64,000 nucleotides of DNA from Candidatus Laterigemmans baculatus. Its GTDB lineage: Bacteria > Planctomycetota > Planctomycetia > Pirellulales > Pirellulaceae. Below the pieces are notes generated by a model. That model ran no database searches. It was not told the origin of the DNA and saw only the letters and a program-made list of their open reading frames with translations. Numbering within the stretch: position 1 is the stretch's first letter; every line of letters begins with the position of its first letter. The position numbers were made by a program, and so were the translations under genes. Where the stretch lies: positions 1 through 64,000 of the forward strand of contig NZ_WRPR01000033.1 in the NCBI RefSeq assembly GCF_010367455.1, in the 5' to 3' direction. Positions 1 to 64,000 of this stretch are shown one piece after another.

Positions 1-53
1 CTCCCCCGCGGCTCGGCTGCGGAACTTTCGTTCGCAGCCAAGCCGCGGGGGAG
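1..53. repeat. GC-rich perfect-arm hairpin at window edge
   Basis: Two 20-base arms pair with a single mismatch: CTCCCCCGCGGCT then GGCTGCG on the left (1-21), and CGCAGCC then AGCCGCGGGGGAG on the right (33-53), around an 11-base loop. No T-tract follows on either side, so it is not a canonical intrinsic terminator. It lies just downstream of the leftward gene that ends at 117. Confidence 0.6.
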
Positions 54-116
54 AGGGGACCGGAAAACTGCACGACCTCCCCGGGAGGGTCGCGTTGGTG
101 AGCAGTCGCTTCACTC

Positions 117-848
117 TCACTCCGGCGGCTGGCGCAGCGCTCGTTGCAGGGGGCACTGCTCGGGGTCGACTCCGCGGTTCTTGCGATAGGCGTCGAGCAG
201 ACGTCGCGATTCGGCGGCCAGGGTTTGGCGGACTTCGCGTCGCTTGCCTTTGATGCGAGCGATCTTGAGCGAATCGTAAGCGGTGGTTTGGTGCCGCATC
301 CACGCGATCACCGCCGATTCGGCACGCCGCTCGATGGGGATCCGCGTCGTTCGAGCCACCGTTCCGCTGCCGACGGGCGTTGCGTGGCGGGTGACAGCCG
401 CAGCCAGTTTCTCCGCGAGCTCCGCGTGCTGCGGAGAAAAATTCAGGAACTGGAGCACGGCCGATTCAAACGAGCCGACGTATTCCTGCTGCTTGCGTTC
501 GCGACGACCTCGGTCCGCTTCCAATCGTTTCGCGTAAGTCTCGGTTGAACGCTCGGCGAGCAAGCTCTCACGGATCGATGCGATCCGCCCGGCATCGGCC
601 CAGACGCCGCGTGAGAACGTCTTGCGGCCCTTCTTTTCCTGCACGGTCCAGGTCGGGCCCGAGGCTTTGACCCGCCGCGTGAGCGCCGCGTCGCCGGGCG
701 GAAGCAGCGTCCAGCCGGCGGGCGGGCGGAGCGTCTGGCCGTCCTCGGTGATCACGGTCACGGGATTGCTGCCACCGGGGCGAACAACCCGGCTCGGCTC
801 CGAGGATGGCTGAGAAGGGCGAACCGGGGATCGGGAGGATTCAGGCAC
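117..848 (-). CDS. DUF2293 family protein
   Basis: This 243-residue, basic, soluble protein has no signal peptide or membrane segment. Its C-terminal half (about residues 130-215) holds a conserved-looking block with HATPVGSGTVARTTRIP followed by RAESAVIAWMRHQTTAYD. I recognise this as the DUF2293 signature, a family of unknown function found in planctomycetes and proteobacteria. The N-terminal 40 residues are Pro/Ser-rich and probably disordered. The start is a GTG codon, with no strong Shine-Dalgarno; a start further in is possible. The gene stands alone, leftward, with repeats on both sides. The family assignment comes from motif memory only, so it is moderately sure. Confidence 0.6.
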   Translation of the reverse strand: MPESSRSPVRPSQPSSEPSRVVRPGGSNPVTVITEDGQTLRPPAGWTLLPPGDAALTRRVKASGPTWTVQEKKGRKTFSRGVWADAGRIASIRESLLAERSTETYAKRLEADRGRRERKQQEYVGSFESAVLQFLNFSPQHAELAEKLAAAVTRHATPVGSGTVARTTRIPIERRAESAVIAWMRHQTTAYDSLKIARIKGKRREVRQTLAAESRRLLDAYRKNRGVDPEQCPLQRALRQPPE

Positions 849-950
849 GTGCAGCGACTTCCATGACAGCCGTGGGCGAAGCGGCGCGGCGGAGGCGCCG
901 GATGAGTCGCCAATTGTTCCCGCGAGCCCGATCGCCGCAATAGGGTACCC

Positions 951-1011
951 GTACGCCAGGCTTTCCAGCCTGACATATCAGCCTGAGTCCGCCTGGAAAG
1001 GCGGACGTCCG
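951..1011. repeat. CCAGGCTTTCCAGCCTG-type palindromic repeat
   Basis: A left palindrome (CCAGGCTTTCCAGCCTG) is followed by a second (GTCCGCCTGGAAAGGCGGAC). The pair abuts the stop codon of the leucine-rich-repeat gene at 1012. Both halves carry the same CTTTCC/GGAAAG core. It may serve as a 3'-end structure for that gene. Confidence 0.6.
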
Positions 1012-1704
1012 TTAGTCGCTTTGCGGCTCCCCTTCCGAATCGGCTTCCCCTTCCATTGGCTCTGCAGGCACTCCGGCCGCCTCAGGCTCCGCTTCCATGA
1101 ACTTGGTCAAGTTCGGCATCTTGGCTTGGAAGGCCTGGGCTCCTTCGGGCGTGATCCTCGTCCGACCCGCCCGCAAGGTTTGCAGCTCGGTGAGTCCTTC
1201 GAGGTGCGTGAGCCCCGCGTCGCTGACCTGCGTCTGAAACAGATACAGACTCCTCAAGTTTTTGAGATCCTTCAAATGCACCAACCCGGCGTCGGTGATC
1301 TGGGCGTCGCTGAGGACGAGCTGTTCGAGGTTGTGCAGATTTTGGAGGTGGACGAGACCCGCATCGGAAACCTTGGAAGGCTTCATGTATCCGCCGCCGA
1401 TGTCCAATTTCTTGAGATTGGTCAAACCGGCGAGGTGCACGAGTCCGGCGTCGGTTATATCGGTGCCCCCGAGATCGAGTTCCTCCAACTCACTGAGTTG
1501 CGCGAGATGCACCATGTCGTCATCGACCACGGGCCTCGATTCTAAAACTACCTCTCGAGCTTTTCCTTCGGGAGTCAGCACGACGGCGGCCCCAAGCGAC
1601 TCGAGGTGTTCGATGGCCGCTCGCTCTTCGGAATGAAACGGGCTGCAGCCTAGCGAGAGGACGAGAAGAAGCACGATCGAGGCAAGCGTTGGGCAGCGTT
1701 TCAC
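1012..1704 (-). CDS. Leucine-rich-repeat lipoprotein
   Basis: A 230-residue predicted lipoprotein. The N terminus is a short basic stretch, a hydrophobic segment and a lipobox ending LSLGC at about residue 20. From about residue 60 to 190 there are five to six leucine-rich repeats of about 24 residues with the recurring pattern ITDAGLVHLxxLxxLxxL, typical of planctomycete LRR proteins. The C-terminal 30 residues are acidic (E/D/P-rich). The start is GTG preceded by AAAGGA at a good distance. The likely role is protein-protein interaction at the cell surface or in the periplasm; no enzymatic residues are apparent and the partner is unknown. Confidence 0.8.
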   Translation of the reverse strand: MKRCPTLASIVLLLVLSLGCSPFHSEERAAIEHLESLGAAVVLTPEGKAREVVLESRPVVDDDMVHLAQLSELEELDLGGTDITDAGLVHLAGLTNLKKLDIGGGYMKPSKVSDAGLVHLQNLHNLEQLVLSDAQITDAGLVHLKDLKNLRSLYLFQTQVSDAGLTHLEGLTELQTLRAGRTRITPEGAQAFQAKMPNLTKFMEAEPEAAGVPAEPMEGEADSEGEPQSD

Positions 1705-1728
1705 TAGAATCCTTTGCTAAGTAGAAGA

Positions 1729-1856
1729 CACCCTCCCCCCGGGAGGGTCGCGAGGAACGAGCGGGGAGGGTGATCTGCGACGTAGAGACCTCAAGGCGAA
1801 CGGATTCCGCTGGCCCTCCCCGGGCCTAAGAACCCGACCCTCCCCGGGGCGGTGAC
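1729..1856. repeat. CCCTCC/GGGAGG intergenic repeat (two hairpins)
   Basis: This copy of the window's CCCTCC family carries CCCTCCCCCCGGGAGGGT followed by GCGAGGAACGAGCGGGGAGG, and then a second hairpin with GGGCCTAAGA in its loop. Near-identical modules occur at 47256-47382 and 57373-57602, with short partial copies at 73-100 and 26729-26754. There is no open reading frame in it. Confidence 0.75.
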
Positions 1857-1914
1857 GGCAAAAGGCAGTTTTCTTATAGCCGCCCTTTGGTGGGCCCACC
1901 TCAGGCTCGCGGTC

Positions 1915-2094
1915 TTAGGGACGGGACGGCGGCCTGCCCCGTTGGAAATCCTCGGGCGAATACATGCTCGTAGAACTCGGATCGGAGGTGTCGATAAAGT
2001 CCGGTCGGTCTCGAGGATCGGGTTTCGATTCTCCGCAGCCGCAGAGCGACAGCGATGCGATCGAGAGTAAAAGAAAGACGGTAGTGATGCGCAT
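1915..2094 (-). CDS. Short predicted lipoprotein downstream of DUF1559 gene
   Basis: This 59-residue frame starts at ATG 2094 and ends at TAA 1915. It begins MRITTVFLLLSIASLSLCGC, a short cationic start, hydrophobic core and lipobox ending in Cys20. It continues as a Pro/Asp/Ser-rich tail with GESKPDPRDRPDFIDTSD and ends FQRGRPPSRP. Small lipoproteins of this form commonly sit directly 3' of DUF1559 genes in planctomycetes, and here the spacing is 105 bases on the same strand. It probably forms a two-gene unit with the DUF1559 gene. The function is unknown. Confidence 0.65.
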   Translation of the reverse strand: MRITTVFLLLSIASLSLCGCGESKPDPRDRPDFIDTSDPSSTSMYSPEDFQRGRPPSRP

Positions 2095-2199
2095 CCAGGA
2101 AGCCTTAAGTTGTGGTCACGGTCGAAGACGGGCGGAGTGACTCTGTGGAAGCGTCACTCCGCCCGTTTCAGCGGCAAGATGAAAAATCGCTGACAGAGG

Positions 2200-3198
2200 C
2201 TACGGCTGTTGGGGCGGCTGCACGCCGTCACGTTTGCCGTTGATGATCACCCAGGTCGCGTAGTCGATCGTCTCGGAAACGGTCCGCACCGAGCCATCGG
2301 CATAGGAAGCCCCCACGATTCCCGGATGGAGCGAATCGCTACCCCAGTGCTCGTTGTTGGGTCCGATGTGAGTGATATAGCCCGGTTCCTGCGAGTAGGG
2401 GGCGGCCCGGAACCAAGTCCCGTAAGCGCCAGCCGCTCCGTCGACCGCGCAGTAACGGGCGGGATCGGCGGCTTCACCCCACTGCATCGGAGCGATGAAC
2501 GCTGCGGTAAAGACCGCTTCGCCGGGGCCGCTGCGGGGAACTCCCTTGCCTCCGGTGTGGCGAGCGCCCCATTTGTGGCCGTAGGTCGAATGCTCGGCCA
2601 CAATGATCGTATTCGACGTACCGTCGGTGATGTCGCGGAAGGAGTTGGATTCGAGAACGGTAAAGATGCCGCTGTAATCCTTGTTCGGCAGGGCGTCCTC
2701 GATCGGATCGTCATACCAAGGATGGTTAATCCGGTTCAGCTCGTAGCCCTCGGCCCCCGCGTAGTTCGTCCAGGCGATTCCATGGGTTTCCGCGGTGTCG
2801 TTGAACTGCGGACTCGACGGGCACATCAGGGTGGGTATGAGCTGGGCGACGTGCGGCTGCTCCCACGCGGGCAAAGCAAAATTGATCGAGTCGTGCAGCG
2901 GGCCTTGCTCGATGAACGGCAGAATCGAGGTCACCCACGTGTGATGGTAGGGACCTTCAGGCGTCCCCGTCTTGTTGCCGTAATAGCCGAGCGGCGGGAA
3001 ACGGCTGTGAGTGCTCTGGTAGTTGTGCAGAGCCAATCCAACCTGCTTCAAGTTGTTGCTGCAGCTCATTCGGCGAGCCGCTTCGCGAGCCGCTTGAACG
3101 GCTGGCAACAGGAGCCCAACCAGGACTCCGATGATCGCAATCACAACGAGCAGTTCGACCAGGGTAAAACCCGACCGTCTGCGATGGAAAAGTCGCAT
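2200..3198 (-). CDS. DUF1559 family prepilin-like protein
   Basis: A predicted envelope protein of the large planctomycete DUF1559 family (SBP_bac_10 / H-X9-DG type). The N terminus is a class III (prepilin) signal: basic RRRSG, then [16 protein letters not shown], expected to be cleaved after Gly by a PilD-type peptidase. The mature part starts with [15 protein letters not shown] and [13 protein letters not shown], which are hallmark family motifs. The C-terminal region holds an HPG...ADGSV motif of the family. ATG 3198 is preferred over GTG 3204 because GAGGG lies about 8 bases upstream of it. The likely role is as a pseudopilin or surface structural protein; substrates are unknown. A 14-base tandem repeat array lies just upstream. 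Confidence 0.88.
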
Positions 3199-3274
3199 CG
3201 CCACACCCTCTATAAGAACACGAAATGGTAAATCACTGAGTATGAGAGAAAGCGTGTGGCGGGTTGAGCTCGTT

Positions 3275-3350
3275 GCCCAGCTAAGGGAGCCCAGCTAAGG
3301 GAGCCCAGCTAAGGGAGCCCAGCTAGCGGGGCCCAGCTAGTGGGGCCCAG
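3275..3350. repeat. 14-bp tandem repeat, about 5.4 copies
   Basis: The unit GCCCAGCTAAGGGA is repeated exactly three times (3275-3316), followed by two variant units (GCCCAGCTAGCGGG and GCCCAGCTAGTGGG) and a partial sixth. It lies about 75 bases upstream of the DUF1559 start. Confidence 0.9.
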
Positions 3351-3510
3351 AGCCTCCCAGCCGCCGGCTTGCGGCGGTGAGAACCCCCACAGAGAAGTAA
3401 GGTAAGCGGCGGGCTCGCCGCGTGTCAAACTTTTTCTGAAGCGCGGCAAGAGGGCGCCGACGGCTCATCAGGTCTGGGCTCTATCAGAAAACCCAGGGGT
3501 TTTCGGCTTT

Positions 3511-3590
3511 TGAGCCGTAGGCGCTAGCCTCGGGCCACGCAGCCCCGGGATTTCCGCTGCAGCACCCGCGGCTAGCGCCGTCGGCTCAGG
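3511..3590. repeat. Palindromic repeat, TGAGCCG...CTAG family
   Basis: The left arm TGAGCCGTAGGCGCTAGCC and the right arm GGCTAGCGCCGTCGGCTCA form an imperfect inverted repeat around a GC-rich centre. The same left arm recurs at 26602-26713 (three direct copies) and 47213-47236. Confidence 0.75.
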
Positions 3591-3686
3591 GTTCGCCAGG
3601 GGTCTCGAGTTCGGCAGGAGGGTATTGAGGCGATAAGATGGCGTCGGTTGATTTTCTTCTCCTTCCGCGCCGCATTGCCGTCACCC

Positions 3687-5024
3687 ATGGTCCGCCCCGC
3701 ACTACATCTCGCGATTCTCATCGGCTGTGGTTCGCTGCTCATCGCCACGCCCTGGGCTCCCTCGCTGGCCAGCCCTCCTCCCACGTTGTCCTCACCAGCG
3801 GATCTCGATCGCTACCGCTGGCCAGAATTCCGCGGGCCACTGGGTAACGGTCACGCGGTGGACCAAGCCCAACCTCCCCTCGAGTGGTCCGAGAGCAAGC
3901 ATGTGCTCTGGAAGCGGCCGACCGAAGGGCGTGGATGGTCCTCGCCGGTCGTCTGGGAGGGGACGGCCTGGATGACCGCGGCCACCGACCAGGGGCACTC
4001 GATGTGGGCGGTGGCGATCGATCTCAGCGACGGCCGGCAATTGTGGCGGACCGATTTGTTTGAGAATGAGGAACTCCAAGAGACCCACTTTCTGAATTCC
4101 TTCGCGTCGCCGACGCCGGTCACCGATGGCGAGCGGGTGTGGGTGCATTTCGGCAGTTACGGAACCGCTTGTCTCGATGCGCGATCCGGCCGCGTGTTGT
4201 GGAAGCGCCGCGATTTTCCCTGTTACCACCACCGCGGTCCGGGAAGTTCGCCGATCCTCTGGCGGGACAAGCTGATCATTCATTTCGACGGGTTCGATTT
4301 GCAATATGTGGTCGCCTTGGATGCCGCCAGCGGTGAGACGCTGTGGAAGATCGATCGCGACGTCGACTATGGCACGGACAACGGAGACGTGCACAAAGCG
4401 TTTGCGACGCCGCTGGTGATCGAAGTCGACGGGCAAACGCAGCTGATCAGTCCCACCTCCAAAGCCGTCCTCGCCTACGACCCGGAAACTGGCGAGGAAC
4501 TTTGGCGGGCGACGTACGGCGAATTCAGTCCCGCCATGCGGCCGCTCTGGGACGGCGAGCGGATCTACGTGAACACGGGGTTTCCCAGCGCCAAGCTGCA
4601 CGCGGTCGATCCGCGGGGCGTGGCGGATGCAGCGGGCAAGCCGATCGTGTGGACGAACCGCCAGGGGATCGGCTCGAAGAGCTCTCAGCTGGTTCACGAA
4701 GGGCTGATTTACAACGTCCACGACGCGGGGGTGGCGACCTGTATCGACGCGGCCACCGGCGAGACGCTCTGGCGCGAGCGGCTCGACGGCAAATTCAGCG
4801 CTTCGCCGATCCTCGCCGGCGGGTACCTCTACCTGTTCGATCACGACGGTAAAGCCCACGTGCTCCGCCCCGGACGGAGCTTTCGCCGGGTAGCCGAAAA
4901 CCAGCTCGACGACGGTTGCATGGCTTCGCCAGTCCCGCTAGGAACGCACTTGCTGGTGCGGACGCGGTCGGCGCTGTACTTGCTCGGCAATTCAGATTCA
5001 CCAGTGAAGGGGAAGCAGGAATGA
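3687..5024 (+). CDS. PQQ-binding-like beta-propeller repeat protein
   Basis: A secreted protein with an N-terminal signal peptide (MVRPALHLAILIGCGSLL, small residues, ASPP). The rest is an eight-bladed-type beta-propeller of the PQQ-like (WD40-like) fold. Repeated blade signatures include WPEFRGPLGNG near the start, and several copies of D..SG..LW or D..TGE.LW (for example DLSDGRQLW, DAASGETLW, DPETGEELW, DAATGETLW). In planctomycetes such proteins are common and mostly uncharacterised; a periplasmic scaffold or dehydrogenase-like function is inferred. The frame is open back to a TTG at 3648, but ATG 3687 begins a clean signal peptide. The stop overlaps the next gene's start by four bases (ATGA), so the two are probably co-translated. 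Confidence 0.85.
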   Translation: MVRPALHLAILIGCGSLLIATPWAPSLASPPPTLSSPADLDRYRWPEFRGPLGNGHAVDQAQPPLEWSESKHVLWKRPTEGRGWSSPVVWEGTAWMTAATDQGHSMWAVAIDLSDGRQLWRTDLFENEELQETHFLNSFASPTPVTDGERVWVHFGSYGTACLDARSGRVLWKRRDFPCYHHRGPGSSPILWRDKLIIHFDGFDLQYVVALDAASGETLWKIDRDVDYGTDNGDVHKAFATPLVIEVDGQTQLISPTSKAVLAYDPETGEELWRATYGEFSPAMRPLWDGERIYVNTGFPSAKLHAVDPRGVADAAGKPIVWTNRQGIGSKSSQLVHEGLIYNVHDAGVATCIDAATGETLWRERLDGKFSASPILAGGYLYLFDHDGKAHVLRPGRSFRRVAENQLDDGCMASPVPLGTHLLVRTRSALYLLGNSDSPVKGKQE

Positions 5025-5977
5025 CGCGGCGGAGTTTCGCGATAATTGGGACCGGAGCCCTCGGTGGTTTCTATGGCGGCTTACTCGCCCGAGCCGGGTT
5101 CGACGTCCACTTCTTGCTCCGCAGCGATTTGGAGCACGTCCGCGAGCATGGGCTGCAAGTCGAAAGCAAGCTCGGCGATTTCCACTTGCCCCACGTCCAG
5201 GCGTACGGCTCAGCGGCGGAGATGCCCGAGTGCGACGTCACGATTCTGGCCCTCAAGACAACGCAGAACCATCTGCTCGACGAGCTGCTCCCCCCGGTGA
5301 CCGGACGCCGCGGGATCGTCCTCGTATTGCAGAACGGGCTCTGTCCCGAAGCCGATTCGGCAGCGATTGTGGGACCCGACCGGGTGCTCGGCGGCGTCTG
5401 TTTTTTGTGCAGCAATAAAGTGGGACCGGGCCACATCCGGCATCTCGATTACGGCCGCATCGTGCTCGGCGAACACCGAGTGGCCGAGGCACCGCCGGCC
5501 GGGATTACGCCGCGCGTCGCTCAGCTGGTCGAGGATCTCCGCTCGGCCGGGATTGACGCCCATGGCAGCGAAGACCAGTGGCGGGCGCGGTGGAAGAAGC
5601 TGATGTGGAACATTCCCTTCAATGGTCTCTCGGTCGTGCTCAGCGCCTCGACCGATACGCTGATCCAGATCGAACCCTCCGCGGCGCTCGCCGCCTCGCT
5701 CTCGGAGGAAGTGCGGGCGGCGGCCGAAGCGTGCGGCCGGAGCATCGAACGCGAAGCGGTCGACGAGATCATGGAACACACCCGCGACATGGTCCCCTAC
5801 GACAGCAGCATGCGACTCGATTACCTCGCCCGCCGCCCAATGGAAGTCGAAGCCATCTTCGGCGAACCGGTGCGAGCCGCCGAACGAGCCGGATTCGATC
5901 CCAAGCAGGTCCGGATGCTCTACTGGCAGCTCAAGTTCCTCGGAAGTCTGAATACGAGTACTGAGTCTGAGTACTAG
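5021..5977 (+). CDS. 2-dehydropantoate 2-reductase family protein (PanE/ApbA-like)
   Basis: A predicted NADPH-dependent reductase of the ketopantoate reductase family, 318 residues (family usually about 300). The N-terminal Rossmann motif FAIIGTGALGGFYGG is at residues 6-20. The C-terminal helical domain contains RWKKLMWNIPFNGLS, where the family's catalytic Lys and Asn lie. True PanE makes pantoate for coenzyme A; many planctomycete paralogues have unknown substrates, so the substrate is not certain. The start is ATG 5021, overlapping the propeller gene's stop, with a purine-rich GGGGAAGCAGG upstream. The last six residues (STESEY) and the stop are encoded by a GTAC-rich repeat, and the 3' end overlaps the convergent O-antigen-ligase-like gene by four bases. 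Confidence 0.82.
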   Translation: MTRRSFAIIGTGALGGFYGGLLARAGFDVHFLLRSDLEHVREHGLQVESKLGDFHLPHVQAYGSAAEMPECDVTILALKTTQNHLLDELLPPVTGRRGIVLVLQNGLCPEADSAAIVGPDRVLGGVCFLCSNKVGPGHIRHLDYGRIVLGEHRVAEAPPAGITPRVAQLVEDLRSAGIDAHGSEDQWRARWKKLMWNIPFNGLSVVLSASTDTLIQIEPSAALAASLSEEVRAAAEACGRSIEREAVDEIMEHTRDMVPYDSSMRLDYLARRPMEVEAIFGEPVRAAERAGFDPKQVRMLYWQLKFLGSLNTSTESEY

Positions 5978-5990
5978 GTACTGAGTGCCA
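5957..5990. repeat. GAGTACTGAGT-type short repeat
   Basis: Overlapping GAGTACTGAG and GAGTACTAG words span the ends of two convergent genes. Related GTAC-rich words recur at 7455-7605, on the other side of the O-antigen-ligase-like gene. Confidence 0.55.
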
Positions 5991-7374
5991 GAGACTGCGT
6001 TCTCCGTTCCGGCAATTCGGCAGCGGACGCGCTCTTGGCCACGACGCCGCCTCGGCTGTGGACGCCCATCGTCAATCCGGCGATGAACATCAAGTACATG
6101 TGGACCATGGGGATCACGGTCACGTCTTGGAACATCCCGCTGGCCAAGTAGCCGACGGTCATCGCTACCATCACCATCCCCAGCCGTCGGGCCTCGGGAT
6201 CGATCGTGGTGTTGCGATACAACGACCACCCACAGGCCGTCCACCAAGCGAGCAATCCGACCAGCAAGGCGAGGCCGATCAGTCCGCAATCGACCAGCAG
6301 CGAGAGGAAGATATTGTGCTGCATGTAAGGCCCAGCGGTCTGCAGCGGCAGTTCCCAGTCGCGGATCTGGGTGTACGCCTGGTTGTGCGCAAAGTAGTGG
6401 CCGTAGCCGTGCCCTAGCAGCGGGCGGTCTTGGAACATCTCCCAGGCGATTACGGCCAGCAGCGGACGCAGCTGAATCGACTCCTCGGCCGCTGAGGCCG
6501 AAAGGTGCTCGTCGCGTTTGATCCGCAGCAATTGGTCCTTGTAGAGCATCCCCATGCCGCCGGCGACCAGGACGGTGGCGGCGAGCGACCAGACGCGCAA
6601 CCACCGCGGGGCGTAGTGCAGAGCGATCAGGCCGAGCAGCAGGATGGCTCCCAGCCAGACGCAGCGCGTGAGCGTGGCCCCGCAGCCGGCGAGGATCACG
6701 AGCACCGCCGCTCCATAGCCCAACTTTCCGATTCGTCCCGGCTCGAGCCACCGCATCACGGCGGCCCCGAGCGCAACGGTCAGCACGATCCCGTTGCCGG
6801 TCGGGTTGAGCAGGGGACCGCGTGCCCGGCCGAGAAATTCCCAGATCTCAGGGTCGACGATGTACCGCGGGAAAACCAGCGCGTGGGCGCCGGAAGTTTC
6901 CAGCACCGCGACGATCCCAAGGTAGACGCCGAGGCCGATCAGGCCCGAAGAGACGAGCCGCAGGTCCGAGCTCCGCAGCGTCGCGCTGCGGGCGATCGCG
7001 TACATCCCGGCCGGCAGAAAGATGTAAAAAATCCACCGCGCCAGCGGGCTGCTGCCGTCGGGAACCGTGCCACTGCGCTGCGACGAAACGGCAGTGACCG
7101 CGACCAGCGCCAGCAGCAACCAGTCGGCTCGCGAGAACCGCTTGGGGTCGGTCTCACCGAGCCGTCTCTGGACGATGAAAAACGCGATCAAGCAGACCCA
7201 CAGGACGCGGTCGAGGCTGATCTGAAAGGGACCATCGATCGCGAAAAACGAAGGTCCAAACACCGTTCCTGCAACCAGCACGACCAGCCCAAACAGCGGC
7301 ACCGTGCCGTGGCGGAGCAGATGGACGAGCCAGACGGCGGCGGCCAGTGAAAACAGGGGGACCAGGGGCGACAT
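5974..7374 (-). CDS. O-antigen ligase-like polytopic membrane protein
   Basis: A 466-residue protein with about 10-12 predicted membrane segments. The main periplasmic loop is in the C-terminal half and contains RPLLGHGYGHYFAHN, similar to the RPxxGxGxG motif of the Wzy_C/O-antigen ligase family (WaaL/Wzy). Such enzymes ligate or polymerise glycans at the outer face of the inner membrane; the substrate is unknown. The frame is open to 7413, but ATG 7374 starts a hydrophobic segment directly (MSPLVPLFSLAAAVWL) and is preferred. The gene is isolated and leftward, bracketed by GTAC-rich short repeats. Confidence 0.72.
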   Translation of the reverse strand: MSPLVPLFSLAAAVWLVHLLRHGTVPLFGLVVLVAGTVFGPSFFAIDGPFQISLDRVLWVCLIAFFIVQRRLGETDPKRFSRADWLLLALVAVTAVSSQRSGTVPDGSSPLARWIFYIFLPAGMYAIARSATLRSSDLRLVSSGLIGLGVYLGIVAVLETSGAHALVFPRYIVDPEIWEFLGRARGPLLNPTGNGIVLTVALGAAVMRWLEPGRIGKLGYGAAVLVILAGCGATLTRCVWLGAILLLGLIALHYAPRWLRVWSLAATVLVAGGMGMLYKDQLLRIKRDEHLSASAAEESIQLRPLLAVIAWEMFQDRPLLGHGYGHYFAHNQAYTQIRDWELPLQTAGPYMQHNIFLSLLVDCGLIGLALLVGLLAWWTACGWSLYRNTTIDPEARRLGMVMVAMTVGYLASGMFQDVTVIPMVHMYLMFIAGLTMGVHSRGGVVAKSASAAELPERRTQSLALST

Positions 7375-7454
7375 CGGGCGGTGCGAGCGGAGGCAAACGG
7401 CGGCGCCACGCAACCGCCGCGCGGCAAATCAGCCGAGAAAGCCTAGCTCACGAT

Positions 7455-7605
7455 TGGGGACGGAGTACGGAGTACTGAGGATCTCGTACTCGTACTCAGC
7501 GTAGCGGTACTCGTACTCAGCGCAGCGGTAATCGATCTTTCGGAGCAAGCCTGCCTCTCAAACTCGGTGTCCCGCCCGAAGCGAGTACGAGTACGAGTAC
7601 GAAGG
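7455..7605. repeat. GTAC-rich repeat cluster with inverted arms
   Basis: Left side words CTCGTACTCGTACTCAGCG and a near-copy (GTACTCGTACTCAGCGCAG) face a right side GCGAGTACGAGTACGAGTAC. They form a long imperfect inverted repeat between the nusB 3' end and the O-antigen-ligase-like gene's 5' side. No gene is seen in it. Confidence 0.7.
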
Positions 7606-7613
7606 AATTATTC

Positions 7614-8039
7614 TCACCCTTTCGCTTTTTCTGCGACCGGTTGGCTGTGGAGCAGCTTGTCGAGCACTCCGTTGACGAAGCGGGCGCTGTTGCGATCCCC
7701 GTAGCGCCGCGCGAGATCGACCGCTTCGTTGATCGCCACGCGGCCCGGGGTGCCTCCGACCAGGATTTCATAGGCTCCCAGACGGAGGATGTTGCGGTCG
7801 GTCACGGCCATCCGCGAGAGCGACCAGTGGGTCGCGTAGCGGGCGAGCTCCTGATCGATCTTGTCGCGGTGAAGCAACGTTCCGCGGAGCAGCGATTGGG
7901 CGAACTCGGCGAGCGCCTTGCGGCCCCGCATGCGGCGGGTGATGAAGTCCAGTGACGATTCCGGTTCGCGGCCGGGATTGATGTCGGCCTCATACAGCAT
8001 CTGCAGCACGACTTCGCGTGCCCGTCGACGTGTGGCCAT
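7614..8039 (-). CDS. nusB: Transcription antitermination factor NusB
   Basis: NusB binds boxA RNA with S10/NusE and supports antitermination of rRNA operons. This 141-residue protein has the family length and characteristic sequence: [17 protein letters not shown] at the start, then [13 protein letters not shown] and [29 protein letters not shown]. The start is ATG 8039, two bases after the ribH stop. It is the last gene of the rho-ribH-nusB run. The ribH-nusB pairing is widely conserved in bacteria. Confidence 0.96.
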
Positions 8040-8041
8040 CC

Positions 8042-8551
8042 TCAGTCCTCCGCTTCCTCTTCGGAACCATCGCCGAGCAGCGCCTGCATCTTGACTCCCA
8101 GGCGGAGCATCTCGAGCAGCGCTTCGGCCGCTTCGATTCCCTTGTTGCCCATGTTGCCGCCGCTGCGCTGGATGGCCTGCTCGACGTTCTCGCAGGTCAG
8201 CAGTCCGAGGGCGATCGGGGTGTCGGCATCGACCGAGGCATTGATCAGCGCGGTGGTCACGGCCCGGTTGATGTGCTGGTCGTGGGTGGTTTCCCCGCGG
8301 ATCACCGCCCCCAGGGCGATCACGCCGCAGATCGCTTCGCTGATCGCCATGTTCAGCGACGGCAGCACCAGTTCCCAGGCCCCGGGGACTTCGACGACGA
8401 CGATCCGCTCTTCGTCGAAGCCGCCGTTTTGAAGCGTTTCCAGCGCCCCGCTGAGCAGCTTGGAAGTGATCGAGTCGTTGTAGCGCGAGACGATGATGGC
8501 GACATAGCCTTCGGGCAAATCGCCATCGGCGCCGGAGAGTTCAATGGCCAC
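8042..8551 (-). CDS. ribH: 6,7-dimethyl-8-ribityllumazine synthase
   Basis: This enzyme condenses 5-amino-6-ribitylaminouracil with 3,4-dihydroxybutanone 4-phosphate in riboflavin synthesis. The 169 residues contain the hallmark phosphate/substrate-binding segment [16 protein letters not shown] and the N-terminal [11 protein letters not shown]. The C terminus is acidic. The start is GTG at 8551; an AAGGA on the rho stop-side sequence lies about 10 bases upstream, so ribH translation may depend on termination of rho. It sits six bases after rho and two before nusB. Confidence 0.95.
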
Positions 8552-8557
8552 GGTGTG

Positions 8558-10036
8558 TTATTCCTTGATACTTAGCAAAAATTCGGCGTTGTTTTGGGTC
8601 TTGCGGAGCCGGGCGGTGAGTTGTTCCATCGCGTCGGCCGGAGACGCATCGGCCAAGCTGCGGCGGACGATCGCCACGCGGCGATACTCTTCGGGGTCCA
8701 TCAGCATCTCTTCCCGCCGCGTCCCGCTGCGGTGAATGTCGATCGCCGGCCAGACGCGTCGCTCGACGATCCCCCGGTCAAGAACCAACTCCAGGTTTCC
8801 AGTCCCTTTGAACTCTTCAAAGATCACATCGTCCATCCGGCTGCCGGTATCGACTAGGGCGGTTGCCAAAATCGTCAGCGAGCCTCCCTCTTCGATTTTC
8901 CGAGCTGACCCGAAGAGGGCTTTGGGTTTTTGCAGCGCCCCGGCGTCGAGTCCACCGGAGAGGAGTTTGCCGGTCCCGGACCCTTCGCTGTTGTGGGCCC
9001 GGCCGAGCCGCGTGATCGAGTCGAGGAAGATCACGACGTCGATCCCGTACTCGACCATCCGCTTGGCTTTTTCGATCACCATGTGGGCGACCTGAATGTG
9101 CCGCGCCGGCGGCTCATCGAAGGTGCTGCTGATCACTTCGCAGTTCGGTCCTTTGACCTCCCGCTCCATGTCGGTGACCTCTTCGGGCCGCTCGTCGACG
9201 AGCAACATGATCACGTAGGCGTCGGGGTAGTTCTTCAGGACCGCCCGAGCCATCTTCTGCATGATGACCGTCTTGCCGGCCCGCGGCGGGCTGACGATCA
9301 AACCCCGCTGGCCGAAGCCGATCGGGGCGATCAAGTCGATTACCCGCGTGCTCATGTCGTGCGGGTCATGCTCCATGATGATCCGCGTGTCGGGGTGCAG
9401 CGGAGTCAGGTTCTCGAACGGCGTGCGGCGACCCCGCTGGGCTGGATCCTGGCGATTGATCGCCTCGACCCGCAGCAGCGCAAAGTACCGCTCGTTCTCC
9501 TTCGGCGGGCGGATCTGGCCGGCCACGGTGCTGCCGGTCTGCAGCCCAAAGCGGCGGATCTGGCTCGGCGAAACGTAGATGTCGTCGGGGCAACTGAGGT
9601 AGTGGTAATCGGGGCTGCGGAGGAACCCAAACCCGTCGGGCAAGATCTCCAGCGTCCCCTCGCCGTACATCAACCCATTGGCCTTCATCCGCTCCTTGAG
9701 GATCCGGAAGATCAGGTCCTGCTTGTTCAGTCCGGCAATCCCCTCGAGCCCGTCGGCCGCGGCCATCTCGAGCAGCTCCGAATGGGGCATCCGCTGCAGC
9801 GCCGCCAGATTCGTGCTCGGCTCGCCATCGCCGGCCGCCGGGATTCCGACGACGCGGCCGGAGCGATTCGCTTCGTCGACGATTTCCTCTGGTAGGGAGA
9901 GCGGATCCCGCTCGGCGTCCAGTTCGCGAATCCGTTGGTCGACTTCCGCGTCGGGGTGGCGGGGGCGGTCCGCAGGCGAATCGGAGGAGCGGCGAGAGCG
10001 GTCGTTATGCGACCGGAGTGGACGTTGATGTGGCAT
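8558..10036 (-). CDS. rho: Transcription termination factor Rho
   Basis: Rho is a hexameric RNA-dependent ATPase that ends transcription. The 492-residue protein has an Arg/Asp-rich N-terminal extension of about 60 residues, a Rho N-terminal domain (about 75-130), a cold-shock-like RNA-binding domain ([20 protein letters not shown]), and the RecA-like motor. Walker A is in [17 protein letters not shown] (about residue 254), with [13 protein letters not shown] after it and [12 protein letters not shown] as Walker B. The R-loop/secondary RNA site is in [17 protein letters not shown]. The start is ATG 10036. It lies downstream of coaE with about 170 bases between, and leads a run with ribH and nusB. 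Confidence 0.97.
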
Positions 10037-10208
10037 GGTAAAGGGGATGCGACGGAGTCGAAGGCGATAAGTCGGGAGGGCGACCGCAGCGATCCGCGGT
10101 CGGAGGAGGGAGGGAGATCGTAGCGCGACGAACAGTGGTGCTTGAGGAATCCCGGGCGGTTCGTCGTTCGGCTCACTCTCGGTCGAGTCGGAATGGAAGG
10201 ATCCGGTC

Positions 10209-10862
10209 TCAAATGCAGTGGCCAGGAGCGAGAAGAAGAGGGTGCATTGAGCGAACTTCCAGGGCCTGCATCAGTGCGGACCAGTGCATTTGCGTTTGGC
10301 GCCTCAACTCGCCGCGATCACCGTCGTTCATCAGCAGATGCGTTGAAAGCCGCCGTTTCTGTTGGATGTCCATTTGTCTGCGTTCACGTCTCTGCAGTTC
10401 CTGGACCGACCAACCACGCTCGGCGATCCAGTCGAGACGGAGGTGCTGGGGTGCCTCCACGCACCAGATCGCGTCACACATCACGCCCCAATCCGCTTCC
10501 AGCAGCATCGGGGCGTCGAGCACCGCAGCGAGGCTCCTCTGCCGGGCCGCTCGCCGCATCCGCCGCACTGCCAGTTCTCGGGCCGGGGGATGAACCACCG
10601 ACTCCAGATAGTCTAATCCTTGCCGACTCGCAGCGTCATCCCCGAAAACGCGGTCGGCCAAAACCGGGCGGTCAATCTGCCCCCGCGCGTCCAGAACGTC
10701 TCGGCCGAACTGAGCCGCAAGCCGCCGACGGACTTCGCTGAGCCGCAGACAGCGACGGGCGATCCGGTCGGCATCGATCCAGGTTGCTCCGAGCTCCCTT
10801 AAGTGCTGGGCAACGGTCGACTTTCCGCCTGCCGGAGATCCGACAATCCCAATGACGACCAA
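10209..10862 (-). CDS. coaE: Dephospho-CoA kinase
   Basis: CoaE phosphorylates dephospho-CoA in the last step of coenzyme A synthesis. The N terminus is [16 protein letters not shown], a P-loop (GxxxxGKS) close to the start, followed by WIDADRIAR (the family DAD motif) and [10 protein letters not shown] (the HP motif). The C-terminal part is Arg/Gln-rich. The frame is open to 10988, which would add about 42 low-complexity residues and overlap the upstream gene by 46 bases. The TTG at 10862 is preferred because GGGGAGAG lies about 5 bases before it and the P-loop then falls at the family's usual position. The length then is 217 residues, close to the usual 200-210. Confidence 0.9.
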
Positions 10863-10884
10863 GGAACTCTCCCCACGCTCCGCC

Positions 10885-10952
10885 GACCCCAAGCTCCGCC
10901 GACCCCAAGCTCCGCCGACCGCTCGTTCAGCGGACCGCTCGCTCAGCGGACC
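10885..10952. repeat. Two adjacent 16-bp tandem duplications
   Basis: The unit GACCCCAAGCTCCGCC occurs at 10885-10900 and 10901-10916, followed by GCTCGTTCAGCGGACC at 10921-10936 and its near-copy at 10937-10952. The stop codon of the upstream zinc-ribbon gene (10943-10945) lies inside the last unit. The coaE start is 23 bases beyond. Confidence 0.85.
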
Positions 10953-11677
10953 GTCCGGTCTTCGGGAAGATACATCATCGCCCCGCACGCCGGACAGCGG
11001 ACGGCTTGGCCGAGATACAAGCGGTTCATCATTTGCGAAGTGAGCATCTGGTAACAGCCGCCGCAGGTTTCGCCTTCGACCGGAGCGAGCGCCTCCTCGC
11101 CGCGGGTGCCGACGATGCGGTCGTACTCCAGCCGGATCGGCGGAGGCAACTGGTCCTCGGCCTCGGCCAATTCGGCTTCCACGCGGGCGAGGCTCTCGCT
11201 CTTTTGCTTCATCGTCTCGTCGACCGTCGAGACGAACTCCGCGTGCTCTTCCTGGCGACGCTTGAGCTGTTCCTGGAGCTCGGTGCGCTCGGCTTCCAAA
11301 CCATCGATCCGCTCGTAGGCCTCGAGAATTTCGTCCGAGAGGACTTCATTCGCTTGCTCGTCGGCCGCGATCTGCTCCTTCAGCGCCGTGTACTCGCGGT
11401 TGCTGGCGGCTGAGTTCAATTTGATCCGTAGCTGCTGGACGCGATCCTCACGCGATTTCAGCTGCAGCTGCTTCTCATCCGCAGCCATCTTCGCCTTGCG
11501 GAGCTTCTCCTGCGATTCGCCCACCGTCGCCTCGAGCTCGGCGACCATCGCGGCGCTTGCCTGAATCTGCCGCGGGCCCCGCTCCAACTGACTTTTCAGA
11601 TCCGTTCGCTGACGCTGAATGCGGTGCAACGTCCGGAGGAGTTCGGCGGAGACTTTGATCGATGTGTCGGACGACAT
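10943..11677 (-). CDS. C4-type zinc-ribbon coiled-coil protein (DUF164 family)
   Basis: A 244-residue protein with a long antiparallel coiled coil (about residues 5-185; heptads rich in E, Q, L, R) and a C-terminal C4 zinc ribbon with CGGC and CPAC pairs, the pattern of the zf-RING_7/CsgG-like DUF164 family (CT398-type). Members are thought to bind nucleic acid or to link RNA polymerase or secretion components; the function is not settled. In many bacteria it sits close to coaE or DNA-related genes, as here. The stop lies within a 16-base tandem repeat. Confidence 0.83.
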   Translation of the reverse strand: MSSDTSIKVSAELLRTLHRIQRQRTDLKSQLERGPRQIQASAAMVAELEATVGESQEKLRKAKMAADEKQLQLKSREDRVQQLRIKLNSAASNREYTALKEQIAADEQANEVLSDEILEAYERIDGLEAERTELQEQLKRRQEEHAEFVSTVDETMKQKSESLARVEAELAEAEDQLPPPIRLEYDRIVGTRGEEALAPVEGETCGGCYQMLTSQMMNRLYLGQAVRCPACGAMMYLPEDRTVR

Positions 11678-11742
11678 GGGGCGGCATCAGGGGAAGTGCG
11701 GAGATGAGCGGGCTACCCTTCAACATCCGGCGAGGCCCGGTT

Positions 11743-11774
11743 CCCGTCAAGTCAGGGGCCCGTCAAGTCAGGGG
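11743..11774. repeat. 16-bp tandem duplication
   Basis: The unit CCCGTCAAGTCAGGGG is present twice in perfect tandem, between the hrpB stop and the start of the zinc-ribbon gene. Each unit is itself a weak palindrome (CCC...GGGG). Confidence 0.9.
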
Positions 11775-11788
11775 CCGCCGTGTCGAGC

Positions 11789-14542
11789 TCAGCGAGCGTC
11801 GCGTCCCAGCCCGCTCCGCGTGGCGGTCGCCTCCAGTGGCCGCTCGGGCCAATGGTGTTTGGGATACCGCCGTCGGAGCTCCTTGCGGACTTCGGCGTAG
11901 GTCGAACGCCAAAAGCTGGCCAGATCCGACGTCACCTGGACCTCGCGATGATTCGGAGCGAGCAATCGCAGCAGCACCGGCACGCGGCCGGCGGCAATCC
12001 GCGGCGTCTCGGTCCAGCCAAACAATTCCTGCAGCCGGACCGACATCGCGGGAGGGCCCTCCAGCGGATACTCCACCGCGATCGCGTTGCCGCTCGGGAC
12101 TTGCAGCCGGGGCGGAGCCCACTGGTCGAGCTGCCGCAGCGATTCGTAGCCCAGATGCGCTTTGGCCAAGTCCAACCACGGTCCCCGTCGCACTTCGTCG
12201 ATCCCCAGCGCGTTGCCACAGATCTGCTGAGCGATCTCGTCCAAGGCCGCCTCATCGAGGACCGGGAGCGGTTGTTCGGGCAGCCACTCCCGGACTCGCC
12301 GCGATCGCGTTACCAGTTGCATCAGCTCCGCATCGTCAACCGGGAAAGCCCGCTCCCACTGCAGACGGACTTCGCGGATCAGGAGCTCGGCGGCCTGCTC
12401 GCGATCGACGATTTCGGTGGGCGTTTCAGCGAGCAGCAGATCGTACCAGTAGCGCCGCCGCCGACCGACGATCCGCCGCTGCGTCGGGTTGAAAAAGTAC
12501 TCGTCGACTTCCCGCAGCCCCGGGCCAGTCCCCAGTTCCTGCCCCTCTTCGCTTGTCACCTCTTCGCTCGCCTCGAGCCACTCTTCACGGACCGGAGCGG
12601 CCAAGCGGACGTCGGCGTCGCGTCCCTTCTGCAGCAGGTCGAGGCACAGAAAGAGCGGGCTCCCGGCCGCCGCCTGCGGATCGCTGAGTCGCACGCCATG
12701 CCCACCGACCATGATGCCCCGCGGGCCACCCCGATCGCCTCCGCCCCGCTCTCGCTGGCGAGCGAGCCGGTCGGGAAAAGCGTCGAGCAGCGAGCGGCAG
12801 AGCGCCGCGTCGATCTCGTCCGGGTCGAGCGACGGACTGCCCGGCGGCCCGTCCCCCGCGCCGATTGACCCCGCGCCGATTTCCCCCGCGCCCGCTTCGC
12901 TCGCGCCCGTGGACACTGCTTCCGTTGCGGCTTCACTCTCGGGATTTTCCTCGACGGCCCAAGAGCGCTCGACCGCCGAAGCGAGCTGCTCGGCTGTCCG
13001 CCGCACCGCTTGGCCGGCCGGCCGCAGAATGGTTCGGTCGGCGGCGCCGTCGATCCACCGCTCGATCCGCTCGGCGCGGTCCGCCAGATTGCCGCTGGGC
13101 AGCCCCAGCAGCGCCGCATCGTTCGCCGCCAGTCGTCCTCCGCGACGATCTTCAAATGGATCTCGCTCGGCCAGCATCGCCGCGGCGATCGATGCCCGCC
13201 GCAAAATTCCGCGGCGGTGCCCCGAGAGGACCAGCCGAGCCAGCCGCGGATGAGCCGGGATGCGGAGCATGTCGCGGCCGAGGCCCGTGATCCGTTGGCC
13301 CGTGATCCGCCCGCCAGCGATCGCTCCCAGCTGTTCGAGCAGGTTGCGGGCAGCGGCGAGGCCTTCCTCGCGAGGCGGCGTCAGCCAGGGGAACTGCTGC
13401 AAATCGGTTTCGCCCCAGCCGAACAATTGCAGGACCGCACCGGCCAGATCGCCGCGGTGGATCTCAGGCGTGTCGAACTCGGGCCGGGCTCGATGGGCAG
13501 GCTGCAGCCACAGCCGAAAACAGGTTCCTGGGGCAGTTCTTCCGGCGCGCCCGGCACGCTGCTCGGCGGCGGCTCGCGAGATCGGCTCGACGTCCAGCCG
13601 TGGCAGTCCGACCGCCGGGTTCATCCGCATCACCCGCGCCAGTCCGCTGTCGATGACCGAGGTGACGCCGTCGATCGTCACCGACGTTTCCGCCACGTTC
13701 GTCGAGAGCACGATCTTGCGGCGTGAGGAGGGCCGCAGCACGCGGTCCTGCCGCTCGGGCGAGAGGTCGCCGTAAAGCTCCAGGATGTCGGCGCCGGCGA
13801 CGCAGGCCAAATCGCTGATCTGACGCGCCGTGCGGCGAATCTCCCCCACACCGGGCAGGAACACCAGCACATGCCCGTCGCTCGCGGCCATCGCCCGAGG
13901 CAGCACTTCGGCGACTTGCGCTTCGAGCCGATCGTTCGACGACCGCTTGGCGTAGCGAATGTCGACCGGGTGCATCCGCCCGCGGCTTTCGACGAGCGGA
14001 GCTTGGTCGAGGAAGGCGGCGATCGGTGCGGCATCGAGGGTCGCCGACATGACCACCAGCCGTAGCTCGGGCCGCAACGAACCGCGGATCCGCGTCAGCA
14101 TCCCGAGCGTCAGGTCGGCTTCGAGCGAGCGCTCGTGGAACTCGTCGAGCAGAACCGTCGAAAACGACTCGAGCAGCGGGTCGCTTTGCAGTCGCCGCAG
14201 CAGCACGCCGTAGGTCATCACGACGATTTTGGTCGCCGCTCCCCATCGCCGGTCCATCCGGACTTGGTAGCCGACCCGCTCGCCGACATTTGTCCCCAAG
14301 AGCGAGGCCAAGCGAGCGGCAACCGCGCGGGCCGCCATCCGCCGCGGCTGAAGCAGCAGCACGCGCTCGGAGCCCGAAAATGCTTCGAGCAGCGCCAGCG
14401 GAACGCCCGTCGTCTTGCCGGCTCCCGGGGGAGCGGCCAGCACGGCACGATTCTCCCGCCGCAGCGCCTCGATCAATTCGCCGGCGACCTCGCTGATCGG
14501 CAGCGAAGCCAGCTCCGCCGGCAGCCGCAAAGCGCCGCTCAT
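11789..14542 (-). CDS. hrpB: ATP-dependent helicase HrpB
   Basis: A DEAH/DExH-box helicase of the HrpB family, 917 residues against the usual 800-840. Helicase motifs in order: Walker A APPGAGKTTGVPL (about residue 37), QPRRMAARAVA (Ia), MTYGVLLRR (Ib), the DEFHERS box, SATLD (III), STNVAETSVTIDGV (V) and QRAGRAGR (VI). The C-terminal HrpB-specific domain follows. A low-complexity Glu/Gly/Ala stretch with repeated GAG/GEIGAGSIGAG near residue 560 accounts for part of the extra length. The HrpB role in bacteria is poorly defined (RNA processing or stress). The start overlaps the esterase stop by four bases, so the two are co-transcribed. Confidence 0.93.
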   Translation of the reverse strand: MSGALRLPAELASLPISEVAGELIEALRRENRAVLAAPPGAGKTTGVPLALLEAFSGSERVLLLQPRRMAARAVAARLASLLGTNVGERVGYQVRMDRRWGAATKIVVMTYGVLLRRLQSDPLLESFSTVLLDEFHERSLEADLTLGMLTRIRGSLRPELRLVVMSATLDAAPIAAFLDQAPLVESRGRMHPVDIRYAKRSSNDRLEAQVAEVLPRAMAASDGHVLVFLPGVGEIRRTARQISDLACVAGADILELYGDLSPERQDRVLRPSSRRKIVLSTNVAETSVTIDGVTSVIDSGLARVMRMNPAVGLPRLDVEPISRAAAEQRAGRAGRTAPGTCFRLWLQPAHRARPEFDTPEIHRGDLAGAVLQLFGWGETDLQQFPWLTPPREEGLAAARNLLEQLGAIAGGRITGQRITGLGRDMLRIPAHPRLARLVLSGHRRGILRRASIAAAMLAERDPFEDRRGGRLAANDAALLGLPSGNLADRAERIERWIDGAADRTILRPAGQAVRRTAEQLASAVERSWAVEENPESEAATEAVSTGASEAGAGEIGAGSIGAGDGPPGSPSLDPDEIDAALCRSLLDAFPDRLARQRERGGGDRGGPRGIMVGGHGVRLSDPQAAAGSPLFLCLDLLQKGRDADVRLAAPVREEWLEASEEVTSEEGQELGTGPGLREVDEYFFNPTQRRIVGRRRRYWYDLLLAETPTEIVDREQAAELLIREVRLQWERAFPVDDAELMQLVTRSRRVREWLPEQPLPVLDEAALDEIAQQICGNALGIDEVRRGPWLDLAKAHLGYESLRQLDQWAPPRLQVPSGNAIAVEYPLEGPPAMSVRLQELFGWTETPRIAAGRVPVLLRLLAPNHREVQVTSDLASFWRSTYAEVRKELRRRYPKHHWPERPLEATATRSGLGRDAR

Positions 14543-15306
14543 GCCGACTCGGAAGCGGCGGCGGAGTCGTTGCGGTCCATCATCCGGCGGATCGCAGCGG
14601 CGGTCTCGTCGACCGCTTCGATCGTCAACGTGTGCGGACCATCAAAGGGAAAGAAGTGCACCGGCACGCCCGCGACTTTCCACATCTCGTACATCGCCTC
14701 GGCACCTTCGAAGGGAAGGATCGGGTCGAAGGAGCCGTGGCTTTGAACCGTCTCGGTGTTGACCAGCCGCATCGCCGCGTCGGTCCAGGCCGCTTCGCAG
14801 ATCAGCGTCCCCGAGTAGGCGAACAGCACTCCCGGCGGTTCGGCCAGTCCCCGCAGCGCTACGTCGACCGAGAGCATGGCTCCTTGCGAGAAACCGCCGA
14901 GGGCCACGCGCTGCGGACCGCAGCCGAGCACCTGCATCATCTCCTCGATCGCCTCGACCACCGCATGCCGTGCCTCGCTCAGCCCCGGTGGCTCATGCGT
15001 TCGCAGTTCGGTGATATCCCGGGCTTCGGTCATTTGCAGCAATCGGGCCATGTTCAATCGCCACCAGGCCCGAGCCCCGGGCATCCCCTCTTCGTCGAGC
15101 GACAGCAAGGCCGCCGGAAAGACAAACCGCGCACGGCTCGCCGCCGGCCCCAGGGCCCGCGTCCATTCATTGGCTACCGGAACCAGATCGCCCCCCGGAG
15201 CCCCGTAGCCATGGAGCGCAACGACGAGCGTATCCGGGTTCGGCCCCCCATCGACTTGGACGCAGTCGAGCTCCGCGTACCGCTCTCTCGAGGCCGAAAT
15301 CGTCAT
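14539..15306 (-). CDS. Phospholipase/carboxylesterase family alpha/beta hydrolase
   Basis: A 255-residue serine hydrolase of the PF02230 family. The nucleophile elbow is LGGFSQGAML (Ser about residue 138), with an early LVVALHGYG oxyanion motif and a late DGPHTLTIEA region that holds the catalytic His. There is no signal peptide, so it is cytoplasmic. It overlaps hrpB by four bases (ATGA). The ester substrate is unknown; carboxylesterase or acyl-thioesterase activities are typical of the family. Confidence 0.82.
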   Translation of the reverse strand: MTISASRERYAELDCVQVDGGPNPDTLVVALHGYGAPGGDLVPVANEWTRALGPAASRARFVFPAALLSLDEEGMPGARAWWRLNMARLLQMTEARDITELRTHEPPGLSEARHAVVEAIEEMMQVLGCGPQRVALGGFSQGAMLSVDVALRGLAEPPGVLFAYSGTLICEAAWTDAAMRLVNTETVQSHGSFDPILPFEGAEAMYEMWKVAGVPVHFFPFDGPHTLTIEAVDETAAAIRRMMDRNDSAAASESA

Positions 15307-15366
15307 CCGCAGGAGTCCTCTGGTGGCAAATGGGCTTAAGGTTGTGGTCGGGGTGGCAAGACGGTT

Positions 15367-15443
15367 TCATCAGCCGCAACGCGCTAGCGTCCGGTTTCCC
15401 AAGCGTTTTCGGAAACCGGGGGCTAGCGCCCGGCGGCTGATGA
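15367..15443. repeat. Palindromic repeat, CATCAGCCGC...CTAGCG family
   Basis: The left arm TCATCAGCCGCAACGCGCT and right arm GGCTAGCGCCCGGCGGCTGA flank a short AAACC-containing centre. Other full copies: 25318-25393, 32487-32560, 59421-59494. A split copy: 61611-61648 plus 61811-61840. Here it lies between the esterase and the TolC-like gene. Confidence 0.85.
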
Positions 15444-15466
15444 ACGATCCCGAGGGTCCCCATGCC

Positions 15467-18451
15467 CTATCGTACGGTCCGCTGAATTTCCTCGGAATAG
15501 TGCAGCCGAGGCGGCAGGGTACCGTAGGGGTGCGGATTGTTGGCGGGGAAGTTCAGATCGATCATCGGTTGCATCTCCTCGTCCCGCAGCCCCGGCCAGT
15601 AGCCGACCGGGTCGAGGCGGATCGCTTCCAAGTCGAAGAACAATTCCACGCGGTCCAGGATAAACGCGATGTGCTGGCTGGCGACGCTGCTCAGGGCGGC
15701 CGTGTATGCCTGCTGGGCTTCGAGGAAGTCGCGAGCGACCACATCGCCGCCCCCCGGCAGCTGCAGCTGCAGCCGCGTGCTGACGACTCGCTCGTACGCC
15801 AGGGCGGCCGACTTGATCGCGATCTCGTACTGGTTCCGCCGCAGACGCAGGTTGCGGAGGTCCTCGCGGATCTCGAACTTGATCCCGTCTTCCGATTCGA
15901 TCAGCTGGCGGATCGCCTGGTTGTAGTTGATCAGCGCGACGCGGTAATTGTTCCGCTGCACGCGGCGGTTTAGCGGCGTGTCCAGTGCGATACTGAGCTG
16001 CGTTTCGCTGTTGTCGAAGCCGAAGTCGAATGGCGAATTGGAGTCGGGGTCGGTTCGCAGGATTTGCGTGGCTCGCAAGTCGAGGATCGACCGCAGATCA
16101 TCGGCTGCAATCTTCACCGTCCGGCGGGCGTCGGACAGCTCGCCCCGGCGATTCATCAAATCGAGCCGATTGACCAGCGCCGACAGCATCGCTGGGTCTT
16201 CTTCGACTTCGAGCTCCGCCAGCCCAGCGTCGCTCCCGGCAATTGCCTGGTCGGCCAGCTGCAGCGAATCGGCGACGGTCGCTTCGACAAATTCCAAAAA
16301 CGCCTCGCGATCGTCCGGGACTAAACCTTCGGATGTTTCGTCGGCCAGCTGCTCGGCCTCCTGGACCAACATCTCGGAACGGGCGACAACGTCCGGCAAC
16401 TGGGCCAGTTTCTCTTCCGGCGGAAGGACGCGGAACATCTCCTCCAGCTCGCTCCGCCGCTCGGCGATCGACGCGCGACGCTCCCGGACGTCCTGGATCG
16501 CTTCGGCTTCCAGAGCCGCGTCGGCTTCCGTCTTGCGGATCCGCAGCGATTGTTCGGTCACGCCGAGCAGAGCATCGATCAGATCGAGGTTGCGGAAGTA
16601 GACCTGCAGCGGCAGGAGGTCGAGTTCGCGATCGCCGCGGAGCTCGCCGCGAAGGGCGTCGACGCGCCCCTGGGCCTCGAGCAGATGGAGGACGTTCGTG
16701 ACCCGAGTGAGTTCTTCCGACTCGGGCAGTCCTTCGGCGGCTTCCCCCAAAGTGGCTTCTCCAGAAGTTGCGTCCTCCCGGAGCTGGCGGCTCAGTCGCT
16801 GGATGTCGGCGATCCGGTCAGCCAGCACCGTGGCCGCGTTGATCAGACCGCTCGCACCCCGGCGGGTCCGTTCCTGCTGGGCCAACAACTCCCGCCGCGT
16901 GCGGCTTACGAGCTCGCGGGCTACCGTCCACTCATCGCTGGCGGTCAGCGTTTCGAGCTCTCCCAAGTCCAGGTTCAGCGGCATTTCCGGCTGCAGTCCC
17001 ATCGACAGCTTGAGCCGGTCGAGCGACGACTCCAACTGGTTGCAGCGGCTCACCAAGTCGCTGCGGCTGCGAAGCGCGTTCTGTTCGAACTGGTCGACCT
17101 GGACGCGGGGCAACTGGCCCGCCACGTACTCGGCCTGGGCCTGCAGGAAGCCCCGCAGGTTGCTGAAGTAGTCCTGCGAGGCGATCTCGATGGCTCGATA
17201 CGAGAGCAGCAGGTCGTAGTACTGGTTGGCCAAGTCGCGGAACAACTGGCGACGGAAGCGAATGAAGTCGCGCGAGGCGTAGACCACATCCCGCTCGGCC
17301 TGCGTCAGTGCTTCAAATACCACGTCCCGCTGAAAGATCGTCTGCTCGAATTGAAACAGGAGTGTCGAGTTGACGTCGGCGGCAAATCCTTGTGGGCCGT
17401 TGAAGGTCAGCGCCACGTCGTTGGCAAAGCTGGCAAGGAATTGACCGGCGGTCGCCATCGTCTGGGTCACCGCCGCCCGGGTCGGGATGTTGAGCGTGTT
17501 GACCTGCTCGCCTTGGACGTTCAGCGAGCGGTAATTGAGGGCCGTGCCGTTGCCCGTCGCAGTGGGCTTGAGCATGTACTGGTAGCGCTCGCGCGTCAGC
17601 CGCAGCGCGGTCTGGTACAGAACCTCCTTGCGGGTCTGGTACTCGCGGCTGTTGATCAGCGCCAACTCCATAACGTTCGGCAGCGTCAGCCGTGGTGCGT
17701 CGCTGGTCAGCCCCTCTGGCACGCCTCGCCCAAAGGTCCGCCGGTACTCCTCCCGCATCGATTCGAACTCCAGCATCCGCGGCAGGCAAACCTCCGGAAT
17801 GTTTTCCCAGGTCGCCGCCGGAATCGGCACGATCCGCAGTCCGCTGTCGTCGCTGGTCCCCCCCTGCACCGCCTCCGCCCCGCCGACCGGAATCTCTTCT
17901 CCCGCTGGCGGAGTGATTTCCTCGACGGGCGGCTGCGAGGGCTGGACGAGCGTGGCTAACTGGATTGCCGGATCGGTGGCGCGCTCGGTGCTGGCCGCAT
18001 CGTCGACCGCATCGTCGACCGCATCGACTGCGGGGGCGGGGAGCACTTCCTCCACCGGGACTCCATCGCCAAGATCCGACGCTCCGTCCTCTCCAAGCCC
18101 ATCCGGCGAATCATCGGCGCGGTCGGTTCTGGAAGCCTGCGACGGGTCGCCCGAGACGAGCGGCGGCAGCGGGTAGCTGTTGAGCGTTGGGACCGCACCG
18201 GGCAGCTTGGGGCAATCCGGATTGGTGGGATCAAAAAACCGGGCCCTGGCGTCGGGGTAGACGTTCGTCTGGTAGGGCAGCTGATACGGTTCGGCCGCGT
18301 CCTTTTCGGCCAAGATGTGCGCGACCTCACCATCCGCGTCCAGCCGGTAGTGCCGCCGCGAGCAGCCAGCGAAATGCAACCCGAGGATGACCACCAGGCT
18401 CGCAGCGGCCAACGACCGCGGTTCAACGTTCGACAGTGCTGGAGTGGACAT
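15467..18451 (-). CDS. TolC-like outer-membrane efflux lipoprotein, unusually long
   Basis: A predicted outer-membrane factor of an efflux or type I export system, about 994 residues, twice the usual 430-500. Signal peptide SLAAASLVVILGLHFAGC gives a lipobox. The N-terminal 230 residues are Pro/Asp/Glu-rich and look disordered. OEP-type halves are visible around residues 260-490 and 800-930, with long heptad-rich helices (for example AQAEYVAGQLPRVQVDQFEQ and TRLQLQLPGGGDVVARDFLE). The region between is a long Glu/Arg/Leu-rich coiled coil (about 490-770) not found in ordinary TolC. The frame is open to 18514 but ATG 18451 fits the signal. It follows the permease and adaptor genes on the same strand. 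Confidence 0.75.
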   Translation of the reverse strand: MSTPALSNVEPRSLAAASLVVILGLHFAGCSRRHYRLDADGEVAHILAEKDAAEPYQLPYQTNVYPDARARFFDPTNPDCPKLPGAVPTLNSYPLPPLVSGDPSQASRTDRADDSPDGLGEDGASDLGDGVPVEEVLPAPAVDAVDDAVDDAASTERATDPAIQLATLVQPSQPPVEEITPPAGEEIPVGGAEAVQGGTSDDSGLRIVPIPAATWENIPEVCLPRMLEFESMREEYRRTFGRGVPEGLTSDAPRLTLPNVMELALINSREYQTRKEVLYQTALRLTRERYQYMLKPTATGNGTALNYRSLNVQGEQVNTLNIPTRAAVTQTMATAGQFLASFANDVALTFNGPQGFAADVNSTLLFQFEQTIFQRDVVFEALTQAERDVVYASRDFIRFRRQLFRDLANQYYDLLLSYRAIEIASQDYFSNLRGFLQAQAEYVAGQLPRVQVDQFEQNALRSRSDLVSRCNQLESSLDRLKLSMGLQPEMPLNLDLGELETLTASDEWTVARELVSRTRRELLAQQERTRRGASGLINAATVLADRIADIQRLSRQLREDATSGEATLGEAAEGLPESEELTRVTNVLHLLEAQGRVDALRGELRGDRELDLLPLQVYFRNLDLIDALLGVTEQSLRIRKTEADAALEAEAIQDVRERRASIAERRSELEEMFRVLPPEEKLAQLPDVVARSEMLVQEAEQLADETSEGLVPDDREAFLEFVEATVADSLQLADQAIAGSDAGLAELEVEEDPAMLSALVNRLDLMNRRGELSDARRTVKIAADDLRSILDLRATQILRTDPDSNSPFDFGFDNSETQLSIALDTPLNRRVQRNNYRVALINYNQAIRQLIESEDGIKFEIREDLRNLRLRRNQYEIAIKSAALAYERVVSTRLQLQLPGGGDVVARDFLEAQQAYTAALSSVASQHIAFILDRVELFFDLEAIRLDPVGYWPGLRDEEMQPMIDLNFPANNPHPYGTLPPRLHYSEEIQRTVR

Positions 18452-18576
18452 TCGGCGCAGACAAACCGGGAACGTGACAGGATCCACTTCCTGGGATCGG
18501 ACGTCCGGTTGCACCGATTTGAACGAATATGCGACTTCTTCCGGTTTTACCGGCCCTGGAGTCCGTCGGCGGCCGC

Positions 18577-19878
18577 TTACTGCTGCCGAAGCGCCTCGAT
18601 GGGATTCATCGCCGCCGCTTTGTAGGCGGGATAAACGCCGAAAATGATCCCGGTGGCGACCGAGATGCCGAAAGCCAGCACGATCGAGATGAAGCTGGTC
18701 GAGGTCTCAACGCCAGCGGCCAGCGTCACGGCGATGGGAATCGCGACGCCGAGCACGATACCGAGCACGCCACCGGTCGTACTGAGCACGGTCGTCTCGA
18801 GTAGGAATTGGCGAATAATGTCTTTCCGCCGTGCGCCGATGGCTCGGCGAATGCCGATCTCGCGGGTCCGCTCGGTGACGGTCGCCAGCATGATGTTCAT
18901 AATCCCGATCCCGCCGACCAGCAGCGAGATTCCGGCGATCGAGCCGAGGACCAGATTCCAGATTCGCTTCTCGTGTTCGGCCTGAGCCATCAGCTCGAGC
19001 GGGACGACGACCTGAAAATCGCTCTTCTTGGGATGCGAGCGGTTGAGCAGCTTGCGAACCATCGCGGCGGTCGGGCGGACCAGATCGGGACCATCTTTCG
19101 ACTCTTTGACGGCCAACGTAATTTCGCTCAATTCGATCCGATCGTATTCGCGACTCCCTCGCGGTCCGCTCCGCTGCAGTTCGCCGAAGCGACTTCGGGC
19201 GGCGGCCAAAGGAATGAAAATGTCGCGATTTTGGTCGTCGGTGCCCGAGGCGGTGGGGCGGGCCAAGCCGCTGTCTTGCGCTTCGAGGATTCCAACCACC
19301 CGGTAGGCACCGTCGCCGATCAGCAAAGGCTCGCCGAGAGGGTCTTCGAAACCGAACAGGGCGTCGGCTGCACCGCGGCTGAGGACGGCGACGTTGGCGA
19401 ACTTCTCGTTGTCGTCGTGGACGAGAAACCGACCCCGCTCGACCTGCAGGTTTTTAACCCGCGTCAACTCCGGGACGGTGGCAACCACGCGCGTCTCTTG
19501 CAGCCGTCGCCGGCCGTGGTTGACGTCCTTGCGATGCATGGCGACCGGGACTGCGATCTCACCGGTGGGGATCCGCTCAAGCGACCGCAGATCCTCGTAG
19601 GTCAGTCCGTAGGCGTTGATTTGGAAGTAGCGGTTGGAGCCGCCGTTCTGATTCCCGGCGCCACCCTCCTCGAGCGACGGCTTGACGCTCCGGATGATCA
19701 CGTTCGATGCGCCCAACTCACGGATTCGGTCAAGCGCTTGTTGCTTGCTCCCCTCGCCGACCGAGAGCATGGCGATGACCGAGGCGACGCCGAGAATCGT
19801 CCCGAGCAGCGTCAACGCGCTCCGCATCTTATGCAGCAGCAGGTTGCGCACAGCCAGTTTGAAGGTCGCGATCCACAC
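18577..19878 (-). CDS. MacB/FtsX-type ABC transporter permease
   Basis: A 433-residue permease with the type VII ABC (MacB/FtsX) topology: one N-terminal membrane helix, a large periplasmic MacB_PCD domain (about 45-270), and three C-terminal helices forming the FtsX domain, with [15 protein letters not shown] just after the second helix. The N terminus [19 protein letters not shown] is typical. The partner ATPase, usually fused or adjacent, is absent from this cluster. The start is GTG 19878, 14 bases after the adaptor stop. With the adaptor and the TolC-like gene it looks like a tripartite export system. Confidence 0.88.
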
Positions 19879-19892
19879 AGCTCTTCCCTTCC

Positions 19893-21458
19893 TTAAGCCG
19901 CTTCCGGAGAGGGCTCGGTCGGCAGGAGGTCGGCCAGTTGCGCCGGGTTCAGAGCGACTTGATCGCCTTCCTCGAGCCCGCGGAGGATTTGGACTTGGGA
20001 GTCGTTCTCGCGACCGACCGAGACTTCGCGGGGAACGATGCTTTCGCCGCTGCGGGCCATGACCCAGGTCCGTCCATCGCGCTCGATCAACGACTGGATG
20101 GGGACGAGCACCGCGTCTTCGATCGATTCGATCTCGATTTCACACACCGCGGTCATCCCGGGTTTGATCTGGCTGACCTCGGTATCGATCGTGACGACCG
20201 TCTCGTAGACCTTGGTATCGCTTCCCCGCCAGGAGTTTTGGTCGGGGAGCACGGCGATCGATTGGACTTCACCGTCGTAGCTGCGATCCGGGAAAGCATC
20301 GACCGTGATCTTCGCCGGCAAGCCGGTGTTGAGTTGATCGAGCACCGATTCATGGACCGCCGTGCGGACTTGCATCCGGTTGAGCGACGGCAGCGAGAGG
20401 AGGTGTTGGCGGTAGCGGACCGCCGCCCCTTCGCGGATGTCGTCGTTGCGGCTGCTCGCATAGGCGATCATCCCGTCGGCCGGAGAGTAGATCTTGCAGG
20501 CTTCGAGCTGCGACTGATAGCGGGCCAGCCGCTCCTCGTCCTTCTTGAGCGATTCGGTGCGGGCGTTGAGCACCGATTTCGCTTGGGCCAGTTTGACTTC
20601 GTTGTTGCGAATCACCTGCTCAAGATTCCGCTCGGCGGTTTGCAAAGCGCCTTCGAGCGAGAGCAGTTCCATGCGGCGGACGTAGTTGCGGGTTTTTTCC
20701 AGCGACGATTGGTGGGTCCGCAGCTTGTTCAGCGAGGCGGCGTATTTGCCTTCGGCTTGCATGTAGCTCAATTCGCTGCGGCGGAGCTCGTTGCGGTTGG
20801 CGTAGCCGAGCCGGAACAGCGTCTCGATTCCCCGCAAGTCGTCGTTCTGCAATTCCAGAGCGGCCTGAGCCGAGAGGATCTCGTTGTTGACGTCTTCGAT
20901 CGACCGCTCGATTTCGTCGACCGCCAGCTTATGCGTGCCGCTGTCCGGGTCTTGGAACATCGCCAACTCGAGCTTGGCCAACTCGACTTTCAGCCGCGCG
21001 TCGGCTTCGGCGGTTTCGTTTTGAACGACTTGGTTCTGGTAATTCGACTCGGCTTGGAAAGCGACGTTCCGCGATTCTTCGGTTTCGAGAATCTGTTCGT
21101 CGAGCTCTTCCCGCATCGGCGTCGATTCGATCTCGACGAGCAGGTCGCCCTTCTTGACGCTCGAGCCGTTGGGGATGATCCAGATGATCGGCGTGCCGTT
21201 GATGCTGTCGCGCTGCACGTCCTCCACCCCGCAGTAGACCTCGATGTTCTGCTGGCTTTCGAGATTGCCCCGCTCGATGACCGAGACCTTCATGTCACCG
21301 CGGCGGACTTCGTGCCAAATCAGTTCGCTGTCGACCGTGGGGCCGCCGCTTCCCCACCGCGCAGCGACGGTCGCCGGTACCGCGACGAGGACGATCAAAG
21401 CCGCCACGTAACTCCAGCGGCGGCGCCGAGGGCTCTGCCGTTTGTCCTTTGCAGACAC
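19893..21458 (-). CDS. HlyD/MacA-type periplasmic adaptor subunit
   Basis: A membrane-fusion protein with one N-terminal membrane helix ([19 protein letters not shown]), a biotinyl-lipoyl-like half before and after a long coiled-coil hairpin (about residues 120-330, heptad-rich with [20 protein letters not shown]), and a C-terminal beta-barrel and MPD domain. It links the inner-membrane permease to the outer-membrane channel. The open frame reaches 21524, but GTG 21458 is preceded by AGGAG at 7 bases and gives a shorter basic start ([13 protein letters not shown]). It is the first gene of the efflux run; an ATPase is missing. Confidence 0.87.
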
Positions 21459-21495
21459 AGTGGATCTCCTATCGCCACAACCAGACCGCCTCCTG

Positions 21496-21529
21496 CTCGC
21501 CGGGCAAACAAACTCGCCGGGCAAACAGT
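21496..21529. repeat. 17-bp tandem duplication
   Basis: CTCGCCGGGCAAACAAA is followed at once by a second copy of CTCGCCGGGCAAACA. It lies in the 5' leader of the adaptor gene. Confidence 0.8.
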
Positions 21530-21732
21530 GCGTCTCAGGGTGGCCTCGAGTTCAGCAAGGTGGGTCGGGGTGCGCGTCGCTGAGGGTGGGACGGTTCTCG
21601 AGAGAGAATCGATTCGCTCGTGTAATCGGCTCGCTCCCGGTGACCGCAGTCGGTAGGTAGAGGTAGGACGGCACCGGCGGGGCGGTCTATTCTAGACGCT
21701 CGGGGCGCTCAAGGGAAATCCCTTTTGCACGC

Positions 21733-23040
21733 TCAATCGGGCAACTCCTCCCCGCGCGTCTCCGGCAAGAACAGGATGATCACGACGCCGAGCAGGAACA
21801 GGAGGCTCAGCGAGGTGACGGCATAGCGGAGGTCCATCCCCTCCTGAGCCTTGAGCCAACCGGAAAAAATCAGCACCGGAACCGCCAGCAGCCGCCCACC
21901 GTTGAAGCAAAAACTGGTCCCGGTGGCCCGCAGGTGCGTCGGGAACAACTCGGGAAAGTAGATCGCATAACCGGCGTGCATCGCCAGGGTCAGGAACCCG
22001 AACAGCGGCAGAATCGCCAGCTGCTGAGTGTACGTTTGTGGGGCGAAAGCCGTGATCGGCACGATTCCGATCGCCAGCAAATGCATGACGACGAAAGCCC
22101 GCCGGCGGCCAATTCGGGCGCACAACGGGCCGAAGGCGAGCAGTCCCAGTCCGCCGCCAGCCGTCTGCACGATTCCGTAGGCGAACTTGGCTCGCTGGGC
22201 CGCCGCTTCGGGACTGCCCCCCTGCCGCAGCACCAACTCCCGCGTCAGGTCTTGGCCGGCCACGGTGACGGCCCAGAAAGTTCCCAGCCCGACCGCGGCC
22301 AGCGACATCCCCAGAGCCGCTCGTGCGGCCCAGCGGCGATTGAGCAGCAGCTCCCGGAAGCTGCCCAGCGGCGACGCCGTGGCCGATTCTTTGGCCTCGG
22401 CCGCCTTCGCCTTCCACTGCTCCGGCTCGCGGACTTTCGCCCGCACCCACAGAATCAGCAGCGCCGGAGCGATGCCGAGCAAGTACGCGTACTGCCACTG
22501 GGCCCCGACCGCCAAACCGGCCAGCGCCGCCATCCAGGTTCCCAGAACGCTCGAGGCATGGAAGATCCCCGAGGCGTGCGCCCGAGCGCGGGGCGGAAAA
22601 ACTTCGGCGACCAGCGCGGCCGCGACCGCCCACTCTCCGCCCACCCCCACGGCTACCAAAAACCGCAGCACGGCGACATGCCACAGCTCGCTGGCAAAGA
22701 AGGTCAGGCCTGAAAAGACCGAATAGATCAGGATCGTCAGGACCATGATCGAACGCCGCCCAAAGCGGTCGGCGAGCGAACCGGCGCCGAGCCCTCCAAT
22801 CGTTCCGCCGAGCAGAAACAGCCCCAGAAACAGATCGCCATACTGCTTCACATCGCCCCCCGAGCGACCAAGGATGTCGCGGAGCATCTGGTCGCGGGTG
22901 ATGTTGAAGATCTGCCCCTCGTAGACGTCGAACACCCAGCCGGCGGAGGCGATTCCCAGCACCAGCCACTGGTAACCGGTCACCTCGGCATACCAGGGCC
23001 GCTCCGTCGCCGCTCGGGGACTCGGCTCAGGCTCGGCCAT
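21733..23040 (-). CDS. MFS transporter (sugar/aromatic-acid symporter type)
   Basis: A 435-residue, 12-helix major facilitator transporter. The conserved loop 2-3 motif GSLADRFGRRSIM and the loop 4-5 FLVAVGVGGEWAVA (AAHS/metabolite:H+ symporter style) are clear. The central loop contains VREPEQWKAKAAEAKES. The substrate cannot be told from sequence. It is two bases after the dioxygenase stop and is the last gene of a three-gene leftward operon with aldo/keto reductase and dioxygenase. Confidence 0.9.
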   Translation of the reverse strand: MAEPEPSPRAATERPWYAEVTGYQWLVLGIASAGWVFDVYEGQIFNITRDQMLRDILGRSGGDVKQYGDLFLGLFLLGGTIGGLGAGSLADRFGRRSIMVLTILIYSVFSGLTFFASELWHVAVLRFLVAVGVGGEWAVAAALVAEVFPPRARAHASGIFHASSVLGTWMAALAGLAVGAQWQYAYLLGIAPALLILWVRAKVREPEQWKAKAAEAKESATASPLGSFRELLLNRRWAARAALGMSLAAVGLGTFWAVTVAGQDLTRELVLRQGGSPEAAAQRAKFAYGIVQTAGGGLGLLAFGPLCARIGRRRAFVVMHLLAIGIVPITAFAPQTYTQQLAILPLFGFLTLAMHAGYAIYFPELFPTHLRATGTSFCFNGGRLLAVPVLIFSGWLKAQEGMDLRYAVTSLSLLFLLGVVIILFLPETRGEELPD

Positions 23041-23042
23041 CT

Positions 23043-24095
23043 CTAGCTGGCCCCATGATGTTCGGCCCCATGATGTTCGGTCCCGTGAAGCTCGGCCCCG
23101 TGATGCTCGGCGGCGACCAGAGAGGCGAGGATCCGGCGGCTGCCACTGAAGGTGCGCCGACCGTGCATGGCGACGTAGTTGTCGACCAGCACGACGTCAC
23201 CCTGCTGCCACGCATGGTCGTAAGTCAGTTGCTCCGCCATCTCGGCCACCGTCAGGACCGTATCGCGGTCGAGCGGCGTGCCGTCGCCGAAGGTGATCGC
23301 TTTGCCCGGGTCGTTGCGGCTGTCTTTCCACCCTCGGAAAGCGGCGATCAACTGATTGAAGAACGTTTTGCGGCCGGGCCCCACTTCGCGGACCGCCGGG
23401 AGCACCGGCGTGGTGGCCCGCAAGCATCCGTCGTCGGACCATTCCCAGGAGTAGCCCAGCCCATGCAACCGCTGTTCGGCCTCCTCGCGACGGTTCGCCC
23501 GGAACGTGCTCTGCCAGCTCCGCCCCATCCCCGAGGCGGCATCGTCCTCGGCGGGCATCACGTTCGTGTACCGCAGCCCTTTGTGTTCGCAGTCCCGGGC
23601 AAAATCGGGGCAGCGTGCGAGCATCTGCTCGAACAGCACGTCGGATCGGCATAGCGGCGTCGCACCGCCGCTCTCGGCTGGCTGTTGGCAATAGAAAAAT
23701 AGCTTGCTCGGAAAGACCGGCGTCTGCGCCATCTCGTGGTGCAGGTAGATCGTGACATCCGCCGGCGCTTCGTTGGCGGAGAAGACGCGGGGCGTGTAGT
23801 TCTTCCGCACGGCGTTGGAGAGCGATTGCTCGTAGGGAAAATTCTCCCAGCCGAAAGCGGCGATGAAGCGATCAAAGTCCTCGGGGCTTTGGACGGGGAA
23901 ACCGCGAAATAGGATCGCTCCGTGCCGGTCGGCTTTCTGTTCGAAGTCCGACGCGTGAGCCGCCAGCCAGTCCACGGTCTGGTCGAGTTTCGCCGCTGGC
24001 GATGCGCAACGCAGCACCAGTGGAAAGGGCTCGCCGCCGTGCTTCTGCTGTCCCCGGACCGAGACTGCTTCCACATCGAGAGCTTCCGCAGGCAT
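23043..24095 (-). CDS. TauD/TfdA-type Fe(II)/2-oxoglutarate dioxygenase (HxE variant)
   Basis: A 350-residue non-haem iron oxygenase. The metal site appears to be His-x-Glu (YLHHEMAQTP, about residues 118-120, clavaminate-synthase/SyrP-like rather than HxD) and a distal His in VDNYVAMHGRRTFSG (about residue 310), followed by the RR that binds 2-oxoglutarate. The family hydroxylates small molecules such as taurine or carrier-bound amino acids; the substrate here is unknown. The last 20 residues are a tandem of HHGAE-like units encoded by a 15-base repeat (23050-23109). It lies 21 bases after the aldo/keto reductase and 2 before the MFS gene. Confidence 0.85.
   Translation of the reverse strand: MPAEALDVEAVSVRGQQKHGGEPFPLVLRCASPAAKLDQTVDWLAAHASDFEQKADRHGAILFRGFPVQSPEDFDRFIAAFGWENFPYEQSLSNAVRKNYTPRVFSANEAPADVTIYLHHEMAQTPVFPSKLFFYCQQPAESGGATPLCRSDVLFEQMLARCPDFARDCEHKGLRYTNVMPAEDDAASGMGRSWQSTFRANRREEAEQRLHGLGYSWEWSDDGCLRATTPVLPAVREVGPGRKTFFNQLIAAFRGWKDSRNDPGKAITFGDGTPLDRDTVLTVAEMAEQLTYDHAWQQGDVVLVDNYVAMHGRRTFSGSRRILASLVAAEHHGAELHGTEHHGAEHHGAS
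23050..23109. repeat. 15-bp in-frame tandem repeat, 4 copies
   Basis: Four units of GCCCCATGATGTTCG (two exact, two variant) encode the C-terminal HHGAE repeats of the dioxygenase and end seven bases before its stop codon. Confidence 0.9.
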
Positions 24096-24116
24096 CGTGA
24101 ATCTCCTTGGGAGGGA

Positions 24117-25127
24117 TTATTCGTAGATTGGACAGAACGTGCCAAACGCCGATTCGCAAAACACGCCGGGGTCATTGAAGCGGCGATTGCGATTTAAGTT
24201 TGTCAGAGACTGCATCTCGCTGTCACTCAGCTCGAAATCAAACAGGTCGAGGTTCTCCGCCAGCCGTTCCGGTCGGGCGGTCTTGGGAACGACCGCCGTC
24301 CCACGCTGGACTCCCCAGCGGAGCACGACCTGGGCGGCCGTCTTGCCATGAGCCGCGGCGATCTCCCCGACGACCGATTCCGACAGTACCGACTCGTCCT
24401 CGCTCGCCATCCCCAGCGGAAGATAGGAACCGGCTCCGAGCGGCGAAAAACCGGTCACCGCGATTCCCTGCTGCTGGCAAAACCGCAACAGTTTTTCCTG
24501 AGTCAGATAGGGGTGCAGTTCGACTTGCAACATTGCCGGAGCGGTCGTCGCTGAAGCGATCAGATCGCGGAGCAAAGCGGTGTTGAAATTGCAGACTCCG
24601 ATGTTCCGCACGAGCCCGTCCCGTACCAGTTGTTCCATCGCCCCCCAGGTCTCGGCGATCGGGACCGAGGCCAGCTCCATTCGCGGCTCGGGGGCTTCGG
24701 GGTCATAGATCCATTCGGGCGGATAACGCTCGTCGAACGGAACGTAGCGGAGCGCGATCGGGAAATGGATCAGGTACAGATCTAAGTAGTCGAGTCGCAA
24801 ATCTTGCAACGATTTTTCGACCGCCGGCCGGACATGCTCGGCGGCGTGGTAGGTATTCCACAGCTTGGAAGTAATCCACAGCTCCTCGCGGCGACAGCGA
24901 CCCGCCTGCAAGACTCGCTCGAGTCCCTCGCCGACCTCGGCTTCGTTTCCGTAATCGGCGGCGCAGTCCAGATGGCGATACCCCTGGCTGACGGCCTGTT
25001 CGACGAGTCCCGCGACTTGCGGCTTGGGGATCTTCCACAGCCCCAATCCGACCGCGGGCATCTTCGCGCCGCCACGGAGTTCGAGTGTGGTCTCTTGAGG
25101 TCGATTCATGGTGGCAGTTTCATCCAT
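24117..25127 (-). CDS. Aldo/keto reductase
   Basis: A 336-residue NADPH-dependent reductase of the AKR (TIM-barrel) superfamily. The catalytic tetrad is in place: Asp54 and Tyr59 (HLDCAADYGNE), Lys88 (ITSKLW), His121 (LYLIHFPIAL). The cofactor segment VPKTARPERLAEN is present near the end. Substrate class is unknown. ATG 25127 is used; ATG 25109 is an alternative. It is the first gene of the operon with dioxygenase and MFS transporter, which suggests import or export and oxidation/reduction of one small molecule. Confidence 0.92.
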   Translation of the reverse strand: MDETATMNRPQETTLELRGGAKMPAVGLGLWKIPKPQVAGLVEQAVSQGYRHLDCAADYGNEAEVGEGLERVLQAGRCRREELWITSKLWNTYHAAEHVRPAVEKSLQDLRLDYLDLYLIHFPIALRYVPFDERYPPEWIYDPEAPEPRMELASVPIAETWGAMEQLVRDGLVRNIGVCNFNTALLRDLIASATTAPAMLQVELHPYLTQEKLLRFCQQQGIAVTGFSPLGAGSYLPLGMASEDESVLSESVVGEIAAAHGKTAAQVVLRWGVQRGTAVVPKTARPERLAENLDLFDFELSDSEMQSLTNLNRNRRFNDPGVFCESAFGTFCPIYE

Positions 25128-25464
25128 GGGCGGGTGCCCCGCGGACCGGCGACGACAATCCGCCGGAGGGCGCGGCAGCGAGTTGGCTTCCGCAGCAATT
25201 TAGCCGGACCGCGCACTCCCGTGGGACCGCAGCGGTTACCTTGGGGACGAATCTCGAACAATACCGCGACCGTCCGACTGGATGATTCGCCAGCCGCCGG
25301 CCGTTAAGCCGGATTATTCATCAGCCGCAACGCGCTAGCGTCCGGTTACTGCTGCGTTTTCGAGAACCGGACGCTAGCGCGTTGCGGCTGATGGGTAGCA
25401 CGTCCGACGAACTCAGAGAAATCATCCGGTCGAGCGCTACGAGAACCAATGGAGAAAGAGAGCG
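25128..25464. other. Divergent spacer with one palindromic repeat
   Basis: The 337-base space between the leftward aldo/keto reductase and rightward oxidoreductase genes holds a CATCAGCCGC...CTAGCG repeat at 25318-25393. No gene, tRNA or convincing promoter was seen; it must carry the promoters of both genes. Confidence 0.5.
25318..25393. repeat. Palindromic repeat, CATCAGCCGC...CTAGCG family
   Basis: Arms TCATCAGCCGCAACGCGCTA and CGCTAGCGCGTTGCGGCTGA are near-perfect inverted copies, the best-paired member of this family in the window, around a GAGAACCGG-type centre. Confidence 0.88.
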
Positions 25465-26541
25465 ATGAGCGATTCCTCGGCCCGCGTTGGGGCCCCTGTC
25501 CGTTTCGGCTTGGTCGGTTTTGGGGCCTGGGGACGCTGCCACGCCGACGCGATCGCTAAATCGCGGGGCGGCGAGTTGGTCGCCATCGCCGCGCGCTCGG
25601 CTGAGAGTTGCAACGCCGCTCGCCGAGCCTATCCGGATGCCGAAGTCGTTTCTGATTATCGCCAGCTCGTTCAACGGCCCGATGTGGACGTGGTGGACGT
25701 CGTGCTGCCGAGCCATCTGCACCACGAAGTCAGCGCGGCGGTCCTCTCGGCGGGCAAACATCTGCTGCTCGAAAAGCCGATGGCAATCTCGCTCGAGGAG
25801 TGCGACGATCTGATCCGCCTCGCCCACCAGCACCAGCGGCTGTTGGCCGTGGGGCACGAGCTGCGGCTGTCGTCGCTGTGGGGGAAAGTCAAAGAAATGG
25901 TCGATGCGGGGTACGTCGGCACGCCGCAGTACGTGTTGGTCGAGCTGTCGCGGAAACCGTATCGGCCCGGAGCCGATGGTTGGCGGTACGACATCGCGCG
26001 GGTGGGCAACTGGATCTTGGAGGAGCCGATCCACTTCTTTGATCTCGCCCGCTGGTATTTGGGCAGCGCCGGGGAGCCCGAGCGGGTCTACGCGGCGGCC
26101 AATTCGCGGCAGAGCGAACACCCCGAGCTGCAGGATAACTTCAGCGCAATCGTCCATTTTCCCGGTGGCGCCTACGCGGTCGTCTCGCAAACGCTGAGCG
26201 CGTTCGAGCACCATCAGACCGTGAAGCTGAGCGGGACCGACGGCGCTTTGTGGGCCAATTGGAGCGGAGCCCAGGACCGCACCCGGCAGGCGAGCTACTC
26301 GCTCCGCGCGTTCAACGGCGGCGAGGTGGAGACGATTCCAATCGACAAACCGACCGGCGAACTATTCGAACTGGAAGACCAGGTGGAGATGGTCGCCGAG
26401 GCCGTCCGCCAGCGCCGACCGCTGGCCTGCACGGGGGTCGACGGTCGCTGGTCGGCGGCGATGTGCTTGGCGGCCGAGGCCTCGGTCCAAATGGGACAGC
26501 CGGTCGAGATCCCGCGGCCCAAACCGATCGGGCCTGCTTGA
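25465..26541 (+). CDS. Gfo/Idh/MocA family oxidoreductase
   Basis: A 358-residue NAD(P)-dependent oxidoreductase. The N-terminal Rossmann domain has LVGFGAWGRCHADAI (GxGxxG variant) and the family EKPMAISLEECDDL motif with the catalytic Lys. The C-terminal alpha/beta domain contains HFFDLARWYLG, which positions the catalytic His. These enzymes usually act on sugars or inositols, but many are uncharacterised. A GGAG lies about 10 bases before ATG 25465. It stands alone, rightward, before a block of CTAG repeats. Confidence 0.88.
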   Translation: MSDSSARVGAPVRFGLVGFGAWGRCHADAIAKSRGGELVAIAARSAESCNAARRAYPDAEVVSDYRQLVQRPDVDVVDVVLPSHLHHEVSAAVLSAGKHLLLEKPMAISLEECDDLIRLAHQHQRLLAVGHELRLSSLWGKVKEMVDAGYVGTPQYVLVELSRKPYRPGADGWRYDIARVGNWILEEPIHFFDLARWYLGSAGEPERVYAAANSRQSEHPELQDNFSAIVHFPGGAYAVVSQTLSAFEHHQTVKLSGTDGALWANWSGAQDRTRQASYSLRAFNGGEVETIPIDKPTGELFELEDQVEMVAEAVRQRRPLACTGVDGRWSAAMCLAAEASVQMGQPVEIPRPKPIGPA

Positions 26542-26601
26542 AAATCTCCGCCGACCGGTCGATGACCCTCGGAAACGATCGTGCTACGCTTTCGCCCTCA
26601 G

Positions 26602-26713
26602 CCCGATTGAGCCGAAGGCGCTAGCCTCGGGCCCCGGCCCGATTGAGCCGAAGGCGCTAGCCTCGAGCCCCGCGACGCCTGGCTTATTGAGCTGAAGGCG
26701 CTAGCCTCGGGCC
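26602..26713. repeat. Three direct copies of GATTGAGCCGAAGGCGCTAGCC repeat arm
   Basis: Copies start at about 26602, 26638 and 26685. The unit reads GATTGAGCCGAAGGCGCTAG then CCTCGGGCC with small changes. Single arms of this family form the hairpin at 3511-3590. Confidence 0.85.
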
Positions 26714-26728
26714 GAAAACAGGAAATGA

Positions 26729-26754
26729 CACCCTCCCGGGGGGAGGGTGATGAT
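26729..26754. repeat. Short CCCTCC/GGGAGG hairpin ahead of leuB
   Basis: CACCCTCCCGGGGGGAGGGTG is a perfect inverted repeat of the CCCTCC family. It carries a GGAGGG and is followed by ATGATGAAATGAG, giving a repeat-derived start-like context upstream of leuB. Confidence 0.8.
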
Positions 26755-26817
26755 GAAATGAGTGTTTACCGACGGACCCCAATCCCTATTTCAAAGTCAA
26801 CGTGGACGGAGACGAAC

Positions 26818-27891
26818 GTGCGAGCGAATCTAGTGCTGTTGCCCGGTGATGGGATCGGTCCCGAGATCATCGACCAAGCCGAGCGGGTATTGGTCGCTGT
26901 CGCTGAGAAGTTCGGCCATCAATTCGAGCTCGAGCGGCACTTGATCGGCGGGATCGCGATCGACGAGACGGGCGACCCGCTGCCGCAACCAACGATCGAC
27001 GCCTGCCGGGCTTCGGCCGCCGTGCTGCTCGGGGCCGTCGGGGGACCGAAGTGGGACGATCCGAACGCCAAAACGCGGCCCGAAGCGGGGCTGCTGAAAA
27101 TCCGCAAGGAGCTCGGCCTGTTCGCCAACTTGCGTCCCATCCAGACCTACCCGGAATTGGTCGACGCCTCGCCGCTTCGCCGCGAGATCGTCGAAGGGAC
27201 CGACATCCTGTTCGTCCGCGAATTGACCGGCGGGATCTATTTTGGCCCGTCCGGCAAGGGCGAAGTCGACGGGCACGAGTCGGCCTACGCGACGATGCTC
27301 TACACCGTTCCGGAAATCGAGCGGGTGGTCCGCTTGGCGGCCGAAGCGGCTCGCGGACGTCGCGGGAAATTGTGCAGCGTCGACAAAGCGAACGTCTTGG
27401 AGCCGAGTCGGCTGTGGCGGCGCGTCGCCGACCGCGTCGTCCGCGAAGAGTTCCCCGACCTCGACTACTCGGTGGTCCTGGTCGATGCGATGGCGATGCA
27501 CTTGATCAGCCGTCCCCGCGACTTCGACGTGATCGTGACCAGCAATCTGTTTGGCGACATCCTGACCGACGAGGCTTCGATGCTTCCCGGTTCGCTGGGG
27601 ATGCTGCCGAGCGCTTCGGTCGGTGCGAGCGGACCGGGGCTGTTCGAGCCGATCCACGGCTCGGCTCCCGACATCGCTGGTCGCGGGATCGCCAACCCGC
27701 TGGCGACGATCCTCGCCTCGGCAATGATGCTCAAGCACTCGCTGCAGTTGCACGACGAAGCGGCAGCGATCGAAGCAGCGGTTCGGAAAGTCTTGGCCGA
27801 CGGGGCGCGAACGGCCGACATCGCCCGCGGCGGAGCCTCGATCTCCACCACCGCGATGGGCGACCGTGTCCTCCAGGCCCTCGCCTCCTGA
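26818..27891 (+). CDS. leuB: 3-isopropylmalate dehydrogenase
   Basis: LeuB oxidatively decarboxylates 3-isopropylmalate in leucine synthesis. Conserved elements: [16 protein letters not shown] at the start, a substrate-binding [21 protein letters not shown] segment (R.LRP), the TGGIYFG motif, [13 protein letters not shown], the metal-binding DAMAMHL and [13 protein letters not shown] Asp residues, and the NAD-binding [17 protein letters not shown] 26818 with GGAG six bases upstream gives 357 residues, the usual length. The frame also allows ATG 26758 or TTG/ATG in the repeat at 26725, adding up to 31 unrelated residues. Followed by a CGAAAG-type hairpin array. Confidence 0.95.
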
Positions 27892-27896
27892 GACGC

Positions 27897-27999
27897 ATAG
27901 TCGCCTTTCGCTCCGCGAAAGTAGCGCTCGCGTAGTCACCTTTCGCTCCGATGAAGTAGCGGTAAAAACGCAACTTTCGCGGAGCGAAAGGCGACTATT
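27897..27999. repeat. CGAAAG-type inverted repeat between convergent genes
   Basis: The left arm ATAGTCGCCTTTCGCTCCGC and the right arm GCGGAGCGAAAGGCGACTAT are inverted copies, with a third partial copy GTCACCTTTCGCTCCGATG in between. It lies between leuB and the leftward RND gene and could act as a bidirectional transcription end. The same CGCCTTTCGCTCCGCGAAAG words are common in Rhodopirellula-type genomes from memory. Confidence 0.8.
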
Positions 28000-28026
28000 T
28001 GCATTCAACCCGTCCGGCGGCGGATT

Positions 28027-30351
28027 TCACTCGACCGCCGCAGTTTCTTCCGCGGCGGCCTCTTCCTCCGTGGGCGGGTCGTCCGAGACGAGCGGGTCGT
28101 GGGCGTTTGGCGGGGGCAAGAACCAGCGGCCGAGCGGACTGGCGAGCAGTGCCGGGAGCACGATCAGGTCGCCGACCGTCGCGATCATCAACAGCAGCAC
28201 GAGCATCCATGCGAAGCTCCGCGCCGGGAGGAAGTTGCTGGAGGTGAACGTCAGCATTCCGGCGGCACAGATCAGCGCGGTCTGCAGCAGGGCTCGACCG
28301 CAGTGTCGGTAGGTCTCGTGGATCGCGTAGATCGCTCCATGCCCGTGCAGCAGCTCCCGCTTGTAAGTCGCCAGGAAGTGGAACGTCCCGTCGACGGCGA
28401 TCCCCAGCGCCACGCTGGCGGTCATCAGCGATCCGATATCGACCGACCAACCCATCCAGCCCATCGAGCCAAACAAGATCAGCGGCGGAAAGATGTTGGG
28501 GATCATCGCCACGAGCGCCGCCCAGAGGCTGCGGAGGATGAAGACCATCACGCAGCTGACCAGCAGGATCGCGGTCAGGAAGCTGTTGAACAAGTCGGCC
28601 AGCAAGGCCCGCTGCACTTCGTAGACGGCTGAAGTGACACCGGTGTAGGTAATTTCGATCGACTCGGCTTCCGGCTCTTCCAGGAGCGGATCGATCCGCT
28701 CGCGGAGTCGGTCCAAGAATTGGCGGTAGTCGATATCGCCGCGGCCGGTAACCCGTCCGCTGACCCGCCACAGCTGCGCTTCGCCGTCGCTACGGATGTA
28801 GCCCGCCGCGGCGAGATCGCCGAGCCGATCGCGGAGCCGGCTTTCGTAGACGGCTCGTTGCGTGGTCGCTCGAAAGCCGCTTCCGCGGGGCAGCGGCGGC
28901 ATGAATGTGATCGCCGAGATCGCCCCTTCGACCAACTCGACTTGCCGCGCCTCGGCATGCACGCGAGTGACGAAGGCGGCTCGCTCGACCAGGTCGAGCG
29001 GATTGTCGCCGTCGAACCGCACGATGACTTCGACCGGGACCAGCGGCGTGACGTGCTCCTGGAACCAGTGGTGGTCTTCGACCGCGCGGGTCTCGGGCGA
29101 GAGCAGTGAGACGACATCCAGCGTCGTCGTCACCCGCGTTAGCCCCCAGCCGAACCCGATCAGGGCGAGCAAGGCGACCACCGTCAGCAGACCATTCCAG
29201 CGGCGCATCACCGCGGTCAGCAGCACCCATACGCTCTTGCCCCCGACTTTCTCCAATCGCCGCAGCGTAAAGCGACGCTTGCGGAGGAAGCGTTGAGCCC
29301 CGGGCCACCACTGCATCGCCCCGGGCAACAGCAAGAACAGCAGGACCATGGTCAGCAGAACGACAAACGCGCCGAGGACGCCGAATTGCCGCACCGGCTC
29401 GACGTCGCTGACCAGCAGCGAGCCCAAGCCGAAGGCCGTCGTCACCGCCGCGAGCATCCCGGGCCGCCAGCCTTTGGCCAGCGCGTGCGCCGTCGCCGTC
29501 CGCTTTCTGCCCTCGCGGAGCGCTTCGTAGTAGTAATTGACGAGGTGGATGCCCGCCGAGATCGTCAGCACGAAGACCAGCGGCGGCAATACGATCAGCA
29601 CCGCGTTCATCGTTGCACCGGAATAGTAGAGCGCGGCCAGGGCGACGCCTTGCCCGAGGGCGGCGACGGCGACGACCGGCAGCGTGAACCAGAGCGAGCG
29701 GAGGCACAGCCAGCACAGCAGGAACGAGAGCACCGCCGAGGGGACCGCGAAGGTCTGGATCGACTGGACGCTGAACAGGTCGATGGCCATTCCGTCGATC
29801 GGCGGCCCCGCCAAGCGATACTTGGCACGGGGCAAATTCACCGTGGCGTCGGCCGCCTTGAGGATGATCTGCAGGGCCTGCTCTCGCTGCTCGGCTCCGA
29901 GCGGCGTCAACTCGAACGCCGCGCAGGTGGTCTCTCCGTCGGGACCGATCAGCACGTTCTCCAGACGGCTGACCGCCGCCCGGCGGGGGATGCCGACCTC
30001 GGTCAACTCGCGAAGCGTCTCGTATCCGTTGGGAGTTCCCGCAAACAGCTCGGGTTCCCCCGCGGCCCAACGCTGCTGCCGAACCCGCTCGACTTCCTCG
30101 GCCAGTGCCTTCAGTCGCTCGTCGTCGATCGTACAGCCGGGCCAACTGATCAGGATCAGCTCGTGCACGTCGAACTGCTCGATGTACTCTCGGAAAGCCC
30201 GCAGCGAGTCGGACTCCGGTGGAATCCACCGCACCGGTGCGTTGAACATGCTCGCGATCGCACTTTGGGCGCCGTGCAGCACCAGCGGCAACGAGGCGGC
30301 CATTGCGAGCAGAGTGGCGAACGAGAGATAGGCGAGGAATTTTCGACGCAT
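28027..30351 (-). CDS. RND/MMPL superfamily exporter
   Basis: A 774-residue protein with two repeats of an RND-type core: a single helix, a periplasmic domain and a five-helix bundle each (helices about 10-30, 210-350, 400-420 and 590-740). Motifs of the sterol-sensing/MMPL type are seen in the bundles, such as SAGIHLVNYYYEALREGRK and the second-half SVALGIAVDGTFHFLATYKREL, a hallmark of hydrophobe exporters. A membrane transporter for lipids, hopanoids or drugs is the usual role; the substrate is unknown. It is leftward and alone, its start about 90 bases from the divergent epimerase gene. Confidence 0.85.
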   Translation of the reverse strand: MRRKFLAYLSFATLLAMAASLPLVLHGAQSAIASMFNAPVRWIPPESDSLRAFREYIEQFDVHELILISWPGCTIDDERLKALAEEVERVRQQRWAAGEPELFAGTPNGYETLRELTEVGIPRRAAVSRLENVLIGPDGETTCAAFELTPLGAEQREQALQIILKAADATVNLPRAKYRLAGPPIDGMAIDLFSVQSIQTFAVPSAVLSFLLCWLCLRSLWFTLPVVAVAALGQGVALAALYYSGATMNAVLIVLPPLVFVLTISAGIHLVNYYYEALREGRKRTATAHALAKGWRPGMLAAVTTAFGLGSLLVSDVEPVRQFGVLGAFVVLLTMVLLFLLLPGAMQWWPGAQRFLRKRRFTLRRLEKVGGKSVWVLLTAVMRRWNGLLTVVALLALIGFGWGLTRVTTTLDVVSLLSPETRAVEDHHWFQEHVTPLVPVEVIVRFDGDNPLDLVERAAFVTRVHAEARQVELVEGAISAITFMPPLPRGSGFRATTQRAVYESRLRDRLGDLAAAGYIRSDGEAQLWRVSGRVTGRGDIDYRQFLDRLRERIDPLLEEPEAESIEITYTGVTSAVYEVQRALLADLFNSFLTAILLVSCVMVFILRSLWAALVAMIPNIFPPLILFGSMGWMGWSVDIGSLMTASVALGIAVDGTFHFLATYKRELLHGHGAIYAIHETYRHCGRALLQTALICAAGMLTFTSSNFLPARSFAWMLVLLLMIATVGDLIVLPALLASPLGRWFLPPPNAHDPLVSDDPPTEEEAAAEETAAVE

Positions 30352-30440
30352 GGCGTAGCCAGGCTAGCGGCACAATCGAGGTGGTGGACAGTGCGAATTG
30401 TGGCAACTACCTTGGCTCGTCGAAAGTACAAGGGCCATCC

Positions 30441-31619
30441 ATGCGAATCGTGCGGTTCTCGATCTACCTCCTCCGGCTTCCCCTTCGCCACGAGATCAAG
30501 CACGCCTCGGCAGCCCGCAGCGACAGCGTCAACGTGCTGATCGCTTGCGACTTGGCCGACGGAACACGCGGCTGGGGCGAGGGCGTGCCGCGGTCCTACG
30601 TGACGGGCGAAACGCCTGTAGGGGTTGTTGAACAGCTGCGGGCAACCGATCTAGCCGCCCAGTGGAGCGACGACTGCGAATCCTGGCCGGACGTGATCGC
30701 GATGTGCGATCGCTTCGCGCCCGCGGCGGTTCGCGAGGATCCTCGCGGCTGTTATGGAAACGCCCTGCGATGCGCCGTCGAGCTCAGCGTGCTGGACGCG
30801 TTTGGCCAACGGTTCGGCGAGCCCGTGAGCCGCGTGACCGCCCACCTGGCATCGGCAGCAAATATCGCCACCACCCTTTCCACGGTTCGGTACTCGGGGG
30901 CCGTCACCGCCGCTTCGCCGCGCCGCGAAGCGACGAGCGCGGTAAAAATGCGGCTCTACGGCTTTCGCGACTGCAAGGTGAAGGTCGCGGTCGGGGGCGA
31001 CGAGGCGGCGCGGCTCCGACGTCTTCGCCGTTGGCTCGGCGGGCGAATGGTGATTCGGATCGACGCCAACGAAGGCTGGTCGGCCGACGTGGCGGCAAAG
31101 CAAATCGAGTCGCTCGCCCGCTACGGAATCGCCAGCGTCGAGCAGCCCGTGCGGCATGAAGAGGTCGACGCACTCGCCGAGATCCGCAAGCAAGTCGCCA
31201 CGCCGATCATGCTCGATGAATCGCTGACCGGAATGCAGGACGCCGAGCAGGCGGTGCGAACCCAGACCTGCGACTTGTTCAATATCCGCTTGTCGAAATG
31301 CGGAGGGTATCTCCACTCGCTCCGCTTAGCCGCCTATGCTCATCAGTCGGGCTTGGGCTACCAGCTCGGCTGCCACCCGGGCGAATCGCCGATCCTTTCG
31401 GCCGCCGGCCGTCATTGGGCCACGACCGTCCGCGATGTGAGGTTCCTGGAAGGCTCCTACGATCGCCACCTCCTGACGCGATTACTGACGCACGAAGACA
31501 TCACGTTTGGCTACGGAGGCCGCGCTGCGGCGCTGACTCGTCCGGGACTGGGCGTATCGGTCGATGCAAAAGCGCTCCGCGACTTGGCCGAGCCACAATC
31601 CGTGGTGGAGGTTTTGTAA
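30441..31619 (+). CDS. Enolase-superfamily racemase/epimerase (dipeptide epimerase-like)
   Basis: A 392-residue member of the muconate-lactonizing/dipeptide-epimerase group. Catalytic pair: Lys in KVKV (179-181) and Lys286 in RLSKCGGY. Metal ligands: Asp208 (RIDANEGWS), Glu234 (VEQPV) and Asp259 (LDESLTG). The N-terminal capping domain has KHASAARSDSVNV. Ala-Glu type dipeptide epimerisation is a guess from the KxK...D...E...D...K order; other racemase activities are possible. The frame opens far upstream at 30303, but ATG 30441 begins at the family's usual N terminus. It is followed without a gap by the alpha/beta hydrolase. Confidence 0.83.
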   Translation: MRIVRFSIYLLRLPLRHEIKHASAARSDSVNVLIACDLADGTRGWGEGVPRSYVTGETPVGVVEQLRATDLAAQWSDDCESWPDVIAMCDRFAPAAVREDPRGCYGNALRCAVELSVLDAFGQRFGEPVSRVTAHLASAANIATTLSTVRYSGAVTAASPRREATSAVKMRLYGFRDCKVKVAVGGDEAARLRRLRRWLGGRMVIRIDANEGWSADVAAKQIESLARYGIASVEQPVRHEEVDALAEIRKQVATPIMLDESLTGMQDAEQAVRTQTCDLFNIRLSKCGGYLHSLRLAAYAHQSGLGYQLGCHPGESPILSAAGRHWATTVRDVRFLEGSYDRHLLTRLLTHEDITFGYGGRAAALTRPGLGVSVDAKALRDLAEPQSVVEVL

Positions 31620-32465
31620 GTGCACTCCCCTGCCCCGCGGATCGAATCCTTCACCGCCACGGACGGCTACGCATTCGCATGCCGCCGCTGGGAGAGCGAT
31701 GCGCCGCGGGCAAACGTGGTGGTGCTGCACGGAATTATCAGCCACAGCGGATGGTATCTGAAAACCGGCGAGCATCTGGCCCAGGCCGGTTTCGCCGTCC
31801 ATGCCCTCGATCGCCGTGGCTCGGGATCGAATGGACAGGCCCGAGGGGATGTGGACCGTTATCCCACCTGGATCGCCGATGTCGAGCAGTACATCGAAGC
31901 GCTCGGGGACAACGTTCCGGTGCTGTTGGTGGGGATCAGCTGGGGTGGATTATTGGCGACCGCCGTGGCGCGGCGGCATCCCGAGCGGATCGCAGGGCTG
32001 GGGCTGATCTGTCCCGGTCTCTTCGCCCGAAAAGGGACCAGCGCGATTCAGTATTACGCCGTACGCACCGCCGCGCGGTGGGGGATGGCCAGCTGGCGGT
32101 TTCCGGTTCCCCTCCGCGATCCCCGGTTGTTCACCGACTCGCCCTCCTGGCAGGCCTTCATCCGCGACGATCCCGAGACGCTTCGCAAAGTGACGCTGCG
32201 ACTGGCCCGAGCGTCGGGCGAGTTGTACCTCGACACGGTTCGCGATCCCGAGTTGATCCGCGTGCCGACACTGCTGATGCTGGCTGGCAAGGACCCGATC
32301 ATCAAGAACGAGGAAGTCCGCGCCTTCGTCGAAAAGTTTTCCACGGGCCAGCAAACGATCCTCGAGTACCCCGAGGCGAGCCACACGCTGGAATTTGAAC
32401 CCGACCCGTCGAAGTATCTCAGCGATCTCGAAGCCTGGTGCCGAGCGGCAAGCGAGCGGCGTTAG
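31620..32465 (+). CDS. Alpha/beta hydrolase (serine aminopeptidase/lysophospholipase-like)
   Basis: A 281-residue hydrolase of the Hydrolase_4 (monoglyceride lipase-like) group. The oxyanion motif VVVLHGIISHSGWY is near residue 40, the nucleophile elbow VGISWGGLLA gives Ser107, and His255 is in EASHTLEF. There is no signal peptide. It starts with GTG directly after the TAA of the epimerase, so both are translationally coupled. Substrates could be lipid or peptide esters; the coupling to the epimerase suggests a cell-wall or peptide-fragment use, which is inference. Confidence 0.8.
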   Translation: MHSPAPRIESFTATDGYAFACRRWESDAPRANVVVLHGIISHSGWYLKTGEHLAQAGFAVHALDRRGSGSNGQARGDVDRYPTWIADVEQYIEALGDNVPVLLVGISWGGLLATAVARRHPERIAGLGLICPGLFARKGTSAIQYYAVRTAARWGMASWRFPVPLRDPRLFTDSPSWQAFIRDDPETLRKVTLRLARASGELYLDTVRDPELIRVPTLLMLAGKDPIIKNEEVRAFVEKFSTGQQTILEYPEASHTLEFEPDPSKYLSDLEAWCRAASERR

Positions 32466-32486
32466 CAGCGAGTCCTTTGAATTTTT

Positions 32487-32560
32487 ATCAGCCGCCGGGC
32501 GCTAGCCCCCGGTTGCCGAAAAGCCCGTGGGAACCGGACGCTAGCGCGTGGCGGCTGATT
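32487..32560. repeat. Palindromic repeat, CATCAGCCGC...CTAGCG family
   Basis: Arms ATCAGCCGCCGGGCGCTAGC and GGACGCTAGCGCGTGGCGGC then TGAT, with a GTTGCCGAAAAG-type centre, lie between two convergent genes (hydrolase and GH3). It could end transcription of both. Confidence 0.85.
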
Positions 32561-32595
32561 CCGCACAGTAAACCAACAGTCAACGGGATCACACC

Positions 32596-34278
32596 CTAGG
32601 CCGTCGAGGCGGGGGCGGGTAGCTGGGTGATGAAATCCTGATCATTGGTCAAACAGGGATGCTTGAACTGTTCGACACTGGCTCCGCGACGCGTGAGTGC
32701 TCGCCGGTGAAAGGCTCGCCAAGTTCCCGCTGGTAGTCGGCGGACGACCACGGGATCGAGTCTCCGCGTCGCGACTCGGTTTTCATACTCGCAGTTGACT
32801 TCCGCCAGACGCCGATCGACCGCGGCGGCGAGCCTTTGTTCGGATGCGGTGTCCATCGTCGATTCGATCAACAACTCGTAGTGGGGCGGATCGCCAAAGA
32901 CGGGGGCGAGGGTGAAGTGTTCGATGCGTTGACCGAGTTCTTTGAGCGAGTCGCGAACCGCGGTCACGACCTGGTGCTCGCTGAGCTTCTCGCCGGTCAT
33001 GCTCGAGTAGTGGGCACCCTTATTGAGAAACTCCAGAATGGGTGCCTGACCTTCAAAGCCGACGCAGCGGACGACGTCGTGAATATCGTGACGCCACAGA
33101 GCGCTCGACGTGGACATCACGAGGTAATAGTTCTGGTCGCGCTCCAGTTCGTGAGCCTCGAGGATCGTGGGGTTCGCCGATTCATGTTCTGCCTCTGGAA
33201 TGAACTCAAAGTACTGACTGCCGACGTCGAGAACCCCGGCCGGTGAGTTCGCTTCGAGCGGGATCGTCATCCGGCCCTCGCTGGCCGAGAGCCCGTGGTC
33301 GCGAAACGTGACGTCGCCAAAATAATCTTGTACTTGAGGGAGGTAAGCGGCGACCGATCCACCGGTCCAAACAGCCAGCACCGCGAGTTGCTTCCAGTAA
33401 TCGCGCGGCCAGAGGTGGCCGGTTTGCTCGACGATCTTTTCGAGCGCTCGAGCCCGTTTGGGATGGGCCCGATCAAATTGTCGCTGGAGCCGTTTGCGGA
33501 CTTCCTCGGGGAGCTGGACGTTGCGGTCGAGAGTCCCGTCATGGATGTCGCGAATCAACGTATCGCGTCGCTCGTCTCCGAGCCGCGCCAGGCCGATCAG
33601 GGTGAGCGGGTTGGCGGTGATGAGGATGCCGACGTTTTCCACCGGCATCGCCAGACGCAGCGCCGTGTACTGCTTCGATTCGGCGTCGGGAATCTTGTTG
33701 AGCGCGGTCGGCAAGCAAAAGATGAGATCCGAAACGGCCGGGCGGGTTTCCGCGGCTAGCCCGCTGATGTTGCCACAGTAGAAACCGCCCTCGGTTCGCG
33801 TCTGCTGCCAATCGCTGCTGAACTGCAGCGTCTTGGTCCGCAGCAGTTCCGGGTGTTGGTGGTAGGTCCGCATGCCCCACACGTTCCAGCCCCGGCGATA
33901 CTCTTGGAAAAAGTGGTTGGTGATCGGGATGTACTTCGACTCGCTGGTCGTGCCCGAAGTCATTGCGAACATCAGGACTTTGGTGTCCGGACCGAACATG
34001 GCCCGGACGTCTCCCTGCTTCACGCGTTCCACGTACGGCCGAAAGTACTCGTAGTCGGTCAGCGGAACGTGGCGGCGGAAATCGGCGATCGTTCGGATTT
34101 GGTCAAACCGGTGGTCGCGACCAAAATCGCTGTCCATCTCGCGGCGAAGCTTGGAGAACAGCACCTCGCGCTGCAGTTCCGCCGCCCGCTTTGCGCTCGC
34201 TAAGAAGCGACGGACTTCGCGTTGGCGGAGACCGACGTAGGCTCGCAAACCGAGGGCGGTGCTGGTGGTTTTAAGCAT
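32596..34278 (-). CDS. GH3-family acyl-acid amido-synthetase homologue
   Basis: A 560-residue member of the GH3 (auxin-responsive promoter) family, an ANL-fold adenylating enzyme; plant members join acyl acids to amino acids through an acyl-adenylate. Adenylation-loop motif FAMTSGTTSESKYIPIT is at about residue 110, the SASEGRMTIPL element (aromatic-SEG) near residue 325, and LWRHDIHDVVRCVGF with EFLNKGAHYSSMTGEKLSE near the end (the family's nucleotide- and phosphate-contacting part). The length is normal. It starts 24 bases after the PKS stop, on the same strand, so it is the second gene of the PKS operon. The substrate pair is unknown; conjugation of the PKS product is inferred. Confidence 0.85.
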   Translation of the reverse strand: MLKTTSTALGLRAYVGLRQREVRRFLASAKRAAELQREVLFSKLRREMDSDFGRDHRFDQIRTIADFRRHVPLTDYEYFRPYVERVKQGDVRAMFGPDTKVLMFAMTSGTTSESKYIPITNHFFQEYRRGWNVWGMRTYHQHPELLRTKTLQFSSDWQQTRTEGGFYCGNISGLAAETRPAVSDLIFCLPTALNKIPDAESKQYTALRLAMPVENVGILITANPLTLIGLARLGDERRDTLIRDIHDGTLDRNVQLPEEVRKRLQRQFDRAHPKRARALEKIVEQTGHLWPRDYWKQLAVLAVWTGGSVAAYLPQVQDYFGDVTFRDHGLSASEGRMTIPLEANSPAGVLDVGSQYFEFIPEAEHESANPTILEAHELERDQNYYLVMSTSSALWRHDIHDVVRCVGFEGQAPILEFLNKGAHYSSMTGEKLSEHQVVTAVRDSLKELGQRIEHFTLAPVFGDPPHYELLIESTMDTASEQRLAAAVDRRLAEVNCEYENRVATRRLDPVVVRRLPAGTWRAFHRRALTRRGASVEQFKHPCLTNDQDFITQLPAPASTA

Positions 34279-34302
34279 GAGGCGGTCGTTCAGTCGCTGA
34301 CG

Positions 34303-37300
34303 CTAGAGGAGAACCGAGCGCGAGCTGTCGAGCGTATGCACATCGGCCGGAACGGTCGAGTCGAGGTGACGGCCAATCGTCTCGGCGAGCTGTTGCCCGT
34401 GCCGACCGGTCAGCATGCTGAAGTGGTCTCCACCGACCCGCTCGATTTCCAAATCTTCGCCGAGGATCGGACCCCAGCCGAGATCATCGCCCAAATGCCG
34501 GCCGGTGGCCAGGCTCAAGACGGCTGATTGCTTGGGGCGGTACATTCGAATCCGCTGTCCGAGCGGCTGCACTTGGTACGCCAGCGCCGCGCGGAGGTGG
34601 GCTCGGCAGAGTTCGATCCGTCGCTGCAGATCGCTCCGCGTCGTCCCCTCCGGAAGCACTCGCTGCTGTTTCATCTCCCGCAAAATCCGGTCCGTGGCTT
34701 GATCGGGTTGCATCGCCTTGAGCTCCGCATACTCGATCCGCATCTTGGCCCCGGAGAACCAGTTCGAGAAGTTGACCAAATCGTGCAGGAAGCGGGCATC
34801 GTCGCTGAGGTCGACCCCCTGCAGGATCTCCGACGTCGGCGTGTCGATGAACAACAATTCGACCGCGTGCCCCGCGGCCTTCAGCTGACGAGCGATCTCG
34901 TAGGCGAAGATCCCGCCGGTCGACCAACCGCTCAAGAGGTAGGGCCCCTGGGGCTGCGCGGAGCGGATCAGCTCGGCGTACTCCTCGGCCATCTCCTCGA
35001 CACTCTCGTGCGGCACCGTCCCGGCGTCGGCTCCGCGAGGACGGATCGTTGTCACACAGCGGCTGCGACCAAGGTGCTGGGCCAGATCGCGGTAGCAGCG
35101 GAGGTCGCCGCCGACCGGGTGCAGGCAGTACAGGGCCGGAAGTGCCGCTTGCGTCTGCAGCGGCACGAGCGAAGAGCCCCCCTTCGAAGTGGAAACCGAG
35201 GCCGTCGATCCGGGTGCGTCGTCGTCCAACGCCTCTCCGAGCCCTTCGCCGGTCAGCGAGGCGAGCATCGTGCCGGTGATCGAGGCAATGCTCGGACGCT
35301 CCATCAGCGCCGCCATCGGCAGCTCGATGTCGAGCTGGGCTTCGAGGTTCGTCTTCAGCTCCATCGCCATCAGCGAGTCGACTCCGACCACATTCAGCAG
35401 CTGTTCGGGATCGAGATCCGCGGGGTCCATTCCCATGATCCGGGCCAGCTCGGCAGTCAAATAATTCTGCAACAGCGGTTGCTGCTCCTCCGCCGCGGTC
35501 GCAGCGAACCGGCCGAGGAATTCGCGATCGACCTTCCCCGGGTCGCCCGCCGCGGCTGGGTCTTCCCACTGCGAGGCAAAGGCTTCGAAGAGCGGTGGGC
35601 GGCGGCGCGGGAACTGACGCGCCAGAGCCGACCAATCGACGTCCATCACGGCCAGCTGAACCGGAGCCGACTCGGATTCCTTGAGCAGTCGGTCGAGAAT
35701 CGAGAGGCACGCCTCCGGGTCGAGCAGCCGCATCCCGCGATCGCTCAATTGGCTATCGGGGTCGGCGGTCACGGCCATGCCCCCTTCGGCCCACGGACCC
35801 CAGTTGATCGCGGTCGCGGGCAAGCCGCGCGACCGCCGCAGGGCAGCCAGCCCGTCCAGGAACGCGTTCCCCGCAGCGTAATTCGCTTGCCCCGGTGAAC
35901 CCAGCACCGCGGCGATCGAAGAGAACAGCACAAAGAAGTCGAGCGGCTGAGTCTGCGAGAGCGCGTGCAGGTTCCAGGCTCCCTGCACCTTCGGCCGCAA
36001 CGCCCGCTCGAGTTGCTCGAGCGACATGTCGTACAGCAATCCGTCGGCGAGCGCACCGGCGGCGTGGAGGATCCCGCCGAGCGGTGGGAAGTCGGCTGGA
36101 ATCTGAGCCAGTGCGCCTTCGAGCGATTTGCGGTCCGCCACGTCCGCCTGCAGGCACGCCACCCGCGTTCCCGGCGGCAACTCGGCCAACCGTCGCTGCT
36201 GGTCGTCGCTCGGCGAGCGGCGGGAGAGGAGCAGCAGGTGGCGCGCTCCCTGCTCGGCCAACCACTGGGCCAACCGCAACCCGAGGGCTCCGAGACCGCC
36301 GGTGATCAGATAGCTCGCTTCGGCATGGATCGTCGGCTTCCGCTCGCAAACCGCCGCGGCGGGGCGGTCCTGCGGCGAGAGCGAGACGACTACTTTGCCA
36401 ATGTTCTTCCGCTGGGCCATGTAGCGGAAAGCGGTCGCGGTCTCGGGGGCCGCAAACGTCTTGTGCGGCAGCGGACGATAAACCCCCTGCTCGAACAACT
36501 CCATCACTTCGCTGAACAGCCGGCGGATGTCGTCGGGTCGCTGGCGCAGCATTCGGTCGAGATCGATCGCCGAATAAGAAAGATTGTCTTGGAACGGCGC
36601 CAGCCCAATCATCCGGTCCTGATAAATGTCGGTCTTACCGATTTCCAGAAAACGCCCGTAGGCCGCCAGAATCGAGAGGCTCTTGGGAATCACATCGCCC
36701 GGGAGCGAATTGAGGACGACGTCGACGCCGTAGCGATCGGTCGCGTGGAGAATTTGATCGGCGAATTCGAGAGTGCGGGAATTGAAGACGTGGGACACGC
36801 CGAGCGAGGCGAGGAACTCCCGCTTCTCATCGCTGCCGGCGGTCGCGAACACTTCGGCACCGACGTGCTCGGCAATCTGAATCGCCGCTTGGCCCACTCC
36901 GCCGGCCGCGGCGTGGATCAAGACGCGTTCGCCTCGCCCGAGCCGGCCCAACCAGCGAAGTGCGTAATGGGCCGTCAGGAACGTGATCGGAATCGTGCTC
37001 GCCTCGTCGTGCGAAAGCGATGCGGGTTTGCGGGCGAGCGCGTACTCGGCGGTCACCGCATGGCTGGCAAAACTCGACGGCGCGACACCCATGACTTCGT
37101 CGCCCACGCGAAAGCGAGTGACCTCCGAGCCGACGGCCGTGACCACCCCGGAGCACTCGATCCCAAGCGGCGGTTCCTGATCGGTCAATCCCGGGTAGAG
37201 CCCCATCGCTTTGAGTACGTCGCTGAAATTCAAACCGGCACTGTGGACCTCAATCGCGACTTGATCGGGAGCGAGCTTGGGAAGTTCGAACGACGCGTAG

Positions 37301-40300
37301 GCCAAGGCATCGAAGCTGCCCGCTTCCCGCGAGCGAAGCCGGAACGGCGCGGCGGGCAGTCGCAGTTCACGTCGCTTCCCACCCTCGGCATCTTCGCCGC
37401 TGGCGGCGTCACCGAAGCGGGCTTTCACCAAGCGGGCGGCATAGCGGATCGCGTCCTGAGTTTCCGTCGCCCGGAACGCCACCTGGTCCTCTTGCTCTCC
37501 CTGCTCCTTCGCCGAAACTTGCCTGGTCGCTGCGGCAACGAGTTCGCCGAGCAGCCCCGCGGCCCCCTCGGCGTCGCTGGCCTGTGGATCGAGGTCGATC
37601 AACCGAACGCCGCCCCCCACCGACTCGAGCGCGGCGGTGCGGCCCATGCCCCACACGGCCGCTTGCAGCGGATCCACCTCGGTCGCGAGAGTCTCCTCTG
37701 CGGCCTGATTGGTGACTTGTTCTGCAACCTGTTTTGGCGAGATCGCCTGGAAACCTTGGGTGCAGAGCCAAATCGGTGGCGGTGAGCGGAACGGGCCGCG
37801 GACGGTTTGCCGAAGGAGCTGCATCGCTCCCCCCAGCACCCGCCGCGAAGCCTGCTCCAAGTCGTCGCCGTGGGAGCCGCCGCGAGAATCGCCGTGGAAA
37901 TCGCCGAGGCTCGCCAGGTGCACGATCCCCGACCACGACGCCGACGAGGCTTCCGAGGCCGCTGCGGTTTCGAACGCTCGTGCGTAGTCGTCGCTCGAGA
38001 GCGGATCGATTTCGAACGTATCGTCATCGAGCTGCGCAAACCGGTCCGCCGAGCGGAGCAGCACGCAGCGGCCACCCTGGTGGCGAATCGCAGCGGCCAA
38101 TTCCGTCGCTACGCTCGAGCGAGAGGGAGCCGTCACGATCCAGCGTTGGCCCGCGCACCGCTGGCCCGCGCCCGGCTGGGGCTCGGCGAGCGTCGACTCG
38201 GGCGACTCGAGGGGGGCTTCCTGCCAATCGAGCTGGTAGAGCCACTCGGCCGCGTCTCGGGTTCGCGGGGCGGTCGCGCCGAGCGACTGGACGCGGACCT
38301 GCTCGAGTTCGGCCAGCACGTGACCGTCGGCGTCGAGCAACGTCACGTCGCCGTGGAGCGTCTCGAGCGGAGAATTGTCAGCCGAGTCACTGCGCCGCAC
38401 CTCGATACGGGCCGCCCGCAGCGGATCACCGAGCAAGCGGAAGCGGCCGATCGCGGTCGGCAGGTAGAGGCGATTCGAGGGAGTGCCATCGGCGGCCAGC
38501 GGAACGAGGCCGGCCATCGCCTGCAGGCAGCCGTCGAGGATCGCCGGGTGGATCCGATGCTGCGAGCTCTCCTGGCGGACGCTTTCGGTCATTTGCAGTT
38601 CGGCGACCGCGCCATCGTCGCCGCGGCGGAGCTCGTCAATCACGCGGAACCGGGGGCCATAATCGAGTCCGCACTGCCGCATCCGCTCGTAGAACTGCTC
38701 GCCGCTGATCACCATCGGGTACCGCGTGCTCGAGGCGTGACCGTTGGTTCCCGCGAACCCCGTCGTGTGCAAGCTCTGAGTGGCGGTCGCGGCGGCGCTC
38801 GCGGGAGAGGCGCCGGACGATCCGCGGGCCAGTTTCCCGTAGGCGTGCATCGTCCACGCGTCGCGGTCGTTCGACTCGGCCGGTCGGCTGTGAATGCGGA
38901 ACGAGCAGCTTTCGGTGGGCTCCTCCGACGTGGTGAACTGGACGTGCCGCGAGGCGTCGGTCGGCAAGAACATGGCTTGCTGGATCGAGACGTCGCTGAC
39001 CGTGTGCGTGCCGGCGCCGAAGAGGGCATCGGCAGCGGCGAGAGCTTGCTCGAGATAGGCCGCCGCGGGAGTGACGGCGGAGCCTTGGACGCGGTGCTCG
39101 CTCAGGTACCCCGGGGCGTGCTCCTCAAGAAGGGTTTCAAACAGCCGGGTCTTGAAGGTTGTGGCGACTTCCGCGCCGAGCAGCGGATGCAGCCCGGAGC
39201 GGGACCGCGAGTCGCCGCGCGCGGTGGAATTGGGGCCGAGTCCACCGAGCCCGCGGCACTGGCCCGCTTCGTCGTACCAATGCCGCTTGCGTTCGAAGCG
39301 ATATCCGGGGAGCACCAGCTTGGCGGGAGCCGGACTGCCATAGATCTGCGACCAGCGGATGTTGGCACCGCGGCTGTAGAGCTCGGCGAGGCTGCCGGTG
39401 AGTACCTGCCAATCTCCCTGGCCGGCTCGCAGCGACGGCAGCCAGCCGGTCGTGGGGCGGTCGATGAATTGGCGGCCCATCGCCAGCAGCGTCGGCGAAG
39501 GTCCCGCCTCGAGCACGAAGTCCGGTTCGGTTTCGAGGAGCGTTCGCATTCCTTGCTCGAACCGCACGCTGCGGCGGAGGTGCTCCCGCCAGTAGCGACC
39601 GTCGGGCGGTTGTTGCAGCCAGTCGCCGGTGAGGTTCGAGACCACTGGCACTCGCGGCGAACGGGCGGGGATCGCTGCGGCAAAACGCTCGAAGTCGTCG
39701 AGCACCGCGTCCATCAAGTGCGAATGGAAGGCGTGGGAGACGGGCAGGAATTTCGCCTTGAGCCCCTCCGCGTTGCATCGCTCGACGAATCGTTCGACAG
39801 CCCCGCGGTCGCCGGAGACGACGGTGTTTGCCGGCCCATTGAAGGCGGCGATCTCGATCGACTCGGCTTCGCCCGGGCCACTCTTGCTCCGCCCGTTCTC
39901 GAGCTGCCGAGGGGCCGTGGCGGCGCCGTTGATTTGGCCATTGGTCCGCGTGGGGCCGGCTCCGGCGATTCTCGCTTCGGCCAACATCCGCTCGACCGTC
40001 TCACCCGACGCGGCCACCGCCGCCATCGCGCCATCACCCGAGCAGTCCTGCATCAGGCGAGCCCGCTCGGCGATCAACCGCAGCCCATCTTCGAGCGTGT
40101 AGACATCGGCCAGCGTCGCGGCCACAAACTCGCCGACGCTGTGACCGAGCAGGGCCGACGGCTCGATTCCCCATGACCGCCAAAGCTGAGCCAGCGAGTA
40201 TTCGATGGCGAACAGCGCGGGCTGGGTGTAGAGCGTTTGATGGATCCGCTCGTCGTCCTCGCCCGCGTGCATGATCTCCAGGATCGATGCCCCCAGCGGT

Positions 40301-42096
40301 TCGCGAAGCAGCGCGTCGCAGCGCTCGAGCGTGTGGCGAAAGAAGGGCTGGGTCGCGAACAGCTCCCGCCCCATTCCCAGGTACTGCCCACCCTGGCCGG
40401 TGAACACGAACGCAACTTTCGGTGCGCGAAATCCGCGGCGGTGCCGAGCCTCGTCCGCTTCATCTACTCTCGACTCGGCCAATTCCCGCAGCTTGTGGAG
40501 CATCCGCGGAGGATCGGCGGCGGCGACCGTCACTCCGTAGTGGAAATGGTTGCGGCCGCTGTTGGCTGAAAAGCAGAAGGCGTCGAGGTCGGCGTTGGGG
40601 TGCTGCTCGAGATAGTCGGCGTACTGCTCGGCGATTCGCTGGAGGGCCGAAGGCGTTTTGGCCGAGACGGCGAGCAACTTGACGGGCGGCGTCGCGGGGA
40701 GCGGAGCGGGCTCGGGCAGCGTGGCCTGTTCGAGCACCATGTGGGCGTTGGTCCCACCGAAGCCGAAGCTGCTGATGCCAGCTCGCCGCGGTCCGCCGGC
40801 CGAGTGCCAAGGCATCCGCTCTTGCGCGATCCGCAACCGCCCCTTTCCGAGCGTGATGTGCGGGTTCAGCTCGGCGAAGTCGGCCTGCGGAGCGAGTTCG
40901 CCAGCCTGCATCATCAGCACAACTTTGATCACGCTGGCGATGCCCGCAGCCGTTTCGAGGTGGCCGATGTTGGCTTTGACCGAGGAAAGGTAGCACGGTT
41001 GGCTGCTGCTCGGTCCTTCGTAAACTTGCCGCAGCGCCTCGAGCTCGATCGGGTCACCGAGCGGCGTCCCGGTGCCGTGAGCTTCGACGTACGAGACCGC
41101 GTCGGGATCGAGCCCCGCTTGCCGGAGCGCGGCTTGGATCACCGCGACCTGCGACTGGCTGTTCGGCGCGGAGATTCCCGAAGTCCGTCCGTCCTGATTG
41201 ACTGCCGTTCCGCGGATCGTCGCCAAAATTCGGTCGCCATCGGCAACCGCATCGCTCAATCGCTTGAGCACCACCACTCCGGCTCCCTCGCCACGAACGT
41301 ACCCATTGGCTCGCGAGTCGAAGGGGCGGCAGTGGCCGTCGGGAGAAAGCATCCCCGCCTTGGAAAACGCCAACGTCGCTTCCGGCGATAGCATCAAATT
41401 GACGCCGCCAGCGACCGCCAAGTTGGCTTCGCCGTTCTGCAGATTTTTGACCGCCAGGTGAAGCGCCACCAAGGCCGACGAGCAGGCGGTATCGACGCTC
41501 ATGCTCGGCCCATGCCAGTCGAAAAAGTAGCTCATCCGGTTGGCCGCGATGCTCAGCGCGTTGCCGGTTCCCGAATGGACGTCGATCTGGCCGTAGTAGT
41601 CGTCGAAGTGGAAGGGAACTTTGGCGTAATCGGCCGCACCGATGCCGACGAACACGCCGGTGGTCGAGCCGGCCAATCGCTCGGGTGCCAGCCCGGCGTG
41701 CTCCAAGGCTTGCCAGGTGACCTCCAAAAGCAACCGCTGCTGGGGGTCCATCTTGGCCGCTTCGCGAGGCGAGATCCCAAAGAAATGGGCGTCGAACTGG
41801 TCGATCGCGTCGAGAAAACCGCCGAAACGACCGCACCGGGCCGCCTGCTCGGAGCTTCCGGCGGCCGCAGCGACCTGCTCCGCGTCCCATCGCTCGGCGG
41901 GAAGCTCGCCGATCGCCCGCCGCCCGGCGGAGATCAACTCCCAGTACGATGCGAGGTCCGCCGCCCCCGGAAAACGGCAGCCGAGACCAATAATCGCCAC
42001 CGGTTCGGCGACCGGAGCGGTTTCCTCGAGTTGACGCTGGAGCAGTTGCAGTCGGTGCGGTGAAAGTCGCGCGAGGCGTTGGGCCAAATCGATCAC
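34303..42096 (-). CDS. Type I polyketide synthase, KS-AT-DH-ER-KR-ACP-TE
   Basis: A 2597-residue one-module, fully reducing PKS. KS: DTACSSALVALH (Cys about 204), EAHGTGTPLGDP (His about 339), KANIGHLE. AT: GHSVGEFVAA (Ser about 652) and HAFHS (about 788), the pattern for malonyl-CoA. DH: HRVQGSAVTP (about 1000) and DGCLQ (about 1188), both catalytic motifs intact. ER: NADPH-binding HAAAGGVGQAAIQ (about 1732). KR: TGGLGALGL (about 1933) with an active-site SS...Y in FSSIAAVLGSPGQANYAAGN; the LxD motif at HAAGALADG suggests B-type. ACP: GVDSLMAMEL (Ser about 2240). TE: SGWSTGGIFA (Ser about 2390), GGDHFSML (His about 2557). About 35 residues are inserted in the AT. The start is GTG 42096; the upstream gap is a divergent promoter region shared with the FAAL gene. 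Confidence 0.95.
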   Translation of the reverse strand: MIDLAQRLARLSPHRLQLLQRQLEETAPVAEPVAIIGLGCRFPGAADLASYWELISAGRRAIGELPAERWDAEQVAAAAGSSEQAARCGRFGGFLDAIDQFDAHFFGISPREAAKMDPQQRLLLEVTWQALEHAGLAPERLAGSTTGVFVGIGAADYAKVPFHFDDYYGQIDVHSGTGNALSIAANRMSYFFDWHGPSMSVDTACSSALVALHLAVKNLQNGEANLAVAGGVNLMLSPEATLAFSKAGMLSPDGHCRPFDSRANGYVRGEGAGVVVLKRLSDAVADGDRILATIRGTAVNQDGRTSGISAPNSQSQVAVIQAALRQAGLDPDAVSYVEAHGTGTPLGDPIELEALRQVYEGPSSSQPCYLSSVKANIGHLETAAGIASVIKVVLMMQAGELAPQADFAELNPHITLGKGRLRIAQERMPWHSAGGPRRAGISSFGFGGTNAHMVLEQATLPEPAPLPATPPVKLLAVSAKTPSALQRIAEQYADYLEQHPNADLDAFCFSANSGRNHFHYGVTVAAADPPRMLHKLRELAESRVDEADEARHRRGFRAPKVAFVFTGQGGQYLGMGRELFATQPFFRHTLERCDALLREPLGASILEIMHAGEDDERIHQTLYTQPALFAIEYSLAQLWRSWGIEPSALLGHSVGEFVAATLADVYTLEDGLRLIAERARLMQDCSGDGAMAAVAASGETVERMLAEARIAGAGPTRTNGQINGAATAPRQLENGRSKSGPGEAESIEIAAFNGPANTVVSGDRGAVERFVERCNAEGLKAKFLPVSHAFHSHLMDAVLDDFERFAAAIPARSPRVPVVSNLTGDWLQQPPDGRYWREHLRRSVRFEQGMRTLLETEPDFVLEAGPSPTLLAMGRQFIDRPTTGWLPSLRAGQGDWQVLTGSLAELYSRGANIRWSQIYGSPAPAKLVLPGYRFERKRHWYDEAGQCRGLGGLGPNSTARGDSRSRSGLHPLLGAEVATTFKTRLFETLLEEHAPGYLSEHRVQGSAVTPAAAYLEQALAAADALFGAGTHTVSDVSIQQAMFLPTDASRHVQFTTSEEPTESCSFRIHSRPAESNDRDAWTMHAYGKLARGSSGASPASAAATATQSLHTTGFAGTNGHASSTRYPMVISGEQFYERMRQCGLDYGPRFRVIDELRRGDDGAVAELQMTESVRQESSQHRIHPAILDGCLQAMAGLVPLAADGTPSNRLYLPTAIGRFRLLGDPLRAARIEVRRSDSADNSPLETLHGDVTLLDADGHVLAELEQVRVQSLGATAPRTRDAAEWLYQLDWQEAPLESPESTLAEPQPGAGQRCAGQRWIVTAPSRSSVATELAAAIRHQGGRCVLLRSADRFAQLDDDTFEIDPLSSDDYARAFETAAASEASSASWSGIVHLASLGDFHGDSRGGSHGDDLEQASRRVLGGAMQLLRQTVRGPFRSPPPIWLCTQGFQAISPKQVAEQVTNQAAEETLATEVDPLQAAVWGMGRTAALESVGGGVRLIDLDPQASDAEGAAGLLGELVAAATRQVSAKEQGEQEDQVAFRATETQDAIRYAARLVKARFGDAASGEDAEGGKRRELRLPAAPFRLRSREAGSFDALAYASFELPKLAPDQVAIEVHSAGLNFSDVLKAMGLYPGLTDQEPPLGIECSGVVTAVGSEVTRFRVGDEVMGVAPSSFASHAVTAEYALARKPASLSHDEASTIPITFLTAHYALRWLGRLGRGERVLIHAAAGGVGQAAIQIAEHVGAEVFATAGSDEKREFLASLGVSHVFNSRTLEFADQILHATDRYGVDVVLNSLPGDVIPKSLSILAAYGRFLEIGKTDIYQDRMIGLAPFQDNLSYSAIDLDRMLRQRPDDIRRLFSEVMELFEQGVYRPLPHKTFAAPETATAFRYMAQRKNIGKVVVSLSPQDRPAAAVCERKPTIHAEASYLITGGLGALGLRLAQWLAEQGARHLLLLSRRSPSDDQQRRLAELPPGTRVACLQADVADRKSLEGALAQIPADFPPLGGILHAAGALADGLLYDMSLEQLERALRPKVQGAWNLHALSQTQPLDFFVLFSSIAAVLGSPGQANYAAGNAFLDGLAALRRSRGLPATAINWGPWAEGGMAVTADPDSQLSDRGMRLLDPEACLSILDRLLKESESAPVQLAVMDVDWSALARQFPRRRPPLFEAFASQWEDPAAAGDPGKVDREFLGRFAATAAEEQQPLLQNYLTAELARIMGMDPADLDPEQLLNVVGVDSLMAMELKTNLEAQLDIELPMAALMERPSIASITGTMLASLTGEGLGEALDDDAPGSTASVSTSKGGSSLVPLQTQAALPALYCLHPVGGDLRCYRDLAQHLGRSRCVTTIRPRGADAGTVPHESVEEMAEEYAELIRSAQPQGPYLLSGWSTGGIFAYEIARQLKAAGHAVELLFIDTPTSEILQGVDLSDDARFLHDLVNFSNWFSGAKMRIEYAELKAMQPDQATDRILREMKQQRVLPEGTTRSDLQRRIELCRAHLRAALAYQVQPLGQRIRMYRPKQSAVLSLATGRHLGDDLGWGPILGEDLEIERVGGDHFSMLTGRHGQQLAETIGRHLDSTVPADVHTLDSSRSVLL

Positions 42097-42153
42097 GTGG
42101 AGCCAAAATCCTCGGTTGGGGAGCTATTTGCCTGGGGCGAACCGCGATGCGTC

Positions 42154-42182
42154 GTCAAGATTTAGCAGTTGGGAAGTATAAT
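42154..42182 (+). promoter_or_regulatory. Possible sigma-70 promoter for FAAL gene
   Basis: A perfect TATAAT (42177-42182) is seen in an otherwise GC-rich spacer, about 107 bases upstream of the FAAL start. A -35 element at about 42154-42160 (GTCAAGA) is weak. It sits in the shared divergent region with the PKS gene. Confidence 0.4.
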
Positions 42183-42289
42183 CGGATCAGGCAGAACGTT
42201 CCACGCGGCGCGGATTGCCGGCCCCAGTAGCGGGGGCTAAGATCGGATCCAAAACACTATACGCGTTTCAACCGGTTGTATTGAAGTCG

Positions 42290-44644
42290 ATGGCGTCCAC
42301 TGAGTTCTCCCCGCCCCGCCCCGCCGATGCCCGTTCGATCGGCGACATTATCGATTATTGGGATCAGCTGCATGCGGGACACCCGGCGCTGATTTTTTTG
42401 GACGACGAGCAGGGGGAACGCGTCACCACCTATGGCGAGCTGAAACGGCAAGCGATCGCGCTGGCCGCCGAGCTGCGGGAGGTGTGTCAGCCGGGCGACC
42501 GTGCCATCTTAATCTTCCCTCCTGGCAAGGAATTTGTCACCGCGTTTCTCGGCTGCTTGTACGCCGGTGTGTTGGCCGTTCCGGCGACCGAGCCCAAACC
42601 GCGCCGCCCGAACGACCGGCTCTCGGCGGTCGCTGAGGATTGCGATCCCCGAGCCGTGCTCTGCAAGCGCGAGATGCTCGAGCGGATCGAGATTGCCGTC
42701 GTCTGCCCGCGATTGGCCGAAGTCCAGTGGATCCATGTCGACGAACCGGCCGCCTCGGCCCAAAGCCCTTCGGACGCTCTACCCACCAGCGAAGCCGTGC
42801 AGGGGCTCCCGGCGCTCGAACCCTCATCACTGGCGTTCCTGCAGTACACCTCGGGCTCGACGAGCGATCCCAAGGGAGTGGCGATCTCGCACGGCAACTT
42901 GCTGCACAATTTGGAGATGATCCGCCACGGGTTTGGACGCCACTTTAACTTCGACTCCGACCCCAAGATGCTCGGCGTTTTCTGGCTGCCGCCGCATCAC
43001 GACATGGGATTGATCGGCGGCATTCTGACTCCGCTGTACCTCGGCGGCACGACAGTGGTGATGTCGCCGGCGAGCTTCCTCAAGCGGCCGCTCAAATGGC
43101 TCGAAGCGATCTCGCAGTATCGAGGCTTGATCTCCGGGGCCCCGAACTTCGCCTACGAGCTGTGCGTCCAGCAGCTTCGCAAGTCGCCCCCCGCGGAGCT
43201 CGATCTCTCCTGCTGGGACATTGCTTTCTGCGGAGCCGAACCGATCCGGGCCGCGACGATCGACCGCTTCTGCGAAGCCTTTGAGCCGTACGGTTTCCGC
43301 CGCGACTCGTTTTATCCCTGCTACGGCATGGCTGAAGCGACGCTGCTGGTCAGCGGCAACATCGGGCGGCGCGCTCCGACGATCAAAACCGTCGACAGCG
43401 AGGCGCTGCAGAATCATCGCGTCCGCGCGCCGGCGGCCGAAGAAACTGGCGGCGGGGAGGCACGCGGCGAAGCGGCTGGGGGCGGGGAACCGCAAACGGG
43501 TGCGGCGCGGGGCGTCGCCCGGTTGGTCGGCTGCGGCGGACCGATGCTGAGCGGGGAGTTGTTGATCGTCGATCCGGCCACTCGGATGCCCGCGGCGGCC
43601 GATGAAGTTGGCGAGATCTGGTACCGCAGCGAGAGCGTCGCGCTCGGCTACTGGAATCGACCGGAGCTTTCTCAAAAAGCATTCCGCGCTCCGCTGGCCA
43701 GCGGCGAGGCGGGGCTCTACCTCCGCACTGGAGACATGGGGTTTTTCGAGGACGGCCAGCTGTACGTGACGGGGCGGCTCAAGGAGATGTTGGTCATCCG
43801 CGGCCGCAATCTCTATCCCCAGGATCTCGAAGCGACCGCCACGGCCGCCGATCCGGCCCTCCCGAGCTCGTCCGCCGCGGCCTTCTCGGTGGAGATCGAT
43901 GGGGCGGAACAGTTGGTGCTCGCCCAGGAGCTCGATCGCAACCAGAAGGAGAGCAATTACGACGAAGTGATTCGGCGGCTTCGCAATGCGCTGATCCAAA
44001 CCTACGACGTCAGTCCCGCCGCCGTGCTGCTCGTCCGCCCGTTCAGTCTGCCGCGGACGACGAGCGGCAAAATGCAGCGGATCCTCTGTCGTCAGCTGTA
44101 CCTCGAAGGCCAGCTCAAAGTGCTTGCCGAGTGGAAAGCGGCACCGCGGCCCGCGGCCGAATCGATTCCCGAGCCGAAGCCGGATCTGGCGGTCTTCCCG
44201 GCCGGGGCGAACGCCTCCGAGGGAGCGCTCGAAATCAAACTCAGCCACCTGGCCGAGGAGATCGAGCAGTGGCTGCTCTCGTGGCTCGGAAGGCACGGAA
44301 CGGTCAGCGGCGATGAGGTCGCGCCGGACCGGCCGCTCGCCGATTTCGGGCTCGACTCGCTGACCGCCGTGGAGCTCGCGACGCAGATCGAGGAGCGGTA
44401 CGACCTGACGCTCAATCCGATCATCGTCTGGAATTACCCAACGCCCCGCCATCTGGCTCGCTATCTAGCCGGCCAAATCGACGAGGGGTTCCAGGCGGCG
44501 GTCCCGCAGGGCCCCTCGGGTCGAATCGGTTCGCGGTTCGAAGCGATGCTGCGGGAAGTCGAGGAGCTCGACGAGCGGGAGGTTCTGCGGCGGATCGGCC
44601 ACGGCGCCGCGGCGGCCGAGGCTTCGCACCCGCAGCAGGCATGA
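42290..44644 (+). CDS. Fatty-acyl-AMP ligase fused to acyl carrier protein
   Basis: A 784-residue protein. Residues about 1-630 are an ANL adenylating domain of the FAAL type: LQYTSGSTSDPKGVAISHGN (P-loop, about 187), FWLPPHHDMGLIGG, YGMAEATLL, and YLRTGDMGFFEDGQLYVTGR followed by LKEMLVIRGRNLYPQDLE. A short low-complexity Gly/Glu-rich loop sits near residue 385. FAALs activate fatty acids as adenylates and pass them to an ACP, not CoA. The C-terminal ACP has DFGLDSLTAVELA with Ser690 as the phosphopantetheine site. ATG 42290 starts the family N terminus; there is no strong Shine-Dalgarno. It is divergent from the PKS and overlaps the SBF gene by four bases. Confidence 0.92.
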   Translation: MASTEFSPPRPADARSIGDIIDYWDQLHAGHPALIFLDDEQGERVTTYGELKRQAIALAAELREVCQPGDRAILIFPPGKEFVTAFLGCLYAGVLAVPATEPKPRRPNDRLSAVAEDCDPRAVLCKREMLERIEIAVVCPRLAEVQWIHVDEPAASAQSPSDALPTSEAVQGLPALEPSSLAFLQYTSGSTSDPKGVAISHGNLLHNLEMIRHGFGRHFNFDSDPKMLGVFWLPPHHDMGLIGGILTPLYLGGTTVVMSPASFLKRPLKWLEAISQYRGLISGAPNFAYELCVQQLRKSPPAELDLSCWDIAFCGAEPIRAATIDRFCEAFEPYGFRRDSFYPCYGMAEATLLVSGNIGRRAPTIKTVDSEALQNHRVRAPAAEETGGGEARGEAAGGGEPQTGAARGVARLVGCGGPMLSGELLIVDPATRMPAAADEVGEIWYRSESVALGYWNRPELSQKAFRAPLASGEAGLYLRTGDMGFFEDGQLYVTGRLKEMLVIRGRNLYPQDLEATATAADPALPSSSAAAFSVEIDGAEQLVLAQELDRNQKESNYDEVIRRLRNALIQTYDVSPAAVLLVRPFSLPRTTSGKMQRILCRQLYLEGQLKVLAEWKAAPRPAAESIPEPKPDLAVFPAGANASEGALEIKLSHLAEEIEQWLLSWLGRHGTVSGDEVAPDRPLADFGLDSLTAVELATQIEERYDLTLNPIIVWNYPTPRHLARYLAGQIDEGFQAAVPQGPSGRIGSRFEAMLREVEELDEREVLRRIGHGAAAAEASHPQQA

Positions 44645-45573
44645 GCGCGGGCTCCTTGTTCGAGGCGTTTCTCCGCATCGAAGGGATCCTCGCGGCGCTG
44701 CAGCTCGTGCTGGCGATGCTCGGCATGGGAGCGACGCTCGAGCTGGACGATTTCCGCCAGATCGCTCGCCATTACCGTGCGATCGGCTTGGTACTGGTCG
44801 CCCAGTTCCTGCTCGGGCCGCTGGCGGCCGTTGCCGCCGGAGCGTGGCTGCCGTTGCCCGAAGGTGTCGTGCTCGGCGTGATTCTGCTCGCCGTGATGCC
44901 GAGCGGCGCGATGTCGAACATCTTTGCCCATCTCGGTAACGGCAACCTTCCGCTGTCGATTACCGCCACGGTGGCTTCGACGCTGACGTGTTTGGTCTTC
45001 ACGCCGCTGCTGTTGGGCGTGATCGTCGAGGCGGCGATCCCGGCGGGCTTTCAGATGCCCACCGGGCGGATCGTTCGCGACGTCGCTCTTTTTCTGCTCT
45101 TGCCGCTGCTGGGCGGGATGTGGGTCCGCCGCCGCTCGCCGCGAAGCTCGCTCCGCTTCGCCCGGTGGACGGTTCGCTCGAGTTTGGCGGTCTTGGCGGT
45201 GATCGTCGTCGGCTCGCTCGGCAGCGGACGGATCGACGTCTGGAGCTATGGTTGGACGGTGCCGGTGATTTTGGTCGGGTTCGTGTTTGTGCAGTTCGTC
45301 GCCGCGCGGCTTCTGACGCTCGCCTTCCGCTACTCGGCCCGCGATTCATACACCTTGGCGATCGAGGTGGCGCTGCGAAACGGGAACCTGGCGATCCTGC
45401 TCAGCAGCACGCTGTTTGCCGGAGCGATGGCTGGTGCTTCGGCCGAAAAAGCGGAAGACCTGGGAGCCGGTGCACTCTACGTGGCGCTCTTTTACGGCGG
45501 GGCTTCGCTCGGGATGGCGATCCTCGCCGTGATGGTCGAGCGGTACTGGGAGCGGCGACAACTCACTCGATGA
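44641..45573 (+). CDS. SBF/bile-acid:Na+ symporter family transporter
   Basis: A 310-residue protein with about nine to ten membrane helices. The SBF fold is supported by LAMLGMGATLELDDFRQI and LAVMPSGAMSNIFAHLGNGN (the conserved substrate/cation region with NGN-like turn) in the N-terminal half, and AIEVALRNGNLAILL in the C-terminal half. SBF proteins move bile acids, pantoate or other organic anions. Here it overlaps the FAAL-ACP stop by four bases (ATGA), so it is very probably translated with it and may carry a precursor or product of the cluster. Confidence 0.85.
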   Translation: MSAGSLFEAFLRIEGILAALQLVLAMLGMGATLELDDFRQIARHYRAIGLVLVAQFLLGPLAAVAAGAWLPLPEGVVLGVILLAVMPSGAMSNIFAHLGNGNLPLSITATVASTLTCLVFTPLLLGVIVEAAIPAGFQMPTGRIVRDVALFLLLPLLGGMWVRRRSPRSSLRFARWTVRSSLAVLAVIVVGSLGSGRIDVWSYGWTVPVILVGFVFVQFVAARLLTLAFRYSARDSYTLAIEVALRNGNLAILLSSTLFAGAMAGASAEKAEDLGAGALYVALFYGGASLGMAILAVMVERYWERRQLTR

Positions 45574-46963
45574 AGTCGCGGATGAAAAACCCAAGCACGG
45601 CTCCGGCCAGCAAAGCCAGCGGAATCGCGACCGACAGACTGACGGCGACCCGCGTCCACACGCTCCGCCCGCTGAGTCCCGGCGCGCTGCTCCAGTTGGG
45701 CGGATAAAAAGTCTCCGTCGGCGCCGCATCCCACATCGGCATCGCGTGGGCCGGACCGTCGACGATCGTTCCCTGGTCGCTCGACTGCGAGCGCTCCGTG
45801 TCGTGCGACGAATCGCCGTCGAGGGCGGCCGAAGAGCCTTGCGGCAATGGGGGGCCGGCATCTTCGGCAGGCGGTGGCGGTGCAGTCCAGGCGCGCGGAG
45901 TCAGCGGCCGGGCGATCGGCTCAGAGAGCGATGCTGCCCAAGGTTCCAATCGCTCCGCCACTTCGGCCGCCGAGCCGATCCGCCGGGCCGGATCCTTGTC
46001 CATCATGTCGGCGATCAGCTCGACGAACTCCTCGCTCGTCTCGGGAGCGAATTTGCGCGGGTGCCAGGGCGTGTCCTCGCAGTGGCGGCGGCATTTCGAC
46101 GCCACGTCGCCGCCCGGGTAGGGAACTTTGCCGCAGATCGTGTAGTAGAGGGTGCAGCCGAGCGAATAGATGTCCGAAGCGGGGCCCACTTCGCGGGGGC
46201 TGCGGATCTGTTCGGGAGAGAGGAAGTCGGCCGTGCCCACGATCTTGCCAGCCCGCGGATCGTCGCCGAGGGCCGTCGCCCAAGCGGCCAGTCCGACGTC
46301 GGACACCTTGGCCACGCCATCGGGGCGAACCAAAATGTTGCCCGGCTTCACGTCGCGGTGGATCAGCCCTTGCTCATGCGCGTAGGCGAGCCCCAAAGCG
46401 GCTTGCATGACGATCGCCGCCGCTTCCTCGACCGGCAGCATGCCCCGGCTTCGCACCAACCGCCGAAGGTCGGTTCCCGGCACGTACTCGGTGACCAGGA
46501 AATGGACGTTGCCGTCTCGCCCGGCGTCGAACGCCCGAACCAAATACTGGCAATCGAGTCCCGCCTGCAGACGAATCTCTCGCAGGAAACTTTCGCGGGC
46601 CTCCTCGGTGGCTTTCTCCAGCGGCAGCACCTTCACCGCGCACTGCCGCCCCATCACGTTGTGCACCGCTTTGAAGACCTGCCCCATGCCTCCTTGCCCG
46701 ATCCAGTCGGTGATCAGGTAGGGACCGAGGTTCAGTTTCGTCCGGCCGCCGCGGAGCTGGGCGCACTGGTAAGGAGTCAGGGTCCCGCTCCGCACCAGCC
46801 AGCGGCCGATCGCTTCGTCCGAGCCGTGCCGAGTTTCTTCGACCGCTTCGGTCCACTGTTCGGCCGTTACCAATCCGCTGCGAAGAGCCGCTGCGTGAAA
46901 GGTCGAGTGCGCCTTGGCGGCTGGCGATTTCGAGTCGCGTGAGCTGGTCGAACGCTGTGCCAC
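45563..46963 (-). CDS. Ser/Thr protein kinase with C-terminal membrane helix
   Basis: A 466-residue Hanks-type kinase common in planctomycetes. The N-terminal 60 residues form a small domain (EQWTEAVEETRHGSDEAIGRW and SGTLTPYQCAQLRGG) seen before kinase domains in this phylum. The kinase has GQGGMGQVFKAVH (Gly loop, about 85), AVKVLPLE (Lys), HRDVKPGNILV (catalytic Asp about 203) and SDVGLAAW, so the usual DFG is DVG. The APE-like element is SPEQI. A Pro-rich linker leads to a single C-terminal helix (VAVSLSVAIPLALLAGAVLG). The frame opens to a TTG at 47167 inside a repeat; GTG 46963 is preferred. It overlaps the SBF gene's end by 11 bases on the other strand. Confidence 0.86.
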   Translation of the reverse strand: MAQRSTSSRDSKSPAAKAHSTFHAAALRSGLVTAEQWTEAVEETRHGSDEAIGRWLVRSGTLTPYQCAQLRGGRTKLNLGPYLITDWIGQGGMGQVFKAVHNVMGRQCAVKVLPLEKATEEARESFLREIRLQAGLDCQYLVRAFDAGRDGNVHFLVTEYVPGTDLRRLVRSRGMLPVEEAAAIVMQAALGLAYAHEQGLIHRDVKPGNILVRPDGVAKVSDVGLAAWATALGDDPRAGKIVGTADFLSPEQIRSPREVGPASDIYSLGCTLYYTICGKVPYPGGDVASKCRRHCEDTPWHPRKFAPETSEEFVELIADMMDKDPARRIGSAAEVAERLEPWAASLSEPIARPLTPRAWTAPPPPAEDAGPPLPQGSSAALDGDSSHDTERSQSSDQGTIVDGPAHAMPMWDAAPTETFYPPNWSSAPGLSGRSVWTRVAVSLSVAIPLALLAGAVLGFFIRDFIE

Positions 46964-47081
46964 AATCAAATTTCCGGCGGGCCTGCGGGCAAAATGAAAA
47001 AACGGAACTCCTTCACCAGTATAGCGCGCCAAACGGAAACTGGCCCACGCTTCTGCTGGGGGTGGGCAGGGATAGAATTGG

Positions 47082-47186
47082 CAACCACGAATCGCACGAA
47101 TTGCACGAATAGGGACAGGCAGCAGGATCGGAAGCGCCTTCCTTCCCACCTCTCTCCATTCGTCCAATTCGTGTGATTCGTGGTTG
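47082..47186. repeat. CACGAAT-type inverted repeat
   Basis: The left arm CAACCACGAATCGCACGAAT and the right arm ATTCGTGTGATTCGTGGTTG pair with few mismatches around about 65 bases. It lies upstream of the kinase gene. Confidence 0.8.
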
Positions 47187-47255
47187 TTCCTCCTCCATGC
47201 CCTCCCCCGCTCTTTTGAGCCGCAGGCGCTAGCCTCTGTCAGAAAACCAGCTGAT

Positions 47256-47382
47256 ACCCTCCCCCCGGGAGGGTCGCGAGGAACGAGCGGGGAGGGTGAT
47301 GCGGGACGTAGAGCCTCGAGACGGCGATGTTCAGCTTGCCCTCCCCGGGCCTAAGAGCCCGACCCTCCCGGGGGGAGGGTAA
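47256..47382. repeat. CCCTCC/GGGAGG intergenic repeat (two hairpins)
   Basis: A module nearly identical in order to 1729-1856: CCCTCCCCCCGGGAGGGT, GCGAGGAACGAGCGGGGAGG, then CCCTCCCCGGGCCTAAGA and CCCTCCCGGGGGGAGGGT. It lies between a TGAGCCG left arm (47213) and a CGGCTCAGG right arm (47407), as if inserted in another repeat. Confidence 0.85.
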
Positions 47383-47410
47383 TGATCAAGTGGCGTTTTC
47401 TGCCGTCGGC

Positions 47411-50290
47411 TCAGGGGGTTACCGTGGCGAGCCGAATGCGGAGCTCGGTCGACTCGTGGCCGGCGAGCCGCAGGACTGCGGTATCCCCTTCGACCGATAC
47501 CGCCGGACCGCCGACGATTCGCTCGACCGCGGCGAGATCGCGAAACGCGCGGAGCCGCATCTGAACCGGTTTGCCCGAAGTCTCGACTGCGCGGAGCCGG
47601 AAGGTGCTCTCGTCCTCGCACTCCCAATCGGTCAGTGCGACCGAGCGAGCATCGACGTCGACCAGCCAGCCGCGAGCGGCTTCGGCTGGCGGAGTGGCCA
47701 AGGGAAGCACGAGCGGCGGAACAATCTGGTGGCGAGCAGCCCGCACCGGCGAAGGGACGTCGAACCCGTACGCCAGTCGGAATCGCTCGCTCGTTTCACC
47801 CGCGACCCGCAGCAGCGTGTCGAGCCGTTGCCTGCCGACCCGCCGATGGGCCGGCAAGCCAAACCCGCAGACCTGCAGCTTGCGATCCCCCTCGTCGACG
47901 AACACCCCGAGCGGCGCTTCGATCCGCCGGCCGCTGGTCCGCAGGCGTTTGTCGCGGACCAGCGGACGGACCGAGAGGGCGTCGGAGGCCCACGCGGCTC
48001 GCCCGGCGATGTAGCTCCGCCAGGGATCGCTGCCGAGCGGCTCGCAGCCGCGCAGCTCGACGTCGACCAGCAGCCAGCGCGAACCGCGTTGGAGCGAGTA
48101 GCGGACGGTGAATTCAGCCACCGAGCGATCCTCCACCCGCAGCTCGCCGCTCGCTTCGATCACTCCCTCGGACGTATCGGCAAAGCGGACGCGGAGGGAC
48201 CGGCAGTGCATGCTCGAATAGCCCTCGCCCGGTCCTCCGGCGTCGAACCGTGCCAACTGCCAGGAGAACCGGTTGCCGCGCTGGGCGCCGGCGTGGACCG
48301 CCGCAATCCCGCCCGACGCGGCATCGATCGCAACGTCAAGGAACTCGTTCGAGAGCGCCTGGCCGGAGGCGAGCGGTTGGGGTTTGCGGAACAGGTTGCG
48401 GAGCCGAAACGGCGCGCTCCGCGTGTTGTGGGGATCACCGACGATGGTCGTAAAGCCTTGCCCCGGCGTATCGACCGTGAGCACGCTCCGGCGGCCGCGG
48501 CGAGTGGCTCCAAACAGCCCCGGAGCATCGCTCGCCGGGGGCGGTCCCTCGATTTCCAGCGTGCTCCGCGCGGGCCCGCTGTGAGGATTGAGAACGACCG
48601 CCGCGGAGCTCGCCGCCGCGGCGCTCGGGTCGAGCCCGATCGCTTCGGCCAGCCGGCGGGCGTGTCGCTGCAAGTCGGGCGAAGGCAAGCCGCCCGAACC
48701 CGAACCTCCGCTCGTGCTGGTGCTGGTGCTGGGGGCTTCGACGGCTTCGCGATGGCCCGAGACGAGCGTGGCCAGCGTTGCCAAGGTACTGCGGACTTCG
48801 GCTTCCAGTCCCGCGACGAATTCCCGGGCGACACCGCTGAGCGGATCGGCGGCGCCTTGGGTGACCGCTTGGGCCAGAGCGGCGCCGTCGGCCGTGACGC
48901 TGGGAAGCGTGCAGGTGTGGTAGGGACGCTCCCCTTCGGTGAAGTATTTGTCGAGAGTCCAAAACCGGCCGAGCGCCAATCCCCAGCGAGCCGCTCGCCG
49001 CAAGTCCTCCAGCTCGCACGAACCGCTCCCCGGCCAGCGGACCAGCAGCGCGGTGGCCACTTCGCCCCGGTCGGCTGCTTCGCCCATCCGCGGGCCGATC
49101 CCGAGGTACGACTGCGGCTGGTCGGCGTCGGTCGGTCGCGCCGTCAGGGCCTCGATCTCCGCTCCGCCCGATTGCCACATCAGTTTCGCTTCTTCCTGCG
49201 AGCCGACGCCGGCGGTGAAGTCGGAGGTGATGGCCCCCACGAACTTTTCCGGGACCAGCCAGGAAGGAAGGTCGCCCGGAATTCCCCCGCCGAGCCGCCC
49301 GAAAACTCGGGGGCGGATGCCGAGAGCTCGCTCGATCCGCTCGAGTCCTTCCCGCAGCCAGTGGGCGACTGCCGCTCCGGAGCGGGTTTCCAGCCGCGTC
49401 GCGTCGTCGGCCGCGCCGCCAGCGACGCTCAGCGTTCCGGCCCGATGCCGCTCGGCGATCCGCTCGGCGAGTTGGGGAGCTCTCTGGCGGATGTGTTCGG
49501 CGACCTGAGCCGAGAGCAGCAGGTTCAGCGGTTGGTCGCCGCGAAGCGCCTCCTCGAGCTCTTCCCCCACGGTCGACTCGGCCACCAGGACCAGATCGAT
49601 CAAGTGCGGATCGGCTGAAAAGTAGTGGTCGCGCTCCTCGGCCAGCAGATCGAAGGCCGCGTGCAGCGAGTCTTTGGCCGCGTCGCCTCGCCCGGCCACC
49701 CAAGCCGTCGCGGCGGCGACCGCGTGCTCGGCGAAGACGACTTGGTCCAGATTGCTGCTGTAGCGAAGCTGCCGCGTCATCAGCTGGACCTGCAGCATCG
49801 CAAAACCGAGGGCGAAGAAGTCGCCGACGGTCACCTCGCCCACCCGCTCGCAGCAGCCACCCTTACCGGGCGCAGACTCCTTGAGCGGCTGTGCAACATC
49901 GGCCGGGTTCGCCCCGTCGGCCGCCTGTGTCTCGTGGGCCGCCTGGGTCTCGTGGGCCAAGTAGTCGAGGATCGTCTGGACCGTGGCGGTCCGTGTGGTG
50001 GCGTGGATCCGCTTTGCTTCGGTGGCGTCGCCGAGCCGCTGCTCAAAGTCGCTCGGCAAGCGGCTTTCCGAAGCCGAGGGAACCAGCATCAGGCGGTGGT
50101 TCATGTCGACCGGCGGCGTATCGGCGCGGTTCCAAAGGGGAACTCCCTCGACCGCGGCGAGAATCCGCGGATGCCAGGGAGATGTCCAAGCCGCCAGCAA
50201 TCCCGCAGCCGCTTCATCGCGGAGGTGGGTGGGGAAGTCCTCCAGCGTGTGGCAGGGCAAAAAGACGCAGATTTCCTTGGGTATTGGCAT
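47411..50290 (-). CDS. Large GH38-superfamily-like protein
   Basis: A 959-residue soluble protein without a signal peptide or clear membrane helix. An N-terminal alpha/beta region (about 1-330) has PKEICVFLPCHTLEDFPTHL and ends with ALGIRPRVFGRLGGGIPGDL then a WLVPEKFVGAITSD segment, which resembles GH38/GH57-type barrel enzymes. A helical middle follows, and then a beta-rich C-terminal part (about 620-959) starting SNEFLDVAIDAASGGIAAVH, a pattern typical of the GH38 C-terminal domain. Alpha-mannosidase-like activity is possible, but no catalytic Asp motif is certain. The frame opens to 50374; ATG 50290 is preferred. Its stop codon lies in a repeat arm. The function remains unassigned. Confidence 0.5.
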   Translation of the reverse strand: MPIPKEICVFLPCHTLEDFPTHLRDEAAAGLLAAWTSPWHPRILAAVEGVPLWNRADTPPVDMNHRLMLVPSASESRLPSDFEQRLGDATEAKRIHATTRTATVQTILDYLAHETQAAHETQAADGANPADVAQPLKESAPGKGGCCERVGEVTVGDFFALGFAMLQVQLMTRQLRYSSNLDQVVFAEHAVAAATAWVAGRGDAAKDSLHAAFDLLAEERDHYFSADPHLIDLVLVAESTVGEELEEALRGDQPLNLLLSAQVAEHIRQRAPQLAERIAERHRAGTLSVAGGAADDATRLETRSGAAVAHWLREGLERIERALGIRPRVFGRLGGGIPGDLPSWLVPEKFVGAITSDFTAGVGSQEEAKLMWQSGGAEIEALTARPTDADQPQSYLGIGPRMGEAADRGEVATALLVRWPGSGSCELEDLRRAARWGLALGRFWTLDKYFTEGERPYHTCTLPSVTADGAALAQAVTQGAADPLSGVAREFVAGLEAEVRSTLATLATLVSGHREAVEAPSTSTSTSGGSGSGGLPSPDLQRHARRLAEAIGLDPSAAAASSAAVVLNPHSGPARSTLEIEGPPPASDAPGLFGATRRGRRSVLTVDTPGQGFTTIVGDPHNTRSAPFRLRNLFRKPQPLASGQALSNEFLDVAIDAASGGIAAVHAGAQRGNRFSWQLARFDAGGPGEGYSSMHCRSLRVRFADTSEGVIEASGELRVEDRSVAEFTVRYSLQRGSRWLLVDVELRGCEPLGSDPWRSYIAGRAAWASDALSVRPLVRDKRLRTSGRRIEAPLGVFVDEGDRKLQVCGFGLPAHRRVGRQRLDTLLRVAGETSERFRLAYGFDVPSPVRAARHQIVPPLVLPLATPPAEAARGWLVDVDARSVALTDWECEDESTFRLRAVETSGKPVQMRLRAFRDLAAVERIVGGPAVSVEGDTAVLRLAGHESTELRIRLATVTP

Positions 50291-50624
50291 CGCGAAGGAG
50301 AGGTTCGGGGTCTGCGGCGGGAAGCGTGGCGGGCGGGGAATTCCCTGGGCAAAAGCGAGAAAATTTGACAGCAACGGGCCCAGTTCATTAGATTACTACG
50401 AGGAACGCCAGCCAGAAACCTCGTCTAAACTTTCGTTCCCGCTATAAATACCTCGGATGGCTCGTCGGTGACGCGACGAGGCAGCGAGTTTTTCAGTCTT
50501 TTCCGCATTCATCTTCGCTCGCCTCCGCACCCCTGTGGATCGCAGAGCACGGGACGCTGCTCGAGGGCGTTTTCTTCGCCGCTTCAAGCGAAGGGGGCGT
50601 CCGATTTGAGGAACTGCAAAACCT
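50291..50624. other. Divergent promoter region upstream of pilus operon
   Basis: A 334-base space between the leftward GH38-like gene and the pilM-like gene. A TATAAA at 50443-50448, about 177 bases before the pilM start, is a candidate -10; the -35 is weak. No gene or RNA was recognised. Confidence 0.4.
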
Positions 50625-52874
50625 ATGGCAAATTCGAACGCCGTGTGGGGCATCGAGATCGGGCAATCGGCCCTCAAAGCTCTCCGTTGCCGCCTCGAGG
50701 GTGACGAGATCGTCGCCGATGCATTCGATTTCATTGAGTATCCGAAGATCCTCAGCCAGCCTGAGGCTGAGCCCGAGGAGCTGATTCGCGAGGCGCTTCG
50801 GAAATTTCTCGAACGCAACGAGACTCGCGGCGATCGGATTGCGATGAGCGTTCCCGGGCAGACCGGGTTGGCGAAGTTCTTCAAGCCGCCGCCGGTCGAA
50901 GCGAAGAAGATTGGCGATATCGTCAAATACGAGGCTCGCCAGCAGATCCCGTTCGATCTCGAGGACGTCGTCTGGGACTACCAGATGATGCCCGGCAGCA
51001 CGATCGAGGACGGCTACGCGCTGGAGACCGAGATCGGGCTGTTCGCGATGAAGCGCGAGCAGGCCTACCGGCAGCTCTCGCCATTCGACGACGTCGGGCT
51101 CGAGGTCGATCTGATCCAGCTCGCGCCGCTAGCAATGTACAACATGCTGGCCTACGACCGGATGCACGAGCGGCTCGACGGAGGCCGATTCGACGCGGAA
51201 AACCCGCCCCCGTCGAGCGTGATGCTGGCGCTCGGCACCGACTCGACCGACTTGATCGTCACCAACGGCTTTCGGATCTGGCAGCGAAGCATGCCGCTCG
51301 GCGGGAACCACTTCACCCGCCAGCTGACGAAAGACCTGAAGCTGACGTTTGCCAAGGCCGAGCATCTCAAGCGAAACGCGCGGCAGGCCGAGGACCCGAA
51401 ACTGGTCTTCCAGACGATGCGGCCGGTCTTCAACGACCTGGTGACCGAAGTCCAGCGTTCGGTGGGCTTCTTCAAAAGCATCAACAAGAAGGCCTCGATC
51501 GAACAGCTGCTGCTCGCCGGTAACACGGTCAAGCTCCCCGGGCTGTCGGCCTATCTCGGCAAAAACCTGGGTTACGAAGTCCATACGCTCGACCACTTCG
51601 AGCGGCTCGGCGGGACCGAAGTGATCGGGGCCCCGGCCTTCAAGGACAACATCTACAGCTACGGCGTGTGCTATGGGCTGTGCCTGCAAGCCCTCGGCCG
51701 CGGACCGCTGACGACCAGCCTCGTCCCGCAGGAAATCCTCACCGAGCGGATGATTCGGGCCAAAAAGCCGTGGGCCCTGGCCGCCGTCGCAGCGCTACTG
51801 GTCGGCTTGGCTGGCTACTACGGAATGGCACAGCGGAGTTGGGCCAAAGTCCATCCCGAGTTATGGGCTGGGGCTCAGGCAGCGGTCCAGCAGACCAAGA
51901 CCTACAGCGACAGCAAAAAGGACGTCGACAGCAAACAGCTGGCCCAGCTGACGTACTTGAAGCAGGTCGGTGAAGAGGTTTCGGGGAACGTTGAGCGACG
52001 GCTGCTGTGGCTCGAACTTCTCAAAGCGATCCACCAAAGCCTGCCGCGGACCGAGCTGGTCGACGGCGAAATGCCCTCGGTCAAGCAGTTGCCGCTGGAC
52101 GAGCGGGACGACATCTATATCACCTCGATCGACACCCAACGCGTCGAGGATGTGAAAGCGAGCTGGTTCACCCCCTCGGTCCAGGAAAAGTACAAGAAGG
52201 AGCTGCAGGACTGGTCGCGGGTCACCGGCAAACCGCTCCCGGAAGACTTTGCCGATGATCCCGGCCCCGAAGGCGAAGGCTGGATCATCACTCTGACCGG
52301 TTACCACTATCACAACCACCCGACGAAACATCGGGGCAACGAAGGGGGCGTTTACGTCCGCCGGACGTTGATGGATGAGCTGCTCGATGGGACCGTCCAA
52401 TTGCCGCTCAGCGATGGGACGACCGAAGTCTTCACGATGCGGGAGCTCGGCATCTCCTATCCCTTCCTGCTCGCTGACCCCTCGCCGGTGAAAACCAAAG
52501 TTCCTAACCCCGACTACGAGCCGCCGGCTTCCGGCGCGGGCTACGGCGGGATGGAAGGTATGATGCCTGGAATGGGAGGCATGGACATGCTCGGCATGGC
52601 TCCAGAGCCCGGGATGGAAGGTTTTGGTCCCTACGGCGGGGCCCCAGGAGGACGCGGGGCCAATGGCAAGAAGGACGACGAGGAACTGGTCTCGCCGACG
52701 CTGGAAGTCAGGAAGTTCAGCTTCGAATTCCAATTCTTCTGGCAGGAGAAGCCCCGCAGCGTGCGGCTCGAAGAGAAGCGGGCTCGCGAAGCGGCGGAAG
52801 CGGAAGCGGCCGAAGCCGAAGGCGAGGCGGATCCCGCCAGCGGCGACACGATGGCAATGAACGTTGGACCCTGA
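50625..52874 (+). CDS. pilM: Type IV pilus assembly protein PilM with C-terminal extension
   Basis: The first 350 or so residues are a PilM ASKHA-fold ATPase: AVWGIEIGQSALKALRC at the start, KYEARQQIPFDLEDVVWDYQ, and LGTDSTDLIVTN and LLAGNTVKLPGLSAYLGKNL further on. A single membrane helix follows (WALAAVAALLVGLAGYYG, about 385-405), then about 300 extra residues with coiled coil and a Gly/Met-rich part (for example MEGMMPGMGGMDMLGMAPEP, about 645-665), ending Ala/Glu-rich. Normal PilM is about 350 residues, so this looks like PilM with a PilN-like half. GAGGAA lies about 11 bases upstream of the ATG. It is the first of three rightward genes. The stop lies in a 14-base tandem repeat. Confidence 0.82.
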   Translation: MANSNAVWGIEIGQSALKALRCRLEGDEIVADAFDFIEYPKILSQPEAEPEELIREALRKFLERNETRGDRIAMSVPGQTGLAKFFKPPPVEAKKIGDIVKYEARQQIPFDLEDVVWDYQMMPGSTIEDGYALETEIGLFAMKREQAYRQLSPFDDVGLEVDLIQLAPLAMYNMLAYDRMHERLDGGRFDAENPPPSSVMLALGTDSTDLIVTNGFRIWQRSMPLGGNHFTRQLTKDLKLTFAKAEHLKRNARQAEDPKLVFQTMRPVFNDLVTEVQRSVGFFKSINKKASIEQLLLAGNTVKLPGLSAYLGKNLGYEVHTLDHFERLGGTEVIGAPAFKDNIYSYGVCYGLCLQALGRGPLTTSLVPQEILTERMIRAKKPWALAAVAALLVGLAGYYGMAQRSWAKVHPELWAGAQAAVQQTKTYSDSKKDVDSKQLAQLTYLKQVGEEVSGNVERRLLWLELLKAIHQSLPRTELVDGEMPSVKQLPLDERDDIYITSIDTQRVEDVKASWFTPSVQEKYKKELQDWSRVTGKPLPEDFADDPGPEGEGWIITLTGYHYHNHPTKHRGNEGGVYVRRTLMDELLDGTVQLPLSDGTTEVFTMRELGISYPFLLADPSPVKTKVPNPDYEPPASGAGYGGMEGMMPGMGGMDMLGMAPEPGMEGFGPYGGAPGGRGANGKKDDEELVSPTLEVRKFSFEFQFFWQEKPRSVRLEEKRAREAAEAEAAEAEGEADPASGDTMAMNVGP

Positions 52875-52907
52875 ACTGCGGACCCTGAACTGCGGACCCT
52901 GAACTGC
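52866..52907. repeat. 14-bp tandem repeat, 3 copies, over pilM stop
   Basis: Three exact units of GGACCCTGAACTGC. The pilM stop TGA (52872-52874) is in the first unit. Confidence 0.92.
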
Positions 52908-53003
52908 GGTCGGGTCCCTTCGCCCTTCGCCTCCACTCCCAGCGACACTCCGAACACCTGCGTCTCTTCCCCGTGGCGCTTCGCTCACGACGGTAAATAA
53001 GCG

Positions 53004-55004
53004 ATGGATCAAATCAAAGAACAGCTCGCCGGAGTCCTGAAATACGGGTTCTGGATTCTCTGCGGTATCACCGTGATCGGTGCGATCGGCGTGGCTTACT
53101 GGAGCGCCTCGGGGCTGATCGCCGAGCGTGAGGAGCAGACCCAAAAGCTTGAGGCCGACGTCTCGACGATCAGCTCGATCAGCAGCAGCATCTCGACGCA
53201 CCCGAACGATCAAACCAAAGAACAGATGGAGGTCCTGGTCGACGAACTGACCGAGGACGTGCTGACCTCCTGGACCCGCCAGTACGAGCGGCAGAAACAG
53301 GTCCTCACCTGGCCGGTCGACGAACTCGGCCAGGACTTCGTCGAAATCTTCTCCAAGTTCGAACCGATCGAACTGACGATCGACTATCCGCCGACTCCTG
53401 AACAGCAAGTCCGGGTCGGGTTGCTCACCCGGTACCGCGACTACATCGGGAACGTGCTCCCCGATATCGCCGAAATCGCCGGCGCCAAATGGACCGCCGA
53501 CTTCAATAAAACCCGCAGCAGCGGCGGCTTCGGAATGGGGATGGATCCGGGGATGGAAATGGACCCGGCGATGGGTATGGAAGCCGGCGGCCTGTATCCC
53601 GGGATGGGCGGTCCTGGCATGATGGGCCGCGGCAACGTCCCGCTCGAAGATCCGCCGCTGGTGAAGTGGTCGACCAGCAGCCAGGAGGACGTGATGTCCA
53701 ACCTGTTCCCCTGGCGGCCCAACACCCCCTCGACCCTCGAGGTCCTTTACTCGCAGGAAAACCTGTGGGTGCTGACACAGTTGATGCACGTCATCGACAA
53801 CGTCAACGGCGAAGCACGTCAGCCCTTCCAAGCCGTCATCCGCGAGATCACGCAGATCTCGATCGGCAAAAATGCCACCGTCGGAGCCGCGCCCGGCGGC
53901 GGGATGATGGATCCCATGATGGATATGATGGCGATGGACATGGGGATGGGAATGGGCATGGAGCCGGGGATGGGCATGGAGCCCGGCATGGGCGGGATGG
54001 GAGGTACGCAGCAACAAACCCCGGACCCGGCCGACAAACGTTACGTCGACCTCAGCTACGATCCGATCGAAGCGGCTACCCTGCGGTCAGCCATGGAGAG
54101 CTCGCGGCCGGAAGACGCCTTCATGACGGTCGCCAAACGCATCCCGGTCAAGCTGAATGTGAAGATGGACCAGCGAAAGATCCCGTTGCTGGTCGCCGAA
54201 TGCGGTAACGCGGCGCTGATGATCGAAGTCCGCCAAGTTCGCGTGAACCCCACCCGCAGTGCCACCCTCCGCAGCGCGCCCGGAATGGGCGGGATGGGAG
54301 GCATGGGAGGAATGGGCATGGACCCCGCGATGGGAATGGGCGGAGAAGCCGGTTACGGCGGCATGGGATTGATGCCCGGAATGGACGCGGCGGCCGGAGG
54401 AATGGAAGCGGGGATGCTCGGCGGCCCCGGCGGGATGCGAGGCCAAGGTGCGGAATTCCCCAACGACGTTCCGGTTGAGGTCTACGGCATCGTCTACATC
54501 TTCAACCCACCGGACATGGAAAAATTGGGCATCGAGCAGGTCGACGAGAACACCCAAGTCGATGGCCAGATCGGTGTCAGTGCGCCCGAGGGCGAAGCGC
54601 CGGAAGTCTCTGCCGAACCGACTCTCCCCGAAGCCGGAGCGACTCCTCAGCCCGAGGTAACTCAGCCCAGTGCAGCCCAGCCCAGTGCAGCCCAGCCCAG
54701 TGCAGCCCAGCCCAGTGCAGCCCAGCCCGGTGCCGCCCAGCCTGGTGCCGCTCAGCCCGGTGCCGCTCAGCCTCAGCCGGGCGCGACGCCTCCGGGCGCT
54801 GCACCGGTCCCCGGCGGCCAGCCCGCTCCAGGTCCGGCCACGCCTCCGGCGGCAGGAACCGCCGCTCCGACCGGTCCCCAGCCCGCGGGCGGAGCCACCC
54901 CAGCTAATCCAGCCGCCGGCAATCCAGCCGCTGGTAATCCAGCCGCCGGCAACGCTGGTGGCCCACCGAGCCCGACGGGAGCCGCAGCTCCGGCGGCGCC
55001 CTGA
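53004..55004 (+). CDS. Membrane-anchored Met/Gly-rich protein of pilus operon
   Basis: A 666-residue protein with an N-terminal helix (YGFWILCGITVIGAIGVAYW, about 14-33) and a large periplasmic part; a short coiled coil follows the helix. This resembles PilO/PilN layout, but with long insertions. Two Met/Gly-rich regions (about residues 172-210 and 300-335, for example MGMGMGMEPGMGMEPGMGG) and a third (about 430-480) are present. The last 130 residues are Ala/Gln/Pro-rich with QPSAA pentads from a 15-base DNA repeat. No enzyme motif is visible. It is in an operon with PilM, and a structural pilus/secretion platform role is inferred. Confidence 0.7.
   Translation: MDQIKEQLAGVLKYGFWILCGITVIGAIGVAYWSASGLIAEREEQTQKLEADVSTISSISSSISTHPNDQTKEQMEVLVDELTEDVLTSWTRQYERQKQVLTWPVDELGQDFVEIFSKFEPIELTIDYPPTPEQQVRVGLLTRYRDYIGNVLPDIAEIAGAKWTADFNKTRSSGGFGMGMDPGMEMDPAMGMEAGGLYPGMGGPGMMGRGNVPLEDPPLVKWSTSSQEDVMSNLFPWRPNTPSTLEVLYSQENLWVLTQLMHVIDNVNGEARQPFQAVIREITQISIGKNATVGAAPGGGMMDPMMDMMAMDMGMGMGMEPGMGMEPGMGGMGGTQQQTPDPADKRYVDLSYDPIEAATLRSAMESSRPEDAFMTVAKRIPVKLNVKMDQRKIPLLVAECGNAALMIEVRQVRVNPTRSATLRSAPGMGGMGGMGGMGMDPAMGMGGEAGYGGMGLMPGMDAAAGGMEAGMLGGPGGMRGQGAEFPNDVPVEVYGIVYIFNPPDMEKLGIEQVDENTQVDGQIGVSAPEGEAPEVSAEPTLPEAGATPQPEVTQPSAAQPSAAQPSAAQPSAAQPGAAQPGAAQPGAAQPQPGATPPGAAPVPGGQPAPGPATPPAAGTAAPTGPQPAGGATPANPAAGNPAAGNPAAGNAGGPPSPTGAAAPAAP
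54663..54767. repeat. 15-bp in-frame tandem repeat, 7 units
   Basis: The unit CAGCCCAGTGCAGCC is exact in the first four copies and varies slightly in the last three (CAGCCCGGTGCCGCC and relatives). It encodes QPSAA or QPGAA pentads near the end of the protein at 53004-55004. It is not a CRISPR array: the spacing is zero and the repeat is in frame. Confidence 0.95.
54906..54950. repeat. 15-bp in-frame tandem repeat, 3 units
   Basis: Three units of AATCCAGCCGCCGGC (the second differs at its end) encode NPAAG pentads about 20 residues from the C terminus of the protein ending at 55004. Confidence 0.9.
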
Positions 55005-55115
55005 AGATGAGAGAAGTTCGTGCCCGGGCAATCCGGGCGCGATAGAATCGATGCGGGTCGGACAGAAACGCACGGCCAACGTGACAGCTACGGAACGGTA
55101 ACTCGGGATTGAGTC

Positions 55116-57332
55116 ATGGCGAATAAAAAACTCTCCGGCGTCTTCGCCCAGCACGTGGAAAAGATGGTGCTCGGGCTCTGTGTCCTGGTGACGCTGTTCC
55201 TGTTGTATCTAGGCATCTCGATGCCGGACTACACGCAGACCAAGCAACCCGAGGATCTCGAGAGTCAGGCCGTTCAGGTCAAGAGCTCCATCGACGGCGA
55301 TCACTGGGAAGCGATCCGGGAAGAACGCATCGTCGAAGCCGAATTTGAGGAGCGCGTCGAGAAATCGCTGCAGCCGATTCCCGCCGCTCCCTACGCCACG
55401 AACACCCCGTGGGAATGGAAGGGGAAAGCCCAAATCGGTCGCCGCGACGATCCGGTTTTGGTGGCTCCCGGCAAGCCGCACATGGAAGGGGTGCTCGGAG
55501 CGATCGCCATCCAGCACGCGACCGAGCGAAGCTATCCGCTCGCCGATCTCGAAGACGCCGATCCGATTGAGGTCGAAGAGCGGAGACCCCGTCGCCGGAC
55601 GCGGAACCGTCGCAACAACGCGATGGGGCCCGAGGGAATGATGGGCGAAATGGCGATGACGCCCGAAGACGCCGCGATGATGGATCCGGCAATGGCCGGA
55701 GGCTATCCCAGTATGGAAGGGTATCCGGGGGTTGGAATGGCAGGACCGGGCATGCCCGGAACAGGCAATCTCTCGGCCCGTCGTCTCGCCTCCAAATACA
55801 ACTTGGGGTTCGACGTCAGCAAGCTCTCCGGAATGGGGGCCATGGGAGCCTCCTCGCGGATCACTCCGGAAACCGCCCATTTCATCGCGGGTACCGCACT
55901 CATTCCGCACGAGCAGATGGTCAAAGCCTATGAGCTGGCTTTCGAGAATGCCAAAGGCGGCAACCCGATGCGAGACGTTCCCGTCTACTGGGAGTTCGAA
56001 GTCCAGCGGGCCGATGTCACCGATAAACCCGCAGATCAGCTGACCGATGCCGACTGGAAGACGGTCTTCACGTTCAGCGAATTCGAAAAGCGATTCAAAC
56101 GGTGGGCCGGGGCCGCTGCCGACATCACACCGAAAAAGTACACCGACGGCCAGCTTACACTCCCCCTTCCGCCGCTGATGCTCCGCGACATCAATCGCAT
56201 CGCGGTCCATCCCGATCTGCCCCTCGAGGAAGATCTGGCCATGAACCGGCAGGGCGCCTTTGGGCCGGTCCCGGCCGAGCCTGGAGAGGAAGAGGTCGAG
56301 GAAGCCGAAACCGAGGAAGAGACCCCCGGCGGCATGGTTCAGCCCCCGAGCTTCGGAGGAGGCCCGCGCGGCTTCGGCGGCCAAGGCATGATGCCGGGGA
56401 TGATGCCTGGAATGGACGTGGAAATGGGCATGGGCATGGAGATGGGCATGGGCATGGGAAGGGGGGGCTACGGCAGCCGCTCGATGATGGGCCCGCCCAA
56501 ATACAAGCTCATCCGCTTCTACGACTTTGCTGATCCCAAGAATGCGAACTCGCCCAAGATGGGCCGCAAATACGTCTATCGCGTGCACGTCGCGGTCGAA
56601 GACCCGAACTTTCCGCGAATGGCTCAGATGCAGCCCGAACTGCGTTACCTGACGGCCGAGGCGTACGCCCGCGTGAGTCAGAAGCTGCGTGAAGCAGAAG
56701 CCAACAAAGGCGTCCGCGACCCGCGGCTGTGGACCGATTGGAGTGAGCCGAGCGATCCGGTGTCGCTGCCCGACCTGGTCCGCGTCTACGCCGGGCCGGT
56801 CGCACCGGCCAACATGGCCGAGGCGCGGCGGCCGCGGACGGTGGAGTATCAGCGGAGCCCGCCGCAGGCTGAGTTGGTCGCGCTGAAGTGGGACATGAAG
56901 CTCGCGACCGATCTGATCCTCCCCTTCCAGGCTCAGCCCGGATCGGTGCTGACCAAGACGGGCGTGGCAACGGTCATCGACCCGATCGACCTGTCGATCC
57001 GCAAAACCGAAGAGCGGCAGGTCGACACGTCGGCCGTCGTTCTCGATATGTACGGCGGTCGTGAGCTCGCCTTGGCTGGCGATCCGGCGATTACCGAACC
57101 GGGCGTGGTGCTCATGTTCGACGAGAACGGCACCTTAGAAGTCCTCGACGAACTCGATCATCTCGGCGAGTACCGTCTCTACAGTTTCGCCGACGAGCGC
57201 GAGCAGGCGGAAGCGGCTGCCGATGCGAGAGCCAATCAGGAGTCGATGGGGAACGACCCCGCCATGATGATGATGGAAGAGCCAGGGGCAGGCGGACGGG
57301 GCCGAGGCCGAGGAGGCCGCGGCGCACCGTAA
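55116..57332 (+). CDS. Large membrane-anchored protein of pilus operon, Met/Gly-rich
   Basis: A 738-residue protein with an N-terminal membrane helix (MVLGLCVLVTLFLLYLGISM, about 14-33) and a periplasmic rest. Gly/Met-rich parts are at about 175-220 and 415-455 (for example VEMGMGMEMGMGMGRGGYG). The last 60 residues are Gly/Arg/Ala-rich, ending GAGGRGRGRGGRGAP. The central and C-terminal parts are ordinary globular sequence without a recognised motif. It lies 111 bases after the previous gene, on the same strand. It may be a PilO- or PilP-like platform component; no PilQ secretin or PilB/PilT is in the window. The assignment is by context. Confidence 0.6.
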   Translation: MANKKLSGVFAQHVEKMVLGLCVLVTLFLLYLGISMPDYTQTKQPEDLESQAVQVKSSIDGDHWEAIREERIVEAEFEERVEKSLQPIPAAPYATNTPWEWKGKAQIGRRDDPVLVAPGKPHMEGVLGAIAIQHATERSYPLADLEDADPIEVEERRPRRRTRNRRNNAMGPEGMMGEMAMTPEDAAMMDPAMAGGYPSMEGYPGVGMAGPGMPGTGNLSARRLASKYNLGFDVSKLSGMGAMGASSRITPETAHFIAGTALIPHEQMVKAYELAFENAKGGNPMRDVPVYWEFEVQRADVTDKPADQLTDADWKTVFTFSEFEKRFKRWAGAAADITPKKYTDGQLTLPLPPLMLRDINRIAVHPDLPLEEDLAMNRQGAFGPVPAEPGEEEVEEAETEEETPGGMVQPPSFGGGPRGFGGQGMMPGMMPGMDVEMGMGMEMGMGMGRGGYGSRSMMGPPKYKLIRFYDFADPKNANSPKMGRKYVYRVHVAVEDPNFPRMAQMQPELRYLTAEAYARVSQKLREAEANKGVRDPRLWTDWSEPSDPVSLPDLVRVYAGPVAPANMAEARRPRTVEYQRSPPQAELVALKWDMKLATDLILPFQAQPGSVLTKTGVATVIDPIDLSIRKTEERQVDTSAVVLDMYGGRELALAGDPAITEPGVVLMFDENGTLEVLDELDHLGEYRLYSFADEREQAEAAADARANQESMGNDPAMMMMEEPGAGGRGRGRGGRGAP

Positions 57333-57372
57333 CGCACCGCAGCGAGCGGCTGTCCAAAGCCGACGACCCCCA

Positions 57373-57602
57373 ACACCCTCCCCCCGGGGCGTCGGCCTTT
57401 CCATAAATCCAAGGGCTAGAAAAGGCACAGCCATCACCCTCCCCCCGGGAGGGTCGGGCTCTTAGGCCCGGGGAGGGTCTTCCAGCGAGTTTCTCCCGCC
57501 GCACATTTGCCCTCCCCGGTCGTTCCTCACGACCCTCCCGGGGGGAGGGTGACGACAGGTCGTGCGACTTGTGTAGAGACCCTCGCCTAAAGGGAGGGTG
57601 TC
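57373..57602. repeat. Cluster of CCCTCC/GGGAGG hairpins
   Basis: Three to four CCCTCC-type units in a row, with CCCTCCCCCCGGGAGGGTCG and GGGCTCTTAGGCCCGGGGAG, then CCGGTCGTTCCTCACGACCC and GGGGGGAGGGTG, and a last AGGGAGGGTGTC. It covers nearly all of the gap between the pilus operon and the ATP-grasp gene; no gene is seen. Confidence 0.85.
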
Positions 57603-57617
57603 ATTGAGGTTCTCTCC

Positions 57618-57650
57618 ATGCCGGCCCGACTACGTGGGCTGGCATTTTTT
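57618..57650 (+). terminator. Intrinsic terminator overlapping the ATP-grasp 3' end
   Basis: TGCCGGCCC and GGGCTGGCA form a stem (one G-T or mismatch pair) around GACTACGT, and the stem is followed by TTTTTT. On the + strand this can end the pilus operon's transcript. On the other strand the same bases encode the last eight codons and stop of the ATP-grasp gene. Confidence 0.6.
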
Positions 57651-58769
57651 ATGGAGCCTGGACTCCACTTCGTGGGCTGCGCGCAGAAAATTGCGGACGC
57701 TCTGGCCGCGGACCCCGAGGCTCACTAACGGCGTATGCCGCTCGATTGAGGTACCGGGCTGAGGAATATCGTGGAGCGTCACCAGGGTCCCAACGGTGGT
57801 TAGCTCCCACTCGGGATCCCAGCGGCACGCCGCCCGCGACCAGACGATCCGCTTGAGGCCGAGCGTTGCGTCGGCTAAATGGCTGGACGACGCATCGCCG
57901 TGGGCTTCTCGCTGTTCCCGCACCACCCCATGCGCCGCGACGTGACGAGTGACCAGTGACGAGCCCAACCGCCGCTCCAGCAACTCCATCGAGGCGGTCA
58001 TCCGGGGATTGATCTCCAGCACCCACAGCTCGTCGCTGCTGTCTGCGATCAGATCGATTCCAAAGAGACCCCGGAGGGCAAGTTCCTGGCGGATGGCTTC
58101 GCCGAGCCGCTGCAACTTCTGCTGGCACTCGGTGCGCACCGGCAAGGGGCCGAGCGAACCGGAATAGAGGAAAGGGGTCGCCCCCAGGTTCTGGAAAAGC
58201 GACCGACACACACCCAGCAGTTCCGTCGACGAGTCGGACGCGAGGAACGAAGCTCCCCAAGGCCGGCCGGCGACGCGCTTCTGAAGATAGTGATCATCGT
58301 TTCGTGGATTGATCCGCGAGGCGGAGACGCCGAGGCCCGCGGTTGAGCGACGCGATTTGGCGAGCCAGCCGGGTGGGACTTCGCGCGTCGTGGGGAGGCG
58401 GAAGCGGGGGAAGCGGAAGCCGCATCGCTCGGCCAGGGACTGCAAGAAAACGGGGTCGCGGAGACGCTCGATCGTTGCCGTGGGCGGTGCCAGAACAGGG
58501 CGCTGGTCACGCACCCTCTCGAGACGCTGGTACCACTGTTCCATGCCTCCAGTCAGCACCAGCGGCCCTGGTGGAAGTCGCTCGAGTAATCCATCGAAGT
58601 CGAGCTCTGGCGGCAAGGGCTGCCAGGAACGGGCGGCGCGGCGGGTATCGACGTCGCCGAACCGATCGATGGCGGAGACCTCCCAACCGTCGCTCGCCGC
58701 AGACTCAGCCGCCGCCCGGACTGAACCGCCCATCAGGATCAAGTGCCGCAGGGGCGGTGGTGGTTGCAT
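57630..58769 (-). CDS. ATP-grasp domain protein
   Basis: A 379-residue ATP-grasp enzyme. An N-terminal pre-ATP-grasp part (about 1-110) starts LRHLILMGGSVRAAAESAAS. The ATP-grasp core has KSRRSTAGLGVSASRI (the nucleotide-binding loop), GRPWGASFLASD, and GLFGIDLIADSSDELWVLEI followed by NPRMTASMEL (Mg/ATP-binding Glu and Asn). The ligase substrate is unknown. Divergent, 98 bases away, lie fae and a methylene-H4MPT dehydrogenase gene; in methylotrophs an ATP-grasp gene (Orf17 type) belongs to the H4MPT gene set, so a role in that pathway is likely but inferred. Confidence 0.78.
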   Translation of the reverse strand: MQPPPPLRHLILMGGSVRAAAESAASDGWEVSAIDRFGDVDTRRAARSWQPLPPELDFDGLLERLPPGPLVLTGGMEQWYQRLERVRDQRPVLAPPTATIERLRDPVFLQSLAERCGFRFPRFRLPTTREVPPGWLAKSRRSTAGLGVSASRINPRNDDHYLQKRVAGRPWGASFLASDSSTELLGVCRSLFQNLGATPFLYSGSLGPLPVRTECQQKLQRLGEAIRQELALRGLFGIDLIADSSDELWVLEINPRMTASMELLERRLGSSLVTRHVAAHGVVREQREAHGDASSSHLADATLGLKRIVWSRAACRWDPEWELTTVGTLVTLHDIPQPGTSIERHTPLVSLGVRGQSVRNFLRAAHEVESRLHKKCQPT

Positions 58770-58867
58770 GCGCTTGCGCTTCTGTTAACTTCACGACTTC
58801 TCCCGCCGGACTCACTCCTCCGGGTCGCGAGAACATCATCAGATTAACCACTGTTGGAGAGACGAGC

Positions 58868-59365
58868 ATGCGGTTTTATATCGGCGAAGCGCTGAGCGGC
58901 GAAGGCAACGAGATCGCCCACATCGACCTGATGATTGGCAGCAAGGACGGACCGGTCGGAATCGCATTCGCCAACGCTCTCTCGCGGCAGAGCGAAGGCC
59001 ACTCGAACCTGCTGGCTGTCCTCGAGCCGAACGTGGCGGTCAAGCCGGCGACCGTGATGATCACCAAGGTCACGATCAAGGGCATGAAGCAGGCCGTGCA
59101 GATGTTCGGTCCCGCTCAGTTCGCCGTTGCGAAAGCGGTTGCCGACAGCGTCGGCGAGGGAGTGATTCCTAAGGATCAGGTCGAGGATCTGGTCATCGTG
59201 TGCGGCGTGTTCATCCACCCGCAGGCCGAAGACGACCAGAAGATCTACAACTACAACTACCAAGCCACCAAGGACGCGATCGCCAACGCGATGCAGTCCA
59301 AGCCGTCGGCCGACGAAATGATCGCCAAGAAAGATTCCGCCTCGCACCCGTTCAAGGGTTTCTAA
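58868..59365 (+). CDS. fae: Formaldehyde-activating enzyme
   Basis: Fae condenses formaldehyde with tetrahydromethanopterin to methylene-H4MPT, in the cytoplasm. The 165 residues match the family length. The N terminus is MRFYIGEALSGEGNEIAHID, with the conserved His, and DLMIGSKDGPVG, SNLLAVLEPNVAVKP, TIKGMKQAVQMFGPAQ and VIVCGVFIHPQAEDDQKI follow. A GGAGAG lies seven bases before ATG 58868; the frame is open far upstream (58343) but that part is a shadow of the ATP-grasp gene. It is followed by the dehydrogenase, with one palindromic repeat between. Confidence 0.96.
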   Translation: MRFYIGEALSGEGNEIAHIDLMIGSKDGPVGIAFANALSRQSEGHSNLLAVLEPNVAVKPATVMITKVTIKGMKQAVQMFGPAQFAVAKAVADSVGEGVIPKDQVEDLVIVCGVFIHPQAEDDQKIYNYNYQATKDAIANAMQSKPSADEMIAKKDSASHPFKGF

Positions 59366-59420
59366 GGACCGTTCGAGCAACGCAGGGTTCTGATCAACCG
59401 CCGAATGCTGCAGGTTTTTT

Positions 59421-59494
59421 CATCAGCCGCCACGCGCTAGCGTCCGGTTCTACTGCGATGGCAGAAACCGTGGGCTAGCGCCCAGCGGCTGATG
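59421..59494. repeat. Palindromic repeat, CATCAGCCGC...CTAGCG family
   Basis: Arms CATCAGCCGCCACGCGCTAG and CTAGCGCCCAGCGGCTGATG lie between fae and the dehydrogenase. The right arm contains an ATG (59492) that is in frame with the dehydrogenase gene. Confidence 0.88.
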
Positions 59495-59527
59495 GGGTTT
59501 CAGCGTGATACCTTGGAGCGACGCTTC

Positions 59528-60445
59528 GTGGACCTGTTAACGATCCTGCTGCAGCTCGACCCCGATCGCCATGCCAGCACCTTCGACGCGATCGCGGCGA
59601 AGGATGCGGGGGTCGAGACGTTGCTGCAGTATTCGCAGGTTTCTGTCGACCAGGTCACGCCGCTGGTTCACGGGGCGATGTTCACCCGCGGCGGCGATGC
59701 GTTGCGGCGGACGGCGATTTTTATCGGCGGCAGCGACGTGGCCGCGGCTGAGTCGCTGCTCGAGCAAGTTCGGGAGACGTTTTTCGGTCCGGTCCGCGTC
59801 TCGGTGATGTTCGACGCGAACGGATGCAACACGACCGCCGCGGCAGCCGTCCTCTCGGCGAAGCGGCACCTCACCCTTTCCTCTTCGACGGCCGTCGTGC
59901 TCGGAGGTACTGGGCCTGTCGGCTTGCGCGTCGCACGGCTGCTCGCCCGTGCGGGCTGCCACGTGCGACTGGCTTCGCGGCGGGAGGATCGAGCGGCCGA
60001 GGCGGTGGCCTTGATCCGTAGCCAAATCGCCAGCCGAGCCAATTCTGCGGCCGCGGCAGAAGAGCCCGCTTCCGAAAGCCTTCAGCCCCTGCTCCGCCCG
60101 GTGGCAACGCCTGACGCCGCCGCGACCGCGGAAGCCATCGCCGGCTGCGACCTGGTCTTCGCCTGCGGGGCCGCCGGTGTGGAACTGGTCGACCGCGAGA
60201 CGCTTCAAGCGGCTGAGCGGTGGCGAGTCGCGGTCGATCTGAACGCGGTTCCTCCGGGCGGCATCGGCGGGATCAAAGCGACCGATCGCGGCAGCGAGAG
60301 CGACGGCCGGTTCTGCTACGGAGCGATCGGCGTCGGTGGACTGAAGATGAAGATCCACCGCGCCGCCGTCCAGAGGCTGTTCGATCGCAACGACCAAATC
60401 TTCGACGCCGAAGAAATCCTGGCGATCGGGGAAACGATCGTCTAG
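59528..60445 (+). CDS. Methylene-tetrahydromethanopterin dehydrogenase (MtdB/MtdC-like)
   Basis: Oxidises methylene-H4MPT to methenyl-H4MPT with NAD(P)+, the step after Fae. About 305 residues (family about 290-300). The N-terminal catalytic part has LLQLDPDRHASTFDAI, then VTPLVHGAMFTRGG and MFDANGCNTTAAAA. The Rossmann motif is AVVLGGTGPVGLRVARLL, followed by ASRREDRAAEAV. The C-terminal AVDLNAVPPGGIGGI and RFCYGAIGVGGLKMKIHR are typical. GTG 59528 with GGAG about eight bases upstream is preferred; ATG 59492 is inside a repeat and would add 12 residues. The 3' end overlaps the convergent sigma factor by four bases. Confidence 0.9.
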   Translation: MDLLTILLQLDPDRHASTFDAIAAKDAGVETLLQYSQVSVDQVTPLVHGAMFTRGGDALRRTAIFIGGSDVAAAESLLEQVRETFFGPVRVSVMFDANGCNTTAAAAVLSAKRHLTLSSSTAVVLGGTGPVGLRVARLLARAGCHVRLASRREDRAAEAVALIRSQIASRANSAAAAEEPASESLQPLLRPVATPDAAATAEAIAGCDLVFACGAAGVELVDRETLQAAERWRVAVDLNAVPPGGIGGIKATDRGSESDGRFCYGAIGVGGLKMKIHRAAVQRLFDRNDQIFDAEEILAIGETIV

Positions 60446-61353
60446 CGGAAGTCTCGCTCGCGAGGGTCGGTCAGCCCGTCGGCCAGCCGCCGCAGCGCTT
60501 CGGTCTCGATCTGGCGGACCCGTTCACGGGTCAGCCCGAGTTCGGCACCGATCTCCTTGAGCGTGTGCGGCTCGGCTCCGTCGAGTCCAAACCGCATTCG
60601 CAGAACGGTCGCTTCCCGCTCATCGAGTCCGCCGAGTAGCTCCATCGCGTGGCGAAGGATGTCGTGGTCGAGCAGCGCCTCGTCGGGGCTCTTAAGCCGC
60701 TCGTCCATCACCATCTCGCCGAGCGACCAACCTGCTTCGGTCTGGTCGCTCTGGGGCGTGCCGTTGCTGATCCGGATCGCCTTTTTGATGATCGGCAGCT
60801 TCTTTTTCGGCAGCCCGAGCACCCTCGCGATTTCCTCATGCGTCGGCGTCCGCCCCAGCTCCTCGACCAAGCGCGCCGATGCTCGCCGCCACTTGCTGAG
60901 CAGCTCGACCATGTAGGCGGGGATGCGGATCGTTTTGGCGCTGTTGATCAACGCCCGCTTGATCGATTGCTTGATCCAGTAGCTGGCGTAGGTGCTGAAG
61001 CGAGTCCCCACGCCGGGGTCAAAACCTTCGACCGCGCGGAGCAGGCCGAGGTTCCCCTCTTCGATCAGATCCTGCAGTCCGAGACCCTTGCCGGTGTAGC
61101 CACGGGCAATGTTGACGACCAGCCGCAGGTTTGCCCGGACCATGCGGTCGCGTGCCCGCACATCCCCTTCGGCGATGGCCGCGGCCAAGTCCTGTTCTTC
61201 CTGGGCCGATAACAGAGGCGTTTCATTGATCTCGCGGAGATACGTCTCCAGCGGGGACTGCGGTGCAGCGCCGGACCGGGGGCGACGCAGCGAGACGCGC
61301 GCTTCCTGCAACTCGGCGACGGCGGAATTCAGTTCTTCAATTGATTCCGACAT
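60442..61353 (-). CDS. Sigma-70 family RNA polymerase sigma factor (group 2-like)
   Basis: A 303-residue sigma factor lacking region 1.1. Region 1.2 SPLETYLREINETPLLSAQE, region 2 with RMVRANLRLVVNIARGYTGK and GLGLQDLIEEGNLGLLRAV (2.1-2.2), FSTYASYWIKQSIKRAL (2.3-2.4), region 3 (TPTHEEIARVLGLPKKKLP) and region 4 with ATVLRMRFGLDGAEPHTLKE and TRERVRQIETEALRRL (helix-turn-helix). It resembles RpoD/SigA-type alternative factors more than ECF factors. The frame is open to 61470; ATG 61353 gives the usual short acidic start. Regulon unknown. The 3' end overlaps the dehydrogenase by four bases. Confidence 0.9.
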   Translation of the reverse strand: MSESIEELNSAVAELQEARVSLRRPRSGAAPQSPLETYLREINETPLLSAQEEQDLAAAIAEGDVRARDRMVRANLRLVVNIARGYTGKGLGLQDLIEEGNLGLLRAVEGFDPGVGTRFSTYASYWIKQSIKRALINSAKTIRIPAYMVELLSKWRRASARLVEELGRTPTHEEIARVLGLPKKKLPIIKKAIRISNGTPQSDQTEAGWSLGEMVMDERLKSPDEALLDHDILRHAMELLGGLDEREATVLRMRFGLDGAEPHTLKEIGAELGLTRERVRQIETEALRRLADGLTDPRERDFR

Positions 61354-61470
61354 AGCGGGGGAGCCTTCGTGATCGTTGTGGAGGAGGGGGCTGGACATCC
61401 ACGTCTGGGCGTCGCGCATCGGAAGAACCGGGGGCCGCGTGGGTCCAATGGCAGCCGGTCGAACCGACAT

Positions 61471-61884
61471 CTAAAGAAGCGAATCGGCCGAGCGGGACCA
61501 CGATCTGGAAGACTTCGCAAAGAGGGCGAAGTAGGAGGAATGTGCCGGTTGCGTTGGTGATGCCGGAGGTAACGCCGAGCGGTCACGCCGTGAGTGCCAG
61601 TCTGCGCATTTCATCAGCCGCCGGGCGCTAGCCCCCGGTTTCCGGAAATCGCCTGACTCTACCGGAGTCTATTTGCTTGAGCTTCTGTTGATCCCCCCTT
61701 CCATCCGCGTTCTCCGTGCTATCCGCGGTCCGTCCCTTTTCCGTGCGTTTCCGTGTCCTTCCGTGGCCAGATCACCCCCTAGATTCCGTGAGAGTCTGGG
61801 AATCACCCGAGAACCGGACGCTAGCGCGTGGCGGCTGATTGCACGCTCGTTCCTCGCGACGGGAATCGCTTCATAACCGCGCAT
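61471..61884. other. Intergenic region with a split repeat, no gene seen
   Basis: Between the sigma factor and rpsA. It contains the two separated arms of a CATCAGCCGC repeat and a block of TCCGTGT/TTCCGTG words between them. Short open frames here cross the repeats and have no recognisable protein features. Confidence 0.55.
61611..61840. repeat. Split palindromic repeat with a different repeat between its arms
   Basis: Left arm TCATCAGCCGCCGGGCGCTA (61611-61630) and right arm GACGCTAGCGCGTGGCGGCT then GATT (61817-61840) belong to the CATCAGCCGC family. In the other four copies the arms are about 75 bases end to end; here they are 230. The inner part has TCCGTGCTATCCGCGG and CCGTGCGTTTCCGTGTCC then TTCCGTGG, a different low-complexity word set. 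Confidence 0.75.
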
Positions 61885-61921
61885 TAAAAAACCGCGTTCG
61901 AGCCGATGCTCGAACGCGGTT
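61885..61921 (-). terminator. Intrinsic terminator of rpsA
   Basis: On the minus strand AACCGCGTTCGAGC pairs perfectly with GCTCGAACGCGGTT around a four-base loop (ATCG) and is followed by TTTTT. It lies about 25 bases after the rpsA stop. This is the clearest intrinsic terminator in the window. Confidence 0.92.
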
Positions 61922-61945
61922 GCGGGTTCACGTTGCGGGTTGCGA

Positions 61946-63724
61946 TCAGTCGTTGGTCGGGATCAACGGCCCTTCGCTGCCGCCGAGACCCCCCTTGAGT
62001 TCCTGATCGCTCGACTGCCGTTGGCGTTCTTCCTCGGCGGCCGCTTCCTCTTGCTCTTCAGCCCATTCGACGCGTTTCCGCGACAGGCCGATCTTCCGCT
62101 CGTCGGTGTCGACCCGCAGGATCTTGACCTCGATGTCGTCGCCCACTTTGACGATCTCTTCGGGGTCTTCGACTTTGTGATCAGCCAGTTCCGAGATGTG
62201 GAGCAAGCCTTCCAAGCCGTCCTCGAGGCCGACGAAGACACCGAAGTTGGTGATCTTGGTGACCTTGCCGTTGACCACTTGGCCGGGCTGATACTTCTGC
62301 GGAATGTCCGAATCCCAGGGATCGTTGTCGAGCTGCTTGAGCCCCAGAGCGATCCGCCGCCGGGACTGATCGACGCTCAGCACGCGGCACTCGATCTCTT
62401 GACCCTTCTCGAGCATCTCGCTCGGGTGGCTGATCTTGCGCGTCCACGACATGTCGCTGACGTGCAGCAAGCCGTCGATGCCTTCCTCGAGTTCGACGAA
62501 CGCACCGTAGTTGGTGAGGTTGCGAACCTTGCCTTTGACGTCGGTCCCTTCGGGGTACTTTTCGACGACCTGGTCCCAGGGATTCTTTTGGGTCTGCTTC
62601 ATGCCCAGGCTGAGCTGCTGGCCTTCGGGATCGACCGCCAAGATCTTGACTTCGATCATGTCGCCGATGTTGACCAGTTCGCTCGGGTGATTGACCCGCT
62701 TGGTCCAGCTCATTTCGCTGATGTGCACCAAGCCTTCGATGCCCGCTTCGAGTTTGACGAAGGCTCCGTAGCTCATCACGTTGACGACTTCGCCCATGTG
62801 GGTCGAGCCGACCGGGTACTTGGTCTCGACGTTTTCCCACGGGTTGCGGTCTTTCTGCTTCAGTCCGAGCGCGATCTTTTGCTTTTCGCGGTCGATGTGC
62901 AGGACCTTGACCTCGATTTCCTGGTCGATGGCGACCATTTCCGAGGGGTGGCCGATCCGTTCCCAGGCCATGTCGGTGATGTGCAGCAAGCCGTCGATGC
63001 CGCCGAGATCGACGAACGCCCCGAAGTCGGCGATGTTCTTGACGATCCCCTTGCGGATCTGACTGACTTCCAGCTCCTGCATCAGGTACTTGCGGTCTTC
63101 TTCGCGCTGGCGTTCGATCAGCGAACGGCGGCTGATGACGATGTTGCGGCGGGTGTCGTCGATCTTGAGGACTTCGGCCTGGATGACGCGGCCGATGAAA
63201 TCGCCGATGTCGCCCGGGCGGCGAATATCGACCTGGCTGCCGGGCAGGAAGACGCTGACGCCGATGTCGACCAGCAATCCGCCCTTGATCTTGCGGACGA
63301 CCGTGCCGGTGACCACTTGGCCCTCGGCGACCGACTCCATCATCGCTTCCCACTGGATGATCTTTTCCGCTTTGCGCTTGCTCAGCGAGATCATGCCGTA
63401 GGGATCGTCGGCCGCTCCGAGCTCGTCCTCCATCTCCTCGATCAGGACTTTGACGATGTCGCCGAGCTTCGGCGGCTCTTCATCGCTGCCCCATTCGTCG
63501 AGGCTGACCGTCCCCTCGCTCTTGAAGCCAACGTCCACCAGGGCCCATTCGTCGTTGAGTTCGACGATTCGGCCATCGACGATTTTGCCCGAGTCGTAAT
63601 CCTGCTGCTCCTGTTCCAGAGCATCGAGCAGCAGTTCCTCGCTCTCTTCGGCTGGCACCAGCAGGGCCAGCTCCTGTTCGAGGGAAGGATCTTCGAGAGA
63701 GCGAATCAGATTGCGGTTGACCAT
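61946..63724 (-). CDS. rpsA: 30S ribosomal protein S1
   Basis: S1 aids mRNA binding and translation initiation. The 592-residue protein has six S1 (OB-fold) domains: about 50-115, 130-195, 215-285, 300-370, 390-455 and 475-545. Repeated family sequence is visible: KGGLLVDIGVSVFLPGSQVD (domain 2), ADFGAFVDLGGIDGLLHITD (3), SYGAFVKLEAGIEGLVHISE (4), NYGAFVELEEGIDGLLHVSD (5) and NFGVFVGLEDGLEGLLHISE (6). Acidic N and C termini; the tail is Glu/Gln-rich. The start is ATG 63724 with no strong Shine-Dalgarno. A perfect terminator follows. Confidence 0.97.
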   Translation of the reverse strand: MVNRNLIRSLEDPSLEQELALLVPAEESEELLLDALEQEQQDYDSGKIVDGRIVELNDEWALVDVGFKSEGTVSLDEWGSDEEPPKLGDIVKVLIEEMEDELGAADDPYGMISLSKRKAEKIIQWEAMMESVAEGQVVTGTVVRKIKGGLLVDIGVSVFLPGSQVDIRRPGDIGDFIGRVIQAEVLKIDDTRRNIVISRRSLIERQREEDRKYLMQELEVSQIRKGIVKNIADFGAFVDLGGIDGLLHITDMAWERIGHPSEMVAIDQEIEVKVLHIDREKQKIALGLKQKDRNPWENVETKYPVGSTHMGEVVNVMSYGAFVKLEAGIEGLVHISEMSWTKRVNHPSELVNIGDMIEVKILAVDPEGQQLSLGMKQTQKNPWDQVVEKYPEGTDVKGKVRNLTNYGAFVELEEGIDGLLHVSDMSWTRKISHPSEMLEKGQEIECRVLSVDQSRRRIALGLKQLDNDPWDSDIPQKYQPGQVVNGKVTKITNFGVFVGLEDGLEGLLHISELADHKVEDPEEIVKVGDDIEVKILRVDTDERKIGLSRKRVEWAEEQEEAAAEEERQRQSSDQELKGGLGGSEGPLIPTND

Positions 63725-64000
63725 AAGAACTCAGTCGCGGGACGGGAGGAGCACGCACGCCGACGGACCGTTTACGTCGTCAGGCGGACCGGTTACAAAA
63801 CCCGGAGTCCCGCAGGGGTTGGAGGAGCACGAACATTGGCGTTACGACTCCGAGGCAAACCGTTTACCTCGGGCGGCCGATCGCGAACTCACCCGCAGCG
63901 GATGAATCGCGAGGCAAACAGAAAAAGTATCAGAGCAGCGCCGCTGCCACAACGGCCATCCGCTCACAATCCAAGCGCCGATTTGCCCTGATTTTCCGTG
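63725..64000. other. Upstream region of rpsA, nothing recognised
   Basis: The last 276 bases must hold the rpsA promoter on the minus strand, but I could not fix a -10/-35 pair. No gene or repeat copy was recognised; short open frames here are antisense continuations of the rpsA region. Confidence 0.4.

Follow-up and report, generated by a model that had tools for sequence, protein, structure and literature searches.

A conserved polyketide synthase–GH3 locus in Candidatus Laterigemmans baculatus, a candidate pathway for exported N-acyl amino acid lipids in planctomycetes

The genome of Candidatus Laterigemmans baculatus contains a real, conserved and apparently uncharacterized biosynthetic locus, which spans about 28.0–45.6 kb (positions 28027–45573) of the analyzed window, a stretch of 64,000 nucleotides, and whose FAAL, PKS, TE, GH3 and MMPL functions probably build a lipoamino acid (an N-acyl amino acid) and export it. 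What supports this reading is the assignment of the enzymes to their families, their intact catalytic motifs, and the synteny and co-occurrence of the genes; the substrates, the amino acid, the order of the late steps, the number of PKS cycles and the direction of transport are inferred. A preliminary description had reported four genes of the locus, namely GH3, PKS, FAAL-ACP and an SBF transporter, and their existence and positions in the window are borne out by coordinates and Pfam matches. The cluster extends beyond these four genes, as Pfam identified an MMPL exporter, an enolase-superfamily enzyme and an alpha/beta hydrolase in the window, which synteny places in the cluster. All three had been missed, and more relatives keep them alongside GH3 than keep the SBF gene.

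The PKS gene (34303–42096, minus strand) encodes a protein of 2597 aa with the Pfam domain order KS-AT-DH-ER-KR-ACP-TE and intact catalytic motifs (DTACSSAL, EAHGTGT, GHSVGEF, HRVQGSAVTP, GVDSL and GWSTGG). Domains and motifs thus agree with the single fully reducing type I module with a TE that had been proposed; the AT motif HAFH is of the malonyl type, and orthologs from syntenic loci show 47–54% identity. The GH3 gene (32596–34278, minus strand) lies downstream of the PKS stop codon at the reported distance of 24 bases and is the only one of its kind in the source genome. On the opposite strand, the FAAL-ACP gene (42290–44644, plus strand) encodes AMP-binding and C-terminal PP-binding carrier domains (Pfam). 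Its best PDB matches are FAALs (7r7e, 3kxw, FadD23 and FadD32) with E-values of 1e-151 to 1e-61, versus 1e-23 or weaker for acyl-CoA ligases, and by sequence comparison the predicted protein is closest to the former rather than to the latter. The stretch that separates the divergent PKS and FAAL genes (42097–42289) has the previously described length of 193 bases if the ATG in position 42290 is the FAAL start codon; a TTG farther upstream (42215) is an alternative start.

Two transporter genes flank this core. The MMPL/HAE3-family RND-type exporter, a candidate lipid exporter (28027–30351, minus strand), matches the Pfam MMPL domain with 105 bits at a cut-off of 20.5, as well as NCBIfam HAE3, and is syntenic in G038, G054, L046, L049, L051 and L052. 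The SBF/BASS-family transporter gene (44641–45573, plus strand; Pfam SBF, NCBIfam bass and a weak similarity to PanS) overlaps the end of FAAL-ACP by four bases. It had been given a core part in the pathway; it was found solely in the window and in one relative, G038, a distribution that rules it out as a core gene, and it is probably accessory. A Ser/Thr protein kinase gene (45563–47167, minus strand) marks the right edge of the cluster. Farther to the left (15467–25127), OEP and HlyD efflux components, an aldo/keto reductase and a TauD-type dioxygenase are encoded on the minus strand of the window; the GH3 clusters of related genomes showed none of these genes.

In the proposed pathway, FAAL would adenylate a fatty acid and load it onto its own ACP, and the single-module PKS would take over this chain and add fully reduced malonyl-derived C2 units, probably in an iterative manner. 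The TE would free the chain as an acid, which GH3 would adenylate and then amidate with an amino acid. This order of release and conjugation, already suggested in the preliminary description, fits known GH3 chemistry, in that OlsH, a planctomycete GH3 protein, uses ATP to couple ornithine with free fatty acids (PMC12493201). In loci with a type II ketosynthase system (see below), a hydrolase gene precedes GH3 in the same place as the TE domain in type I loci, an equivalence that is consistent with free-acid release prior to amidation. Of the remaining enzymes, the enolase-superfamily protein would probably racemize or epimerize the alpha-carbon of the N-acyl amino acid, while the monoacylglycerol lipase (MGL)-like hydrolase may add or remove a second acyl group, by comparison with OlsI, an alpha/beta hydrolase that O-acylates in ornithine-lipid synthesis (PMC12493201). 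The MMPL protein would export the product, and SBF may serve as an optional organic-anion carrier.

The same chemistry could also end in a secreted signal or a small polyketide–amino acid conjugate, a jasmonate-type analogue, instead of an envelope lipid. Plant relatives of GH3 conjugate small acids, SBF and MMPL could carry small amphiphiles, and the distribution of GH3 in the family is patchy, with four carriers besides the source among 100 genomes. However, medium or long acyl chains are the usual substrates of FAALs, the MMPL exporter and the MGL-like hydrolase suggest lipids, and the type II version of the locus is widespread in other families; we regard a small conjugate as rather unlikely.

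The GH3 protein has all three Pfam GH3 domains (GH3, GH3_M and GH3_C; PF03321, PF23571 and PF23572) above cut-off. In a four-member alignment of its clade the TSGTT and SASEG motifs are invariant and IHD forms the third motif. It also keeps the serine equivalent to S115 of OlsH, shown to be essential in that enzyme, and its solved relatives in the PDB are plant GH3 structures. Judged by domains and nucleotide-binding motifs, it is an acyl-acid amido synthetase, with ATP-dependent amidation as the predicted activity. A scan of viral contigs for GH3 gave no match.

The presence of GH3 and an alpha/beta hydrolase in one planctomycete locus, together with weak matches of both proteins to the OlsH and OlsI models, would accord with a version of the ornithine-lipid pathway for which the PKS and FAAL are no more than suppliers or neighbors. 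The scores, however, are 111 bits for GH3 at a curated cut-off of 620 (NF052613) and 23.3 bits for the hydrolase at a curated cut-off of 385 (NF052614). In the GH3 tree, OlsH is set apart by a very long branch outside the clade of the present GH3, although the exact placement of OlsH and of the distant GH3s joined by such branches is unsure. Moreover, Singulisphaera acidiphila possesses both OlsH and a member of the present GH3 clade, and deletion of OlsH alone blocks LOL, OL and TMOL (PMC12493201). Membership in the OlsH and OlsI families was ruled out by model scores and tree, and an ornithine-lipid pathway of this kind appears improbable.

The gene for the enolase-superfamily enzyme (MR_MLE, MLE subgroup; 30441–31619, plus strand) has an ATG start that was placed by alignment. 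The protein matches Pfam MR_MLE_C, and the KxK motif, three acidic metal ligands and second catalytic Lys typical of the MLE subgroup (K225xK227, D254, E280, D305 and K332, numbered from the ORF start at 30303) are invariant in 29 orthologs. The AlphaFold model of this protein has a pLDDT of 93, and N-succinyl-Arg/Lys racemase (2p88) ranks first in the PDB by both sequence and fold, with fold Z-scores of 45.7 for racemases and 44.8 for muconate cycloisomerases forming a near tie within one Z unit. The comparison of folds does not tell these two groups apart; the protein is probably an N-acyl-amino-acid racemase or epimerase. The adjoining gene (31620–32465, plus strand), syntenic beside the racemase-like gene, encodes an alpha/beta hydrolase (Pfam Hydrolase_4) of the monoacylglycerol-lipase fold; its top Foldseek matches are monoacylglycerol lipases (TM about 0.85), making it a candidate lipase or O-acyltransferase.

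Racemase-like orthologs with at least 57% identity are present in exactly the same five of 100 family genomes as GH3 orthologs. Across the phylum, 66 of 393 genomes possess GH3 and 59 the racemase-like gene, with both found in 53, the racemase-like gene alone in six and GH3 alone in 13. The corresponding odds ratio is about 218, counted over related and thus not independent genomes, for which reason the Fisher p-value is no true probability and overstates the case. In many complete genomes the two genes are megabases apart, which shows that their association does not reflect synteny alone. The next-best racemase-like match in the family has 32% identity and is found in genome G020 beside a divergent GH3. 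There, a separate operon (L030:6017-10088) combines a fatty-acid hydroxylase, the divergent GH3 and the MR_MLE enzyme with 2-base gaps between genes; this operon supports a GH3–racemase partnership outside the present GH3 clade.

Alternatively, the enolase-superfamily gene and the hydrolase could serve in the breakdown of aromatics, as muconate cycloisomerase and enol-lactonase, or in menaquinone synthesis (MenC/MenH), and lie beside GH3 and PKS without functional connection. The best NCBIfam model of the enzyme is indeed muconate cycloisomerase, far under its cut-off, and the near tie of structural Z-scores points the same way. Against this, the orthologs track the presence and absence of GH3 even when unlinked, and the hydrolase is MGL-like. 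The MenC role was ruled out, since the ortholog is missing from 95 of the 100 genomes in the family, as no core gene of menaquinone synthesis could be. We give an unconnected pair of this kind little credence.

Among the relatives, G038 possesses all seven genes in unchanged order, G054 has MMPL, FAAL, PKS, racemase-like, hydrolase and GH3 genes in a rearranged order, and both G007 and G083 retain the hydrolase, racemase-like and GH3 genes, accompanied in G007 by the PKS. Synteny was also observed in named Pirellulales, e.g., Neorhodopirellula, Aporhodopirellula and Rhodopirellula rubra, and the GH3, racemase-like and hydrolase genes recur jointly in several planctomycete lineages. The preliminary description had named a lack of conservation in related genomes as grounds for rejection; PKS, FAAL-ACP and GH3 are kept together across genera, and the objection therefore falls away. 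In most of the type I genomes examined, FAAL homologs are neighbors of the PKS, as read from coordinates (G000, G038, G054, G101, G103, G108, G487, G488, G489 and G491). In G107 and G007 they are 26–44 kb away from it, and in G007, G107, G490 and G492 the search revealed no FAAL adjoining the GH3-linked PKS. An ApbA-like reductase, an ATP-grasp-like protein and an OleD-like SDR are frequent in related clusters and are lacking locally in the window. In the source genome, an ATP-grasp-like homolog with 37% identity is encoded on another contig, and a search for the ApbA-like gene returned a marginal match only. Within the PKS of Neorhodopirellula pilleata (L047:2229-9971), the usual matches to the AT, DH and KS-His motifs are absent and the FAAL, GH3 and hydrolase genes are retained. 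In an ALOHA Pirellulales MAG, the cluster includes a gene for a HetI-like phosphopantetheinyl transferase (L054:14966-15739).

Named genomes were scanned for relatives of this GH3, and 80 of 246 were kept for analysis; nearly all of the 80 come from genomes named as planctomycetes, a few from genomes titled just 'bacterium'. Ketosynthase systems are located near GH3 in 59 of the 80 loci: a type I PKS in 14, and in 45 a type II set (FabZ-ACP-FabZ-KS-KS-hydrolase) composed of FabA/FabZ-like dehydratases, an ACP, sometimes a KR, two FabF-like KS proteins and an alpha/beta hydrolase directly before GH3. In the type II pairs, the His motif is regularly present in the second KS and absent from the first, as in KS/chain-length-factor pairs. 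That GH3 and PKS are chance neighbors from unrelated processes is scarcely credible and largely already refuted by these loci and the recurrent racemase–hydrolase pair, the rearranged order in G054 and the non-conserved SBF gene notwithstanding. The racemase-like and hydrolase genes accompany both type I and type II loci; GH3 loci of the Gemmataceae type usually have no racemase-like gene nearby. The GH3s linked to type I and type II systems form two separate clades (SH-aLRT 98 and 99), so GH3 keeps a dedicated acyl-chain builder while the type of builder varies.

The type II version, a parallel arrangement in other families that had also been missed, is widespread in relatives (L060, L065, L081, L106, L107 and others) and apparently uncharacterized; its gene set there comprises FabZ, KR, ACP, FabZ, a CLF-like KS, KS, a membrane-anchored hydrolase and GH3. 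In L046, L049, L051 and L052, each cluster has two GH3s of different subclades, the first next to the PKS and the second on the far side of MMPL, which could add two different amino acids or serve two steps. As a tentative generalization, which we hold with clearly less confidence than the local pathway, the phylum may share a module in which a dedicated builder (type I PKS plus FAAL in some families, a type II KS pair in others) would feed GH3 and then an enolase-superfamily racemase, leading to lipids for export whose amino acid headgroup has the D configuration.

Bacterial GH3s are numerous, and OlsH is the only one found characterized in the literature searched. A review of planctomycete metabolites published in 2025 describes one study that targeted a predicted cluster, a type III PKS. 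Literature searches returned no paper on GH3 joined with a PKS cluster in bacteria (one unrelated plant paper was retrieved) and none on planctomycetes, type I PKS and FAAL together. The earlier statement that no characterized pathway has this gene set therefore holds for the literature searched, but the GH3 step has a published planctomycete precedent. The tie of a whole GH3 lineage to dedicated acyl synthases and an enolase-superfamily enzyme predicts a family of planctomycete lipoamino acids, which could be sought in cultured hosts such as Neorhodopirellula pilleata, Aporhodopirellula, Rhodopirellula rubra and the genetically tractable S. acidiphila.

The nearest characterized pathway is OlsH/OlsI of Singulisphaera acidiphila, where likewise a GH3 protein N-acylates an amino acid and an alpha/beta hydrolase is encoded nearby in a planctomycete host, whereas no PKS, FAAL, racemase or MMPL is described there and the GH3 lineage is distinct. 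FAAL-PKS-MMPL combinations are familiar from mycobacteria, e.g., FadD23-Pks2-MmpL8 for sulfolipid, in which a FAAL likewise serves a fully reducing, iterative single-module PKS along with an MMPL-type exporter, a likeness also reflected in NCBIfam matches. In contrast to that system, the present AT motif is malonyl-type rather than methylmalonyl-type, a TE is present, and the released chain would be joined by GH3 to an amino acid instead of being passed to trehalose. The pathways for stieleriacine and other N-acyl tyrosines also yield N-acyl amino acids in Pirellulaceae, but the report on them is centered on N-acyl amino acid synthases (NAS), and its main text contains neither the word GH3 nor the word polyketide (PMC12479983). 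Finally, the enolase-superfamily enzyme has 2p88 as its closest solved structure and the catalytic residue pattern of N-succinyl-Arg/Lys and N-acylamino acid racemases, from which it differs by an identity of about 25% and by its location in a lipid cluster.

Follow-up and report, generated by a model that had tools for sequence, protein, structure and literature searches.

A planctomycete GH3 protein, its racemase-like enolase and hydrolase partners, and a candidate aminolipid pathway

Described systems related to the GH3 locus

In mycobacterial lipid clusters a fatty-acyl-AMP ligase (FAAL) loads a fully reducing polyketide synthase (PKS) of the iterative type, and the lipid is exported by an MMPL transporter. 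The GH3 proteins of plants (JAR1, GH3.5, GH3.12 and GH3.15) act on hormone substrates. A bacterial GH3 protein, OlsH of the planctomycete Singulisphaera acidiphila, was described in 2025 (JBC): it makes N-acyl-ornithine from free fatty acid, ATP and ornithine, depends on a serine of motif I (S115), and works beside an alpha/beta-hydrolase (PMC12493201). Its characterization makes out of date the view, expressed in an earlier sequence-only reading of the DNA analysed here, that bacterial GH3s are mostly unassigned. Deletion of olsH alone removes the ornithine lipid of S. acidiphila. The other known route to N-acyl amino acids in planctomycetes, stieleriacine biosynthesis, uses NasY, and the paper describing it presumes acyl-ACP donors and names neither a GH3 nor an enolase.

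We examined a stretch of 64,000 nucleotides from Candidatus Laterigemmans baculatus (the window). As in the mycobacterial clusters, a FAAL here appears to feed a fully reducing, iterative-type PKS, with an MMPL protein as candidate exporter; the locus differs from them in the presence of a thioesterase (TE), in an apparently malonyl-type acyltransferase (AT) domain, and in having GH3 in place of the acyltransferase. It resembles the OlsH/OlsI pathway in combining a planctomycete GH3, which would likewise use free fatty acid and ATP, with an alpha/beta-hydrolase, but the olsHGI operon contains no enolase, PKS or FAAL, and the window hydrolase is not OlsI-like. With the stieleriacine route it would share N-acyl amino acids as products, differing in the presumed acyl donor and in its GH3 and enolase.

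GH3 and its neighbors in the window

The only GH3 gene of the genome lies at 32596-34278 on the reverse strand; the coordinates are exact, and the open reading frame starts with ATG and encodes a full-length GH3 acyl-acid amido synthetase-like protein of 560 amino acids. It matches the N-terminal (PF03321, 228 bits), middle (PF23571, 69 bits) and C-terminal (PF23572, 79 bits) Pfam domains of the family, the cut-offs being 23.6. The AF2 model (mean pLDDT 89.6) aligns over its full length to plant GH3.15 (TM 0.84, rmsd 2.9), all of the top 30 structure matches are plant GH3s, and sequence comparison also retrieves solved plant GH3s. Against most other plant GH3s the TM is about 0.66, a gap that we read as a shift of the small C-terminal domain. 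Residues S108-G-T-T, K115, E334 (followed by G), R396, D401 and the C-terminal K539 are invariant among 43 planctomycete homologues, and S115 of OlsH aligns with S108. The sequence-only reading, which had named the protein a GH3 with intact adenylation motifs and proposed a structural comparison with plant GH3s, is borne out on these points, with the qualification that the wording of motif III is atypical: ALWRHDIHD or a close form is found in the window GH3 and its two nearest relatives, GLYRYDIHD in most others. This motif also sets it apart from the plant GH3s, which resemble it from end to end in fold and adenylation motifs at about 20% identity, their hormone substrates contrasting with the fatty-chain context here. 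Going by the family, ATP-dependent adenylation followed by amide formation is quite likely the activity of this protein, and amide formation in particular can be soundly inferred.

Directly upstream on the same strand, 24 bp away, lies a single-module, fully reducing type I PKS (34303..42096), for which Pfam matches and motifs give the order KS-AT-DH-ER-KR-ACP-TE. The motifs are DTACSS in KS, GHSVG and HAFH in AT, HxxxGxxxxP in DH, HAAAGGVG in ER, YAAGN in KR, GVDSL in ACP and GWSTGG in TE; HAFH marks the AT as a predicted malonyl-type domain. The TE (residues 2321-2576; 34369..35136, reverse strand) matches PF00975 with 101.8 bits over positions 2-224 of 226 and has its nucleophile elbow GWSTGG at residue 2390, in agreement with the earlier statement that GH3 follows a PKS equipped with a TE. 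Divergent from the PKS is a FAAL with a C-terminal ACP (42215..44644, forward strand; AMP-binding and PP-binding Pfam domains). Among solved structures it comes closest to FAALs (7r7e, E 7e-151; 3kxw; FadD23; FadD32), its orthologue adjoins the PKS in several relatives, and it is the probable loader of the PKS starter. The domain motifs lead us to expect that FAAL and PKS together make a saturated, linear long-chain acid, which the TE would set free. The end of the FAAL gene is overlapped by that of an SBF-family transporter (44641..45573, forward strand; SBF 105 bits), a possible accessory with a counterpart (57% identity) beside the FAAL of one relative.

Just downstream of GH3 and convergent with it are two functionally linked genes, for an enolase-superfamily protein and an alpha/beta-hydrolase, neither of which the sequence-only reading had picked up, followed by an MMPL/HAE3-type RND transporter (28027..30351, reverse strand). 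The latter matches MMPL with 105 bits as well as HAE3 and HpnN-like models, is a candidate lipid exporter, and is kept in the GH3 cluster of close relatives. A promoter and terminator scan of the window yielded nothing above shuffled expectation, and the viral contigs compared gave no match. Elsewhere in the window, OEP, MacB-type permease and HlyD-type genes that share a strand (15467-21524) make up a tripartite efflux system, which was not seen near GH3 in relatives. Consecutive genes for an MFS transporter, a TauD-type dioxygenase and an aldo-keto reductase (21733-25127, reverse strand) are not conserved with the GH3 cluster.

The enolase (30441..31619, forward strand; MR_MLE_C 154 bits) has an alternative upstream TTG start at 30303 in the list of open reading frames. 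Numbered on the translation of 30438-31619, its catalytic set K180-x-K182, D209, E235, D260 and K287 is invariant, including in copies unlinked to GH3, and comprises the two catalytic lysines (KxK and the C-terminal K) and the D/E/D metal ligands of the MLE subgroup. Both sequence and structure point first to 2p88, an N-succinyl-Arg/Lys racemase (Z 45.8); dipeptide epimerases come next by sequence, and MLE, OSBS and NAAAR structures score close behind 2p88. All named racemase and epimerase models stay below their cut-offs (DgcA 86 of 400 bits, Ala-Glu epimerase 76 of 500), and since every equivalog cut-off is missed we call the protein N-acylamino-acid racemase/dipeptide-epimerase-like rather than a member of any of them. 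It has the fold and the K-x-K/D/E/D/K set of 2p88 and of the dipeptide epimerases 3jva, 1jpm and 3q45, but only about 25% identity to them, a different strand 7-8 motif (LGCHPGES ... LEGSYD) and a tie to GH3. Enolases of the MLE subgroup also catalyze dehydration (OSBS) and cycloisomerization (MLE), and because several folds give similar Z an OSBS reading retains some plausibility. Among the candidate activities, racemization or epimerization of the conjugate or of its partner comes out as the likeliest, with a chance that we put at about even.

The hydrolase gene (31620..32465, forward strand) begins directly after the enolase stop codon without a gap. Its product is monoacylglycerol-lipase-like (Hydrolase_4 157 bits; GISWG elbow), and monoacylglycerol lipases are its nearest solved structures. 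We considered and rejected OlsI as its identity: only 34 amino acids around the nucleophile elbow align to the OlsI candidate, and the OlsI model scores 23 bits against 385.

Distribution and conserved partners of GH3

Among 396 genomes of the same order as the window genome, 22 genomes from 13 genera carry GH3 orthologues (48-72% identity), other GH3s there being only 25-32% identical. A scan of named genomes returned 296 GH3 relatives, of which 76 were kept, all of them planctomycetes wherever the organism is given; they include Rhodopirellula, Aeoliella, Paludisphaera, Schlesneria and Singulisphaera acidiphila. The tree shows a supported planctomycete clade that divides broadly between Pirellulales, mostly of the PKS type, Isosphaeraceae with their allies, mostly of the type-II KS type, and Planctomycetales, mostly solitary; a distant GH3 lineage stands apart. 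Because GH3 stands alone in Planctomycetales, the clade is older than its link with the PKS, and the natural acid of GH3 may therefore not be the PKS product. This second GH3 lineage of the same order (25-31% identity) occurs in a trio with a GNAT protein (369 aa) and a protein of about 250 aa that has no Pfam match, in the order GNAT, this protein, GH3, at 12/12 loci inspected (L019:8558-12338; L020:7376-10893; L076:11917-15530; L022; L077-L083); at some of them (G025, G044) the trio is accompanied by several more genes, each encoding about 455-490 aa. In genomes of the Rhodopirellula type GH3 is present twice, the copies being separated by 5-8 kb (L101, L103, L051, L055-L056), one adjoining a PKS and the other an ATP-grasp ligase; the copies have diverged, each being about 50% identical to the window GH3.

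A search of the 396 genomes with the window enolase (E below 1e-40) picks out exactly those 22 that carry GH3. The two genes are far apart in two of these genomes (0.55 Mb in G041 and 0.9 Mb in G367) and on separate contigs in two more (G382, G224), while in G337 the enolase contig also carries a GH3 end fragment. In genus g61, G219 alone has both genes, and neither is present in the other members of the genus that are listed. The chance of an identical set of 22 genomes is 1 in C(396,22), about 1e-36, or 1e-18 by genus, values that overstate the strength of the association because relatedness is ignored. We also took 23 further planctomycete GH3 genomes, picked for the apparent lack of an enolase in the neighborhood of GH3, and in 23/23 it is encoded elsewhere, so that GH3 and enolase occur together in 45/45 planctomycete genomes checked for both. 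The hydrolase is present in 22/22 genomes with the GH3 clade and 0/22 without. Unbiased clustering of neighbors is likewise headed by the enolase, at 26 loci, and the hydrolase, at 23, and the genome-wide profiling is the stronger evidence that these two are the constant partners of GH3. In the papers searched we found no GH3-enolase pair, and a GH3-racemase pairing would be the first of its kind among them.

Other genes accompany GH3 less strictly. An ATP-grasp ligase is encoded in 19/22 genomes of the GH3 clade against 0/22 others. An OleD-like SDR (148 bits against the OleD cut-off of 580) has strong orthologues in 20/22 GH3-positive genomes; we treat it as accessory because weak homologues occur everywhere else and the copy in the window genome is only 38% identical. 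A ketopantoate-reductase-like gene adjoins GH3 in many relatives and was not found in the window genome. On another contig of that genome, a second locus (L172:8323-14496, contig C34) holds an SDR, the OleD-like SDR, a desaturase-like protein near GntB-type hydroxylase models, and the ATP-grasp ligase. It mirrors Lacipirellulaceae clusters, in which an uninterrupted row of genes encodes desaturase, ATP-grasp, SDR, GH3, enolase and hydrolase, and probably belongs to the GH3 pathway.

The association of GH3 with PKS/FAAL genes across genomes, which the sequence-only reading had suggested counting, holds up: a PKS, accompanied by a FAAL or not, is found no more than about 18 kb away at 14/19 Pirellulales loci of the same clade with enough flanking sequence, against 0/12 loci of the other GH3 lineage of the order (Fisher p 9e-5, relatedness ignored). 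The idea of the PKS as the defining partner is nevertheless not supported; enolase and hydrolase are constant, and the PKS counts among several acyl sources that replace one another. In Isosphaeraceae it is replaced by a type-II KS/dehydratase/ACP set, and S. acidiphila and its allies encode a FabA-like dehydratase, an ACP, a second dehydratase, two KS and an alpha/beta-hydrolase ahead of GH3. The acyl context in Lacipirellulaceae is a desaturase-like gene, and in G020 a diverged GH3 (29%) has genes for a fatty-acid hydroxylase and an enolase as its neighbors. Both PKS and type-II KS sets come with a TE or hydrolase next to GH3. Since unrelated chain builders converge on a core of GH3, enolase and hydrolase, the acid would be a fatty chain and the core would make or edit the head group; this convergence is the best indirect evidence for such a division, and a long-chain acid is probably the GH3 substrate. 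In a genome of the same family as the window genome, a set with low GC3 (L018:6017-10088) combines a fatty-acid hydroxylase, GH3 (28%) and enolase (31%) and may represent a form of the pair acquired by horizontal transfer.

A putative aminolipid pathway and its alternatives

Gene content, intact active sites, folds and the strict co-occurrence of GH3, enolase and hydrolase suggest the following pathway, in which adenylation and amide formation by GH3 and proton transfer by the enolase are the activities expected from their families. The FAAL-ACP would load a fatty acid, the malonyl-specific, fully reducing PKS would extend it, and its TE would release a free long-chain acid. GH3 would activate the acid as acyl-AMP and then use it to acylate the amino group of an amino acid or comparable amine. 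The MLE-subgroup enolase would then move the alpha-carbon proton of the N-acyl amino acid, giving the other stereoisomer, or would act instead on a dipeptide made with the ATP-grasp ligase. Finally, the hydrolase may act on the conjugate as an esterase or O-acyltransferase, and the MMPL transporter may export it. That GH3 couples the released acid to an amine, probably an amino acid, with epimerization by the enolase and finishing by the hydrolase, has in our estimate an even chance of being correct. The wider proposal is more tentative: a phylum-wide planctomycete aminolipid pathway in which GH3 uses dedicated long-chain acids to N-acylate amino acids and an obligate enolase epimerizes them to give a D-configured or inverted amino acid head group.

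The enolase could instead be a dehydratase or cycloisomerase that makes a small acid or the amine for GH3, the long-chain PKS product going elsewhere. OSBS and MLE belong to the same subgroup and their folds score nearly as high as the racemase; furthermore, plant GH3.12 takes small aromatic acids, and chain builders are absent from the surroundings of solitary GH3 loci. We regard this as unlikely given that the top match of the enolase is an N-succinyl amino acid racemase, followed by dipeptide epimerases, and that GH3 repeatedly adjoins fatty-chain genes of unrelated kinds. Alternatively, GH3 might pass the PKS acid to an acceptor other than an amino acid (CoA, ACP, an alcohol or a beta-lactone), with the enolase on a separate head-group branch together with the OleD-like SDR and the ATP-grasp ligase. 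The permissive adenylating-enzyme fold and the similarity of the partner SDR to OleD, below cut-off as it is, are consistent with this, but every GH3 mentioned here whose chemistry is assigned makes an amide with an amino acid, and a substrate shared by GH3 and enolase would better explain why they pair so strictly, so we consider such an acceptor rather improbable.

It is very doubtful that the window GH3 is another OlsH-type N-acyl-ornithine synthetase for ornithine lipid, with the hydrolase in the role of OlsI. The two GH3s have the same fold family, OlsH too is found beside an alpha/beta-hydrolase (PMC12493201), and the OlsH and OlsI models give weak matches. Against this, identity to OlsH (Sinac_1599) is 27%, the OlsH model NF052613 reaches 111 bits of a cut-off of 620, and the score and short alignment of the hydrolase to OlsI are given above. 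The neighbors are a PKS, an enolase and a monoacylglycerol-lipase-like hydrolase rather than OlsG and OlsI, and the olsHGI operon is without the enolase. S. acidiphila encodes both OlsH and a window-type GH3, and because the olsH deletion alone abolishes its ornithine lipid, the second GH3 is not the maker of that lipid under the conditions tested; we rejected OlsH as the identity of the window protein. An accidental adjacency of PKS and GH3 fits the relatives that keep GH3 without a PKS, but is scarcely credible in view of the 24-bp spacing on one strand and the locus counts given above.

The pathway of acid coupling, epimerization and hydrolase finishing remains our preferred reading. Bacterial GH3s number in the thousands, and we found one published function. 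In the genomes tested, this GH3 is always accompanied by a racemase-like enolase and one hydrolase, across three acyl-chain contexts, which describes a tightly defined pathway. The window-type gene is present at 7.80 Mb in S. acidiphila, where deletion genetics works. If the proposal is true, a class of lipids would be identified in a phylum whose membranes are unusual, GH3 chemistry would extend to long-chain acids, and the enolase superfamily to lipid substrates.
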